Origin: Hexactinellida sp. DTS-2022 | Lineage: Eukaryota; Porifera; Hexactinellida | Direction of reading: 5' to 3' | Assembly (NCBI GenBank): GCA_028753945.1 | Contig: JAPNXP010000001.1 | Location: 7,058,501-7,122,500, forward strand | Length of the DNA: 64,000 nt | Shown here: positions 1 through 64,000 of the stretch, piece by piece | Layout of the letters: each line of letters opens with the position of its first letter | How positions within the stretch are numbered: position 1 is the stretch's first letter | Position numbers and translations under genes: made by a program | Notes under the pieces: generated by a model | What the model saw: only the letters and a program-made list of their open reading frames with translations | Databases searched by the model: none | Told to the model about the DNA's origin: nothing

Positions 1-294
1 CAACCTCTACAAATGGGTCTTGACACCTTGAGGTGATGATGACATCGTCAAAAAATGTGTTTTACAATTTTGTGAATTAAATTAATCGCATGGGTTGGTT
101 GGAGTTGGGTGAATACCCAACACGCACTTTAAATATGCTGAGTCATCACAGATTATATTCTACTGAAACTTGAATATCTCTCAAATGAAGTGAGCTAAAT
201 GGAAACTTCCACCACTCTAAGGGTCGTTGCCTACTGAAATACCTTTCTGTAATAATTTAACACCTTCATTGTGATGATGACTAGGCGAAAAAAA

Positions 295-412
295 ATCCAA
301 AATTGCAGCTTGTGCCGACAGCATGTTCCTTTGGAGGCACTATCAATAAACCACCACCAAAAATATAGTGCCACCAAAGGAGCATGCGTCGGCACAGGCT
401 GCAATTTTGGAT
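295..412. repeat. Repeat A hairpin, copy 1
   Basis: Inverted repeat with arms of about 48 nt (ATCCAAAATTGCAG to its complement) around a short AT-rich loop. The left arm carries GACAGCATG where the right arm, read on the complement, carries GACGCATG, which leaves one unpaired base. Type-a left flank. Confidence 0.85.
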
Positions 413-941
413 TATTATTATCCTTCCGTATCCTCTCCACAGAACAGAGTTATATTTACTAAAAACTGGAATTTTCAGGACAGGTGTCTCATGGGTTACA
501 GATGTGCACCTGGGGTCACGATTTTTTATCACATTTTTTTGGACACATTTGTAAACCTGTTTAATGTTAGAAAAGGAACAATAAATGACGCCCGAATCTT
601 TAATTTATTTTCATTCGATAGAGAATTGAATTCTACACCTTTTCACAGTGCACGAATTTTCAAATTGGGCTTCGTTTGTGCCACAATTGAGTTGCAAATT
701 TCCTTTGTATACTAACACCTCAGTTCAATTAAAGTGTTAAATCTAATTCTATTGTTTCAACTTGTGATAATTATATTGATTCCACTTGTGAGATCGAGTA
801 GGCTTCTATTTTCTAATTGAAAACTAAGATTATATATTTCATAACAGCGACATATTATGTGATTATATTTAACTCTGCGAGAATATTATTCCACTGTTAA
901 TATAATGAAGTAATTAATTATAATTAATTCAGTCAGTAATA

Positions 942-1402
942 CAGGCATGGGTTCAAGCCCCAGAGGGCTTAAGCCCTTTGGACTTAAGCCCATTTTTGAG
1001 AGGGCTTAAATCCGGACTTAAGTCTTCCTTTAATAAAAGGGCTTAAGTCCGGAATTGGACTTAAGCCCTTTATAGATGAGCTTCAAGCCCTTTTCAAGCC
1101 CCTTTTTCAAGCTCTTTTCAAGGCACTTATTCAATAAAATACGGTATGGATTTCTAAATAATTAGAGTAAAAGACTTAAGTCCGGACTTAAGCCCTATAT
1201 TAAGGGCTTGAGCTTGGACTTAAGCCCTTTTTGAAAAAGGGCTTAAAAAAAAGGCTTGGGCTTAAGCCCTTCTGATAAGGGATGGGCATGGACTTAAGCC
1301 CTTTTTGAAAAAGGGCTTAAAAAAAAGGCTTGGGCTTAAGCCCTTCTGATAAGGGATGGGCATGGACTTAAGCCCTTTTGAAAGGGCTTGACCCCATGTC
1401 TG
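942..1402. mobile_element. GGGCTTAAGCCC-rich MITE
   Basis: A 461-bp insert inside Repeat A with 20-bp imperfect terminal inverted repeats (CAGGCATGGGTTCAAGCC at left; complement of the right end is CAGACATGGGGTCAAGCC). The interior is almost entirely permutations of AAGGGCTTAAGCCC, so the sequence can fold in many registers. A 74-bp segment is duplicated in tandem at about 1216-1364. There is no coding capacity. The CAG termini suggest a hAT-type non-autonomous element, but no clean target duplication was found. Confidence 0.6.
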
Positions 1403-1967
1403 CTTAGTCTCAGTATATGACTTATAAAGATGCTTCCAATTTGTTTATTAGGGGTTATCGAGTGTGCTGAATTGAAATTTGATAGCCAAATTAATTAATT
1501 AATTATATATGACAAAATAAGTTAACTTCATAATTGTAAGTTAACATTGAAATTGGTGTTAAATTATAAATAATATTAATAATTATGTATACTATTTAAT
1601 TAAATATCATAAATCTCAGAGATGATACAAGATAGAAACAAACTTCCAACTTATCAATTGATCCTTATGTGACGTGACACCTCTACAAATGGGTCTTGAC
1701 ACCTTGAGGTGATGATGACATCGTCAAAAAAATGTATTTTTACAATTTTGTGAATTAAATAATTCGCATGGGTTGGTTGGAGTTGGGTAAACACCCAACA
1801 CACTTAGAAAATGCTGAGTCATCACTTATTATATTCTACTGAAACTTGAATATCTCTCAAATAAAGTGAGCTAAATGGAGACTTCCAACTCAATAAGGGT
1901 CGTTGCCTTTTGAAACACCTTTCTGAAATAATTTAACACCTTTATAGTGATGATGACTTGGCAAAAA

Positions 1968-2083
1968 ATCCAAAATGCAGCCTGTGCCGACAGCATGTTC
2001 CTTTGGAGGCACTATCAATAAACAACCAACAAAATATAGTGCCACCAAAGGAACATGCGTCGGCACAGGCTGCAATTTTGGAT
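1968..2083. repeat. Repeat A hairpin, copy 2
   Basis: Same hairpin as copy 1, with the same extra A in the left arm and the same A/T difference near the loop. It is followed by one copy of the 60-bp palindromic unit (about 2105-2152) before the usual CTCCGTAGACGG right block resumes. Confidence 0.85.
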
Positions 2084-2104
2084 TTTATTATTTTTATTTT
2101 TATT

Positions 2105-2152
2105 ACTGTGCCGACTATACTATAGTATAGTGGCCCAGTATTGGAATCACTG
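2105..2152. repeat. Single palindromic unit (ACTATACTATAGTATAGT)
   Basis: ACTGTGCCGACTATACTATAG followed by its near-complement through GGCCCAGT. It is a solitary copy of the unit that is tandemly arrayed at 9357-9509 and 14261-14419, here inserted just after a Repeat A hairpin. Confidence 0.7.
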
Positions 2153-2896
2153 CCTTTAATATTTTTATTATTTTTATTATTTTTTCTCCGTAGACGGTGC
2201 CCTGGCCAGAGCTTTATAGTTGATGGGCTTAAACTTTGCATGTAGGTGCGATGGGACCGTCTAATTTGCACCTGGGGTTACGATTTTTGATTAACAAATT
2301 TTTGACACATCTTTAGCACCTTTCAAAATTTGTCTGGTCCATAACACAAAATATGTTTTACTAAACCCCCAAATTTTATTTAACATTTGGATTCACCATA
2401 AAATTCCGCGTCTGATGGGAGAAGAAAACTTTCAATAAAGAGTTTTATTTCTGCCATAAATGGGGGTTGAAATTTCTTTGTTTACTCACACTTCAGTTTC
2501 AGTATAACTGTTAAATCTAATTCCTTTGTTTCAACTTGTAATAATTATATTGATTTAACTTGTTAAATCTTACTCTATTGATTCAACTTGCGATAATTAA
2601 ATTGATTTAACTTATAAATTGCAGCTGGCTTCTATTTAATTTACCATACAATGGATTAAATAAAATAATATAATATAAGGAATTTGTTGACTAAATTCAA
2701 CTCAACCGTGGATAACAATGCTAATATAAATAACTAATAATATAATTTAATATCAATACATAATGAATGAATGGCATCAAACTCAAGATGGTTTAAGATA
2801 GAAACAAACTTCAAATTTATCTACCGTTCCTTGTGACTCGGACCAATTAACAAATGCTTCTTCACACCTTGGGCGTTGATGACTTGGCGAAAAAAA

Positions 2897-3013
2897 ATCC
2901 AAAATTGCAGCCTGCGCCGAAAGCATGTTCCTTTGGAGGCACTATCAATAAACAACCAACAAAATATAGTGCCACCAAAGGAACATGCGTCGGCACAGGC
3001 TGCAATTTTGGAT
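2897..3013. repeat. Repeat A hairpin, copy 3
   Basis: Type-b left flank (TTGGGCGTTGATGACTTGGCG). The arms match copy 1, with GCCTGCGCCGAA in the left arm. Confidence 0.85.
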
Positions 3014-4308
3014 TTTTTTTTTCTTTTTCTCCGTAGACGGTGCCCTGGCCAGAGCTTAATTGTTGATGGGCTGAAACTTGGCATGTAGGTGCGATGGGAC
3101 CGTCTAATTTGCACCTGGGGTTACGATTTTTCGTTAACAAATTTTTGACACATCTTTAACACCTTTAAAAATTTGTCTGGTCCATAACTCAAAATATGTT
3201 TTACTAAACCCCCAAATTTTATTTCATATTTGGATTCGCCATAAAATTCTGCGTCTGATGGGCAAATAAATTTTCCAATAAAGGGGTCAATTTCTGCCAT
3301 AAATGGGGGTTGAAATTTCTTTGTTTACTCACATTTCAATTTCAGTAAAGTGTTAAATCTAATTCTATTGTAATAATTATATTGATTTAACTTGTTAAAT
3401 CCTACTCTAGTGATTCAACTTGCGATAATTATATTGATTTAACTTATAAATTCCAGCTGGCTTCTATTTAATTCTACCATTACTATACAATGGATTAAAT
3501 TAAATTAATTTATACAAGGAATTTGTTAACTTAACTCAACTCACCGTGGATAACATTGCTAAAATAAATAACTAATAATTTAATTTATTATCAATAAGTA
3601 ATGAATGGCATTAAACTAAAGATGGTTTATGATAGAACCGTTAACATTTTACATTCCACAACAACGACAGATAAAGTGATTATATTTATTTCGCGAGAAT
3701 ATTCTTGCACAATTAATGTACTGACGTAATTTATTATAATTAATTCCTTTTGTATTGAACTTATAGACGGTTCCAATCGGATTATTGGGGTTATCGAGTG
3801 CGCTGAATTCAAATATGATAGTGAAATTCGATTTAAATTAATAATAAGTGCAAATAATTGAACTTTATTTATTTTGCTGTACATAATAATGATGTTAAAT
3901 TATTAATTTATTAATTAAATATTTATACTAATTAGCTAAATTTCATTAATCTCAGAGATGATACAAGATAGAAACAAACTTTCAATTTATCAATTGGTCC
4001 TTATGCCACGTACCACCTATACAAGTGAGTCTTGACACCTTGAGGTGATGATGACATCGCCAAAAAAATGTATTTTTATAATTTTGTGAATTCGATATTT
4101 AAAATGGGTTATTTGAAGTTGGGTGAAGACCCAACACTCACATAAAAAATGCTGAGTCATCAGCTATTATATTCTACTCAAACTTGAATATCTCTAAAAT
4201 GAAGTGAACTAAATGGAAACTTCCGCCACTCTAAGGGTCGATGCCTTCTGAAACACCTTTCTGAAATAATTTAACACCTTCATAGTGATGATGACATGGC
4301 GAAAAAAA

Positions 4309-4425
4309 ATCCAAAATTGCAGCCCGTGCCGACAGCATGTTCCTTTGGAGGCACTATCAATAAACTACCATCAAAATATAGTGCCACCAAAGGAACATGC
4401 GTCGGCACAGGCTGCAATTTTGGAT
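4309..4425. repeat. Repeat A hairpin, copy 4
   Basis: Type-a left flank; right block starts CTCCGTAGACGGTGCC. Same bulge position as the other copies. Confidence 0.85.
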
Positions 4426-5573
4426 TTTATTTTTTCTCCGTAGACGGTGCCCTGGCCAGAGCTTTATAGTTGATGGGCTTAAACTTTGCATGTAGGTGCG
4501 ATGGGACCGTCTAATTTGCACCTGGGGTTACGATTTTTGATTAACAAATTTTGGACACATCTTTAACACCTTTCAAAATTTGTCTGGTCCATAACTCAAA
4601 ATATGTTTTACTAAACCCCCAAATTTTATTTCATATTTGGATTCGCCATAGAATTCTGCGTCTGATGGGAGAATAAATCTTCCAATAAAGGGGTCAATTT
4701 CTGCCATAAATGGGGGTTGAAATTTCTTTGTTTACTCACACTTCAATTTCAGTAAAGTGTTAAATCTAATTCCATTGTTTCAACTTGTAATAATTATATT
4801 GATTTAACTTGTTAAATCCTACTCTAGTGATTCAACTTGCTATAATTATATTGATTTAACTTGTGAATTCAAGCTGGCTTCTATTTTGCAATTGAAAATT
4901 AAGATTATATATTTCATAACAACGACATATTATGTGATTATATTGACTTCTGCGAGAATATAATTGCACTGTTAATATACTGACGTAATTAATTATAAAT
5001 AATTCAGTTTGTATTTAACTTATATAGAAGCTTCCAATTTGTATATTAGAGGTTATCGAGTGTGCGGAATTGAAATTTGATAGATAAATAAATTAATTAA
5101 TTATTTATGACAAAATAATTGAACTTAATAATTGTATGTTGACATTGAAATTGGTGTCATATTATAAATAATATTAATAATTATTTATACTAATTAATTA
5201 AATATCATAAATCTCAGAGATCATAGAAGATAGAAACAAACTTTCAATATATCAATTGGTCCTTATGACACGTGCCACCTATACAAGTGGGTCTTGACAC
5301 CTTGAGGTGATGATGACATCGTTAAAAAAATGTGTTTTTACAATTTTGTTAATTCGATATTTAAAATGGGTTAGTTAATGTTGGTTGATGACCCAACACC
5401 CACTTAAAAAATGCTGAGTCATTACAGATTATATTCTACTGAAACTTGAATATCTCTTTAATGAAGTGAGCTGAATGGAAACTTCCACCACTCTAAAGGG
5501 TCGTTGCCTTCTGAAACACCTTTCTGAAATAATTTAACACCTTCATAGTGATGATGACATGGCGAAAAAAAAA

Positions 5574-5690
5574 ATCCAAAATTGCAGCCTGTGCCGACAG
5601 CATGTTCCTTTGGAGGCACTATCAATAAACCAACAACAAAATATAGTGCCACCAAAGGATCATGCGTCGGCACAGGCTGCAATTTTGGAT
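5574..5690. repeat. Repeat A hairpin, copy 5
   Basis: Type-a left flank. The right block has a diverged version (GGTACCCTGCC) that is shared with copy 6. Confidence 0.85.
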
Positions 5691-6380
5691 TTTTTTTATT
5701 TCTCCGTAGACGGTACCCTGCCTTCCCCTTTATACATTAAGGGCTAATACTTGGCATGTAGGTGCGGAGTGACCGTCTAATTTGCACCTGGGGTTACGAT
5801 TTCCGTTCAAAATTTCTTAACACCTATTTAATCTAATTAAACCTCATAACATTAAATAATAAATAGTGAGCTTGATAAAATTTGCATATTTGGATAGAGA
5901 ATTAAATTCTACACCTTTTCACAGTGCACGAATTTTCAAATTGGGCTTAGTTTGTGCCACAATTGAGTTGAAAATTTCTTTTGTTTACTCACACTTCAAT
6001 TTCAGTAAAACTGTTAAATCTAATTCTATTGTTTCAACTTGTTAAATCCTACTCAATTGATTCAACTTGCGATAATTAAATTGATTTAACTTATAAATTG
6101 CAGCTGGCTTCTATTTAATTGTAGTACTATTTAATGAATTGAAACAAATTAAATTAAATAAGGAATTTGTTGACTTAATTTAACTTAACCGTGGATAACA
6201 TTGCTAAAATAAATAACTTATAATATAATTTATTTTCAATACATAATGGATTAATGGCATTAAACTCAAGATGGTTTAAGATAGAAACAAACTTAAAATT
6301 TATCTACCGTTCCTTGTGACTCGGAGCAATTAACAAATGGTTCTTGACACCTTGAGGCGTTGATGACTTAGCGAAAAAAA

Positions 6381-6497
6381 ATCCAAAATTGCAGCTTGTG
6401 CCGACAGCATGTTCCTTTGGAGGCACTATCAATAAACAACCAATAAAATATAGTGCCAGAAAAGGAACATGCGTCGGCACAGGCTGCAATTTTGGAT
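6381..6497. repeat. Repeat A hairpin, copy 6
   Basis: Type-b left flank; same arm asymmetry. The right block resembles copy 5. Confidence 0.85.
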
Positions 6498-7398
6498 TTT
6501 TTTTATTTCTCCGTAGACGGTGCCCTTGCCACACCTTTATACATTGAGGGCTGAAACTTGGCATGTAGGTTCGGAGTGACCGTCTAATTTGCACCTGGGG
6601 TTACTATTTTTGATCAAATAATTTTAACACCTATTTAAACTAATTATGGCTCATTACATGAAATCATACCTTGTGAACTTGATAAAATTTTGATATTGGA
6701 TAGCTAATTTCATTCTACACCTTTTGGAAAATCACAAATATACAATTGTGTGTTGTTTTATGCCACAAATCGGGGTTTAAATTTCTTTGTTTACTCACAC
6801 TTCAGTTTCAGTAAAACTGTTAAATCTAATTCCATTGTTTCAACTTGTAATAAATATATTGATTAAACTTGTTAAATCTTACACTATTGTTTAAACTTGC
6901 GATAATCATTTTGATTCCACTTGTGAAATCGCGTAGGCTTCTATTTAATAATTGAAAACTAAGATTTTACATTCAATAACAACAACAGATTATGTGATTA
7001 TATTTACTTATGCGTGAATATTCTACAATGGATACACTGACATAATTAATTCGCTCTGTCATTAACTTATATAGACTGTTGCAATTAGATTATTGGGATT
7101 ATCGAGTGCGCTGAATTCAAATATTATAATGAAATTCAATATAGATTATTATTTATTGCAAATAATTTAACTTAATTTAGTTTGCTGTACATAATAATGG
7201 TGTTAAATTATTAATAATTTGAATAATTATTTAGACTAATTTGCTAAATTTCATTAATCTCAGAAATGACATAAGATAGAAACAAACTTTCAATTTATCA
7301 ATTGGTCCTTATGTCACGTGCCACCTATACAATTGGGTCTTGACACCTTAAGAACCCCTGGTCTAAACACTATGAGGCGTTCATGACATGGCGAAAAA

Positions 7399-7513
7399 AT
7401 CCAAAATTGCAGCTGTGCCGACAGCATGTTCCTTTGGAGGCACTATCAATAAACCACCACCAAAATACAGTGCCACAAAAGGAACATGCGTCGGCGCAGG
7501 CTGCAATTTTGAT
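7399..7513. repeat. Repeat A hairpin, copy 7
   Basis: Last hairpin of the array. Its right block is replaced after CTCCGT by the inverted end of the 7520-9342 element. Confidence 0.8.
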
Positions 7514-7519
7514 TTTTTT

Positions 7520-9342
7520 CTCCGTGTCGCCTCCCAAGCCTTGACTGTAAGTGCCAAATGTCTAAAAATTTCAGGATATATATCTGGTTGTTCATTAATG
7601 TGCATCTCGTGGCCCAAAATTTCAATTTCAATTTTTGGGATACATTTTTGTAACACTAGTACGGTGTCTCTGACATACTGGAGTCTTCATTTAGACCACC
7701 CTGTTAGTCAGTAGAGTAGGCACAATTATCTCTACTAGCATAAATATACTCTTAGTCTAGGCATTCATTACAGTCCTAGGATTGTTATCTTAAGGTGTTG
7801 CACCCTTAACCTTTTTAATGTAATTTCCCCTTTTGGCCTGTTCACTCTACCCTATTTCCCCCTTCATTTGCATAAGGAAAAAAGTAGCCATAAACAAACA
7901 GCCTTTTGGTTGTCTGCTGGTTACATATTTAGCAAACCATAGAGCATAACATCAATATGATTGGTGGTACTTTTGAAATGACCTATGGAGAAAAAAAATA
8001 TGGTTTATAATATTTTATTTAATTAAGTTTATTATTATTATTAATTTTGTCTAAATGATTTCCTCCTTATATTCCCGAAATTTCCCCCAGGTTAAGAACT
8101 CCTGTTCTAGACTCATTTAACAAGTTGTATGGGACAAAGGAACGATTGTTGATTTTTAAATTATTTATATCTTGAACCATCTTGAGTTTAATGACATTCA
8201 TTCATTATGTATAGATAATAAATTATTTAGTTAATTATTTTAGCAATGTTATCCACTGTGAGTTGAGTTAATTAAACAAATTCCCAATTATTAAATTTAA
8301 TTTCCTTTAATCCATTGAATATTAATATACTGTTAAAAATTGGAAATCAGCATACTTGTTTACTTAGAATGACAAAAGGGATTAAGTTTATATTCCCATT
8401 ATAAATGCGTTCTAAACCCCCCTTTACACTCTAATACATTTCGGGCACCAAGCACACACATAGACAAATATTTATACAAATAGATATTCCATCTCATTAA
8501 TCCATTGTTTGTATATCAGAAATCGTTCTGAAATTGAATAACGTTGAGTGTAATTGAATTTTCATTTAGGAGAAAACTTTAATACAACTATGTATTAGAA
8601 ATCGGTTTATATAGTAGCAGCTATTTAATCAAATTGAATTATTCATATAAATAGAATACTTTATTGTAACTATGATATCAGAATTGATTTGTATAGTAAT
8701 AGCTATTGAATGTAAATTAACTATTCATATATACAAGCAGGGGCGTATACTCGGGATGGGGATTGCCCGGATTGGTAGGGCCATTTATGCTAACTAGCAT
8801 CATACTTAATAGAAGATGATGGCTCTTGACAAATTATTGGTAGGGCCATGGCCTCACCAACCCTACCGGAGCCTACGCCTATGTATACAAGAATTCTTTA
8901 TTGTAATTATGATACCGGTATCAACAATAACTTGAATCGAAATAACACTGAATCTAATTGAATTATTCATAAATAGTAGTTATTCATCGAAACCACGAAA
9001 TAATTGCATAATTGAATATTAATTAAATTTCTATTTTAGAAAGTTAAGGGTGAATTGTGGCAACTTTGAGCCTAATTCTCAGGAAAATGAGGACGGATTA
9101 AAAAAATCGTGAAGAGCTATCAGTTGCAAAATACTTTTCTGATACTAATGATTCGAAAATTTTTCTTGTTATTGCTTTTATTTTCTTATGGGACAAAAAA
9201 AGCTAAAAGTCCCGTTAATAATTTTCCCAAGTCGAAATTGAAAAATCAGGCCACGAAGTGCACATTAATCAACAACCAGACACCTATCCTGAAATCTCAG
9301 AGCTCTAGAACTTATGGTTTAACCTGGGGAGGCGACACGGAG
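7520..9342. mobile_element. 1.8 kb element with about 115-bp inverted ends
   Basis: The left end (7520-7640, CTCCGTGTCGCCTCCC) and right end (9222-9342) are imperfect reverse complements. They share TTTCAGGATA, TCTGGTTGTT, ATTAATGTGCA and TCGTGGCC in the same order. The interior has no convincing gene. It contains an inverted Repeat A fragment (about 8120-8335) and a complete hAT MITE (8738-8883). An open frame at 9109-9348 overlaps the right inverted end and is not considered coding. No target duplication was identified, so the superfamily is unknown. Confidence 0.6.
8738..8883. mobile_element. hAT-type MITE, 8-bp TSD
   Basis: 146 bp starting CAGGGGCGTATAC and ending CTACGCCTATG, flanked by perfect 8-bp duplications TATACAAG (8730-8737 and 8884-8891). 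The internal motif GGTAGGGCCAT occurs in both halves. Non-autonomous. Confidence 0.85.
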
Positions 9343-9356
9343 AAATAAAACAAAAT

Positions 9357-9509
9357 CCAAGGCAGTAAGATTAGAACTGGGCCACTATACTATAGTATAG
9401 TCGGCACAGTAAAACTCCAAGGCAGTAAGATTAGAACTGGGCCACTATACTATAGTATAGTCGGCACAGTAAAAACCAAAGCAGTAAAATCAGAACTGAG
9501 CCACTATAC
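9357..9509. repeat. 60-bp palindromic unit, 2.5 tandem copies
   Basis: Exact 60-bp period (9361 and 9421 begin the same line of sequence). Each unit contains the palindrome ACTATACTATAGTATAGT within GGGCCACTATAC and GTCGGCACAGT. The array is cut at 9509 inside the palindrome by the start of the 9510-10958 element. Confidence 0.8.
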
Positions 9510-10958
9510 CTGGGGCGTATTTGACGGGGGCTCCAGGGGCTCCATGGAGCCCCCAGTTGATGATCCACTGGATCTCGTCGGAGGAAATAGAGTAAGAAGG
9601 AATGAAGGAAAATAATAGTTAAGTTCAGGAGGGAAAGTTAGAAAGGGTGGAAAAAGTTAGAATTATCAATTTGATCTTTTTGATAAATACTCTAAACACT
9701 GCAAATTCTGAATATTGAGAGGAATATTACTGAATTCATTATTTAAAATCTAATCAACTCATTTTCGCATCATAAAAACCGTGAAAATATGTTAATGTAT
9801 TAATTAAACATTTATATCATTTGAAATGTATTAAGTACAGTGCAACCTCTATAAGTGGGGGAGCTTGGGACGGGCAAAATTTGTATTGCCCCCCATTCAC
9901 CAGTTATAATTTTAAATGGATAGACACTACATATGGTCATATTATGAACTATATACTTATAACACATCCATTAATGTAAGTTCTATTCAGTATTTCTATA
10001 TTTTGGACAATTTAGATAAATTCTGATCCACCGCCGATGATTTCCTAAAAACATTAGAGTAGAGCCATCAAAAATATTTATTCTGTAGAACTTTGAGTGT
10101 ATTTATTAGAATTGCAGCATAATTTATAAGTATTACCTAGGCGTAGCACGCGGTCCGGCTGGTCCGGCCATGGCCGGTAACAGTTTTCATATATTCTACT
10201 ATATTATATCCGACGGTCCGGTTTTGGCCGGGCCACTTTAACTATTTGCCGGAGATTTTTAGGGCCGTGCGACTCCCGTGTATTATGATATAATTTGTCC
10301 ATCTCCCCATTTATAGAGGTCCTTTTGTATGGGGATACTAATTCCTTTATAATAAGGTCCCACATTCCCCAATTCCCCGCTTATGGAGGATCATTTGTAT
10401 GGAAATGAACGAATGTGGACCAAAATTCCCCCGCTTATAGAGGTTCCCCATTTATAGAGACCCCACGTACACAATATATTTTGAGTAGTTTTGGTTAGTA
10501 AAACTCGATTATGTAACCTTTATTAATGATTTTTTTGTAATCATTAGTTAGGTTAGACTAATACAGGGTTCCGCAAACTAGGTTTTTCAGGACGCATGCG
10601 GCTTGAAACAACCTTATGGGTGGCCTGATAGCCCAATGGCTATTAGGCCACACATAAGGACAAATCCACCCTTCTCACTAAATATAATTGTCATTACTTT
10701 TATCATAACTGTATTACCTTTTGACTAGAATCCTTTAGGCACTTTTTGCTTAGTAATTATTAAAGTTCTAGTATTACAACAACATAATAGTTTTGTTAAA
10801 AATTTCAAAAATTTCTCGATATTGTTTGCGGCCTGGGGAAAATTTGTTAAAATTATGTGGCCTAATATATATGAAAGTTTCGGAACCCTGGATTAATATA
10901 AACTCGTCGGAGCTGAAGTTGTGGAGCCCCCACCTTGGCTTGGGGCCCTACGCCCCTG
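9510..10958. mobile_element. 1.4 kb inverted-repeat element, copy 1
   Basis: Begins CTGGGGCGTATTTGACGG and ends CCTACGCCCCTG, so the ends are short inverted repeats of CAGGGGCGTA type. It is nearly the reverse complement of 14420-15798. The interior includes a nested CAGTGCAACCTCTATAAG end (about 9838), a CCGGCCATGGCCGG segment (about 10160) and a block CTTATAGAGG repeated on both strands. No transposase frame is open. A track-length open frame across 10793-10990 repeats in the other copy without coding features. No matching target duplication was found on either side. Confidence 0.7.
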
Positions 10959-11024
10959 GGTCTTCCCTTCGAGCCATCCGGGCTATGTAATCTAGAGCAG
11001 TGCAAAGTGACTATTTGAGAGCTG

Positions 11025-11742
11025 TTGTATGCCAGAATGACTCGCATGCTAGAATGACACAAACCATGGATATTCACTATCTATGCTAGAATGACACGCT
11101 CTACTAATCATCTAATGACTGTTAGAACTTCACAGGCTTCTCAGTTCATTCAGACAATTACATTTCACTTTTTGCTATGGCTTCTTTATCTTGAGATTTT
11201 AAAATACAGTAGTATGCCAGAATGACTCGCATGCTAGAATGACACAAACCATGGATATTCACTATCTATGCTAGAATTTTGATAGGATTGAATTATAACA
11301 ATATAACTATGGTTATTGAAAGGAATCTTACTGTATGATGCCTTATCTAGTAAATCTACAAGTACAGGAATATTAATTAGAACAGTATTCTATCAAACAA
11401 TTTAAATACCGAATAATCGGTGTTAATACCTATGTTAATGTCTTAATTTTAAACATACTTTTGCTTTTTCTATCAGCGAATATTGGTTTTAAAATAATGA
11501 AATCAATCAAATACGAAATCTTAGAATTCCTTAAAACAAGTAAGTACCTGTAATGCTATTTTTAAATCTCAAGATAAAGAAGCCATAGCAAAAAGTGAAA
11601 TGTAATTGTCTGAATGAACTGAGAAACCTGTGAAGTTCTAACAGTCATTAGATGATTAGTAGAGCGTGTCATTCTAGCATAGATAGTGAATATCCATGGT
11701 TTGTGTCATTCTAGCATGCGAGTCATTCTGGCATACAACACC
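11025..11742. repeat. Foldback with about 180-bp arms
   Basis: Left arm about 11025-11205, right arm about 11558-11742, reverse complements sharing CATGCTAGAATGACAC, AATCATCTAATGACTG and TTTTGCTATGGCTTC. A direct partial copy of the outer arm (TGCCAGAATGACTCGCATG) lies at about 11213-11275. It sits between the 1.4 kb element and the TRAF-like gene. No coding content is seen, and 11743-12026 shows nothing recognisable apart from AT-rich leader. Confidence 0.75.
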
Positions 11743-12026
11743 GCCATAGTCAATCCGTCACTCAAGACTATTCATAATAGAGCTGCCCTACATGCAAATG
11801 TACACCGATGCTATTCAGTTAGTATACAATATATGTATCATTGAATAGATTATTGTTTGCAATTTCCTAGCACCATGAAGCTATATTCTCTGCACAATAA
11901 CTGGGTTAATTATGAGAGTGCAAGATTACAACTTACTGAGGATATCCCATTTCAAATGAACTATAACAAATAGCTATTCTATGAAAGTAAATTAAAATAT
12001 TATGATAAGATTAGTTCTAATAAATA

Positions 12027-13292
12027 ATGGCATCCAAATTATCAAATCTTCTAGACAATTCCAATGATCTGTTGTACATCAAGAGAGTTGTTAAAGGTAC
12101 TGAAAAGTGTTGTGGGTATAAGAGTGAGTATCTAGCTAGAAACTTAACCACGATGGAACAAGGATTCATTGTTTGTAAGGTTTGCACTGGCATAATGAGA
12201 CAACCCACTTTATACAAAGGAGTAACAACTTGTTTAGTGTGCAGTGAAAATCCAAACGAGTTAAACGCAGTTAATATGGTAATGGATTCTGTCATGGCTC
12301 TTGAAATTAAGTGCCCTCTTCTCCGAACTTGTAAATGGAATGGAAAACTTTCCGAAACTGAGTCGCATTTGGATACTTGTGTTGATTTCCTGTTCGAATG
12401 TAGTGATTGTAAACAGATATTTCCTAGAGGAGATACAGAGATCCATAAAGCTAAACTATGTCCATTGCGTATCGTCGATTGTGAGTTTGAATGCACAAGA
12501 TTCGGTCCTGCGAATGATCTAGAGATGCATTATGAGGTTTGTCCAAATTCCCCAATCGATTGTCCGAATGGTTGTAGGATAGATCTACAAAGGAAAGCAT
12601 TGGCTGATCACAGGAATAAGTGTGAGCTAGAAGAGGTGATCTGTCCCTTCAGTGAGTATGGTTGTGAGGCTAATGCTATGTTAAGGAAGGATCTCCTAGC
12701 ACACAAGAAGGAATTCCTTATAGAGCATTTGGACATGAGCCAGAATAGGATTATAAAACTCGAAACTGAAAAAGTTACAAATGAATGGAAGTTAAGGACC
12801 ACGAAACAACTTGATGGAGTTGAATGGGAAATAAAGAATATTGGGGAACATCCTAAAGAAGGCCCTACTTTATATGTTAACAACTATAAACTGAGAATCT
12901 ACACCATCAAAAGTTCCTCTTTAAATTTAATATACTTCTTTATCAAGAGGATAGTAGGAGAGTTCGACAAACAATTGGGAATAACTGCCATTCTTCATTA
13001 CAGAGTTATTATTGTAGATAAACAGGACTATAGCAAGTCTCATTATGAAGCTGGACCAATGAATTATCAGCTTAAGATCGGTGAAAATCTCGAGATATTC
13101 TATAGTATAGACTATGGCACCTATAGCAGATACTTAACAACTGATAAATGTATAACAGTTAAATTCTATTTTGATATCAATACTCAACCGCCTCTTCCCG
13201 CAATTGAAAATGAAAAGGTCACACAATCTATGTCTACAGCTGATGATCCATTTGCTTGTTTAGATCCTATTATATCTACTAATTATTGTTAA
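12027..13292 (+). CDS. TRAF-like protein: degenerate RING, TRAF zinc fingers, MATH-like C-terminus
   Basis: Intact single-exon frame of 421 aa. Residues 50-72 hold a reduced RING (C50, C53, C69, C72). From about 96 to 226 there is a run of TRAF-type zinc fingers with regular C..C..H..C spacing: C96/C102/H114/C118, C125/C128/H140/C145, C152/C156/H168/C172, C179/C183/H195/C199, then C206/C213/H226. A short charged helical linker (about 232-260) precedes a C-terminal region (about 264-395) that resembles a very diverged MATH/TRAF-C domain. TRAF proteins are cytoplasmic adaptors and ubiquitin ligases below TNF and IL-1/Toll-type receptors. With so short a RING, ligase activity is doubtful and a scaffold role is more likely (inference). 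The ATG at 12027 is the first in frame. The gene stands alone, enclosed by inverted repeats. Confidence 0.85.
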   Translation: MASKLSNLLDNSNDLLYIKRVVKGTEKCCGYKSEYLARNLTTMEQGFIVCKVCTGIMRQPTLYKGVTTCLVCSENPNELNAVNMVMDSVMALEIKCPLLRTCKWNGKLSETESHLDTCVDFLFECSDCKQIFPRGDTEIHKAKLCPLRIVDCEFECTRFGPANDLEMHYEVCPNSPIDCPNGCRIDLQRKALADHRNKCELEEVICPFSEYGCEANAMLRKDLLAHKKEFLIEHLDMSQNRIIKLETEKVTNEWKLRTTKQLDGVEWEIKNIGEHPKEGPTLYVNNYKLRIYTIKSSSLNLIYFFIKRIVGEFDKQLGITAILHYRVIIVDKQDYSKSHYEAGPMNYQLKIGENLEIFYSIDYGTYSRYLTTDKCITVKFYFDINTQPPLPAIENEKVTQSMSTADDPFACLDPIISTNYC

Positions 13293-13347
13293 TAGTTAAC
13301 TGTGTGATGATTCTTTGATAATGTTTTTTACAAAGAATATTCCTTTA

Positions 13348-13486
13348 CAGGGCCGGCGGAAACAGTTAGAAAGTGGTCAGGCCATGGCTTGACAGGCCTA
13401 ACTAGTGACGTAAGAGTGGTCAGGCTATTGGCCTGGCCAATGATAAAAGTGGTCAGGCCATGGCCTGACCGCTTCCGCCGCCCTTG
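13348..13486. mobile_element. MITE, CAGGGCCGGCGGAA ends, 5-bp TSD
   Basis: 139 bp with inverted ends CAGGGCCGGCGGAA / TTCCGCCGCCCTTG and flanking CTTTA on both sides. The interior repeats GTGGTCAGGCCATGGCCTG. Same family as 55381-55514. The next stretch, 13487-14213, is AT-rich with no supported gene; CAGTATAACTCGGTTATAACG at about 13827 looks like the end of another MITE whose partner was not found. Confidence 0.7.
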
Positions 13487-14213
13487 CTTTATCTGAGACA
13501 AGCATTTGTTTTTTCAAAGATTTATTAAAGTAATTTATATTTATCTTAATTGATCTTTTATCAATTAACTCGAATACCTAATTTAATTAAGAGTTTGTCA
13601 TCGATTGAAGATTTAGTTTTGATGCGTGATGGCCTGATGGCATATATCAATTTTATTCTATTTTGTTATAAATATTCAAACGCCTCTTTATCCAAAAGAA
13701 AAAATACAGGTCATACGATGAGAATTAGCAGAAATTGCACAATCCATTTGCTCCTAATTTTTATCTTATGAAATTCTTTTAATATCTCTTTTGAAAACAT
13801 ATTCTTTGTAAATCCTATTAGCTACAGTATAACTCGGTTATAACGCACCTGGATTAGTCGTACTTCGGCTTAGTACGTATTATTTTTCTAACTCGGTTAC
13901 TACTTAAACCAGCTTTATATGAATAATGGCAAACACAGCTTTATATGAATAATAACAAATAATATAATAACAGTATACCTGCATGTTTCGTTCTGATTTA
14001 TTCTTGTAACATTACATAGTTTCTTATTTCCGAAATCGTCAAATCTGTCTGCTACCATACTCACTAGATTTAATCTTTTTCTCTCTCAGGTCAGATCTCC
14101 AGGAGCTCCCCACGCACACATACTCGTAGAATTACCTCAACACTCAACTCTAATAATACAGTGGATGCCGGTTATTAGAAGATAGTTGATAACTGCATAT
14201 AATCAGCTATATT

Positions 14214-14262
14214 TTGGTACCCACCAAAGGAACATACTGACGGCACAGCTGCAATTTTTGAT
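14214..14262. repeat. Repeat A hairpin, right-arm remnant
   Basis: CCACCAAAGGAACAT and CGGCACAGCTGCAATTTT form only the right arm. The left arm is absent. Confidence 0.6.
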
Positions 14263-14419
14263 TTTTACTGTGCCGACTATACTATAGTATAGTAACCCAG
14301 TGTGGAAATCACTGACTTGGATTTTATTTTTACTGTGCCGACTATACTATAGTATAGTGGCCCAGTATTTAAATCACTGCCTTGGATTTTTACGGTGCCT
14401 ACTATACTATAGTATAGTG
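14261..14419. repeat. 60-bp palindromic unit, three copies, inverted
   Basis: Three copies of the same unit as 9357-9509 but in the opposite orientation (TTTTACTGTGCCGACTATAC ... GGCCCAGT ... CACTGCCTTGGA). The array ends at the palindrome, directly against the start of the second 1.4 kb element. Confidence 0.8.
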
Positions 14420-15798
14420 CAGGGGCGTGGGCCCAAGCCAAGTTGGGGGCTCCACAACTTCAGCTCCGACGAGTTTATATTAACCCAGGGTTCCGAAAAC
14501 TTTCATTTATATTAGGCCACATAATTTTAACAAAATTTTCCTCAGGCCGCAAACAATATCGAGAAATTTTTGAAATTTTTTACAAAACTATTATGTTGTT
14601 GTAATACTAGAACTTTAATAATTACTAAGCAAAAAGTGCCTAAAGAACTCTAGTCAAAAGGTAATACAGTTATGATAAAAGTAATGACAATTATATTTAG
14701 TGAGAAGGGTGGATTTGTCCTTATGTGTGGCCTAATAGCCATTGGGCTATCAGGCCACCCATAAGGTTGTTTCAAGCCGCATGCGTCCTGAAGAACCTAG
14801 TTTGCGGAACCCTGTATTAGTCTAACCTAACTAATGATTACAAAAAAATCATTAATAAAGGTTACATAATCGAGTTTTACTAACCAAAACTCTCAAAATA
14901 TATTGTGTACGTGGGGTCTCTATAAATGGGGAACCTCTTAAGCGGGGGAATTTTGGCCCATATTAGTTCATTTCCATACAAATGATCCTCCATAAGCGGG
15001 GAATTGGGGAATGTGGGACCTTATTATAAAGGAATTAGTATCCCAGAGCCGTGCGATACACGGGAGTCGCACGGCTCTGAAAAATCTCCGGAAAATAGTT
15101 AAAGTGGTCCGGCCAAAACCGGACCGTCCGATATAATATAGTAGAATATATGAAAACTGTTACCGGCCATGGCCGGACCAGCCGGACCGCGTGCTACGCC
15201 TAGGTAATACTTATAAATTATGCTGCAATTCTAATAAATACACTCAAAGTTCTACAGAATAAATATTTTTGATGGCTCTACTCTAATGTTTTTAGGAAAT
15301 CATCGGCGGTGGATCAGAATTTATCTAAATTGTCCAAAATATAGAAATACTGAATAGAACTTACATTAATGGATGTGTTATAAGTATATAGTTCATAATA
15401 TGACCATATGTAGTGTCTATCCATTTAAAATTATAACTGGTGAATGGGGGGCAACTCAAATTTTGCACGTCCCAAGCTCCCCCACTTATAGAGGTTGCAC
15501 TGTACTTAATACATTTCAAATGATATAAATGTTTAATTAATACATTAACATATCTTCACGGTTTTTATGATGCGAAAATGAGTTGATTAGATTTTCAATA
15601 ATGAATTCAGTAATATTCCTATCAATATTCAGAATTTGCAGTGTTTAGAGTATTTATCAAAAAGATCAAATTGATAATTCTAACTTTTTCCACCCTTTCT
15701 AACTTTCCCTCTTGAACTTAACTATTATTTTCCTTCATTCCTTCTTACTCTATTTCCTCCGACGAGATCCAGTGGAGCCCCCGTCAAATACGCCCCTG
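14420..15798. mobile_element. 1.4 kb inverted-repeat element, copy 2 (opposite orientation)
   Basis: Begins CAGGGGCGTGGGCCC and ends AAATACGCCCCTG. It is the near-complete reverse complement of 9510-10958, with small indels (for example an inserted CCGTGCGATACACGGG hairpin near 15048). The two copies bracket the TRAF-like gene as inverted arms separated by about 3.5 kb. No coding frame. Confidence 0.75.
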
Positions 15799-16693
15799 CA
15801 GCCAACCCTCCCGCTTTCGGCGGGAGGGTCCCACTTCTTGATGTTTCCTCCCGCTCTCCCGCCTCCCCTCTCAAACCTCCGGCTTTTTGGATGATTGTAT
15901 ATGTAAATATTAGAATCTGCCCCACTATATACAGTAATTACAAATGGAGAAGATGGCTGATTTACTTAAAAAACCGTTAATAAAACGTAGAATTGATTAG
16001 CGACCTAATAATTTTAATTGATATATAGAAAGAACATCCTTAGGAGAATACAACCTCTATATTCAATAACTAATTCGAATTATTAAAGTGTCACTGGACC
16101 AGAATACAAATTTCGATATAACTGACGAACAAAAGCGAAATTGAGAAATCAGGCTTCGAGGTGATCATCTCCAGGAAATTCTATATCTACTGTCCAAATT
16201 ATAAATCTCTATCCCTAATGGTTCAGTCAGGCCATCGCTTATGGCCGGCCGGAAGTCCTACAGAGGTAAATTTAATAGTGTGCACTTATAGTATAAAACT
16301 ATAGTAGGACCCTACTATAACGTATTTTACTAGAAGAAGCACACTAAAAAGCTCTGCAAGATGTAAGCAAAGTAACTTTTGAACAGAAATGTTCGCCCTA
16401 AGAATATAAAAATTAGTTCTGCTGTCCAGGATATCATTTGGTGAGTGATTATTGAAGCAACTATTGTGAACATTTTTCAATGTTTGTTTTATGAAGTTTT
16501 GATGATAAGTTTATTTTTGATCTTGAACAGTGCTTGATCTGAAGATGAGTGTTTGATTTGAAGAAGAGATTATATATAAATTGATTGATTTGAGAATCGA
16601 TTTGCAAAAGTCAAAAGATTGATTTGATGAATGATGATCCTCCCTTACTAAGTTACTATTATCTATGATTGATTTGAACTCCTAATTAACTAA
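15799..16693. repeat. GCGGGAG fragment and dispersed Repeat B
   Basis: 15799-15890 holds CCCGCTTTCGGCGGGAGG-type sequence, like the ends at 41289 and 45164. From about 15940 to 16340 lies Repeat B (AATTCTATATCT, GGTGATCATCTCCAGGAA, GGCCGGCCGGAAGTCC), which recurs at 42238-42569 plus 44393-44450. At about 16290 it preserves the uninterrupted target TATAAAACTATAGTAGG of the 42570-44392 insertion. No gene is supported in 16340-16693. Confidence 0.65.
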
Positions 16694-17162
16694 ATGATTC
16701 ATGACTGTTCCCTTCCGCGGCGGGAGCAGTTAAGATATGACAAATCTTTCTGCTTGCTTCAACTTAAAACTATACATATTGTCATGCCTCGTATGACAGC
16801 AGCCAATGCGAGGCAGATGCTGGCCGCAACATTGAAAAACTTCAGACAATGTGACAAGAGAAGCTGTGGGAGCAGTAAATACATGGAAAGGGAGTTTATC
16901 TATATTGGGCACAGCTCAATACCAAAGTTATGTTTCAGATAACAAGGATTCGATATGGCGAAAGCTGATTACACTACCTGAAAAGACCCTGCCAAACCCT
17001 GACCATGATCTTGAGCTGATGGAGTTGCTACAAGGCGATATAACAACTTATAGCGTCCCAACCCTCAGAAAACTTGTTTCATGGGTGCTGCAAAAAGTAC
17101 ACTGGTATGTGTATATAGTAGAGCATCAGGATTGTACGAACACAATCGGGATGCTTTTCTGA
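16694..17162 (+). pseudogene. Unrecognised coding-like fragment in two frames
   Basis: Two overlapping frames (16694-16942 and 16851-17162) read through non-repetitive sequence with more balanced base composition than its surroundings. A plausible single reading passes from the first frame (MPRMTAANARQMLAATLKNF) to the second (TWKGSLSILGTAQYQSYVSD ... ending at 17162) near 16850. This would mean a frameshift or a missed splice. I do not recognise the family. It could be an exon of a larger gene or a decayed gene fragment. No membrane or signal segment is visible. Confidence 0.25.
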
Positions 17163-17282
17163 TAATCGAAGAGGGATTTTTCACTATTAATTGATCGCGA
17201 TCAATTCTTTTTGCGATCAACTAAACCCTTACAATTAGACTTATGCAGGACTTTTGTTAAATATTACAGTTATTTGAGAGTA

Positions 17283-17920
17283 CAGTCAACATCCGCTATA
17301 TCCAGGCTTCGGGCTGATTACGATTACAATCATAATCGATTGTAATCGATTACAACTTTTCCTGTAATCGTAATCAAGCTTTTTGAAGGATGTAATCGAA
17401 ATCGCAATCGTAATCACCCACTAGTAATCAGCCCCAGCTATGGCACCAGGCCCCCCCCAAATTTTCCACAATAACTTTAAATAAGGATATAGTTTGAAGG
17501 TTCGCTGATCTCATTGCATCCCCAATGATATATCCAGCCCCTACAAATAGTTATTGGTAGCTACCCCCATGCACACGGGCCTTATTTTTCGTGCGTATGA
17601 AACTCCGGGGCTTAATTGGAACGATCGTATCGCATCGTAAAGAAAATGAAATTGTAATCAATTGTAATTGATTACAACATTTCCTGTAATCGTAATCGTG
17701 ATCATAATCAAGCTTTTTCTGAAGAATGTAATCGTAATCACTCACTAGTAATCAGCCCCAGGTCTGGGCCTATCTCCAATGCCTGTTAACCGAACATTCA
17801 CTAATTTGAGGAAATTTATTTTGCCCTTGGAAACCCCTCCCATACTAAATCCGTTCATTAACTTCCGCTATCTCGAACAGATTTTGATTCCCCAGAAGGT
17901 TTGAGATACCGGATGTTGAC
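17283..17920. mobile_element. Tc1/mariner-like non-autonomous element with nested ATTACGATT MITE
   Basis: Preceded by TA. Starts CAGTCAACATCCGCTATATC and ends GAGATACCGGATGTTGAC, a near inverted pair. Inside are two same-orientation blocks (about 17307-17447 and 17640-17762) rich in GATTACAATCGATTGTAATC and closing with TAGTAATCAGCCCC; the first block also opens with GGGCTGATTAC. No gene. Confidence 0.55.
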
Positions 17921-18047
17921 AATAGTTTATTTTATCTCTTATTAATAACACTCAGGTAAATCACGAAACATTTGCAGCTCTCCTCGGGTCGCCGTAATAA
18001 AGTCTAAAATTGATGTAGGAATAAGACCTAAAAATGAAATAGGAATA

Positions 18048-18321
18048 CAGTGGCGTATCCAGGGGGGGGGGGGGATTTGGGTGTTCAAACACCCCCTTCA
18101 TAACTGGTTTCCAAAAGGGATATGTTGTTATTTATAATTTGGTACAACTGCTCAATATTACACTCCTCCTACTATGTGACAAGAATAGCTGTACATCGAT
18201 GTTTGAGCGTCTAAGATTCAAAAACAAATTCTGGGGAACTTGTCCCCAAAGACCCCCTTACCATCGCTCGCTGAGCTCGCTCCAAAGCACCCCCCTAACG
18301 ATAATCCTGGATACTCCACTG
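18048..18321. mobile_element. MITE CAGTGGCGTATCCAGG, 5-bp TSD
   Basis: 274 bp with terminal inverted repeats CAGTGGCGTATCCAGG / CCTGGATACTCCACTG and 5-bp flanks GAATA (18043-18047, 18322-18326). It is inserted in the left terminal array of the MULE. The interior includes a G homopolymer and GAGCTCGCTCC. hAT-like ends, but with 5 rather than 8 bp duplicated. Confidence 0.75.
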
Positions 18322-18709
18322 GAATAAGACCTAAACTATTTGAAGTAGGAATAAGCCCTAAAACTAGCTATGTAGGAATATGACCTAAAATATTTCTGAA
18401 ATAGGAATAAGGCCTAAACTATTTGAAGTAGGAATAAGACCTAAAATATTCCTGAAGTAGGAATAAGACTTAAACTATTTTAAGTAGGAATAAGACCTAA
18501 CTGTTAGAAGTAGGAACATTTGTATGTATTGGTATGAATAGGAAGTCGGAGGAAGTAAGTGATATTTTAGATTTAACATGGATATTTTATTAAATAACAG
18601 CTTGTGTGTTTAGTCATAACAGTTTAATGCATAGTATAAGTGTAGCAATTCTATGTGGAAATAAATATACTACCAAACAAATTACTTTTTTTGGATGGAA
18701 TTTTAAATC

Positions 18710-19773
18710 GTGGAGGGGGAAAGATTAAATTCATTAAATTATATATCTGATGGTTATCGCTATACTAAATATCGTGAGTTAAACGAAACGATTTATCTCC
18801 GTTGCACACTTTCAAAGAAATGTTCCTGTCATGGACTGGCCAAAATCTCTCCAATAATGAATCTGTTAGAAGTTACCAACTCTCATAATCACTCAAGAAC
18901 TGATAATCAATCAGATAGTATTGTCCTCGCAAATAGGATTAAACGCGCAGCAGAATCATCTACGGATAGTTTAAGAGAGATTTTCAATAATGAATGTCGG
19001 GACTCACTTGTAGGATGTACTTTGACTTTCAAACAATTTGAAAGTACAATGTGCAAAAGACGGAGATTAGATCTTCTCAAGCTTCCATCAACTCCTGTAG
19101 AATTCGCCGATCTGTTGCTAAACTCTTCTTTCTCAAGTAATCACAGATTAACGGTTAGAGAGGGTAATTAAATTGCACTAGTATATGCTACAGATCTTTT
19201 GATTTCAAAACTATTAGTAGTAGAAACGATTCACTTTGATGCAACCTTCAAAGTAGTCCCGCATCTTTTTTATCAGCTATTAACAATATTCATTCAGTAC
19301 AAAGGACATGCTATACCAGCATTACATATATTAATGACCAACAAAACCGAACAGCTGTATGTAGCTGTATTGTCAGCAATTCGGGGATGCATTCCTATTT
19401 TTAAGCCATTGTTTGCAATTTGTGACTTCGAAAGAGCATCGCGCAACGCATTTATCTCAAATTACCCTGAGATAACTTATCACTTATAGGATGTTGGTTT
19501 TATTATACCAAAGCTATTTATGACAGAGTGAAAAAGATAGGGCTTGGAAAACTTTATAAGACTAACAAGGTCTTCAAAAAATGGATACGTGAGTTGATGT
19601 CATTGCCATTTTTATTGGAAGAAGATATCAAACCTACTTTCCTAGCAATCCAGGTTCAGCTGATAGGATTACCAAACCTGGAGTTAGAACTTGTTAATAC
19701 ATTCAAAAGATACTTTTCCAAAACATGGATTGATGGAAACCAAAGCTTATCTGTATTTACACTGATGTTATGA
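18710..19773 (+). pseudogene. FLYWCH-type MULE transposase, broken
   Basis: Coding homology runs from 18710 (a GTG; the true start is unknown) to 19773. It begins with a FLYWCH-type zinc finger (SDGYRYTKYREL, C-x5-C around LRCTLSKKC, then NSHNH at about residues 60-64; the usual W before the first Cys is L). The MULE catalytic core follows, with FDATFKVVPHLFYQL (first Asp) and CDFERASRNAF (second Asp), then YYTKAIYDRVKKIG. Breaks: an in-frame TAA at 19169-19171, and a 1-nt frame change near 19484 from the second to the first frame. It would have encoded a nuclear DDE transposase. The gene is dead as it stands. Confidence 0.8.
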
Positions 19774-21246
19774 CAACAACGGCGCAGAATCTTACCATCA
19801 ATATATTACTTACATGCATTTAATTAACATCATATTTATTCTCAACACACACTTCCTTCCAACAAGAAAAATCACTACACTATATTACTTACATATGCAT
19901 TTAATTAACATCATATTTAGTCCCAACACACACTTCCTTAGTTCCTTCAATAGTTTTGATAATTATATGCACTATTTATTAAATGTGAAAGGATATCTAC
20001 GGAGAGGAATAATTAAAATGTTTTAAGTAAACAACTTTGTATGACAATAATTAAATATTTGCCAGTTATATAATTATTCGACACCCATGAAGTACATCCG
20101 TACTGGGAATTTAGATTACATCGCATTATTCCTATATAGCTAGTTTTAGGTCTTATTCCTACTTCAAAGAATCAGATATTATTCCTACTTGGAATGTTTT
20201 AGGTCTTATTCCTACAAAGCTAGTTTTAGGTCTTATTCCTACTTCAAAATATTTTAGGTCTTATTCCTACATAGCTAGTTTTAGGTCTTATTCCCACTTC
20301 AAATAGTTTAGGTCTTATTCATACTTCAGAATTATTTTAGGTTTTATTCCTACATAGCTAGTTTTAGGGCTTATTCCTACATTAATTTTAGGTCTAATTC
20401 CGCTACCCCCTCTCTTCCACCACCTCAGGTGGCTGAAGATTCGATAGATAATTACATTCTACACCTTTTCACAGTGCACGAATTTTCAAATTGGCCTTAG
20501 TTTGTGCCACTATTGAGTTGCAAATTTCCTTTGTTTACTAACACTTCAGTTCAATTGAAAGTGCTAAATCTAATTCTATAGATCAACTTGTGAAAATTAT
20601 ATTGATTCAATTTGTGAAATCGAGTAGGCTTCTATTTTCCAATTGAAACTCTGATTCTACATTCCATAACAACGACAGATTAAGTGAATATATTTCATTT
20701 TACAAGAAATACTCTTGTACTATGAATATACTGACGTAATTAATTATAATTAATTCCTTCAGTATATGACTTATATAGATGCTTACAATTTGTTATTAGG
20801 GGTTATCGAGTGTGCAGAATTCAAATTTGATAGCCAAATTAATTAATTAATTATTTATGACAAATTAATTAAATATCATAAATCTCAGAGATTATAGAAG
20901 ATAGAAACAAACTTTCAATTTACCAATTGGTCGTTATGGCACGTTCCACCTATACAAGTGGGTCTTGACACCATGAGATGATGATGACATCATTAAAAAA
21001 TGTGTTTTTACAATTTTGTGAAAATTATAGTTCGAATGGGTTGGTTGGTGTTGGGTGGACACCCAACACGCACATAAAAAATGCTGAGTCATCACCTATT
21101 ATATTCTACTCAAACTTGAATATCTCAAAAATGAAGTGAACTAAATGGAAACTTCCACCACTCTAAGGATCGATCGTCGATGCCTTCTGAAACACATTTC
21201 TGAAATAATTTAACACCTTCTTAGTGATGATGACATGGCGAAAAAA

Positions 21247-21363
21247 ATCCAAAATTGCACCCTGTACCGACAGCATGTTCCTTTGGAGGCACTATCAATA
21301 AACTTCCATCAAAATATAGTGCCACCAAAGGAACATGCGTCGGCACAGGCTGCAATTTGGGAT
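21247..21363. repeat. Repeat A hairpin, copy 8
   Basis: Same arms and bulge as copy 1; left arm reads TTGCACCCTGTACCGACAGC. Type-a flank. Confidence 0.8.
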
Positions 21364-22315
21364 TTTTTATTAGTCCGTATCCTAAACACAGAATAGAGTT
21401 TAATTAACAAGAAGCCCTAATATTCAGGATATGTGTCTCATGGGTTACAGATGTGCATCTGGGGTCACGATTTATATAACATTTTTTGGACACATTTTTA
21501 AACCAGTTTAATGTTAGAAAACGAACAATAAATGGTGCCCAAATATTGAATATATATGCATTCGATGGAGAATTAAATTATACACCTTTTCAAAGTGCAC
21601 GAATTTTAGATTTGGGTTCATTTGTACCACAATTGAGTTGCAAATTCCTCTTGTTTTCTAACACTTCAGTTCAATTGAAAGTGTTAATATTGAAGTATAT
21701 TGTTTCAACTCTTGATTATTATATTGATTCCATTTGTGAGATCGAGTAGGCTTCTATTTTCTGATTGAAAACTAAGATTCTACATTCCATAACAACGACA
21801 GATTTGCAAGAATACTCTTGCAACTTGTTAATATACTGAAGTAATTAATTATAATTAATTCACTCAGTATATGACCTATATAGATGCTTCCTATTTGTGT
21901 ATTAGGGTTTATTGAGTGTGCGGAATTGAAATTTGATAGCAAATAAATTAATTAATTATTTATGACAAAATAATTTAACTTAATAAACATAAGTTGACAT
22001 TGAAATTGGTGTTAAATTTTAAATAATATTAATAATTATTTATACTAATTAATTAAATATCATAAATCTCAGATAGTATAGAAGATAGAAACAAATTTCA
22101 AATTTATTAATTGATCCTTATGCCACGTAACACCTCTACAAATGGGTCTTGACACCTTGAGGTGATGATGACATCGTCAAAAAAATGTGTTTTCACAATT
22201 TTGTCAATTATATAATTTGAATGCTTAGTTGGTGTTGGGTGATCACCCAACACGCAAATAAAAATTCTGAGTCATCACCTATTATATTCTACTGAAACTT
22301 GAATATCCCTAAAAC

Positions 22316-22482
22316 AGAGGCGAGGCCAGGATTTCAGATAGGGGAACTCTGGGTCGGGCCAGAGGATTTTCCAGGTCGGGCCACAAAGTAAAACAATGTT
22401 ATTCTAGGGGGGGCCAGCCCGGGTCAGCGTCCAAAGAGGTGGGGCCATGGCCCCACCTGGCCCCCGCCTGGTTCCGCCACTG
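22316..22482. mobile_element. hAT-type MITE, 8-bp TSD
   Basis: 167 bp from CAGAGGCGAGGCCAGG to CTGGTTCCGCCACTG, flanked by CCCTAAAA (22308-22315) and CTCTAAAA (22483-22490), one mismatch. Other Repeat A copies show the empty site ATCTCTAAAATGAAG. The interior is rich in GGGCCAGCCC-like hairpins. Confidence 0.75.
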
Positions 22483-22597
22483 CTCTAAAATGAAGAAGGC
22501 TTGATGGAAACTTCCACCACTCTAAGGGTCGTTGCCTTCTGAAACACCTTTCTGAAATAATTTAGCACCTTCATAGTGATGGTGACATGGCGAAAAA

Positions 22598-22719
22598 ATC
22601 CAAAATTGCAGCTGTGCCGACAGCATTTTCCTTGGAGGCATTATCAATTACCCAACCGGTAGCCACCAAAAGATAGTACCACCAAAGGGAAATGCGTCGG
22701 CACAGCTGCAATTTTGGAT
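22598..22719. repeat. Repeat A hairpin, copy 9
   Basis: A diverged copy: the loop is longer (CCAACCGGTAGCC) and the arms lack the GCCTG segment present in most copies. Confidence 0.7.
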
Positions 22720-22726
22720 ATTTTTA

Positions 22727-22908
22727 ACACGTTGTATGTACTTTATATTACATGCTGTATGTACTTTTATTTTACATGTGTATGCACTTATATTACATGT
22801 TGTAATTACTTATATTACATGTTGTATGTACTTTTATTTTATATGTTGTGTGTACTTTTATATTGCATGTTGTATGTACTTATATTACATGTTGTATGTA
22901 CTTTTTAA
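22727..22908. repeat. TGTATGTACTTATATTACAT minisatellite
   Basis: About eight imperfect tandem copies of a 22-24 bp unit (ATGTTGTATGTACTT...). The open frames here, rich in Tyr, Leu and Cys, come from the tandem repeat and are not genes. After it, 22925-22980 holds a fragment GACTGAAACGAATATTCG of a further repeat also seen near 62290 and 63050. Confidence 0.75.
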
Positions 22909-22998
22909 TACCTCTAATAAATGTAGGACTGAAACGAATATTCGAATATTCGTTCGTTTTGATGACTAAACATTAAATCAAATTCAAGCCTAAAGAAA

Positions 22999-23112
22999 TC
23001 AAAAATTTCAGCTGTGCCGACGCATGTTCCAATGGTGGCTCTATATTTTGGTGTGGGTTTATTGAAAGTGCCTCCAAAGGAACATGCTGTCGGCATAGCT
23101 GAAATTTTGGAA
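22999..23112. repeat. Repeat A hairpin, copy 10 (inverted)
   Basis: Opposite orientation: the bulged arm is now on the right (GAACATGCTGTCGGCATAGC). Followed by inverted type-b flank GATGACTTGGCG complement and CTTGTGACTCGGACC complement to 23272. Confidence 0.7.
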
Positions 23113-23273
23113 TAAAAATTCGCCAAGTCATCAACGCCTCAAGGTGTCAAGAACCCTTTGTTAATTGGTCCGAGTCACAAGGAACAGTGGATAAATTTGA
23201 AGTTAGTTTCTATCATTAACCATCTTGATTTTAATGCCATTCGTTCATTATGTATTGATTACAAATTATATTA

Positions 23274-23690
23274 CAGTACATATTGGATATAGTGATAATG
23301 GTGGGACATCTGATTTGTGGCCAAATTATCACTATATCCAATATATCACTATACCCATTATATCACTATATCCACTGTATCACCGCATCTAATATATGAC
23401 TGTATACATTGTCAATACTTATATTCTGAAAAGAATAATCAAATTCCTTATCAAATTCAAGTGGTAACGATATTTATACTGTAAAATATGAAATTATGGG
23501 GTCCAAGGAAGGTCAAAAATCCAATATTTTTGTGTAATCTGTACACAAATTATCACTATACCCAATAATGATATCACTATAACCAATAAAATTTGTATGG
23601 GAATTGCTCGGGGACGCACCTAAAGCTGCAAAATTATCACTATATCCAATATATCACTATATCCATGATCACTATATCTATTATGTACTG
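23274..23690. mobile_element. mariner-type MITE, TA TSD, ATATAGTGATA repeats
   Basis: 417 bp between TA dinucleotides (23272-23273 and 23691-23692) with ends CAGTACATA / TATGTACTG. Subterminal arrays of TATCACTATATCCAATA on one strand and TTGGATATAGTGATA on the other. The surrounding Repeat A is continuous when the insert is removed. Confidence 0.75.
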
Positions 23691-25459
23691 TATTAGTAAT
23701 TTATTTTAGCAATGTTATCCACGGTGAGTGAGTTAAGTCAACAAATTCCTTATATTAAATTACTTTATTTAATCGGATCAGCACATTTTGATCAAATTAT
23801 GGAGTCGAATTTCGATCAATTTTATCAGTAGAACTTTGATCAAACTTTAAGTTTCAGTTTTTGATTCATTTTTGATCAAAGTTCTACATTATTTACTGTT
23901 ATGGAACTTTGATCAAACTCGTGTCGGACTTTGATCAAATTTCTACAATAACAACTGATTTAGAACTTTGATCAAATGGTCGCACATTTTGATCAAAAAG
24001 ACATCGATTTTGGATCAAATTTGACATGTCGAACTTTGATCAAAATTCATATTTTGCTTATACTAGCCATTTTTGATCAGAGTTCTACACCCAACTGCTT
24101 AAATGTCATTTAGAACTTTCATCAAATTAGAAATGGAGCTGATTTGATCAAGTTTAGTCTACCCTATGCTGCTGAGCTAGAACTTTTATCAAATTCTGCA
24201 AAGATTTGATTTGATCAATGTTCTACAATTATATAGTGGTGTACAAATTTTATCAACGATTAGAAAGAATTAAATTAGAAATTTGTCAGGTTATTGGAAT
24301 GGTGCAAATATTTTATAAATTGGTGTTATAAGAGTTCTTGATAATTCCTCAACAATCATATCCAATAACAATTAAATTATTAATGTTTATGCGTCTACAC
24401 TTTTTATGAGTTTTCAAGTAACTTTATACAATGTACCCAATATATAAACGAATAAAATACAGATTGCAGATTTATCGGACTGCATAAGCGTACAAATGGA
24501 GTACCAAATTAATGAAGGTAAAATACTGGGATCTCGCAATTATATGTGTGATGGTTTTCGTACAATAAATCTTCTGTGTAAGATAATTGTATCTATTTGA
24601 GGTCTACTCTATGAAGAACCAAAGGAATAGAATGTCATGGATTTGGAAATATAATTCATGAATCAACCTCTTTCATTTGACTAAAAACACATTCACACAA
24701 AAGAAACTTATCAATTGGAAATAATTATCCTTAATACTAAAATTAAACGCTGCAGAATCCTCAGTAGAGAATTTTCGATTAGTTTTTGACCATGTCACGA
24801 GCGGTAATCAAGCTGGAGCTTTAATAAGTTATCGACTTGTACGAAATACTATGCTCAAAAGAAGAAGGATGGAGTCTTCGAATTTCTACGAAATCCGAAG
24901 ACACCAGAAGAATTTGTTAATAAGTTGTGACTCAGTCGTTTTGTATCAAAATTTTGAACTATGGTAATTATTTCTGAAGGTTTCGCAGCTGTTTTTGTTT
25001 CGGACTTAATGCTTTCTACTCTAAAAACTACGAAAAGTGTTAATTTTGACGGGACTTTCTATGTCGTACCGATTATTTAACCAATTATTTACCATATTTA
25101 TCCATAATGTCATCATGTTCTACCAGCCATTCATATTCTAATGTCGCAAAAAAATCAATCTTTTGTATAATGCTGTTTTGCAGAAAATTGTAGAAATTGT
25201 CCCAGATTTTCTCCGGAATTGTCGATAGGTGATTATGAACGAGCGCCAAGGAACGTTTTCCGAGAAATCTTTCCATGTTTCGTTGCCTCTTTCATTATTC
25301 TAAGGCGATATGGAGTAAGGTAAAAAAGTTACTACATCCTATAATATGCGAAGAATTCGAATTTCCAAAATTGGGTCAGGCAGATAATGAGTCTGTCACT
25401 CCTACCTCAGAAGGATATTCTAACTGTATTTCAAATTCTAGTAAACAATATGTCGTCAC

Positions 25460-26034
25460 CAGTGTTGTAAATCAAATCAAATATTTCAAATATTTGATTT
25501 GATTTGATTTGATTTAAGAGAATTTGAATTCTCAAATGATTTGATTTGATTTGATTTGAAATTATTTGAATCAGCAAATGATTTGATTTGATTTGATTTG
25601 AAAATATTTGAATTCTTAAATGATTTGATTTGATTTGATTTGAAATTATTTCAAATCATTTTCAAATTATTTTTCAAATCATTTCCAGATCATTTTCAAA
25701 TCATATTCTTTAAATCATTTTCAAATCGTTTCCAAATTGCTTTAATATAATTTCACGTCATTTTCAATTCAATTTCGAATATATAAGATCATTTTCAAAA
25801 TTTCTATACGTTTTGAAAGTGATTCGGAAATGATTTGAAAGTTTCAAATATTTCAAATATTTGATTTGATTTGATTTGAAATTATTTGAAATTTCAAATA
25901 TTTGATTTGATTTGATTTGAAATGATTTGAAATCTCAAATGATTTGAAATGATTTGATTTGAAATAATTTTAAATCAAAAATGATTTGATTTGATTTGAT
26001 TTGAGAAAAAAAAAATGATTTATTTACAACCCTG
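25460..26034. mobile_element. hAT-type MITE made of TTTGATTTGA repeats, 8-bp TSD
   Basis: 575 bp with ends CAGTGTTGTAAATCAAATC / GATTTATTTACAACCCTG and perfect 8-bp duplications GTCGTCAC (25452-25459, 26035-26042). The whole interior is degenerate ATTTGATTTG repeat. It splits the MULE-RING coding region, so it is younger than that element. Confidence 0.85.
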
Positions 26035-26548
26035 GTCGTCACTAAGGCTAAGCCCAACAGAAGAGAATATTCTTACTAAACTTAAAGAGTATGTCAGAAG
26101 GAATGAATATAGAGAGATGATTTGTCCGTTTATCATTCAGTTCACAAAACAAACAATTGTTGCGAAGTTTATCATTGAGGATTGAAATCGATTATTCGTG
26201 TGAAAACACCGAATATATGGACATTTATGGAATGTTTGTAAAGAATATGGTAAAATATGACCTGGAGTATGGAAGGTTATTGAACGGCTTAGAAATTGGG
26301 GAAAGTTTGATAAAGGATATTGAAAACGAAAAACTACGAATTCTTTACAGAGAAAAACTTGAAAGTAAAGAATATACTCTTATGCAATACGTTAAAGAAG
26401 TATCATACACATTAGGTAAATCATAGTTCTGTTAGTAAAAGATGAATCGACTATTCGGAATGTGAAGAGAGTAATGAGGATACTGAAATCAATGAAGAAG
26501 CTTTGGTTAATCCATGTGTCATTTGCTTGCAAAACAGGAAATCTACAT

Positions 26549-26798
26549 CCGTATTTATTCGAATAGTAGCCTAGGCGATTATTGTTTTTTAGGCCATTTT
26601 CTGACCAATAATTTTTGTTACTTTTCGAGAATATCACATGTTGATACAATTTATTTAGTAGAGTCGGTTGATAATCGTATTGCGACTAATATTAGATAAA
26701 GAAATTTACTCAGGGTACCGGTAGTAATTTTTGTATTTGCTGATTTGGGGGGCTATTATTGGACAACGAAAAATCCAGGCGAGAATCCTGACGGTATG
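26549..26798. mobile_element. CCGTATTTACTCGAATAGTAGCC-type insertion in RING region
   Basis: Starts CCGTATTTATTCGAATAGTAG and closes near GGGGGGCTATTATTGGAC ... GACGGTA, an imperfect inverted pair. A related fragment lies at about 43838-43875 on the opposite strand (GCCTAGGCTACTATTC). It separates the first RING cysteines from the PCGH half. Edges are approximate. Confidence 0.5.
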
Positions 26799-28070
26799 TA
26801 TTCTTACCTTGTGGGCATGCACAAGTTTGTGGAAATTGCTAGATCAATTTCACAACAGGAGACAGATGTCCGACTTGTAGGTCAAATATAACAAGCAAAT
26901 TAGAAATATTTCAATAAATACATAAATTTTGGAGCTGACTCATAACTCAACTTCAATCCATAATATTTTCCTTTCGTGTATTAGTTTATCGTTATGCTCT
27001 CATTATCTTCTGCTCATTCATTACAAAAATATCATTATCAAATGCTAGTGCTAATTTATTTATTTAATTTGTCTACATAGTATAGATAATCGAAAAAATA
27101 ATCAGAGATATTTTGTAGAACTTTTGATCAAATTTCTACACCACTATATAATTGTAGAACATTGATCAAATCAAATCTTTGTAGAATAAAGTTCTAGTGA
27201 AGCAGTATACAGTAAAACTTGATCAAATCAGCTCCATTTCTAATTCGATGAAAGTCCTAAACGGAATTTAAGTAGTTGGGTGGAGAACTCTCAACAAAAA
27301 TGGGTAGTGTAAGCAATTTAATGAATTTTGATCAAAATGTGCGACCATTTGATCAAAGTTCTACATCAGTAGCTATTGTAGAATTTTGATCAAAAAATTA
27401 TTCCTAAATTTTGATCAAAGTTCGACATCAGTTTGATCAAAGTTCCACTACAGTAAATAACGTAGAACTTTGATCAAAATGAATCAAAAACTGAAATTAA
27501 ATTTTGATCAAAGTTCTACTGACATAAATAGATCAAAATTCGACTCCATAATTTGATCAAAATGTGCGGATCGATTAAATCCATTGTATAGTATACTACA
27601 ATTAAATAGAAGCCAGCGAAATTTATAAGTTAAATCAATATAATTATCGCAAGTTGAATCAATAGAGTAGGATTTATAAAGTTAAATCAATATAATTATT
27701 ACAAGTAGAAACAATGGAATTAGATTTCACAGTTTTACTGAAATTGAAGTGTGAGTAAACAAAGAAATTTCAACCCCCATTTATGGCAGAAATTAAATCC
27801 ATTGTTGTAAGTTTTCTTCTCCTATCAGACGCAGAATTTTATGGTAAATCCAAATGTGAATTAAAATTTGGGGGTTTAGTAAAACATTTTTTTAGTTATG
27901 GACCAGACAAATTTTGAAAGGTGTCAAAAATGTGTGCAAAATGCATTAATAAGAAATCGTAACCCCAGGTGCAAATTAGACGCTCCATTTGCACCTACAT
28001 GCCAAGTTTCATCCTATCAACTATAAAGCACTGGCCAGGGCACCGTCTACGGAGAAAATAAAAATAAAAA

Positions 28071-28186
28071 ATCCAAAATTACAGCCTGTGCCGACGCTGT
28101 TCCTTTGGAGGCACTATATTTTGTTGGTTGTTTATTGATAGTGCCTCCAAAGGAACATCCTGTCGGCACAGGCAGCAATTTTGGAT
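28071..28186. repeat. Repeat A hairpin, copy 11 (inverted)
   Basis: Reverse orientation; the bulged arm is on the right (CATCCTGTCGGCACAGG). Confidence 0.8.
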
Positions 28187-28868
28187 ATTTTTTTCGACAA
28201 GTCATCAACGCCCACGGTGTGAAGAAGCATTTGTTATTTGGTCCGAGTCACAAGGAACGGTAGATAAATTTGAAGTTTGTTTCTATCATAAACCATCTTG
28301 AGTTTACTGCCATTCATTCATTACTTATTGATAATAAATTAAATTATTAGTTATGTATTTTAGCAATGTTATCCACGGTGAGTTGAGTAAAGTCAACAAA
28401 TTCCTTATATAAATTAATTTAAATAGAAGCCAGCTGGAATTTATAAGTTAAATCATTATATTTATCGCAAGTTGAAACAATAGAATAAGATTTAACAAGT
28501 CAAATCAATATAATTATTACAAGTTGAAACAATAGAATTAGATTTAACCCTTTCAATGGAACTGAAGTGTTAGTAAACTAAGGAAACTTGCAACTCTATT
28601 GTGGCACTAACGAAACCCAATTTAAAAATTCGTGCACTGTGAAAAGGTGTAGAATTTAATTCTCTATCCGTACATGTAAATTTTATCAAGCTCAATATTA
28701 ATTATTTCATGTTATGAGCTATAATTAGTTTAAATAGGTGTTTAAATCATTTTATAAAAAATCGTAACCCCAGGTGCAAATTAGACGGTCCCTCCGCAAC
28801 TACATGCCAAGTTTCAGCCCTCAATGTATAAAGGTGTGCCCAGGGCATCGTCTACGGAGAAAAAGAAA

Positions 28869-28984
28869 ATCCAAAATTGCAGCCTCTGCCGACGCATGTT
28901 CCTTTGGTGGCACTATATTTTGTTGGTGGTTTTTGATAGTGCCTCCAAAGGAACATGCTGTAGGCGCAGGCTGAAATTTTGGAT
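28869..28984. repeat. Repeat A hairpin, copy 12 (inverted)
   Basis: Reverse orientation, GATGCTGTAGGCGCAGG in the bulged arm region; type-b flank follows. Confidence 0.8.
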
Positions 28985-29100
28985 TTTTTTCGCCAAGTCA
29001 TCAACGCCCAAGGTATGAAGAACCAATTGTTAATTGGTCCGAGTCACAAGGAACGGTAGATAGATTTGAAGTTTGTTTCTATCATAAACCATCTTGAGTT

Positions 29101-29253
29101 TGATAATCAAATGATATAAATGAGAGCTAGAAATCTAATTGAGTATAGGCTACAAAACTACCAATGACTGGAATCTACTCTACTAGTAATACTAAGGGAT
29201 ACTATATATTATGGGTGACTAATTACTATGTCTTGCTTTGTATACTCGTATCA
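29101..29253 (-). repeat. gypsy-1 3' LTR
   Basis: 153 bp, identical to 33773-33925. The gag-pol stop codon (29226-29228) lies inside it, so the last residues of the protein are LTR-encoded. A purine-rich tract (complement of 29254-29285, containing AAAAGGGGAAG) directly adjoins it and is the likely polypurine tract. Confidence 0.95.
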
Positions 29254-32200
29254 TCACTTCCCCTTTTACTTCCTTCCTTCCTCATCGTTGTGTAGTCATT
29301 TAGCTGTACTGACGAATTCTTTCCCAATCCTTTCGAAATGTTATACCAAGGGATGAATTCCTGATATCGCTGATTTGGCCTTCTCACACGACTGGGATAG
29401 CGTCTTTCCTTCACCGTATTTTCAACCTCCGTTCGATTCTCCACCTCTTGACCTAAGTCGCGGTCGCTTGCTATATCAGAGTTGACGGGCTCAGAAACTA
29501 CTAGATCTGTTTTCTCTCCGAACTCAGTATGACAATCAGCATCATACTCTGCGGACCTCCTTTCTAATTCGAACTCATCCGTCATTACACCCTCCCCTGA
29601 GTGGGAGGGGACTATTTCCACTGGCGAGCTGAAATCCGTCATTACACCCTCCCCTGAGTGGGAGGGGACTATTTCTACTGGCGAGCTGAAATACTCCTTG
29701 CATCGATCGAGATGTACCCATTTGTTTCTAAACCTCGTGTGCTGTCTACCTGTTCTATCACGCACTTCTCTTCTGATGTCAAGTTTAACATCTGGTCCTT
29801 TTCTGTCAGTCACTTCAAAAGGACCATCGTACCTTGGATCGAGGGAGTCGTGTCTCGCGTCATTGCGAAGCATTACATAATCTCCCTTTGTGATCCCTGA
29901 CGACACTCTCCTCTCGTTTTGACGCTGTCTAGATCTGTCGAGATTTCGCTTAATATTTTCCGTGGCCAGAGCATTCAGCTCAGCTTGTTTTCTCTGTAAC
30001 GCGTCCAAATACTCTCCGTGTGAGTTCCGTTCATTGGATTCCATACCTCGACACCAAGCATCGATGGGAGATCGAGGCTGTCTTCCATAGGTCAACAGAA
30101 ACGGAGAGACCTTACTTGATGCATTGGGCATACAGTTGCAATGGAAGGCCACTTCGGAAAGGAGAGCGGGCCATGAACCTTTGGGAAGCTGTCGATCCAG
30201 CATCAGACATAAAGTCACTTGCTTGACAAAACCTATATTTCTTTCAGCCATTCCATCACACTGGGGGTGATAAGGCGTTGTGTGACGCTTTTCAATGCCA
30301 AGGGGCTTGCAAAAACCCCTAAAATCCTCACCATCAAGCTGGGAACCTTGGTCCGTCAAAACTATGTCCGGTATCCCATGACCTCGATATACCCAACCCT
30401 GTTCAAACGCTTTAACCACGCTCTGATACGTTTGATCATGAAGGGGCATCAGCTCGATCTGCCTGGTGAAGAGGTCCACCATTAATAGAAAATATCGATA
30501 TTCACCATCAGCCCAAGGCAATGTACCGATGTCCACCCCTACCGCCGATCCAGGATAGCTCTTCCCTAATAATACAGGCTCAACAGGCTGTTTACCCTTA
30601 TTTGAAGGTTTAGCGCGCTGGCATACTATGCAGGCACGGCAAAATTGTTTGGCATCTCTAGCCATCTTCGCCCAAAAGAAATTCCGTCTTAAAGCGTCCA
30701 TGGTTCCAACTAGTCCAAAATGTGTTTCATTGTGTACTCTCTCTAAGATATTGGCTTGAATTTCCTTGGGAACTACTAGGCGATTGTTAAAGCATAGTGC
30801 GCCCCGATCGACCCTCAAACGTTGAGCAACTTTTCTCAGCTGACCGTCCTTGACCATTCCAAGAGTCTTGATTTGTTGCATTGCACGCTGAATCACCTGA
30901 TCGTCCCCTTGCTTCCTCACTATATCCAAACCAATTACTTCCGGGTCCTTTAGCGAGTAGATTTTACCTTCAAAACAATCCTCATTGTTCACCTCCATAT
31001 CAAAATGAAGGTTTGGTAACCGACTGAGGTAGTCAGCAGGGTTGTTCTGAATTCCAGGACGATACTCTATTCTGTAAGGCAATTCTTCCAACTCTACGAT
31101 CCATCGGGCATAGGTATGTCTTGGATCTTTTTGACTTTTTAGCCATTGGAGCGGGCAATGATCAGTAAGAAAAATAACTTCCGGGGCTGCACGAAGATAA
31201 ACAGACCATTTCCGTGCCGCTGACACAATCCCCCATGCCTCTAATTGTCCCGCACTATAATTTTTTTGCGAGAAGCTAAGGGATGATGAAAAGTACAAAA
31301 TGGGTCGAAGTTTCCCTGTTCTATCGTCTCTCTGGGACAGCACTGCTGCCACTCCTCCAGCGCTAGCGTCCGTCTCCACGTAAAACGGCCTTTTCCATTC
31401 GGGAAAAGCGAGTGCGACCGGTTCCTTAACTAATTTGCCTCGCAACATTTCGAAAGCTCTCTCACAATCACTTCCCCAGAGCCATAATGCCCCTTTCTTC
31501 GTTAACTTGTATAACGGAGCTGCAATTTCCGCCATTCGAGGAATATAGCTCCGATAATAGTTGAGCGTTCCGAGAAAACGCTGCAACTCTTGTAGTTTCC
31601 TAGGTTGAGGAAATAACTGCAATTTTTCCAGATATGATTGAGTTGGCATTCTCCCTTGTGCTGTTAGGCGATGGCCCAAGAATTCACACTCCGAATATGC
31701 GAGGTGACATTTATCCCTGCGTAACTGGATTCCGGCAACTGTAAGCCGGCGAAATACTTGTCGCAAATTTTTGAGATGTTCGTCGAAGGTTCGAGAAAAT
31801 ACAAGAATGTCATCGACATAACTTTCAGCTCCTTTGATACCTTGAAGGGTCTGGTCCATCAGTCGTTGAAATGTCGCTCCAGCGTTCATCATCCCAAACG
31901 GCATAACTAACATTTCATAGAGTCCCCTAGGCGTATGAAACGCGGTTTTGGGAATGTCCGACTCCTCCATGGGTATGCACCAATACGCACTGGCTATGTC
32001 TAGGCAAGAAAAATACCGACTTCCTTCGAGCTTATCGAGGATAGTTTGGGGATTTGGGGGTCCATAGGCATCCTTCTTTGTCACTGCGTTTAGTTGCCTG
32101 TAGTCGATCGCGAAGCGCATTTGTCCATCTTTCTTGCGTACTAGGACCACGTCACTGGACCAAGCAGATTTGGAAGGCCTACAAATCCCATTCCTGCACA

Positions 32201-33752
32201 TTTCGACGACTTGTCTACTTACTTCCTCCTCCCATGAAGGAGGAATCCTCCTTGGGCGAGTTCGCCGTGGCGTGTTATTCATTAGTTCTAACGAATGTTC
32301 CGTACCTTCAACGACACGGGAGGGTCGTTTGGGGTTGACTGCAAACAAAGTTGGGAATTCTCCGGTTAAATCCTTTAATAGCTTAGATTCCTCAAGAGTT
32401 AATGCCGGATTCATGAGTTCCATGGTATCATTAACTGCCTGTATCTCGAATACCTCGTCTGTAACTGCCTTGGATCTTGCCATTGGATTTGACCCACTCA
32501 CAGAGGCTTGAACTGGTTCCCACTCTCCGTCTAGCTTAACTCGTCCCCCTTTAAAGTCGAACGCGACTTCATTAAAGATTCCCATAAACGACCGCCCCAG
32601 GATAAGGGTAGGGTTATCGTAGTCCAAAACTTTAAGTCTCTGCTTTACAGGTGCATGTTTACCCACTCGTATTTCAGCATCCAAGTATCCTAAGACTTTT
32701 ATTGGGCTATCACATAAACCAAAGACCTGGCCTGGATAATCGATAATGTATTGGTTCAAATTCAGCTCCTGTAACGTGTTGTAATCAACTACATTTGGTC
32801 TAGCCCCAGTATCCAGCATGGCTGAGACACGATGTCCTTCAATTTCAATGTGAATAGTAACCGCGTCTTCTCCCAGGCCGACAGTGAAAACTTGATCACT
32901 CCTCTCACGACTAGGCCGACCCTTGGCATTGAACTCGCGTTGGGGGTTGTTTCTGAAACATTCACTGGTTTTGTGATTACGCCGCCCACAAATTCTGCAT
33001 GCTCTATCTGGGCAGTTCCTAGATATATGACCCATCTTATGACAACTGAAACATTCAATGCCACGAGATGGCTGCGAGGAGCTCTTCCATTGATGGGGTC
33101 GTTGAGGTTTCTTCCGGAGGGAAAGTATTGTATCAGACTCACTAGGAGAATCAATTTCATCTGAATTTTGAGACTCGTGACTTTCTTTTGATTCCTTTAC
33201 CTGTATAACTCTTTCTACGCCCCGATCACGATACCCTTGTGTGAGTGATATATTCTTAGTAAGAAACAGTTCTCTAATCTTAACAGCGAAAAGAGTCCCA
33301 TCGAGTTCTGTGAACTCCCCACCTTTGGCCTGTATCCATTCTTTAGCGGACTGTCGTACCTCACCTGGTAGTTGGGAAGTCATAAATATACATACTTGCT
33401 TCGAGTTCAGGCCTCCTTTGATACCCAGCTCTAGGTACTTGGCTAGGAAATCATGTACTGGTTCGTTCACGGGCCACGACAGTTGTCGAAACGCGCTTGC
33501 TGCTTCGAAAATATCTACCTTTGGGTCGAGTCGGTCTTTCAACAAGCGAAAGGCTTCATCAAGTGTCTCCTCCCCAATAGCCGTCAGAACCACACGCTCT
33601 TCTAGTTTTCCCCTCTTGACATAGGCTGGGAGTAATCGAACAGCAGCTTTCTCCTCAATTGAAATCACGCTGGCCCTAAACTTGGGCTCCCAATCGGCGA
33701 TGAGTTGTCCGTCCAATAGCGGGGGAATAGAAACCGTGATCGGTGTTGCCAT
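29226..33752 (-). CDS. gypsy-1 Gag-Pol polyprotein
   Basis: One frame of 1508 aa from the ATG at 33752 (sequence MATPITVS). An upstream in-frame ATG at 33782 lies in the LTR and is less likely. Order: Gag with two zinc knuckles near residues 230-262 (CFSCHKMGHISRNC, then CRICGRRNHKTSEC); aspartic protease near 311 (MLDTGARPNVV); reverse transcriptase about 545-720 with YVDD at 645-648; RNase H from about 790 (VETDASAGG); integrase with HHCC zinc site about 1010-1050 and catalytic D/D/E near 1074, 1136 and 1172; and a GPF-like C-terminal module (YDGPFEV). Integrase after RNase H places it in Ty3/gypsy. Gag and Pol share one frame, so Gag excess must be set by another route. Near residue 1395 a 20-aa segment is duplicated in tandem. 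Confidence 0.95.
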   Translation of the reverse strand: MATPITVSIPPLLDGQLIADWEPKFRASVISIEEKAAVRLLPAYVKRGKLEERVVLTAIGEETLDEAFRLLKDRLDPKVDIFEAASAFRQLSWPVNEPVHDFLAKYLELGIKGGLNSKQVCIFMTSQLPGEVRQSAKEWIQAKGGEFTELDGTLFAVKIRELFLTKNISLTQGYRDRGVERVIQVKESKESHESQNSDEIDSPSESDTILSLRKKPQRPHQWKSSSQPSRGIECFSCHKMGHISRNCPDRACRICGRRNHKTSECFRNNPQREFNAKGRPSRERSDQVFTVGLGEDAVTIHIEIEGHRVSAMLDTGARPNVVDYNTLQELNLNQYIIDYPGQVFGLCDSPIKVLGYLDAEIRVGKHAPVKQRLKVLDYDNPTLILGRSFMGIFNEVAFDFKGGRVKLDGEWEPVQASVSGSNPMARSKAVTDEVFEIQAVNDTMELMNPALTLEESKLLKDLTGEFPTLFAVNPKRPSRVVEGTEHSLELMNNTPRRTRPRRIPPSWEEEVSRQVVEMCRNGICRPSKSAWSSDVVLVRKKDGQMRFAIDYRQLNAVTKKDAYGPPNPQTILDKLEGSRYFSCLDIASAYWCIPMEESDIPKTAFHTPRGLYEMLVMPFGMMNAGATFQRLMDQTLQGIKGAESYVDDILVFSRTFDEHLKNLRQVFRRLTVAGIQLRRDKCHLAYSECEFLGHRLTAQGRMPTQSYLEKLQLFPQPRKLQELQRFLGTLNYYRSYIPRMAEIAAPLYKLTKKGALWLWGSDCERAFEMLRGKLVKEPVALAFPEWKRPFYVETDASAGGVAAVLSQRDDRTGKLRPILYFSSSLSFSQKNYSAGQLEAWGIVSAARKWSVYLRAAPEVIFLTDHCPLQWLKSQKDPRHTYARWIVELEELPYRIEYRPGIQNNPADYLSRLPNLHFDMEVNNEDCFEGKIYSLKDPEVIGLDIVRKQGDDQVIQRAMQQIKTLGMVKDGQLRKVAQRLRVDRGALCFNNRLVVPKEIQANILERVHNETHFGLVGTMDALRRNFFWAKMARDAKQFCRACIVCQRAKPSNKGKQPVEPVLLGKSYPGSAVGVDIGTLPWADGEYRYFLLMVDLFTRQIELMPLHDQTYQSVVKAFEQGWVYRGHGIPDIVLTDQGSQLDGEDFRGFCKPLGIEKRHTTPYHPQCDGMAERNIGFVKQVTLCLMLDRQLPKGSWPALLSEVAFHCNCMPNASSKVSPFLLTYGRQPRSPIDAWCRGMESNERNSHGEYLDALQRKQAELNALATENIKRNLDRSRQRQNERRVSSGITKGDYVMLRNDARHDSLDPRYDGPFEVTDRKGPDVKLDIRREVRDRTGRQHTRFRNKWVHLDRCKEYFSSPVEIVPSHSGEGVMTDFSSPVEIVPSHSGEGVMTDEFELERRSAEYDADCHTEFGEKTDLVVSEPVNSDIASDRDLGQEVENRTEVENTVKERRYPSRVRRPNQRYQEFIPWYNISKGLGKNSSVQLNDYTTMRKEGSKRGSDDTSIQSKT

Positions 33753-33754
33753 TG

Positions 33755-33762
33755 TGATACCA
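33755..33762 (-). promoter_or_regulatory. gypsy-1 candidate primer-binding site
   Basis: On the minus strand TGGTATCA begins 10 nt inside the 5' LTR and just before the ATG. TGG is the expected start for pairing with a tRNA 3' CCA end. The match is short and the tRNA is not identified. Confidence 0.35.
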
Positions 33763-33772
33763 ATTAGATTTA

Positions 33773-33925
33773 TGATAATCAAATGATATAAATGAGAGCT
33801 AGAAATCTAATTGAGTATAGGCTACAAAACTACCAATGACTGGAATCTACTCTACTAGTAATACTAAGGGATACTATATATTATGGGTGACTAATTACTA
33901 TGTCTTGCTTTGTATACTCGTATCA
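33773..33925 (-). repeat. gypsy-1 5' LTR
   Basis: 153 bp, identical to the 3' LTR. Promoter elements are not obvious; short LTRs of this size are normal in some Ty3/gypsy groups. Confidence 0.95.
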
Positions 33926-34109
33926 AGTTTAATGCCATTCATTCATTATGTATTAATAATAAATTAAATTTCAGTTATTTATTTTAGCAATGTTATCCAC
34001 GGTGAGTTGAGTAAAGTCAACAAATTCCTTATATAAATTAATTTAATTTAATCCATTGTATAGTAATGCTACAATTAAATAGAAGCCAGCTGGAATTTAT
34101 AAGTTGAAT
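33926..34109. repeat. Repeat A fragment (inverted)
   Basis: Continuation of the Repeat A unit split by gypsy-1 and then by the P-like element (AGTTTAATGCCATTCATTCATT ... AGCCAGCTGGAATTTATAAG). Confidence 0.8.
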
Positions 34110-35153
34110 CATAGCATTCTATACATAAGGCAATGGTGCTGATTGATGGACTTGGACCAGGGATTTCTTAGGTCAGTCAAATTAAATTTTGCGTAAAGCT
34201 TATTTACTGCTGGCATTTAGCATTGTACACCGTTAACTAACCATTATAATTCATTCTACATCAATTTGCACCAAAAATGGTACATAGGAAGGAATGTCGA
34301 AAACTTGTGATTATCTAATTTTTAACCAACCATAATATTTATATATTATTTTACTACTTAGTTAAGGAGATAGAATATCAAATTAAATGTATATTAGTCA
34401 AACATGCAAGATTCTTGTTTAAGCATTCCAACTATTCTTTAATACAGTATCTATCCAATTCCGAAAGAAAATTTCGAATCGAACATTTTTGAACTTTTTT
34501 GACGTCTCCAAAGGTCAAAGTCGCCTTCAAATTGTACAAAAAAAATTTCTCACGATTTCCGGATAGTGACCTTTGTATAGCTCGCATATCTCAAAAAGTA
34601 TAAGTCGGAGAGAAAAAAACTATCCCTCAAAAATGATCCTTATCAGTAGTAGATAAAATTTCGCCGCGTCGATTTTCAACTTTAATACAAAGTTATAGAG
34701 TTAATAATTATATAATGCCAAAATTCTGATAAAATCGAGTGATTATTTGAAAATCTATACAAAAAAAGAATAAAATCGATATCGAAAATTCTATGTGGCG
34801 AAATCCCTTCTACTAATGTAGTAGAGTTAAACTTGCACTATAATAGAACTTGCGCCTAATGGAGTAAATAGCTAGAACTTTTATTGACTAGTATGGATTC
34901 ACTATTAGGCAATTTTACAACTATCAATTCTAATTCAAATTTTCATTTTAGAGAATTGTGATAATACTGTTATTTGTTCCTACTAAAAAGTCATGTCTAA
35001 AAACGCAATAATAATTGGGGGTTATCGGGTGTTTAAAATTTGATATTCTATCTCCTTAAAAAGTTTAAAAAATCACTGTTAAATTCATTTCACGACACTA
35101 TCTTCATCAGAAACGTTCCCCAACAATACAATTCATTCGAAACTTCTAATAGC

Positions 35154-38100
35154 ATGTCTTGTGTTGTCCCAGGCTGCAAGTCTAATTATAAAAGCCAAGA
35201 TGAGTCTATCTCCGCTTTTCATTTCCCAAGAGACCCGAAGTTACTTGAAGAATGGTTCAGGGCAATTCCACGGCCACGGAAGGACTTTGAAACCAACAAG
35301 CAGATGAGGGTAAGTATCTATAATTTCCATTTATTGATTGCCATATTTACATTAGTTTCTTTAGGTATGCATTCGTCATTTCAAAGAAGATGACATCGAA
35401 AGGACCATATCCTACAATGACGGGGTTCATACTGTTACAATTTCCAGAGAGAGAATAGCTCTGAAGAAGACAGCAGTACCCAGCATTTTTCCCAACTGTC
35501 CTTCCTATCTTTCTGAATTCAATTCCAAACCAAAGAGACTATGCCTAGATGATAAAGAACGACTGCTGATGGAATCTGCATACTCCAAGAGCATAACTGA
35601 CAACGAAGAAACGGTGGATAAGTTCCTAGTTAATTCATATTCTGATCTTCTTTCTAAGCTAAATTTAATCGACCTACCAAACGGCTGGATAACTAATGTG
35701 TCTAATAACACCCCTTTATTTTTTGTAAAAATCGTTATTTTAGAAACCGGACCTTTCATCGACCGATCTGTATTAATTAACGATGATTTGTACATCAAAG
35801 CATTTGACAATAAAAACGTCCCAATTCCGATCTCGCGAATTTTTATTAATGACACTCGCCAAGTTGAGACCATCCTCGATGAAGTAGATACATTTTCATT
35901 CATACTTGAAACTATTAACTCTCAAACTGAATGTTCTATTAACAACCATATAAAACTTGCTATCCATGAACTCGAAAGTGCAATTAAGCTTGTTGATGGT
36001 GACTCGATAGACCTAGACATAGATGATTTACATTGCAGTAGCGAATCTCTGAGTATTTCATTCCACTTTTTAGTTGGACAACTGAGAAATTTGATAAATG
36101 CTAAAAGTCGTCGACGGTATAATATTTTAACTCAAGTATTTTCACTAAAAATTCATGGAATATCACCTGCATGTTACCGACTTATTCAATCATCCAATTG
36201 CTTAATCTTGCCTCACGAGAGAAATTTGATTGGTATAAAAACACTCTGGGTATTGAAGGTGATTACTTTCAAATTCTAAAGGAAATAACTTCCAAGTTTA
36301 GCCATAGGGAACGCCATGTGATACTTCAAATGGACGAAGTTCACATCCGTAGTGATGCTTCATATAAAGGAGGTAAAGTTTTGGGCGCCATCGACAACCC
36401 TAGCGACCCCCCCACAACTGTGTTTTCAATGATGATTTCCAGTCTTATGAAAAAGTTTTCCACCATTGTTCGTCTGATTCCGTTAGGGTCTTCCTCCGCG
36501 GCTGATTTATATCCAATTATTACAAAAACAATTTGTGATATAGAGAGTTGTGATCTATTTGTTGAGGCAATATGTACCGATAATTATCCTTTAAATGTCA
36601 GTGTATTTAAATTATTTTAATATGACGCGAAAATATTGCAACCGCGAGTTGTACATCCATGTAACCCAACCCGCAACCTTATTTTATTCTTTGACATAGT
36701 CCACATTATGAAATCAATTCGTAATAACTGGTTAAATTTAAAAGACTTTGAGAAAACTTTTATTTATCCTGATTTTGAGACTTGCACCGATGATATTCCA
36801 CTACCAGTAATCATACCATCTACTCAGCTTAAAGTTTCTATACCGGTTGCTAACATTATTTTGGATCCGAGGGAATTGACTAAGTCAAAATACCCTCCAA
36901 TATGCTTTGCAGCATTTGACGACCTCAGAACCTTATTTAAAGCTGACAAATTTTCCATAATTAAGAGAGCCCCCAAACTAACATCAAAAGCATGTTGGCC
37001 ATCTCATTTAGAGCGACAAAATGTAAACTTAGCTCTTAAGATCTTTCATGAATCAACAGCAGCGGGGCTCTCTAGTTTCTATAATGAGAATACAACAAAT
37101 GAAAATCGCCATATCGTCAAATTCATACATTTGAAAAATAAAATCTGGAACATTTTCAATGTTAATTGGGTCGGAAAAGATATTCGCTTCAACAATCCAA
37201 ATTTTGCTCCGCTTCGCGTGAACGATCCGAGATTAGCCTTTTTAGACCATGTAGTTAAATGGCTGGATTGTTGGAAATTACTTCCCACGTCTAGAGGGAA
37301 GCTTACACCACAAACATTCACTAGTTTTAGACATACTTGTATTGCCCTCCCTCTCTTAGTACAGAGATTGACCCTTGAATGCGGTTTTGAATATTTGCTG
37401 ACTTCTCGAATACAAAATGACCCATTAGAACATCATTTCGGGCTATATCGTCAAATGTCTGGTTCAAACTATAATATATCTTACTGTCAAATTTTGGAGA
37501 GTGAACGTCGACTTCAATTATCTAATCTCCTCAATTTTTTTAACATAAATCAACAGTCTGATAAAATATCTCTTAAATAATATTTGAAAAAATTTACACA
37601 GGAGGACGATGAAGAAATGCACCCAGAGTTTGATTTTGAGTATGTTACAAGTGAAATACTTAACATTCCTAACCCTCTATTTGATAATTCGCAAATTGAA
37701 TGCCTAAATTACGTTGCTGGGTATGCAATCTTTTCGTACCTTAAAAATTCTAAAGAATGTCGAGACTGCAAAGATTTTTTAACATCTCCCAAAGATATTC
37801 AAGTTATTAACGACACCGGATTTTCAATGATTGAATTCCTTGATAGAGGCTCACTTAAGTATCCATCTGAAATTGTCTACCAATCTCTCATCATAATGTA
37901 TGAAATATTTTTGAAAATCGATAACCATTCACATTTAAGTAAACTATTTTACGAGGGATCCTGCCGTCGGAATTTGGTTCAGTTGTCACTTATTATTGTA
38001 GAAGAAAAGTATAGTGAAATATGGAGGCAATGGTGTGTTTGTATGATTCCAAAATGGGAAATTCTTAAAAAAAATTATACTACTGTAGCTAATTGTATTT

Positions 38101-38177
38101 TATCGAAGAAGGTTAGAAACTTTAATTCGATAGTTATTGGTCGAGATAATAGCAAACTTAAAAAATTCAGTACATAA
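35154..38177 (+). pseudogene. THAP-domain P-element-type transposase, spliced and broken
   Basis: Exon 1 (35154-35309, 52 aa) and the start of exon 2 together give a full THAP zinc finger: C3, C8, then C54 and H57 (VCIRHF), with FHFPRD between. The intron of 55 bp (35310-35364) has GTAAGT and TTTAG borders, and joining keeps the frame. Exon 2 reads in the first frame to 36279, then homology moves to the third frame near 36235 at a run of A. MDEVHIRSDASYKGGKVLGAI near 36330 and FFDIVHIMKSIRNNW near 36690 are hallmark P/THAP9 transposase segments. Further breaks are in-frame TAA codons at 36618-36620 and 37578-37580; homology-like sequence continues to 38177. The THAP domain would bind the terminal repeats. 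Three lesions make it inactive. Confidence 0.85.
35310..35364 (+). other. Intron in THAP exon
   Basis: 55-bp intron bounded by G/GTAAGT and TTTAG/GTATGC. It interrupts the THAP domain between R52 and V53. Recognition rests on the perfect restoration of the VC-x2-HF motif. Confidence 0.8.
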
Positions 38178-39167
38178 TTCTTCTAATCTTATAGATAGCT
38201 TCCTGACATGCCGATATACCAGTGCGCATCTACTATACTACCATCATTTGACTGTATTCTCTACATTACTATCATTTAGACGAGGAGCTCCACTAACACC
38301 AACAATTCATCCGCTCATTCAGGACACCGACACGTCACACATCGTAACCACACTCCCTCCCCCTGTCGTCATAGATGTACTACTGCTTAACTGCTCTTCC
38401 TATAGAACTCAGATCACTATTCTATTAATTTACCTCCATACTATGTATTATCTTTGATTGTTGCTTTTATACTTATTTTATGTTATAATTAGTATATTTA
38501 TATATATAAATTACATTAAATAAAAAATATATCCCTACAATTCGTAATTTTCTTAGAAGGGTGGTGGGTTATCAATTATTTCCCTTCACATTGATAGTCT
38601 ACATTAATTTAGAGCTGTATTGGGATTTAGATATAAAACCAAAGTAACTGACCTAACAAATCCCTGGTCCAAGTCCATCAATCAGCACCATTGCCTTATG
38701 TATAGAATGCTATGGTTGAATCAATTTAATTATAGCAAGTTGAATCAATAGAGTAGGATTTAACAAGTAAAATCAATATAATTATTACAAGTTAAAACAA
38801 TGGAATTAGATTTCACAGTTTTACAGAAATTGAAGTGTGAGTAAACAAAGAAATTTCAACCCCCATTTATGGCAAAAATTAAACCCATTTATGAAAAACT
38901 TCTTCTCCCAACAGACGCAGAATTTTAAGATGAACCCAAATATGAAATAAAATTTGGGGGTTTAGTAAAACATTTCTTGAGTTATGGTCCAGACAAATTT
39001 TGAAAGGTGTTAAACATGTGTCCAAAATTTGTTAATCAAAAATCGTAACCCCAGGTGCACGTCTGTAACCCATGAGACACCCATCCTAAAAATTTTGGCT
39101 CTTAGTTGATAAAACTTTGTTCTGTGGAGTGGCTACGGATAAATAATAATAATAATAATACAAAAAA

Positions 39168-39284
39168 ATCCAAAATTGCAGCCTGTGCCGACGCATGTTC
39201 CTTTGGTGGCACTATATTTTGATGGTGGTTTATTGATAGTGCCTCCAAAGGAACATGCTGTCGGAATAGGCTGCAATTCTGGAT
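39168..39284. repeat. Repeat A hairpin, copy 13 (inverted)
   Basis: Reverse orientation; bulged arm on the right (ATGCTGTCGGAATAGGC). The left neighbour is an (AAT)n run. Confidence 0.8.
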
Positions 39285-39837
39285 TTTTTCGCCATGTCAT
39301 CATCACTATTAAGGTTTTAAATTATTTCAGAAAGGTGTTTCAGAAAGCATCGACCCTAGAGTGGTGGAAGTTTCCATTTAGTTCACTTCATTTTTGAGAT
39401 ATTCAAGTTTGAGTAGATTATAATAGGTGATGACTCAGCATTTTTTATGTGCGTGTTGGGTGATCACCCAACACCAACCAACTCATTCGAATTATATAAT
39501 TCACAAAATTATAAAAACACATTTTTTTAACGATGTCATCATCACCTTAAGGTGTCAAGACCCACTTGTACAGGTGGTACGTGGCATAACGATCAATTGA
39601 TAAATTGGAAGATTGTTCTTATCCTGTATCATCTCTGAGAATAAACTATTTAGCAAATTAGTATAAATAAGTATTCAAATTATTAATAATTTAACCACCA
39701 ATTTTAATGTAAACTTAAATTTATTGAGTTTAATTATTTGTTATAAATAGTAAATAAAATTTATTTTGCTACCATATTTCAATTCCGCACACTCGATAAC
39801 CCCTAATAAACAAATTTGAAGCATCTACAGTCAACTC

Positions 39838-40012
39838 CGTTTAATAGAGCCACCTCGGGACCAGGTTGTTTTGACCCGATTAAGCGTAGAAACCGATTAA
39901 CCGAAAATATTTTTAGCCAAACTGTAATTCTGTCCTATAAATCCTGTGAAATTTTTACCCGATTAAGCGGATTAACCGATTAACCGGTGGCTCTATTAAG
40001 CGGAGTTGACTG
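39838..40012. mobile_element. mariner-type MITE, TA TSD
   Basis: 175 bp, CAGTCAACTCCGTTTAATAG ... CTATTAAGCGGAGTTGACTG, between TA at 39836-39837 and 40013-40014. The interior GATTAACCGATTAACCGG repeats. Confidence 0.85.
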
Positions 40013-40450
40013 TATTTAAGTCAAATACAGCCTGATTTAATTATAATTAATTACGTCAGTGTATTAATGGTGGAAGAGTATTCCTGCAGAAAGGAAATAT
40101 AATCACATAATCTGTGGTTGTTATGGAATGTAAAATATTAGTTTTCAATTCGAAAATAGAAGCCTACTCGATCTCACAAGTTGAACAATAGAATTAGATT
40201 TAACACTTTCAATTGAACTGAAGTGTTAGTAAACAAAGGAAATTTAGAAGTTAATTGTGGCACAAACGAAGCCCAATTTGAATATTTGTGCACAGTGAAA
40301 GGGTGTAGAATTAAATTCTCTATCGAGTGAATATAAATTGAACGTTTGGGCACTATTTAAATTATTGTTGCTGTTGGAACATTGAATAGGTGCAAAATGT
40401 GTCCAAAAAATGTAGTAAAAATCTTAACCCCAGGTGCAAATTTTCAAAGG

Positions 40451-42237
40451 TGTCAAAGTGGTATTAAAAAATTGTTTTTCAAAAATTTGGCTCGAGATGC
40501 ACATCTGTAACTAATGGGACACCAACACCAACAGTGGCGGCGCGAGGGGGGGCTCTCCAAATTGTAGCAAATTTAGGTATTATCGGATTCGTTTATGTCT
40601 TTATGAGGGTTTAAAGCAGACAACCTTTTTCAACCGTGGACCCCTTCCCACACCATAATACATGTTGTGGACCCAAGGTTGAGAACCACTGGTTTAAAGA
40701 TATACATTTGGGGTAAATCCGGGGAGGGGGATGAAACCCACCCTGGGAAAAAGCAGGGAGGGTCTACCGACCACACTTAGGTAAGGACATATAATTACCG
40801 GCTGCACCTTTATAGCCTTACTATATGTAGTATAAGAATCACTAACAGATCCATAAATGTTCAAAATGGGGTGCCCAAGAAACAATGCGAGAGTAGCGAC
40901 CGACTTATAAGGGGGTCTGCGGGCTTGCCCTCAGATTTTTTTACTAAGTAATTACAACACATTGCGTCACTAACTACATCACATTTGTTGAACAAAATTG
41001 GCTAGTAAACTTGTGTACACGTGAATTAAATTGTGGTTAGAGTAAAATAGTCAGTCACATGGCAATCCATGTAGAATCTAAACAAAAATATATCAAATTT
41101 CCAGCAGTAAAGAATGTTAAAAAAATCCTTAAAATGTACTAAATATCAAAATTGTCCTCGTAGAACATTTAGGCATTGCTGCTACCGGCCGCACCAAAGA
41201 AGCAATCCGGCCGCATGCGGCCTAAAAAGGCGAGTTTGCGAACCCTGGTCTAACCCAACCCCCCCTCCCCTCCACCTCCCCACTTTCTCAGGGTTGCCAA
41301 CCTCTGAAAACAAAAAAGCGGGAGATAATTGCCATTTTGGCGGGAGTTTACCAAGAAGCGGGAGGTCGTAGATGAAAAAACGGGAGAAAAGCGGGAGACT
41401 TAAAATATATGCCATTTGTTTGAATCTATCATGAATAGAACGAAACAGTATGATTATTTTTTATGTTTGAATATCTACAATTAGGAAACACGTATTTTTA
41501 TAGTTCTATCTATAAAAAAATTCCCCGCATATCTCGTTTTCAGCCACTCTTTGCAATAATACAACAAGAACGAAATAGCTAGATTAATGAATTATAATTT
41601 TTACAAATTTAGTTTTTTGATCAGATATAGTTGATGTAGCAGTTTAAATATCTTCGAAAGTTCTCGTAATTTATGGACATTTTTCTTGAGATTTCTAGGA
41701 ATTTCATGACGATTAGGCACGGTTGCCGTGGGAATGGAATTTCCGTTCCCATTCCCATCCCATTGCCATAGGAATCCTGTGGGAATCCCCATGGGAATCC
41801 CCATAAGGAATCCTCATGGGTTATTCAAACTGAATAGGGGAGTATAACATATACATAAAAACCCCTCACAGACGGGATGGGAGTGTGCTCCTTCTGATTA
41901 CACTTCCCCAATGTTTAATTTAACTAGAATTTCAATATTCAAATTACATTTCATCTTAGTGTAATACAATTTAATTAATGTTTGAATTGTGAAGACTTCA
42001 AATGTTTAATTAAATTAATTAAAGATTAATTATTACAAATAGAATTTAGGAATACGTTACTAGTATTTACGTTACTATTTTGAATAATAAATTGACATCA
42101 TCATCAACTTGTAAAATATTCCAACTTCCAAGTGTTTTAATTGCACTTGTATGAAACACATATTCACTTACAAACCAATCAATAACACTTATGTAATATG
42201 TTCTATTGTATTCAGTATACTGAGTAATTACAATATG
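40451..42237. repeat. Mosaic of hAT-type fragments
   Basis: No gene is supported. Recognisable pieces: CAGTGGCGGCGCGAGG near 40530; a fragment ending GGTTGAGAACCACTG near 40680; CCGGCCGCATGCGGCC near 41205; a left end CAGGGTTGCCAACC at 41289 followed by GCGGGAG repeats to about 41400; GGGAATCC-rich palindromes at 41720-41820, whose inverted counterpart is at 44530-44620. The remaining sequence is AT-rich. The 41289 end may pair with the inverted GGTTGGCAACCCGGCCCTG ending at 45166, which would make a 3.9 kb element around the 42570-44392 insertion, but flanks agree only over ACTTTC. Confidence 0.5.
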
Positions 42238-42569
42238 GAGAAGATGGCTGATTTATATAAATAATCGTTAATAAAACGTAGAATTGATTACCGACCTAAA
42301 ATTTTCCTTAGGAGAATACAACCTCTATATTCAATAACTAATTCGAATTATTAAAGAGTCACTGGACCAGAATACAAATTTCGATATAACTGACGAACAA
42401 AAGCGAAATTGAGAAATCAGGCTTCGAGGTGATCATCTCCAGGAAATTCTATATCTCCTGTCCAAATTTTAATTCTCTATCACCAATGGTTTAGTCAGGC
42501 CATCGCGTACGGCCGGCCGGAAGTCCGACAGAGGTAAATTATATAATGTGCACTTATAGTATAAAACTA
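42238..42569. repeat. Repeat B, second copy (left part)
   Basis: Near-identical to 15945-16300 (GAGAAGATGGCTGATTTA ... GGTAAATT). Interrupted at 42570; the rest resumes at 44393-44450 (TATAGTAGGACCCTACTATA). Confidence 0.8.
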
Positions 42570-44392
42570 GGGGCTGACTGAATAGTGGAATCTAGTGGAA
42601 TCTAGTGGAATCTAGTGGAATCTAGGGTGACTGAATGGTGGAATCTAGTGGAATTACTAAATTTTAGTGGAATTGACTGAACAGTGGAATCGAGTGGATT
42701 TTCTAAAAACCGACTGAACAGTGGAATCGAGTGGAATCTTTGACTGAATAGTGGAATCGAGTGGAATTTGACTGAATAGTGGAATCGAGTGGAATCTAGT
42801 GGAATTTGACTGAATAATGGAATCGAGTGGAATTTGATTAAATTGTTAAACACTACGTATATGCTATAAGCTACGTGTCCATCATATTACGTTAATTTTC
42901 CCCCATGTAAAATTGTTTGCAACGATTGAACTAGTGTTGTGCATGAAGTGGCACAATAGTATTTATTAGTTAGGCTTTGTTACCATGTTATTTAGACACA
43001 TCTTATTAACATTATTTATCAACAATTCCTTATCAAATCCCGTTGGTATTCATTGGGCAGTTCAATAGAGATGATTAGTAAGAATACAAATATAGCAGTG
43101 GCGGATTCTTTAAAAATTCTGAGGGGGCAAAATTGAACTTATCAGAGCTAGTTTTTTATTCCATTATAAAATACTACACAGTACACATACTAAAACTACA
43201 ATTTGTCCATGCTAACTAATACGTGTTCATCCTTTTAGAATTTCCAATAAATTATAACATCTTTCTTGTTTACAAATTAATTTCACTTATTCTAATGTTT
43301 AAAAACTGGGGGGCAATTTCCCCCCAACCCCCCCCCCCCCCCGGAATCCGCCGTTATAATATTGTATAGTATCATATTCAAGGGCGTAGCCAGGCCAAAA
43401 TCTAGGGGGGGGGGGGGGGGAATGTACAACCAGCGACCGTAGCAAGCGACTTAAAGGGGGTCGGGGTGAAACCCCAGAAAATGGCTGAGCTAGGGGCAGG
43501 GGGGACCCGTGGGTCTAGGAGGGCCCGTAAAATTCCTAAACAAAGTTATTAGTTTAAGAATGTAAGTATAATGTTACCGCCAAATGCTGCCTTCAGATAA
43601 TAAAATAGAATGATATACAGTTAACTTAAACTTTAATTATAAAGAGATTAGGAAATCGTGTAAAATGAACATTTGGGTTTGGGAAAGGTTCTACAGGGGC
43701 TTGTCAATGGAAATTGATCTCCGAAAAAACTGGTCCTAAGACCATTTTCCCTGGAATTTTGTTCCAGGATCAATTTTTGGGCCCAATTTTCCAGTGACAG
43801 ACTTATTCATAAAAATTTTGGGTCCCAATATGGCGACAAATCGCCTAGGCTACTATTCTAGTAAATACGGTAATAAAATAAACACAAACCTCAGAAGGAC
43901 CAATTTTCCACAGAAGGACCAGATTTCCATGAAAATTTGGTCCTCCCGGACCAATTTCCCAAGGAGACCAAATTTTCCGTGACAGGCCCATCATTATTGT
44001 TTGCCCTGGGACCCGAAAAACCTCTCGGCGGCCCTGGCTAGGGGCGTTGCAAACAATTTTACATGGGCGAAAATTAACGTAATATGATGGACACATAGCT
44101 TATACGTAGTGTAACAATTTAATCAAATTCCACTCGATTCCACTATTCAGTCAAATTCCACTCGATTCCACTATTCAGTCAAATATTCCACTCGATTCCA
44201 CTGTTCAGTCGGTTTTTAGGAAATCCACTCGATTCCACCGTTCAGTCAATTCCACTAAAATTTAGTAATTCCACTAGATTCCATTAGATTCTACTGGATT
44301 CCATTAGATTCCACCATTCAGTCACCCTAGATTCCACTAGATTGCACTAAATTCCACTGGATTCCACTAGATTCCACAATTCAGTCAGCCCC
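42570..44392. mobile_element. GGGGCTGACTG element, 8-bp TSD
   Basis: 1823 bp. The inverted ends consist of arrays of GAATAGTGGAATCGAGTGGAATC-type units, about 280 bp each, with termini GGGGCTGACTGAAT / complement ATTGAATCAGTCAGCCCC-like. It is flanked by perfect TAAAACTA (42562-42569, 44393-44400). The uninterrupted site is present in Repeat B at about 16290. The interior has no transposase but holds other repeats: a CAGTGGCGGATTC MITE (about 43097-43357) and a segment bounded by AGGGCGTAGCCAGG and CCTGGCTAGGGGCG (about 43383-44048). Non-autonomous; superfamily unresolved. Confidence 0.8.
43097..43357. mobile_element. Degraded hAT MITE inside the GGGGCTGACTG element
   Basis: CAGTGGCGGATTC at the left and GGAATCCGCC at the right, with a C homopolymer near the right end. 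The third GGGGCTGACTG copy at the window end reads straight through this site (AATATAGTATCA), supporting insertion. Confidence 0.6.
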
Positions 44393-44716
44393 TAAAACTA
44401 TAGTAGGACCCTACTATAACGTTTTTTACTAGAAGAAGCACACTAAAAACGAATTTAATTACTAAAGCAGATTCGTATCAATAGTAAAGCCTATTAATTA
44501 AGGATGACCTAATGAAACCATATTCGAATATCCCATGGGGATTCCCACTGGATTCCTATGGGGATCCCCACAGGGGAAAATCTGATTCCCATTCCCAAGG
44601 GTATGGGCATCATATCTAGTATTAGTATAACAACTTTCTGGAGGATGTAGGCGGAAGGTCATCCGGGATATTTTTAAGAATTTCATCCAAATTCGAATTA
44701 CAGTGTACTAATAAGG

Positions 44717-44943
44717 CAGGTCCGTAGCCACTGGTCAGGTTGATCAGGTTTCAACCTGACCACTTTTGGTGATGAATTTCCCAAAATGGCACAATCGGTC
44801 AGGTTGGTCAGATTAACCTGACCACTCGGTCAGGTTGGTTAGATTAACCGGACCACTCGGTCAGGTTGGTTAGATTAACCGGACCACTCGGTTAGGTTGG
44901 TTAGATTAACCTGACCACTTAGATTTTGGTGGCTACGGCCCTG
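44717..44943. mobile_element. MITE CAGGTCCGTAGCCAC, 5-bp TSD
   Basis: 227 bp, ends CAGGTCCGTAGCCAC / GTGGCTACGGCCCTG, flanked by TAAGG (44712-44716 and 44944-44948). The interior is a tandem of about 33 bp, CGGTCAGGTTGGTTAGATTA. Confidence 0.75.
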
Positions 44944-45186
44944 TAAGGGCTAACTTAGGCTAAAGAATCTTAACTAAGTTACATAGAACAAACCTTGGTA
45001 CTCGTATCTTGACTAATTTTAGCAAAAAAATCCAGTTATTTACTTATATGTCATAAAATAATAATATAGAAACAATTTCCAAAAAAGCGGGAGTTTGAAA
45101 AGTTTGGCGGGAGGTCGGGAGGATGGGAGAAAAAAGGCAAAAAGCGGGAGGGTTGGCAACCCGGCCCTGACTTTCGGCGCATATAC

Positions 45187-45446
45187 CAAGGCCGTAGCCA
45201 CAGGTCAGGTTGGTCAGGTTTCAACCTGACCACTTCTGGTTGATTAATTTCCCAATATGGCACCACTCGGTCAGGTTGGTCAGTATAACCTGACCACTCG
45301 GTCAGGTTGGTCGGATTAACCTGACCAGTCTGTCCTGTTGGCCAGATTAACCTTACAACTCTGTAGGATTGGTCAGATTAACCTAACCGCTCTGTTAGGT
45401 TGGTCAAATTATCCTGACCACTTTGATTTTGTTGGCTACGGCCCTG
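45187..45446. mobile_element. MITE, same family as 44717-44943
   Basis: 260 bp, CAAGGCCGTAGCCAC to TTGGCTACGGCCCTG, flanked by TATAC / TATGC (5 bp, one mismatch). Same 33-bp internal tandem (GGTCAGGTTGGTC). Just upstream, 45060-45166 holds GCGGGAG repeats ending GGTTGGCAACCCGGCCCTG. Confidence 0.7.
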
Positions 45447-46514
45447 TATGCTATTTCATATTACGAGCTAATCATTTAGGAATATAAATCCCTGTGGTGT
45501 AGTAAATCAATTCCTCATAAAATTCCCTTAATAAGAATGATAGACTCTGTAATTTGTTTGGGAATTTCAAATTATCATATTAGTAGCGCAATAAATGTAA
45601 ATTTCAGATAGCTCCATTCTGTATCATCAGTAACATACAGTTTATGTTATGATTTGACTGGTATTATTTCTGTGTTAGGAGCAGTTTCACTGTCCGGCTC
45701 TCTACAGGCGCGGCACGAAAAGTGGTACGGCGGAGAATTTTGCAGTATTCGAATGTGGTCCGGCGTTGCCGCACCAGTTAAGATTTATTCCTACCATATC
45801 AACTCGTAGACAACATTTTAATTAACGGAGTAAAATATAATTTATTCCAGTATAAAATATAAAAATCCAATTGTGTTACATGAATAATTATTGGAGAGGG
45901 AGATTAGACAAGTTGAATGTGTATTAATTTGTATGGTTTTAGAGCCATCATAACTTCAGGACTAGACTTATTGGCTCGATTGGCATGTATGAAGCTCTAA
46001 TGTGTACATTCTCCGCTACTTTTGCTCTTCATACTTTATAAGGACAATAATGTAACTTAGAGCTTATTTAATGTAATCCACAAGTTATTCACCATAATAG
46101 GTATGTATTAGTCTTTCTTTACACTAATTATTACACACTAATAACTGAATTGTATTTGCGTAGACTCTTGTTAATTTATATGAATGTTGCAGTACTGAAA
46201 AGGCGAAATATCGGTTAATTCCCTTGCACTATACAATGCATGCCACTCCGAATAATACGATTCCGCAGTATACGAAAATCTTTCGACGTTCCCCTCATAG
46301 TATTCGTTTCAAAGAGGGCCTACAGTATAACGAGTTTTATTTATTGCTAACGTACGTATATACATACGTACACTTTTGTTAAAACTAAATTTGTTCCATG
46401 TTTTCATACCACAATTGATCTCTATTGGGAATCGTCCGGTACATACTGCTGGACAAATTCGTGGATGAGATAATATTTTCTATGTGGCCTAATAGAGACA
46501 TTAGATTCGTTGCC
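45447..46514. other. Unique AT-rich intergenic sequence
   Basis: No repeat family or gene was recognised here, apart from a possible fragment (CTACAGTATAACGAG near 46321). It is the likely upstream region of the CD225-like gene, but no promoter element can be supported. Confidence 0.5.
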
Positions 46515-46880
46515 ATGACGACCGGACAGTATTCCACCATTCAGGATACTCCAGTCTATTCCGAGGATACAGTTATCTCTACCGAATCTATCTACAACCA
46601 GAGATCCTATCACGACCTCCCTAACAGACAGGTCAGTGCATGCTGTCTGCTGTGTGCCATTCTTAACTACATATGCTTTCCTGTCCTGGGAATACCCGCG
46701 TTAATATTCGCGATCCTCGGGATAGAAGCTGAGAAGAGACGCGAGATAGAGGCAGCAAAGTCTCATGCCTTCTATCTCAAGATATTCAATATAATATTTA
46801 TCGCCCTCTTTATATTATTCTCCATATCAGTTGTGTTATTAGCACTGGTAAAGGCAATTGTGCCTTCTATATCTCTCTAA
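46515..46880 (+). CDS. CD225/dispanin-like two-pass membrane protein
   Basis: 121 aa from the ATG at 46515 (MTTGQYSTIQ). An in-frame ATG at 46482 would add 11 residues. Residues 1-38 are polar with several Tyr. A long hydrophobic segment at about 40-70 (SACCLLCAILNYICFPVLGI) contains three Cys. A charged loop (EAEKRREIEAAKSHA, 71-85) is followed by a second hydrophobic segment at 86-117. This topology, with Cys near the first membrane segment and a basic loop with A-x-x-S-H-A, matches CD225/dispanins (relatives of vertebrate IFITM and PRRT). These insert in plasma or endosomal membranes and are often palmitoylated. Family assignment rests on topology and short motifs, so another small two-pass membrane family is possible. 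Single exon. Confidence 0.55.
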   Translation: MTTGQYSTIQDTPVYSEDTVISTESIYNQRSYHDLPNRQVSACCLLCAILNYICFPVLGIPALIFAILGIEAEKRREIEAAKSHAFYLKIFNIIFIALFILFSISVVLLALVKAIVPSISL

Positions 46881-47100
46881 GGAATACATTGATAGTGGCC
46901 AAGCTCCATTACTAGTATAAACCCATAAATAGCTAACACTCTTCGGTGTGAATCTGTAATTCTGCCAATGCTCTTATTATCTGAATACAGGTTTAATAAT
47001 TATTGATACTAATTTGTTACATTTGTTAAATATCATTAATCTCAGAGATTATACAAGATAAAAACAAACTTCCAATTTATCAATTGATCATTATGCCACG

Positions 47101-47286
47101 CAGTGGCGGCGCTTGTGCTCCACCACTAGGTGGTTATCCATGGGTCAGCATGTGTATTTACAAATTTTTGGGTCAAACACCAAAATATACCCAATAGATA
47201 AAACATATTGATGAAGCTGTAAATCTAACAGGGTGGTCAAGCACTATAATAGGGTGGTCACCTGACCACCTTTGGCGCCGCCACTG
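47101..47286. mobile_element. hAT-type MITE, perfect 8-bp TSD
   Basis: 186 bp, CAGTGGCGGCGCTTGTG to TTTGGCGCCGCCACTG, flanked by ATGCCACG at 47093-47100 and 47287-47294. The interior repeats GGGTGGTCA. Confidence 0.9.
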
Positions 47287-47410
47287 ATGCCACGTACACT
47301 ACAATTAGGTATTAACACCTTGAGGTGATAATGACATCGTCAAAAAATTTCTTTTTACAATTTTGATACTTTGATATTTCGAAAGTATTGGTATATCGAT
47401 TACTCATCAT

Positions 47411-47953
47411 CAGTGTTTTTCAAAGTGGGCCGTAGAGCCCCCGGGGGACGCTGAAAAGTTTTTAGGAGGCGACCAAGCAACAAGAAGGCGCTACGGGGTT
47501 TAGCACGCGAAACAGAAATACCTCACGTCAAATAGACGCTAACAAAAACTTCAAGGATCAAAGCTATTAACAGTGGTAATTACTATTGTATCGGTGATTA
47601 ATAACAAAAGCCAGTCCTTTAAAAATGAATGACCAATAGATTTTTTTACACTGTCACTAAATCCCAAATCGAAATTATGCAAATTTTGTTATTTCAAACA
47701 AATGTTAACTTCACAATAGTCAGTGATCTCTTTAATTTCAATATAAATATGTACAAATCTAAACTGAATAGAATTGATAAACTGATCAAATAAATGCATA
47801 GTAAAAAGAAATGTAGAGTGTATATCTGAGTCATTAAATCAAACACGGATTTGTTAAACAATTACAAAATGCAATAGTGATTTTGTGGAGGGGCCGGTAT
47901 CGAGGGTAAATTGTTGACAAGGGGCGTTTTCCGGAAAAGTTTGAGAAACACTG
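47411..47953. mobile_element. hAT-type non-autonomous element, 8-bp TSD
   Basis: 543 bp, CAGTGTTTTTCAAAGTGGGC to AAAAGTTTGAGAAACACTG, flanked by CTCATCAT / CTCAACAT (one mismatch). No open frame of note. Confidence 0.8.
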
Positions 47954-48204
47954 CTCAACATGAACTGGAAATTATGACTCATTAGCTATTATTTATTTTA
48001 ACCCCAAACTAAAATAATTATGGAATGAAGTGAGCTAGAAGGAAATTGCCAACGCATTTAGGGTCGTTGCCTACTAAAACACCTTTCTGAAATGGTTTAG
48101 CACTTTAATAATGACGACATTGAGAAAAAAGTCCAAAATTATAGCTGTCCGACAGCATTTCTTTTGGAGGCATCACCAACCACCAAGTATATAACTGAAC
48201 TAAT

Positions 48205-49562
48205 CAGAGGAGGCGCGAGGGTGGGGTCAGGTGGGACATGTCACAAAGGGTTTATCTAAGTGCCTGGCCGGCACTTTTAGGTGCTAGGCAGCAGGCCCGG
48301 ATTTACCATACGGCAGATGCGGCATATGCCGGGGGCCCCGCGCTTTGGGGGCCCCGCGCTTGGGACCCTCCGGTGGGTAGATTTTTTTTAGACAAAAAAT
48401 GTTCAAATTCGATGTATCTACTTTATGTGCCATAGTTTGAGTATTACTATATAGTCTCTTTGTCCCGCGCAATGAAGCAACTATCATACCAACGTGACCT
48501 AATTCTTTGATTTTCGACTAAATGAACCAGGGTCTTATTTACTAATATTAATAATTAATCCAAATTCTACTAATTGTCCTGAGAATTAAAGTATTATTTT
48601 TACAAAAAAATCGGGGAGCAAGCCCCCAGATCCCAAATCAATCACTCGCTACGCTCGCTCTTAAACTCCCTTGCCAGACAGGTTCTAATCCGGTGCCTCG
48701 GCTCTGCAAACGTATTGAATTTGAGACTAAATTCAGATGTACTATATTTCTTTATTCGTAAACACGAGCCCTTCTTTCTAGGTAGCTTTGTGACGGATCG
48801 GTGCTACACACATCAAGTTAACGCCGCTACGCGGCCTTACCCATCCCTAAACCAATAATTATATGACTCCATAATTTTGAATTTCACCGATTTGTTTACA
48901 TATTTTGTCAGCAACAACAATAAATATTCATGTTGAATTTTTTTAATGCAAGAATCGGAATCAGCACACTCACTCGTTCACCTATTACACCAACTGGAAG
49001 CCAGCCTCTGGGTTCATTTTGAATTTTCAGCAATTTATTTACTTTATTAAAAACAACAACAATAAATATTGATATTAGAAATTTCTAAACGCGAAATTTA
49101 GAATCAGCATACTTGTTTACCTATATGACTATTTGGAAGCTAGCCTCTATCTCAATTATAAGTGCGGTTTCTATTCTCCTATCACATGAATACAAGCCAG
49201 ACAAACATATCCACATACAACAATCGAGTTTTAATTTCGTTAACACACATGTGAAATGTTGATGGCATGGGGAGGAAAAGGAACTTCGTTAATCTTAAAT
49301 ATTTTATGAGTAGGCAATATTTTCCCTAGCACTCCATGATTGATCCAACCAAAAATCAGTTTACTGTGGGCTAAAGGAAGCCAATTTTAATCGTTTGCAA
49401 TATGATCAAGGGGCCCCGCGCGGAAAAATATGCCACGGGCCCCGCGCAACCCAAATCCGGCCCTGCTAGGCAGGCATCGGTGAGGTGCAAAAGTGCTTGC
49501 AGTGTGATTCCATTTTGGTGCTGGGTTGGCATTGCAGTGGCGGTTGGCTAGCGCCGCCACTG
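48205..49562. mobile_element. hAT-type MITE, split by a second hAT-type element
   Basis: Ends CAGAGGAGGCGCGAGG / GCTAGCGCCGCCACTG, flanked by GAACTAAT / AAACTAAT. Without the nested element it is about 176 bp. Internal GTGCCTGGCCGGCAC and GGTGCTGGGTTGGCA recur near 62095-62150. Confidence 0.7.
48292..49465. mobile_element. hAT-type element nested in the MITE, perfect 8-bp TSD
   Basis: 1174 bp, CAGGCCCGGATTTACC to CCCAAATCCGGCCCTG, flanked by CTAGGCAG at 48284-48291 and 49466-49473. Subterminal GGGGCCCCGCGC occurs at both ends. The interior is AT-rich without a transposase frame. Confidence 0.85.
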
Positions 49563-49610
49563 AAACTAATATATTGACTTTATATTTTCATTCTCAACTA
49601 GCAATTACCA

Positions 49611-50700
49611 ACGAGTGTTATCTTAGCGGCGGATTCATCGGCGGATTCGCAGACCTCACGTTTATGCTAATAACTCAAAAAGTTTACGCTGTACGTGAAA
49701 AATTTTCACATCAGCGGGAAGATGAAAGTTGTGACAACCCATATATAATCCCAAAATGTCAAAATTCCTTAAGATGACTCAGCAATTTTCGATCAAATTT
49801 AGACCTCGGTTTTTCCATAATAACTCAAAAATTATCCATCAAATCAAATTTTCCTTTTAATCACATGTCTATCTCACCTATGACAACCTGTCATGCAAAT
49901 TTCAAAACAAAATATTCATTTTTGAAAAAATATTATTAACATAAATTTCATTAAATTAATTTCACGATCTTATCGGCGGATTCGCAGACCTCACGTTCAT
50001 GCTAATAACTCAAAAAGTTTACGCTGTACGTGAATTTTTTTTACATCAGCGGAAAGATGAAAGTTGTGACAACCCATATATAATCCCAAAATGTCAAAAT
50101 TCCTTAAGATGACTCAGCAATTTTCGCTCAAATTTAGACCTCGGTTTTTCCATAATAACTCAAAAATTATCCATCAAATCAAATTTTCCTTTTAATCACA
50201 TGTCTATCTCACCTATGACAACCTGTCATGCAAATTTCAAAACAAAATATTCATTTTTGAAAAAAAATTTTGAACATAAATTTCATTAAATTAATTTCAC
50301 GATCTTATCGGCGGATTCGCAGACCTCACGTTCATGCTAATAACTCAAAAAGTTTACGCTGTACGTGAATTTTTTTTACATCAGCGGAAAGATGAAAGTT
50401 GTGACAACCCATATATAATCCCAAAATGTCAAAATTCCTTAAGATGACTCAGCAATTTTCGCTCAAATTTAGACCTCGGGTTTTCCATAATAACTCAAAA
50501 ATTATTCATCAAATCAAATTTTCCTTTTAATCACATGTCTATCTCACCTATGACAACCTGTAATGCAAATTTCAAAACAAAATATTCATTTTTGAAAAAA
50601 TATTATTAACATAAAATTTCACTAAAATCGGCTTACAATGATGATTTCCAATATCCATAATGTTGATATGTTGTCATTTAATAATACTATTGATAAGAAT
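49611..50700. repeat. Left terminal inverted repeat with three 335-bp subrepeats
   Basis: Subrepeats begin with TCGGCGGATTCGCAGACC at 49638, 49973 and 50308, an exact 335-bp period. Each contains ACGTTCATGCTAATAACTC, GATGACTCAGCAATTTTC and CCTATGACAACCTGTCATG. Copies differ by few substitutions. Confidence 0.9.
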
Positions 50701-51393
50701 GTATTTGATTTGCGTCAGTGTTCACAGGAATTAAAGTTTTAGGTACCTCTGAAGAATAATTAATGACCGCATTCCTAATTATATCAGGCTTAGTGATTAC
50801 TTTCTGTAAACAAGCTTACATAATACAAACAACTTCATATATACAAATATATTTGGAATGCAATATTCATTAAGAGAATAGAATCAGACATATAAACAAT
50901 ATTATGGTTACTACAACAATGTTAGGTATTTTAAGCATCTCCAGGTTTTTCCATTTCCATAATCTGCGTAACTTCTATCTGAATGATCTTACTTGTGGCC
51001 ATGTTCCTTCTCTCCAAATATACGTACTATTTGCCTTTAAAGAGGGTGAATCTCATATAAATGTAAAGCAACATATTATCTCAGAATATGACTTACCAAC
51101 GAGTGCATGTTATTAAAATGGTGACAAATATTAGTAATGCTTTATATAGAAAGATCGAGATAACCAAAGTTATTCTAAAAAAGTAAGAGAACTACTTAGT
51201 AGAACATGGAAATAAAGAGAGAACTAGTTTATTGGTTTAGGATTTAACACATTAATGATAATATGCATTAATTCTTTTCACTGATACGATATTAAAAGGG
51301 CGCCATTAAATATAACAGGAAAGTACATCTACAAATTGTGGTAAAACTATTGCAACTCTTCTAAAACTCTGCCTTGTTCAATTTAAAAAATAA
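50701..51393. other. Non-coding interior of the OTU-MULE
   Basis: AT-rich, single-copy in this window. The open frame 50904-51116 shows no recognisable features. This is the region downstream of the OTU gene, so it would hold its 3' untranslated sequence. Confidence 0.5.
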
Positions 51394-51525
51394 TTAACTA
51401 TTATTTTCGAATTTAACAGAAATAATAGGTTCATAATGATTCCCAATATTTCGTATATATATCCCATTTGGGGTTGGCGCCTTCATTAACTCTTCAAAAG
51501 TTGATCCATTCCCTGAAAATCCAAT
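51394..51525 (-). pseudogene. In-frame continuation of the OTU domain past a TAG
   Basis: After the TAG at 51526-51528 the same frame stays open for 43 codons to a TAA at 51394-51396. It includes IYIRNIGNHYEPI, the expected OTU strand with the catalytic His. The TAG therefore either truncates the protease domain or is read through. Confidence 0.7.
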
Positions 51526-54500
51526 CTAACGTGTTCCCAACGGACCCAAGAATACCCAGATATCTATATTAAATAACAAAGCAGTTGCAAAGAGTTCAAG
51601 ATCAGTAGCCCATTTCCCACTCTTCCTCATTCCTGTTTTGTTGACCCAGTCTTGTACATTTCGATAATTACCCTGCGTATAAACATATTTTGTGCGTAAA
51701 TATTTATTGCAACTCATACTTAGGTCACCTAGCATATTATCAATTATTAGCTCCCTAAACTCTGCATGGAAATCTTGACTACCAGTGATGAGATAAGAAA
51801 TTGTCGAGAAATAGCAATTTCCATCGCCAATTATATATTGAGTCAAGTTTGGCGAATAACTAAATAAACTTTCTTCATTATCTACAATATCATTATAGGA
51901 GTACGGTAACTCCTCGCGAAAGTGAAACTTCCACTTTTTACATGTAGAAATCTGCCAGTCTGTATGTGGCGGACGAAAGCTTGGTAGTACATATCGTATT
52001 AGCCCCGTCTCAACTATTTCCTCATCTGTAATTATAGAGGCCACTCGCATTACCTTTGATGCAGTTTGCGTACGTAAACTAGATAACTTTTCGCATTTTC
52101 GTGGGACAAATTTACGCTTAATTTTACATATTTTATTTTTCTTCTCAACTTTTTTCTTCTTAAATGTTTGAAATTCATATGATTTAGGTTGTAAATAACC
52201 GCAATACACTTTCTTTTTTCGTGACCATTCTTCAACACTTTCCTCTTCCAAACTATTTCTTACTCTTTTATGACCTTTAAATACCTTATTCGCTCGCGGG
52301 TGAAAGGCAAATTGAAACGCTGATAACCTACTTACTATACCAGGATACAACAATTGTATCAAATCTCCAGGCCTCAAATTAGTTTTGGATTCCAAAATAT
52401 TTAACTTCACAATACGCATCCAATTCTCCACAATAGCGTTGCTAAAGATGCTAGTCTTGTTCTTATCCGCTACACTAATAGGTCCTAAGATTATTCCACT
52501 CCATAAAGGTAATATAGGTAGGTAGAATGTTAACAAGTATTCTATAAGCTCCGGATTATAACAAGGATTTGGATCTGCATTTTTTCCTGGATTATTGTTG
52601 ATCCAAGATTTGCAATTTTTTGCAATATTTACAAAATGTTTGCCGAAAGGGGATTTTTCTCTGTATGTTTTACTATCCTTGTTATCAATAGCAATATTAT
52701 TATCGTCCATATGTTCTTCAACCAAATATTCATTAGTCTCTGAGGAGTTTACGGAATCATTACTAATGAATGTTTCTAGCAAATGAGTATGTGTCTTTAC
52801 TATTGCACTTAAAGAACTACTCATAAATACAATGCATAAAGATTGGAATAAATTATTGATACTTGTCATTTCAACAGCGCGTACAATAAATCCGATACTA
52901 TGTAAAAACAGTTTTCTCACTTCTTTTTGTAGTTTAAATTTTTTATTTATATGAAATCCTATGCTGTGCATTAAATGAGCCGAACATAAGTGAAGAATTA
53001 CTTTAAAGTCCGTCTCATTAACTGCAGAATTTACATCTACCATATTCCAACACTTATGGAGATAAGTATCTATATCACACTTGAGAAAAATACTACAAGA
53101 ACTGTGAATCAAAACCCAGCTGAAATCTATTTCAACTTGTGAAATGTTTAGATCGCCCAGTATTTTCTTTGCATCAAGGGACCATTTGTGCAAAAAATAA
53201 CTTATTTCAGCACTGGTGTGTCCTGAACTAATCATTTCTGCTAGTGGAATTGGACTAGTGGAGTAAGTAGGATGTCTTACAGTTAGAGCGTAATAGAATA
53301 CTTTCTTTAGTGAGGGTTCTATTTTCCTAACAATTGATCCTGTGGCATCCAAGTGAAGAACAATTCTTGTATCTTTAAACAATTTCAATATTTTGATTTG
53401 ATCTTCAGTGTACATATGTACAATAAAAGGATTATGACTTAGTGACTGTATGTAACCTCTAACATGAAGGCCAATAACACTATTTCTATAATACTGTTGT
53501 AAGCTAATTAACTCAGTCCAGTTATCATTAGAATACCTCTGTAAACTAGACAAATCAAATTTAGCTTTTCGCAGGACTGCAGAACTTCTAACCTTATTTA
53601 GGTTACCATAATTAAGCGCTAAGTTTGTGTTCTCTACAGAATCAAATTGATCATAGAAATAAGCATTTACAGATGTATCTGCTACCCCTCTAGCTACTTC
53701 TAACCTATGCGAATGTGATAAATTTCGTGAGTGCACAGTTGTATTATCGAAATGCTGTTCAGATAAGGTTCCATAAGCTACATACTCCACAATAATATTT
53801 TCATCAATTTTACACTCCAACGGCTCTTTCTTTATTACAAATGTAAATTCAAAACAATCTTTAAACTTACACACTGCTTTAGCTCTAAAAAAACAGCTAT
53901 TTTGTTTTCTACTACTAAGTTTATTAACCTTTTTGTATTGAAAAGAAAGAACACATACAAAATTTCCCTCGATTTTTGAACTAAATAAATTGGTCCAATC
54001 TTTAGAAAATACTACAGAGTCTCCATGAATTAGTGTAATACTTTTCCATTCCATTCCACTTAGCAAAAATTCACCACAGATTTCCTCACTAAACATGGAT
54101 TGTTCAACTATGACTTCATTACCCAGAGTACTGTCGTCATCTTCTGATGGCACTAGCAATTTGGACTCAGGGATATTAGAGGTAATAACAATTTCAGGTT
54201 GCGGGTCATCGGTAGATGACAATACCGGGACTTGTTGATTTGAAGAAGAAGAAGAGGTATGATGCAATTTTAGGCACAGAGATTCATGAAATGAGCTTAA
54301 AGTATCTGAACTTTCTCGACAGGCTAGAATAAAGCTAGTGAATAAATCTAGTTGTTGCACTGTGATAGCTATATATGAATTCCCGAATAGCTCTAATATC
54401 CTACAACTAATGTTTTCAACTAAAATCCACGCTTCCACTAAGTTACAATTTCGCCTGATTAGTCGAATCCATTGCATTGACTCCATTAGACAGCAACTAA

Positions 54501-55131
54501 ACTTTTTCGACTGGTCGTGGAGTTTGTCATCCACTAGCATGAACTCACCACTAACAAGCGGACACTCTAAGCTGAAAAATTTCATTGCATCTAACCATAG
54601 ACTATTATTACAGTTTATGAATGACCAAAAATGGCTATCAGTCCTCCCTGTTTGGGGAGGAGGAGAAGCTATCTTAGACATGAGACCGTAAAGCTGGCAG
54701 TCATCGCAACCAGATGCCAATAAACCTAGCAAACTGTTATTCGTTACGTCTCGCTGTAAACTAGGAAAACTGAAATCGATTTCATCCAAACTCCTCTTAC
54801 TGAGTTCTATAGTGTCAGGATATGAGCTAGCAGATACTAACTGAGTACTGATATGCTCTACTGCCAATCGGGATACATCATTGGTGATAGACTTACGCGT
54901 ACTGATCATTTGCTTTACGAGATGCTGAAAGTTTCCTCTATTCAATCTCCATTTGGAGCTGAGAGAATCGCGCTTAGTAGCCTTGTTTTTTCCAAAAAGA
55001 ATAATTGATAATTTTCCCCAGACAGATTTTGGCTTATGTTTGTCTCCTTTGTTCAAAGCATCTCTTACGCTATCGAAGCTTTCATAGCCGAGTTTCTGGA
55101 GAGCTTCCACGAATTGCTCTATTGAAGTCAT
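51526..55131 (-). CDS. MULE/NOF-type transposase-like protein with C-terminal OTU domain
   Basis: 1201 aa, single frame, ATG at 55131. The N-terminal half (1-480) has no motif I recognise; 290-350 is Ser/acidic-rich. A DDE-like core follows: HLDATGSIVRKI (D595), PLAEMISSGHT near 625, EIDFSWVLIH (D669) and LCSAHLMHSIG near 705, the pattern of MULE/NOF transposases. About 965-1040 is strongly basic (KKKKVEKKNKICKIKRKF), a likely nuclear or DNA-binding stretch. At the end IIGDGNCYFSTISYLITG (D1103, C1106) is the start of an OTU cysteine protease, followed by WATDLELFATALLFNIDIWVF. The ORF stops before the OTU His, which lies just past the TAG. OTU proteases remove ubiquitin-type tags. Other MULEs carry OTU or ULP1 domains, but their role in transposition is not established. 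Confidence 0.8.
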   Translation of the reverse strand: MTSIEQFVEALQKLGYESFDSVRDALNKGDKHKPKSVWGKLSIILFGKNKATKRDSLSSKWRLNRGNFQHLVKQMISTRKSITNDVSRLAVEHISTQLVSASSYPDTIELSKRSLDEIDFSFPSLQRDVTNNSLLGLLASGCDDCQLYGLMSKIASPPPQTGRTDSHFWSFINCNNSLWLDAMKFFSLECPLVSGEFMLVDDKLHDQSKKFSCCLMESMQWIRLIRRNCNLVEAWILVENISCRILELFGNSYIAITVQQLDLFTSFILACRESSDTLSSFHESLCLKLHHTSSSSSNQQVPVLSSTDDPQPEIVITSNIPESKLLVPSEDDDSTLGNEVIVEQSMFSEEICGEFLLSGMEWKSITLIHGDSVVFSKDWTNLFSSKIEGNFVCVLSFQYKKVNKLSSRKQNSCFFRAKAVCKFKDCFEFTFVIKKEPLECKIDENIIVEYVAYGTLSEQHFDNTTVHSRNLSHSHRLEVARGVADTSVNAYFYDQFDSVENTNLALNYGNLNKVRSSAVLRKAKFDLSSLQRYSNDNWTELISLQQYYRNSVIGLHVRGYIQSLSHNPFIVHMYTEDQIKILKLFKDTRIVLHLDATGSIVRKIEPSLKKVFYYALTVRHPTYSTSPIPLAEMISSGHTSAEISYFLHKWSLDAKKILGDLNISQVEIDFSWVLIHSSCSIFLKCDIDTYLHKCWNMVDVNSAVNETDFKVILHLCSAHLMHSIGFHINKKFKLQKEVRKLFLHSIGFIVRAVEMTSINNLFQSLCIVFMSSSLSAIVKTHTHLLETFISNDSVNSSETNEYLVEEHMDDNNIAIDNKDSKTYREKSPFGKHFVNIAKNCKSWINNNPGKNADPNPCYNPELIEYLLTFYLPILPLWSGIILGPISVADKNKTSIFSNAIVENWMRIVKLNILESKTNLRPGDLIQLLYPGIVSRLSAFQFAFHPRANKVFKGHKRVRNSLEEESVEEWSRKKKVYCGYLQPKSYEFQTFKKKKVEKKNKICKIKRKFVPRKCEKLSSLRTQTASKVMRVASIITDEEIVETGLIRYVLPSFRPPHTDWQISTCKKWKFHFREELPYSYNDIVDNEESLFSYSPNLTQYIIGDGNCYFSTISYLITGSQDFHAEFRELIIDNMLGDLSMSCNKYLRTKYVYTQGNYRNVQDWVNKTGMRKSGKWATDLELFATALLFNIDIWVFLGPLGTR

Positions 55132-55734
55132 TACTAGATGAAATAATAATAATAATTTTAATTAATCAATACATATATATATACTACTACAGTAGAACCT
55201 CGTTAGTACGAACACGGTTAATTAATACGAATTTCCGGATAAGAAGAACAGTTCCACAAAATCAGGTCCTTACAATGGCGATTGAATGGGTATTACTCCG
55301 GTTAATACGAACTCCGGATAAAGCGAACAAATTTTTATTGTCCGTTGGTATCGACTGCATATAGTAATTATATTAGTATTCGAGGCCGGCGGTATTTCCT
55401 TCCGCCGGACTTGGGCATCCAAAGCTTGAAGGCCACGTTATTGTAAATTAAATTTTAGATCTGATCATTCAAAATGTAGTGGTAAAAATATCGGTCTGGC
55501 CATGGCCTGCCCTGGTATTAAAATAAATAACAAAGTAGCTAAAAGGCAAATAAAATAAAAAAACTCACTTGAATTGGAAGAATCGACTTGGAGGAATAAA
55601 GAAGAGAGCAGAAAATAAATGAGAAGAAAATGGAGATGAGAAATATGCTGTAAAGTCAAAAAGATCTTTGAAAAAAAAGTGAAAAGTGTGTTTGAAAAAA
55701 ATGAAATAAATTCGAAGAAAATCAAGTACACGTA
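55132..55734. other. Upstream region of the OTU-MULE gene
   Basis: Holds a fragment starting CAGTAGAACCTCGTTAGTACG (55195-55345), like the end of a pogo/Tigger-type MITE with no right partner, then the MITE at 55381-55514. The rest is AG-rich (55520-55730) without a gene. No promoter motif is supported. Confidence 0.5.
55381..55514. mobile_element. MITE, CGAGGCCGGCGG end, 5-bp TSD
   Basis: 134 bp flanked by GTATT on both sides (55376-55380, 55515-55519). Ends CGAGGCCGGCGG / CCATGGCCTGCCCTG. Same family as 13348-13486. Confidence 0.65.
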
Positions 55735-55927
55735 TATAGTATGTAACAGTATTTAATCAATGAGTTAATTAATCGAGCGCGTACAAAGAAAGTAAATTAA
55801 TAGAAACGAGATTGTAGGCTATCTACTATACTAATACTATATATAGACATTGTTAGATAGTTAAAGGACTTTTTGATTTCAGATTAAACTTGTATTATTA
55901 TACTGTTTTATTTACGGAAGTACTATA
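55735..55927 (+). repeat. gypsy-2 5' LTR
   Basis: 193 bp, identical to 60603-60795, with inverted tips TATAGTA ... TACTATA rather than plain TG...CA. Confidence 0.95.
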
Positions 55928-55928
55928 T

Positions 55929-55944
55929 TGGTAGCAGAGAGTGG
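55929..55944 (+). promoter_or_regulatory. gypsy-2 primer-binding site, initiator tRNA-Met type
   Basis: TGGTAGCAGAGAGTGG lies one base after the 5' LTR. It resembles the TGGTAGCAGAGG-type complement of the initiator methionine tRNA 3' end, a known primer for several LTR retrotransposons. Confidence 0.7.
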
Positions 55945-55948
55945 TTGA

Positions 55949-56884
55949 ATGGCAGCTTCAAACGTACCAGTGGAAAAGTTTGATGATGGAGACATTGAAA
56001 ATTTTCTGGAGCATTTTAAAATATGCTCACTTGCGAATGAGTGGAATGCGGGCAAGCAGTCATTGATGATAGCTACTTGTTTGAGGGGCGAAGCCTTAGA
56101 AGTGTTTAAAACTCTGGATATGGAGAGCAGATTGAATTTTGATACAGTTAGAGACAAATTATTGAGCGCTTTCAAGCCAGAGGATACGAAATTTACTTCA
56201 TTGAGTAAATTCCAAAGTAGATCTCTTCACCCAAGTGAAACACCGCAGAAGTATTTATACGAACTTAAGGGTCTTTTGAGGAAGGCATTTCCGGAAATGT
56301 CTATGGAAGCAAAGGAACAGCTGTTATTCGAACAGTATATCCGTGGGTTACCCAGACAGATTTATGAGAACATTAGGCTTTCCCCGGATATCACTACTTC
56401 GGAAGGAGCAATGAAGCGAGCACAAATACTAATTCGTTTACAAAATGAATCTTCTGGAAAAGTCGAAGGAGAAATCAATTCAGTAAAGGCACCCGAGGAA
56501 ATTCACGTGAAAGGGAATTTGATGGATGATAAAGTTGACAGGAAGCTGGTGAATGAGGCAGTTAAACAAATAACTGAGCGGTTTAGTATACTAGCATGTA
56601 ATGAGAGCGAAAATAGCATATGTGCTGTTGATGGACGCCGTAACCAATGGAGAAATGAACTAAAAGGGAAGGTGGTTGGATACGAACGCTCTGGTCCAAG
56701 AGGCTATGAAAGGGAGAAGAGAGAAAGGGCGATTAGATGTTATATGTGTCGAGGAGAAGGACACATAGCAAGGGAGTGCGCCAATAATAGAACAGAGCAA
56801 CAGATCAGATGTTATAATTGTAAGCGAATAGGGCATATGGCGAGAAATTGCCCGAAGCCTCCAACGGGGAATCCTTTAAACTAG
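55949..56884 (+). CDS. gypsy-2 Gag
   Basis: 311 aa from the first ATG after the primer-binding site. The retrotransposon Gag capsid-like core lies at about 10-180 (FLEHFKICSLANEW, KFQSRSLHPSETPQKYLYEL). Two CCHC zinc knuckles are at about 262-301 (CYMCRGEGHIAREC and CYNCKRIGHMARNC), which bind the RNA genome. It terminates at TAG 56882-56884 immediately after the slippery heptamer. The stop and the pol overlap (56848-56884) show that Pol is made by a -1 frameshift. Confidence 0.95.
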   Translation: MAASNVPVEKFDDGDIENFLEHFKICSLANEWNAGKQSLMIATCLRGEALEVFKTLDMESRLNFDTVRDKLLSAFKPEDTKFTSLSKFQSRSLHPSETPQKYLYELKGLLRKAFPEMSMEAKEQLLFEQYIRGLPRQIYENIRLSPDITTSEGAMKRAQILIRLQNESSGKVEGEINSVKAPEEIHVKGNLMDDKVDRKLVNEAVKQITERFSILACNESENSICAVDGRRNQWRNELKGKVVGYERSGPRGYEREKRERAIRCYMCRGEGHIARECANNRTEQQIRCYNCKRIGHMARNCPKPPTGNPLN

Positions 56885-56919
56885 ATGGGGTTCGTTGGGC
56901 GAGTCGAGACGGAACCCCA
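56875..56919 (+). promoter_or_regulatory. -1 ribosomal frameshift signal
   Basis: Heptamer TTTAAAC at 56875-56881 is in register with the gag codons (T TTA AAC), right before the TAG. Four bases later TGGGGTTC (56886-56893) can pair perfectly with GAACCCCA (56912-56919), an 8-bp stem with an 18-nt loop. Slippery heptamer plus a downstream stem is the standard layout of -1 frameshifting. Confidence 0.85.
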
Positions 56920-57519
56920 GAAATTCAACAGACTCAATGTTATGCAAATTATTCGAATATAGTTGTCGATTCAGCGGTATCATCAATACCATTCCATGAA
57001 GATCATATTGCTTTATGCAAGTCAGTAGAAACTCCAAAGATATACTTGAAAGTGGGAGGAGTCAAGTGTAGTGCATTACTTGACAGTGGAGCCAGTGCTA
57101 GCCTAATCTCCAACCATATCTTCAATAAATGTTCTAACAATCTTTCAAGTAAGGTGAATTCCAGGGAGTTAATCACAGCAACGGGAAATCAGATGAATCT
57201 ATTAGGTGAAGCTCGTTTAGAGATATCTATTGGTAACATTAATTGCCTGCAAGAATTCCTCGTAACTTCGCCATTGGTAGAAGATTGCATTTTGGGAGTG
57301 GATTTTTTGGTGAAACATCGAGTTGATTTAGATTTTGACTGTGGAGTCGTTAGGGGACCACAGTTAGGAATGGTCATGATGTGCGAGAAGAGGGATAGAA
57401 AATGTTCTACAGCTCAAAATGTAGAGTATACTCCTTACAAGTCTTGTTCCGTGCACATTGGATTGTGTGATTCACCAGACTCGTTTGACTTGGACGAGAA
57501 TGATGATTGGGAGTGCCGA

Positions 57520-57575
57520 GGAACTGATAAGAACAGATCTCGATACGAATATCGAGATCTGTTCTTATCAGTTCC
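57520..57575. repeat. Perfect 26-bp inverted repeat in pol
   Basis: Arms 57520-57545 and 57550-57575 are exact reverse complements around the 4-nt spacer CGAA (GGAACTGATAAGAACAG start). It lies in the protease to RT linker and stays in frame. Confidence 0.95.
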
Positions 57576-60500
57576 TGGCGTTGCAAAGGTAGAGGAATAT
57601 CAGATCAGAACTGGTGATGCTGGGGCAATAAGAACGCCTCCTAGAATGGTTCCACAGGCGTACCAGCAAGAAGTCCATTTGCAGATCGAAGAAATGCTTC
57701 GAAGGAACATCATCAGAGTCTCGAGCAGTTCATGGATTTCTCCTCCAGTAATGGTTAACAAGAAGGATGGTACCATACGCTTCTGTATCGACTATCGGGC
57801 TCTTAATAGGGTTACACAAAAGGATGCTTATCCTCTTCCACTTCCAGATCAAGTTCAGGACAAATTATTTGGTATGAAGTATTTCACGAAACTGGATCTT
57901 AACTCCGGTTATTGGCAAATACCAGTACGTGAATGTGATAAAGAAAAAACCGCTTTTCTCCTGGTCCGGGAATGGGGCTTTTCGAGTTCAACGTGTTGCC
58001 CTTTGGATTAACAGGCGGACCAAGCGCGTTCCAACGTACAATGGATAAGGTGTTGCGTGGGTTGGAGAAATTCAAAGATAACTTCATCGATGATATTCTT
58101 GTTTATTCGCCGGATAAGGAATCACACAAAAGAGCATTAAGGATGATATTCGATAGGCTTAGACAGTCTAATCTGAGGTTAAGGGGTAAAAAGTGCGAGA
58201 TTGGAAGAAGTAAAGTGACCTATTTAGGACACACGTTTTCCGCCACGGGAATGGAGCCTGAGGTTTCCAAAATAGATTCAATAGTCAATTGGTCTCGACC
58301 AGGTTCGCAAAAAGAAGTGAAACAGTTCTTGGGTTTAGCGAGTTATTATAGGAGATATATTCAAGACTTTTCCACCATTGCTAATCCTCTGAATCATTTA
58401 CTATGCAAGAATGTCCCCTTTGTGTGGGAAAAGAGAGAAGAAACAGCTTTTATTAAGCTTAAGGAATCGCTTTCGTCCTCGCCGGTGCTGCAATGTCCAG
58501 ATTTTAACAAAAAGTTTCAGTTGTACACAGATGCCAGTGGGACAGGCTTGGGTGCAGTTCTCGAACAAGAAGGTCATGTAATTGCATACTTCAGTAGAAC
58601 TTTACGAATTGCTGAACGCAATTACAGCACGATAGAACAAGAATGCCTTGCTATTATTGAATCTCTAAAACGTTTCAGACATTACTTGATTGGGAGAAAA
58701 TTCGAGATATTCACGGACCACAAACCATTGGAGTGGTTGCAGACCCAAAAAGCTGTGGGTAGATTATGGCGATGGGCAGTGCTGATCCAGGAGTATGATT
58801 TCGACATAAAGTATAGGAATGGTAAAGAAAATCACAATGCAGATGCGTTATCTCGGTTGAATTGTGATAATGGAGTAGAAAGTTGTGCTATGACGAGCTC
58901 CCTTCTGGAATTGGATTTTAAGCAGATTAGAAAACATCAAGTGAACGACAGGATAATCAGTAAAGTCATCGCGGAAATGGAAGTCGTTCCCAGAGATAAA
59001 CAGTTCTTGGGACAATTGTGGAATATGTCAGAGTTTAAAAGGTTTAAACAAATTCAATCTCAGCTGTTTCTAGTAAATGGAGTTTTAGTACGGAACTTTA
59101 AGGTACAGCCATTTTCGAATCTTCATAGTGTTGTGGTTATTCCTGAGCAGATGAAAGCAGAATTCCTGGAACGTGCCCACGATAAAGGTGGACACCAAGG
59201 TGTAGAAAAGACATTGGATAGATTGAAAATGATGGCATATTGGGTTGGAATGCAACTGGCAGTAACAGAATATGTTAATTCTTGCGATAGGTGTCAGAAA
59301 GCGAAGCTTCCCCTTCCAACGAGGGCGCCTCTGTTGAACACTCCACTAGGAAGACCGTTGCAAATGTTACAAGTCGATGTTTTAGAAGTTCCTATCAGTT
59401 CGGAAGGAAATAGGTACTTACTGGTTATAGAAGACTCATTTTCAAAGTGGTTAGAGGCATATCCGATGAAAGATCAGAAAGCTGAAACTATTACAAAATT
59501 GTTAACTGAAACATTCTCGAGATTAGGTATTCCAGAATTCCTGCATTCTGATCAGGGCACCAATTTTGAATCAACTTTGTTGAAAGAAACATGCAGAGGG
59601 TGGGGAATATCTAAAACACATACTTCAGCTTATCATCCTCAGGGAAACTCCCTGGTGGAGAGAAGCAATAGAACCCTTTTACAAATGCTCAGGTGTTATG
59701 TTGACGAAACTTGGGAGTGGGAAAGATATCTCCCCTTAGTGCTGTATGCTTATCGTACTACAACACATACGAGTACAAAGGTTACTCCATTCCAACTTAT
59801 GTATGGACGCGATTCTTGCATAACAAGTGATTTAGAAGTGGGCACGTCTCATGATCCAACTTCCTATGAAATTTTTTTACGTGAAAAATTAGCCAAGTTA
59901 AGAGATTTTGTTGAGGGTCATGCCGCAAGAGAGCAATGCCGACAAAAGGAATATTACGACAGAGGAGCGCATTTTTCAATTCTATCGAAATTCCATATGG
60001 GCGATAGTGTTCTGCTATCCATCCCACAGAGAGGAGTAGACCGGAAATTACGGGATAGGTGGGAAGGGGGATGGACGATTAGCAAGGTTGAAGGACCTGT
60101 CGACCTCCAAATACGACATTTAGATGGGAGGACTAAAGTAACTCATATAAACAGATTACAACATCATGTTCAGCGAAACGATCAAGAGCGATTTAGTTCA
60201 TCAGCTGAATTTGAAGACCACTATCCGGTTAATAATAATATTATTGATAATAATAATAATTCGGAAGAATCTCAACGTAAGAGACAGGAGAGCAACTTAA
60301 GTCCGCAATTCAGAAAAGAAAATACGAGGAGACTATCCTTACTCTCCGAAACTCCTCACAACAGATCTTTAAAGGAGTTGTTGTCGAGCAGCATTAGTAT
60401 GGATTCACCACTAGAAGACAACGTAGATCTGAACGATACATCTATACAGGGCGGGGAACATATTAGTTTGGAGGACGCCGCTCTTAGCCCTCAAAATTAT

Positions 60501-60591
60501 AGCAGACCACAACGTGTACGGAAACCTCCAAAGTATTTGGAAGATTACGTATATGACTGATCGAGAGAAACTCGAGGTCGAGTTTTACGAT

Positions 60592-60602
60592 GAGGGGAGG
60601 AA
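60592..60602 (+). promoter_or_regulatory. gypsy-2 polypurine tract
   Basis: GAGGGGAGGAA directly before the 3' LTR, the expected site and composition for plus-strand priming. Confidence 0.75.
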
Positions 60603-60795
60603 TATAGTATGTAACAGTATTTAATCAATGAGTTAATTAATCGAGCGCGTACAAAGAAAGTAAATTAATAGAAACGAGATTGTAGGCTATCTACTATACT
60701 AATACTATATATAGACATTGTTAGATAGTTAAAGGACTTTTTGATTTCAGATTAAACTTGTATTATTATACTGTTTTATTTACGGAAGTACTATA
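60603..60795 (+). repeat. gypsy-2 3' LTR
   Basis: 193 bp, identical to the 5' LTR. Confidence 0.95.
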
Positions 60796-60864
60796 CGTAG
60801 AAGAAAGGCAGTGTACCATTTATAGTGAGAAATCATTGAATTATAAACAAAGGATATAATAAAT

Positions 60865-61287
60865 TCTGATCAATAGTTATTAGACAACATATTCTACATT
60901 GTGGATATTGGATAGGTATTCAAATCATCATTGTAAGCCGATTTTAGAAAAATTTATGTTAATAATATTTTTTCAAAAATGAATATTTTGTTTTGAAATT
61001 TGCATGACAGGTTGTCATAGGTGAGATAGACATGTGATTAAAAGGAAAATTTGATTTGATGGATAATTTTTGAGTTATTATGGAAAAACCGAGGTCTAAA
61101 TTTGAGCGAAAATTGCTGAGTCATCTTAAGGAATTTTGACATTTTGGGATTATATATGGGTTGTCACAACTTTCATCTTCCCGCTGATGTGAAAATTTTT
61201 CACGTACAGCGTAAACTTTTTGAGTTATTAGCATAAACGTGAGGTCTGCGAATCCGCCGATGAATCCGCCGCTAAGATAACACTCGT
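60865..61287. repeat. Right terminal inverted repeat of the OTU-MULE (single subrepeat)
   Basis: Reverse complement of the left end, with one 335-bp subrepeat instead of three (CCGAGGTCTAAATTTGAGCG, GGAATTTTGACATTTTGGG). The inner edge near 60865 pairs with about 50700. The open frame 61121-61333 mirrors 49526-49777 and is not a gene. Confidence 0.9.
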
Positions 61288-61296
61288 CAATTACCA

Positions 61297-61930
61297 CAAA
61301 TATACACTTACACAATGAAGTAAAGATTGACACTTACTACAGAAATAATCTCCCGGGAATTGTCGCTAGTATCCCTCTCCTATTATGTTCTCATGAATAA
61401 ATTTGGATTGAAGGGAAAGTTACAAAACCTTGAAATACTTAGTACACGTGATCGCCTTCGAAAGCATTGCGAATTTGCTGGTATCGCGAGACCCATAAAC
61501 GCTGTAGGAGGAAAATTGTCGCACAAACAATATTAGCGGATTCCTCAAGGAAGCGTCGCGACAAGGCGATATACTCTTCAGGGAAATCCGAATTACATAC
61601 AAGCGGGACGAATCTGATACTATGTGCGGCAAATGTCACTTGAGAGAATCTCCGAATCGTAGCACAGAAGTACCAGCAGTGGGATTGTTACCATCTCTGC
61701 GAGGAATGGTACCACTGGAGTTGCGACGGCATAAAGAACATTCATTGAATGAAAGGACAACAAAAGGCTAAGAGCGGTGCTGGAAATCAACGATTTTTGA
61801 CCAACTCTCTTCTACTTGGGCGCGGTGTGCCAAATCATGTTATACAAACTCTCGTTAGAGTTCTGCGTCTTGCCAAGCGTGATGGTCTCGCAAAAAAAGA
61901 GAGAAGAGAAGACTGAAAATACGGTATTAA
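61297..61930 (+). pseudogene. Coding remnant with a broken PHD finger
   Basis: This non-repetitive stretch has higher GC than its surroundings. At 61625-61636 CGKC reads in one frame; about 20 codons on, in another frame, WDCYHLCEEWYHWSCDGI (about 61689-61740) has the spacing of the second half of a PHD zinc finger (C..C, H, C after a Trp). A frameshift between them breaks the domain. Upstream, 61327-61536 (LKGKLQNLEILSTRDRLRKH) may belong to the same lost gene. PHD fingers bind histone tails and occur in chromatin proteins and in some transposons; which of these this was cannot be told. Confidence 0.35.
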
Positions 61931-62834
61931 TGACAACTCGCGCTCTTATGTTTGGATAAAGAACTGTAATATCTTTGAGATGCTGTGATACCAACTTCTG
62001 AAAGTAGCACCAGGATGAGGAGTTTATCTTAGTGCCGGCCATACATCGGTTGAGGAGCCAAGGTGCTTGCAGTTTTATTCGATTTAGGTGCCGGGTTGGC
62101 ACTTTTTGGGTGCCGAGTTGGCACTTAAATTAGGTGCCATGTTGGCATTTAAATATGATCAATATCTCTAATTACTTGGTAAAGAATACACGATTATAAT
62201 AATAATTTAGAAATGAAAATTTCACATGACACGTCAACGTCTTGGACTCTCTTTCCATTTGTAATATACTTTGTCAATTAACGAACGAACCTTTTTCGAA
62301 TATTCGTTCGTTTGGATGCTAAGCATTAGATCAATTTCATGAGACAAATAAATTGGAAAATAGGTTTTTGATGATGCTACAATGGTATAATAAGGCCACT
62401 GTTAAAATGTTAATGACAATATTGTTTCAGCTCCACACGAAGTCTATCTGAGGATGCGGGCGGGCGGGCGGCATCTCATTATCATTATCTCATTATTTGA
62501 TGACGACATAGTTAATAATTATCTGAGCAAATATTCTAATTTGCGAGTGCTATTGATAAAATATGCAATCGTTGGATAATAATGCTTGTTAAGTTGTTAT
62601 AGATTCTGATTTTGTTACTAGCTAATTATGGCTATTTTAGGTGTGTCCTACCATAAAATTGGCAACGAAATGTAGGTATAATAATGGAAATAATGACAAT
62701 ATTCGTGCGGGACGCGGGCGGTGGAGCTGAAACAAGATTCCAACAAATAGTGGCCTAATAGTTACAAAGTGTATACAAGTTAACTAATAATCAACTAGTT
62801 TAGGTAGGAATGTATATTTTCGATATCTCTAAGC
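61931..62834. repeat. Low-copy repeats, no gene
   Basis: 62060-62150 holds three GGTGCC(G)GGTTGGCACTT units related to 49525-49550. A candidate MITE spans about 62391-62761 (AGGCCACTGTT ... ATAGTGGCCT), with inner TTTCAGCTCCAC / GTGGAGCTGAAA. GCGGGCGGGCGG lies at 62457 and GCGGGACGCGGGCGG near 62706. A block of CGAACGAATATTCG-type sequence lies near 62285. Confidence 0.45.
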
Positions 62835-62966
62835 CAGGGGTTCTTAAACTGGGGGGCCCCCCCCCTAGGGGGGCGTAAAGGTATTGTAGTGGGGGCGTGA
62901 TACCCTTAGAAAATGCAAACTCGTCAACCAAGGGAGGCATGGGGTGAAAAAGTTTAAGAACTCCTG
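62835..62966. mobile_element. hAT-type MITE, perfect 8-bp TSD
   Basis: 132 bp, CAGGGGTTCTTAAACTGGGG to AAAGTTTAAGAACTCCTG, flanked by CTCTAAGC at 62827-62834 and 62967-62974. Confidence 0.9.
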
Positions 62967-62974
62967 CTCTAAGC

Positions 62975-63488
62975 TATACAAAAGTTATGTTTATGTCCAA
63001 AGTAGTCAACGAATATCCGTTTCAATCTAATATTCGTCCAAACGAACGAATATTCGTTCAATCATTTCGAACGAATATTCAAATATTCGGTATATTCGTT
63101 TCAGCCCTACTAAATAGTCAAATTTAACAATGTGAAATTTTAGTGATTACGTCATCATCCGATAATTAGTAAGCATATTGGCAATCTGGTGTGACCAACG
63201 TGTCCGCATCATTAATGTACATGTTCTATTAAATTTTCAGATTTCTATCTCTTAAAGGGCGCGAATTATGTGCGATTAAGTGAATTTCAGGGTTTTCGAA
63301 ATGTGACAATAGCGTCATAACTTGTCGAGGTGTGAGAAATTTTTAGTGGAAACCTCAACTCGGTGGCGGGTGCCAAAAGTTACCCTATATGCCAAAAATC
63401 ACATTTGGAAACCGTCCAGTTTCTTCGATCAACTCGGAACATACAAATAAATATATATATATATATACATAGGTTTGTGGTTTAATAG
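62975..63488. other. AT-rich spacer with CGAATATTCG fragment
   Basis: 63005-63108 holds CGAACGAATATTCG repeats ending GTTTCAGCCCTAC, a terminal fragment also seen near 22925. The rest (63110-63488) shows nothing recognisable beyond a short (TA)n run at 63451. Confidence 0.45.
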
Positions 63489-64000
63489 GGGGCTGACTGA
63501 ATAGTGGAATCTAGTGGAATCTAGTGGAACCTAGTGGAATCTAGTGGAATCTAGGGTGACTGAATGGTGGAATCTAGTGGAATCTAGTGGAATTACTAAA
63601 TTTTAGTGGAATTGACTGAACGGTAGATTCGAGTGGATTTTCTAAAAACCGACTGATCAGTGGAATCGAGTGGAATCTTTGACTGAATAGTGGAATCGAG
63701 TGGAATTTGACTGAATAGTGGAATCGAGTGGAATTTGATTAAATTGTTAAACACTACGTATATGCTATAAGCTACGTGTGTATCATATTACGTTAATTTT
63801 CGCCCATGTAAAATTGTTTGCAACGATTGAACTAGTGTTGTGCATGAAGTGACACAATAGGATTTATTAGTTAGGCTTTGTTCCATGTTATTTAGACACA
63901 TCTTATTAACATTATTTATCAACAATTCCTTATCAAATCCAGTTGGTATTCATTGGGCAGTTCAATAGAGATGATTAGTAAGAATACTAATATAGTATCA
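63489..64000. mobile_element. GGGGCTGACTG element, second copy, cut by the window end
   Basis: Matches 42570-43096 in order: the GAATAGTGGAATCTAGTGG array, then TACGTATATGCTATAAGC, then GGTATTCATTGGGCAG. It continues past 43096 without the nested MITE (AATATAGTATCA) and runs off the window. Confidence 0.85.

Follow-up and report, generated by a model that had tools for sequence, protein, structure and literature searches.

A probable MULE-like DNA transposon of a hexactinellid sponge with transposase and OTU protease in one protein

Introduction

FB-NOF elements carry tandem-repeat inverted ends around a large protein gene and produce a 9-bp target duplication; we know of no OTU domain in NOF. 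The title of one reference terms FB-NOF non-autonomous. Rehavkus elements are described with terminal inverted repeats (TIRs) of 26–400 bp, a single ORF and a minisatellite before the 3′ TIR (PMC6446971), and Rehavkus-1_TC is given as a 9.5-kb element whose inverted termini contain tandem repeats of 164 bp (PMC10218199). Among animal MULEs, the Phantom elements and Tm1 are described with a 9-bp duplication and the ends of Tm1 as foldback-like; Tm1-A has 496 residues with FLYWCH and PF10551 domains, and the word protease is absent from the text of that paper (PMC3169594).

Proteases of the ubiquitin family recur in unrelated transposons, with OTU in Ginger1 and Helentrons and Ulp1 in MULEs. We know of no test of a protease role in transposition. 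In the description of Ginger1, a DDE transposase and a C-terminal OTU (or Ulp1) protease share one protein, and its authors propose an active role of the protease in transposition; the same paper notes that Mutator elements can carry Ulp1 (PMC2836005). Helentrons and animal Helitrons are likewise described as encoding a mobile-element protein with an OTU-like protease (PMC6431247).

Here, we describe an element within a stretch of 64,000 nucleotides from Hexactinellida sp. DTS-2022 (contig JAPNXP010000001.1, positions 7,058,501 to 7,122,500; hereafter the window), which a sequence-only reading had taken for a complete foldback MULE. We consider it very probable that this element is one copy of a recently multiplied, MULE-like DNA transposon of the TIR type, whose transposase and OTU protease reside in one protein.

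Results

The element starts at position 49611 with ACGAGTGTTATC, and the inverse copy of this sequence ends at 61287, just where the sequence-only reading had placed the termini. Sequence comparison of the flanks also bears out the perfect 9-bp target-site duplication claimed there: CAATTACCA lies directly outside both ends, at 49602..49610 on the left and 61288..61296 on the right. An exact 9-bp duplication was found in 14 of 18 other copies with the same paired ends (15 of 19 including the window copy), so its presence at these ends is not a matter of chance. Many near-identical copies of this family occur in the genome; all genome counts of copies, OTU places and core loci given here are lower bounds, as a limited number of candidates was scored.

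The terminal inverted repeats are 345 bp long and 99% identical, as expected for the long TIRs of MULEs. The left arm (49611..50626, plus strand), which lies 3′ of the gene, contains three tandem units of ~335 bp that are 97% identical (49637–50626), followed by an inner stretch (50627..50705, plus strand) with 78% identity to its right-arm counterpart. The right arm (60943..61287, minus strand) consists of one unit, which shares 99% identity with the outermost of the left units, and adjoins an inner stretch of ~85 bp common to the left arm (60858..60942, minus strand). Long inverted ends of tandem 335-bp units had been proposed for both sides: the left array stands, but the right arm of the window copy holds a single unit and no array. 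The reading as a foldback element whose arms are equal was rejected. Across the 19 copies, the 3′ side of the gene carries three units in 3, two units in 12 and one unit in 4 cases, and just one unit is found on the opposite arm in 18 (counts by eye, which are lower bounds).

A Ty3/gypsy LTR retrotransposon of 5061 bp is nested inside the element (55735..60795, plus strand). Both of its LTRs are 193 bp long and identical, its duplication is 4 bp (CGTA), and it encodes gag (55949–56884), protease/RT (56848–58011) and RT/RNase H/integrase (57972–60560), all on the plus strand, with a frame change inside RT. Its insertion site is empty in seven of the nine other copies examined and unreadable in two (L003 and L011). 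Without this insertion, the DNA transposon of the window measures about 6.6 kb.

The transposase-OTU gene of the window is an open frame of 1201 codons on the minus strand (51526..55131), which ends at an in-frame TAG. The 1201-residue protein noted earlier corresponds to this frame, but its end is premature: beyond the TAG at codon 1202, the frame runs on for 43 codons to the next stop (51394..51525, minus strand), and this part, including an H-Y-E-P motif, is conserved in alignment A2. The TAG truncates the OTU domain upstream of the catalytic His, which in the window copy lies beyond the stop codon. Copies without this TAG exist, and an unbroken frame of 1244–1245 codons with the whole OTU domain is present in eight of nine near-identical full-length copies. 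Some families have a frame break upstream of residue ~353, at which splicing may occur. Because its OTU domain is cut short and the gypsy element separates the 5′ arm from the start codon, the window copy is probably non-autonomous; with a nested retrotransposon and a truncated protease, it cannot be called complete.

The DDE core comprises about residues 551–977 (52201..53481, minus strand). Its predicted structure, a model of moderate confidence, shows the RNase-H order known from DDE transposases, and D595, D669 and E902 occupy their expected positions. Both the DDE-like blocks first noted around the two aspartates and the RNase-H fold looked for at this position are therefore borne out, the latter at the confidence of the model. 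The DDE reading rests on this fold order, the conserved residues and the VIA-align rows. Within the core, the model also contains a C-x2-H motif (C716-x2-H719) and a predicted all-helical insertion. A putative zinc-binding β-sheet region precedes the core (about residues 351–497, with C393, C421, C426 and H460; 53641..54081, minus strand). A Foldseek search with the core alone gave no match at E ≤ 0.001, the missing MULE entries among the structure matches are uninformative, and the best structural match of the core model was the transposase ISCth4.

ISCth4 is described as a copy-out/paste-in enzyme. This match and the many near-identical copies, which fit a replicative process, would agree with movement by copy-out/paste-in via a circular intermediate, as in bacterial IS256, instead of cut-and-paste. 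To our knowledge, however, the eukaryotic MULEs studied to date all cut and paste, and we regard a copy-out mechanism as distinctly unlikely.

Target duplications of MULEs range from 8 to 11 bp and are usually 9 bp, and this length is found both in the window family and in a second family with 35% identity, in which seven of ten copies show an exact 9-bp duplication and the TIRs are about 711 bp long. Duplication, long TIRs and the moderately confident RNase-H-fold DDE core are features shared with MULEs, but the Pfam MULE domain PF10551, with at least 150 matches in the same genome, was found in none of 11 members of the lineage at E ≤ 0.01; nor did FLYWCH, the other domain of Tm1-A, match any of them. 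Comparison by hhalign with three classical MULEs from this genome gave a probability of 0.2, which is a weak test with small profiles of two and three sequences. A placement in the P or hAT superfamily, off the MULE/IS256 side, is unlikely in our view. Most probably, the lineage consists of MULE-like DNA transposons (of Rehavkus/NOF type, as judged by descriptions of these elements) that carry an OTU deubiquitinase of their own.

A FadR_C match of the protein remained below its cut-off and was dropped. Searches for relatives by sequence pattern returned 1 and 41 stretches in two scans of viral contigs and 13 in prokaryote genomes, none of which was confirmed. PHROGs and NCBIfam searches gave nothing useful, and nothing was found with Rfam within the window.

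The OTU domain as left in the window copy (residues 1091–1201; 51529..51861, minus strand) was identified by its Pfam match and its fold. The Pfam OTU score is 24.2 bits in an intact copy and 23.5 bits in the window copy, at a cut-off of 23.3. The predicted structure has the OTU fold and matches deubiquitinating OTUs across the domain, and a search of BFVD structures returned OTU-type matches, next to long high-rmsd rows that were left out of the interpretation. D1103 and C1106, previously read as the OTU start, are present in the window protein; the catalytic C1106 is kept in all 11 members and the catalytic His (H1232) in all nine that reach it. In its degree of conservation, this domain roughly equals the best-conserved part of the catalytic core, and it is under purifying selection (dN/dS 0.12). 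Its C-terminal place behind a basic, poorly conserved linker would also suit a self-processing protease that frees the transposase from a polyprotein. Since the model aligns with deubiquitinating OTUs along the domain, and no conserved cleavage-like site was seen in the linker alignment, we judge self-processing very unlikely and favor a deubiquitinase.

Outside the window's own family, 55 core loci were considered (27 at 45% identity or less plus 28 further ones, excluding second pieces of one locus), and at least 40 of them are followed by an OTU domain downstream. The pairing used 89 of 150 OTU places, leaving out mainly repeated frames of 226/227 residues, and this exclusion can only lower the count. 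No OTU was seen at 15 loci: an internal deletion is present at one (C1:7157851, L086), no OTU was scored at another that closely resembles the L073 family (C14:387682), and the remaining 13 are mostly partial. Distances between cores and between OTU domains agree (Mantel r 0.93). Because of this agreement and the recurrent downstream position, core and OTU represent, as judged by sequence comparison, one old fusion and no recent capture.

OTU-coding places are very frequent in the genome (at least 150 Pfam matches scored, from 440 candidates), which would make capture easy, and gene capture is a described trait of MULEs (PMC6446971). Yet the alternative of a single capture, in which a deubiquitinase gene of the host would ride along without taking part in transposition, is largely refuted by the OTU following the core in distant relatives, by its distances tracking those of the core and by the purifying selection acting on it; we give it hardly any credence. 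Since the fusion recurs in many related families of the genome, the OTU protease probably belongs to the normal life of the element. The original proposal, which placed DDE transposase and OTU protease within a single protein, is thus supported by the OTU sequence and fold, the modelled RNase-H order including E902, and the OTU domains of distant relatives.

Discussion

We propose that a single protein would do all the work of the element. Its middle part is modelled as an RNase-H-fold DDE transposase, with a putative region for zinc and DNA binding in front of it. This part would bind the inverted ends of ~345 bp and cut at ACGAGTG / CACTCGT, and joining to the target with a 9-base stagger would yield the 9-bp duplication. 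The C-terminal OTU cysteine protease would most likely remove ubiquitin, and its substrate could be the transposase or, at the ends, proteins of repair or chromatin. More tentatively, we suggest a whole lineage of MULE/IS256-clan transposons whose transposase depends on an OTU deubiquitinase as a fixed component. This lineage, absent from the papers searched, would have radiated into some ten families or more within a single small genome, and its OTU may shield the transposition complex against removal driven by ubiquitin or guide the repair of the donor site. Whether losing the OTU cysteine stops transposition is now a testable question, because the family is young and of high identity, has unbroken copies and defined ends, and its OTU domain is strongly conserved. 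Moreover, the tandem-repeat ends of Rehavkus/foldback-like elements, puzzling so far, are tied to a definite enzyme.

Searches of open-access literature brought up OTU domains in Ginger1 and Helitrons/Helentrons, and among the papers listed none dealt with an OTU in MULE, Rehavkus or NOF elements; Repbase may list the family. Helentrons and Helitrons have neither TIRs nor a 9-bp duplication. They also differ from the window lineage by their rolling-circle Rep/helicase enzymes (PMC6431247). The core of Ginger1 is a Gypsy-type integrase, which the window protein lacks: rve and Integrase_H2C2 have no match in this protein at E ≤ 1 or in the 11 members at E ≤ 0.01, while integrase Pfam families do match the nested gypsy, and a Ginger1-type integrase is thereby ruled out. 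Like the Ulp1-carrying MULEs of plants and animals (e.g. KI-MULE), the window lineage combines a MULE or MULE-like element with a cysteine protease of the ubiquitin family, which is the SUMO protease Ulp1 in the former and an OTU in the latter.

FB-NOF and the window element are alike in their tandem-repeat inverted ends, large protein gene and 9-bp duplication, but in the window family the arrays are unequal and long tandem arrays do not occupy both ends. Rehavkus is described with a PHD finger, and the word OTU is absent from the main text of its description (PMC6446971); in the 11 members of the window lineage, neither a Pfam PHD match nor a C4HC3 pattern was found. Rehavkus, an outgroup or member of the MULEs, shares the 9-bp duplication, the single ORF and TIRs in the range of 26–400 bp with the window element (PMC6446971), and the tandem array, located 3′ of the gene, resembles, by description, the minisatellite adjoining the 3′ TIR of Rehavkus.

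Structure of the window copy

The ends, the 9-bp target duplication and the long minus-strand frame described in the sequence-only reading were all found in the window sequence, the element spanning 49611-61287 and its transposase-OTU gene 51526-55131. That reading also described inverted ends of tandem units, which applies to the left arm with its three units of 335 bp; the right arm contains a single unit, leaving the two arms unequal. The element is not complete as had been claimed: a Ty3/gypsy LTR retrotransposon is inserted at 55735-60795, and a TAG at codon 1202 interrupts the OTU domain (the C-terminal cysteine protease domain), beyond which the frame continues for 43 codons including an H-Y-E-P motif. 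Because the OTU domain is truncated and 5 kb of gypsy sequence separate the 5′ arm from the start codon, the window copy itself is likely now a passenger.

The nested retrotransposon is a separate element; its two LTRs, each 193 bp long, are identical, and it is accompanied by a CGTA duplication. It encodes gag with zinc knuckles, aspartic protease, reverse transcriptase, RNase H and integrase, and its pol is divided between two overlapping frames within the reverse transcriptase domain. Its insertion site is empty in seven of nine other host-element copies examined and unreadable in the remaining two (L003, L011). This family has also moved recently, since paired, 100% identical LTRs about 5.1 kb apart occur at two further places in the genome G000 (C7:2884964-2890076 and C1:8613618-8618730).

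Between the transposase-OTU gene and the right arm lies CAGTAGAACCTCGTTAGTACGAAC (55190-55240), which resembles pogo/Tigger-type ends. A similar peptide-level trace is found at the edge of locus L081, so this sequence may represent a small dispersed element. Other copies carry a ∼99-bp tandem duplication that spans the start codon and the sequence immediately before it (L002, about 5097-5296, versus window 55125-55225), which is absent from the window copy.

Other copies of the family

A protein search of the genome (112 Mb, 18 contigs) gave 51 matches, of which nine are full-length copies with about 100% identity. In eight of these nine the frame is unbroken over 1244-1245 codons from the ATG, the window copy being the exception, and eight equally long copies, the window copy among them, vary at only 23 of 3738 positions. 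With a query made of the left arm's first 370 bases, we obtained at least 59 matches; pairing these by eye gave the window copy and 18 other elements. The target duplication is exactly 9 bp in 14 of the 18 (15/19 with the window); the others show 8 bp in one case, 4 bp with changed terminal bases in another, and none in two. Among the matches listed, which make these counts lower bounds, the arm on the 3′ side of the gene has three units in 3 copies, two in 12 and one in 4, and the opposite arm has one unit in 18 of 19.

Age and conservation of the core-OTU fusion

A query with only the core (the DDE part of the transposase) detected at least 27 loci in families 37-45% identical, and a query with one of these families at least 28 more. 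In at least 32 of these 55 loci a scored OTU lies downstream in the same orientation and no more than 3 kb away, mostly after a gap of 430-470 bp, against a chance expectation of about 0.001 per locus. With six OTUs from a second search (matched by eye) and two read directly, the OTU accompanies the core in at least 40 of 55 loci. Core and OTU distances among ten proteins agree (r 0.93; none of 20000 permutations gave so high a value). OTU-coding sequence is also kept in all six of the broken, diverged copies that were compared by tblastn (L017, L020, L021, L026, L069, L070), in L021 only partly. The check for the OTU part in other copies thus came out positive, and an OTU captured once, the outcome set against the fusion in the sequence-only reading, fares poorly: a single recent capture does not explain its presence in at least 40 of 55 loci or the r of 0.93. 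A single fusion retained over a long time explains both.

Selection was assessed between the window family and L011, a copy with intact frame and 81% identity. The overall dN/dS is 0.237; core residues 585-720 have 0.099 and the OTU domain 0.118, with values of 0.15-0.37 in the other parts measured. Such constraint is not visible among the youngest copies, since the near-identical L011 and L012 give 0.81 on only 17 changes.

Several related families, including L075 and L077, change frame ahead of the core at a similar position, just before residue ∼353. An intron or a frameshift may account for this; in the window family the frame continues there without a change.

Other features of the window and genome

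The OTU search of G000 also showed numerous OTU-coding open frames, 226 or 227 residues long, whose scores recur (for example C1:6523387-6523761 and C9:356620-356892). They apparently form another multicopy OTU family, one that lacks a long transposase frame. The window also contains P-element-like transposase fragments (35569-38177, plus strand; Pfam TNP-like RNase H N-terminal and GTP-binding insertion domains), a second Ty3/gypsy element whose gag-pol frame is unbroken over 1518 codons (29226-33782), and a FLYWCH zinc-finger fragment (18710-19171) that probably derives from a Phantom-type MULE; classical MULE domains are abundant in the genome (at least 150). A gene-like frame with TRAF-type zinc fingers lies at 12027-13292; together with a CD225-like gene match that falls below its cut-off, it suggests an animal host. 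A short 22-24 bp tandem repeat with the near-palindromic core GTGCCGAGTTGGCAC occupies 62083-62154.

Proposed mechanism and comparison with known systems

The element has defined ends, 9-bp duplications and a conserved OTU, and its core has conserved DDE-type residues in RNase-H order. We propose that a putative zinc-binding region and the N-terminus would bind the 345-bp ends, where extra units at one end may supply additional sites for binding, an idea put forward for Galileo and Tetris (PMC4079207). The DDE core would perform cutting and joining, and the OTU would most likely take ubiquitin off near the transposition complex.

OTU domains are already known from DNA transposons (Ginger1, Helentrons), as is Ulp1 from MULEs. 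For Ginger1, OTU/Ulp1 domains have been suggested to take part in transposition (PMC2836005). The open-access papers listed in our literature searches included none on an OTU fused to a MULE-like transposase.

The window family shares 9-bp duplications and long TIRs with MULEs. A second family, 35% identical, has 9-bp duplications in 7 of 10 copies and, in the one copy examined, TIRs of about 711 bp without tandem units. The Pfam MULE domain was unmatched in 11 of 11 members, and when profiles were compared with those of three classical MULEs from this genome, a weak test, no similarity appeared. The closest description found in the literature is that of Rehavkus, reported there as described in Repbase only, which makes 9-bp duplications, has a minisatellite preceding its 3′ TIR and carries a PHD finger (PMC6446971); in Tribolium, its inverted termini carry tandem 164-bp repeats (PMC10218199). 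The array position in the window family fits this description; the family lacks a PHD finger and has an OTU instead. Since TIRs, duplications and array fit while the Pfam MULE match and PHD finger are missing, we describe the window element only as working like a MULE/Rehavkus transposon.
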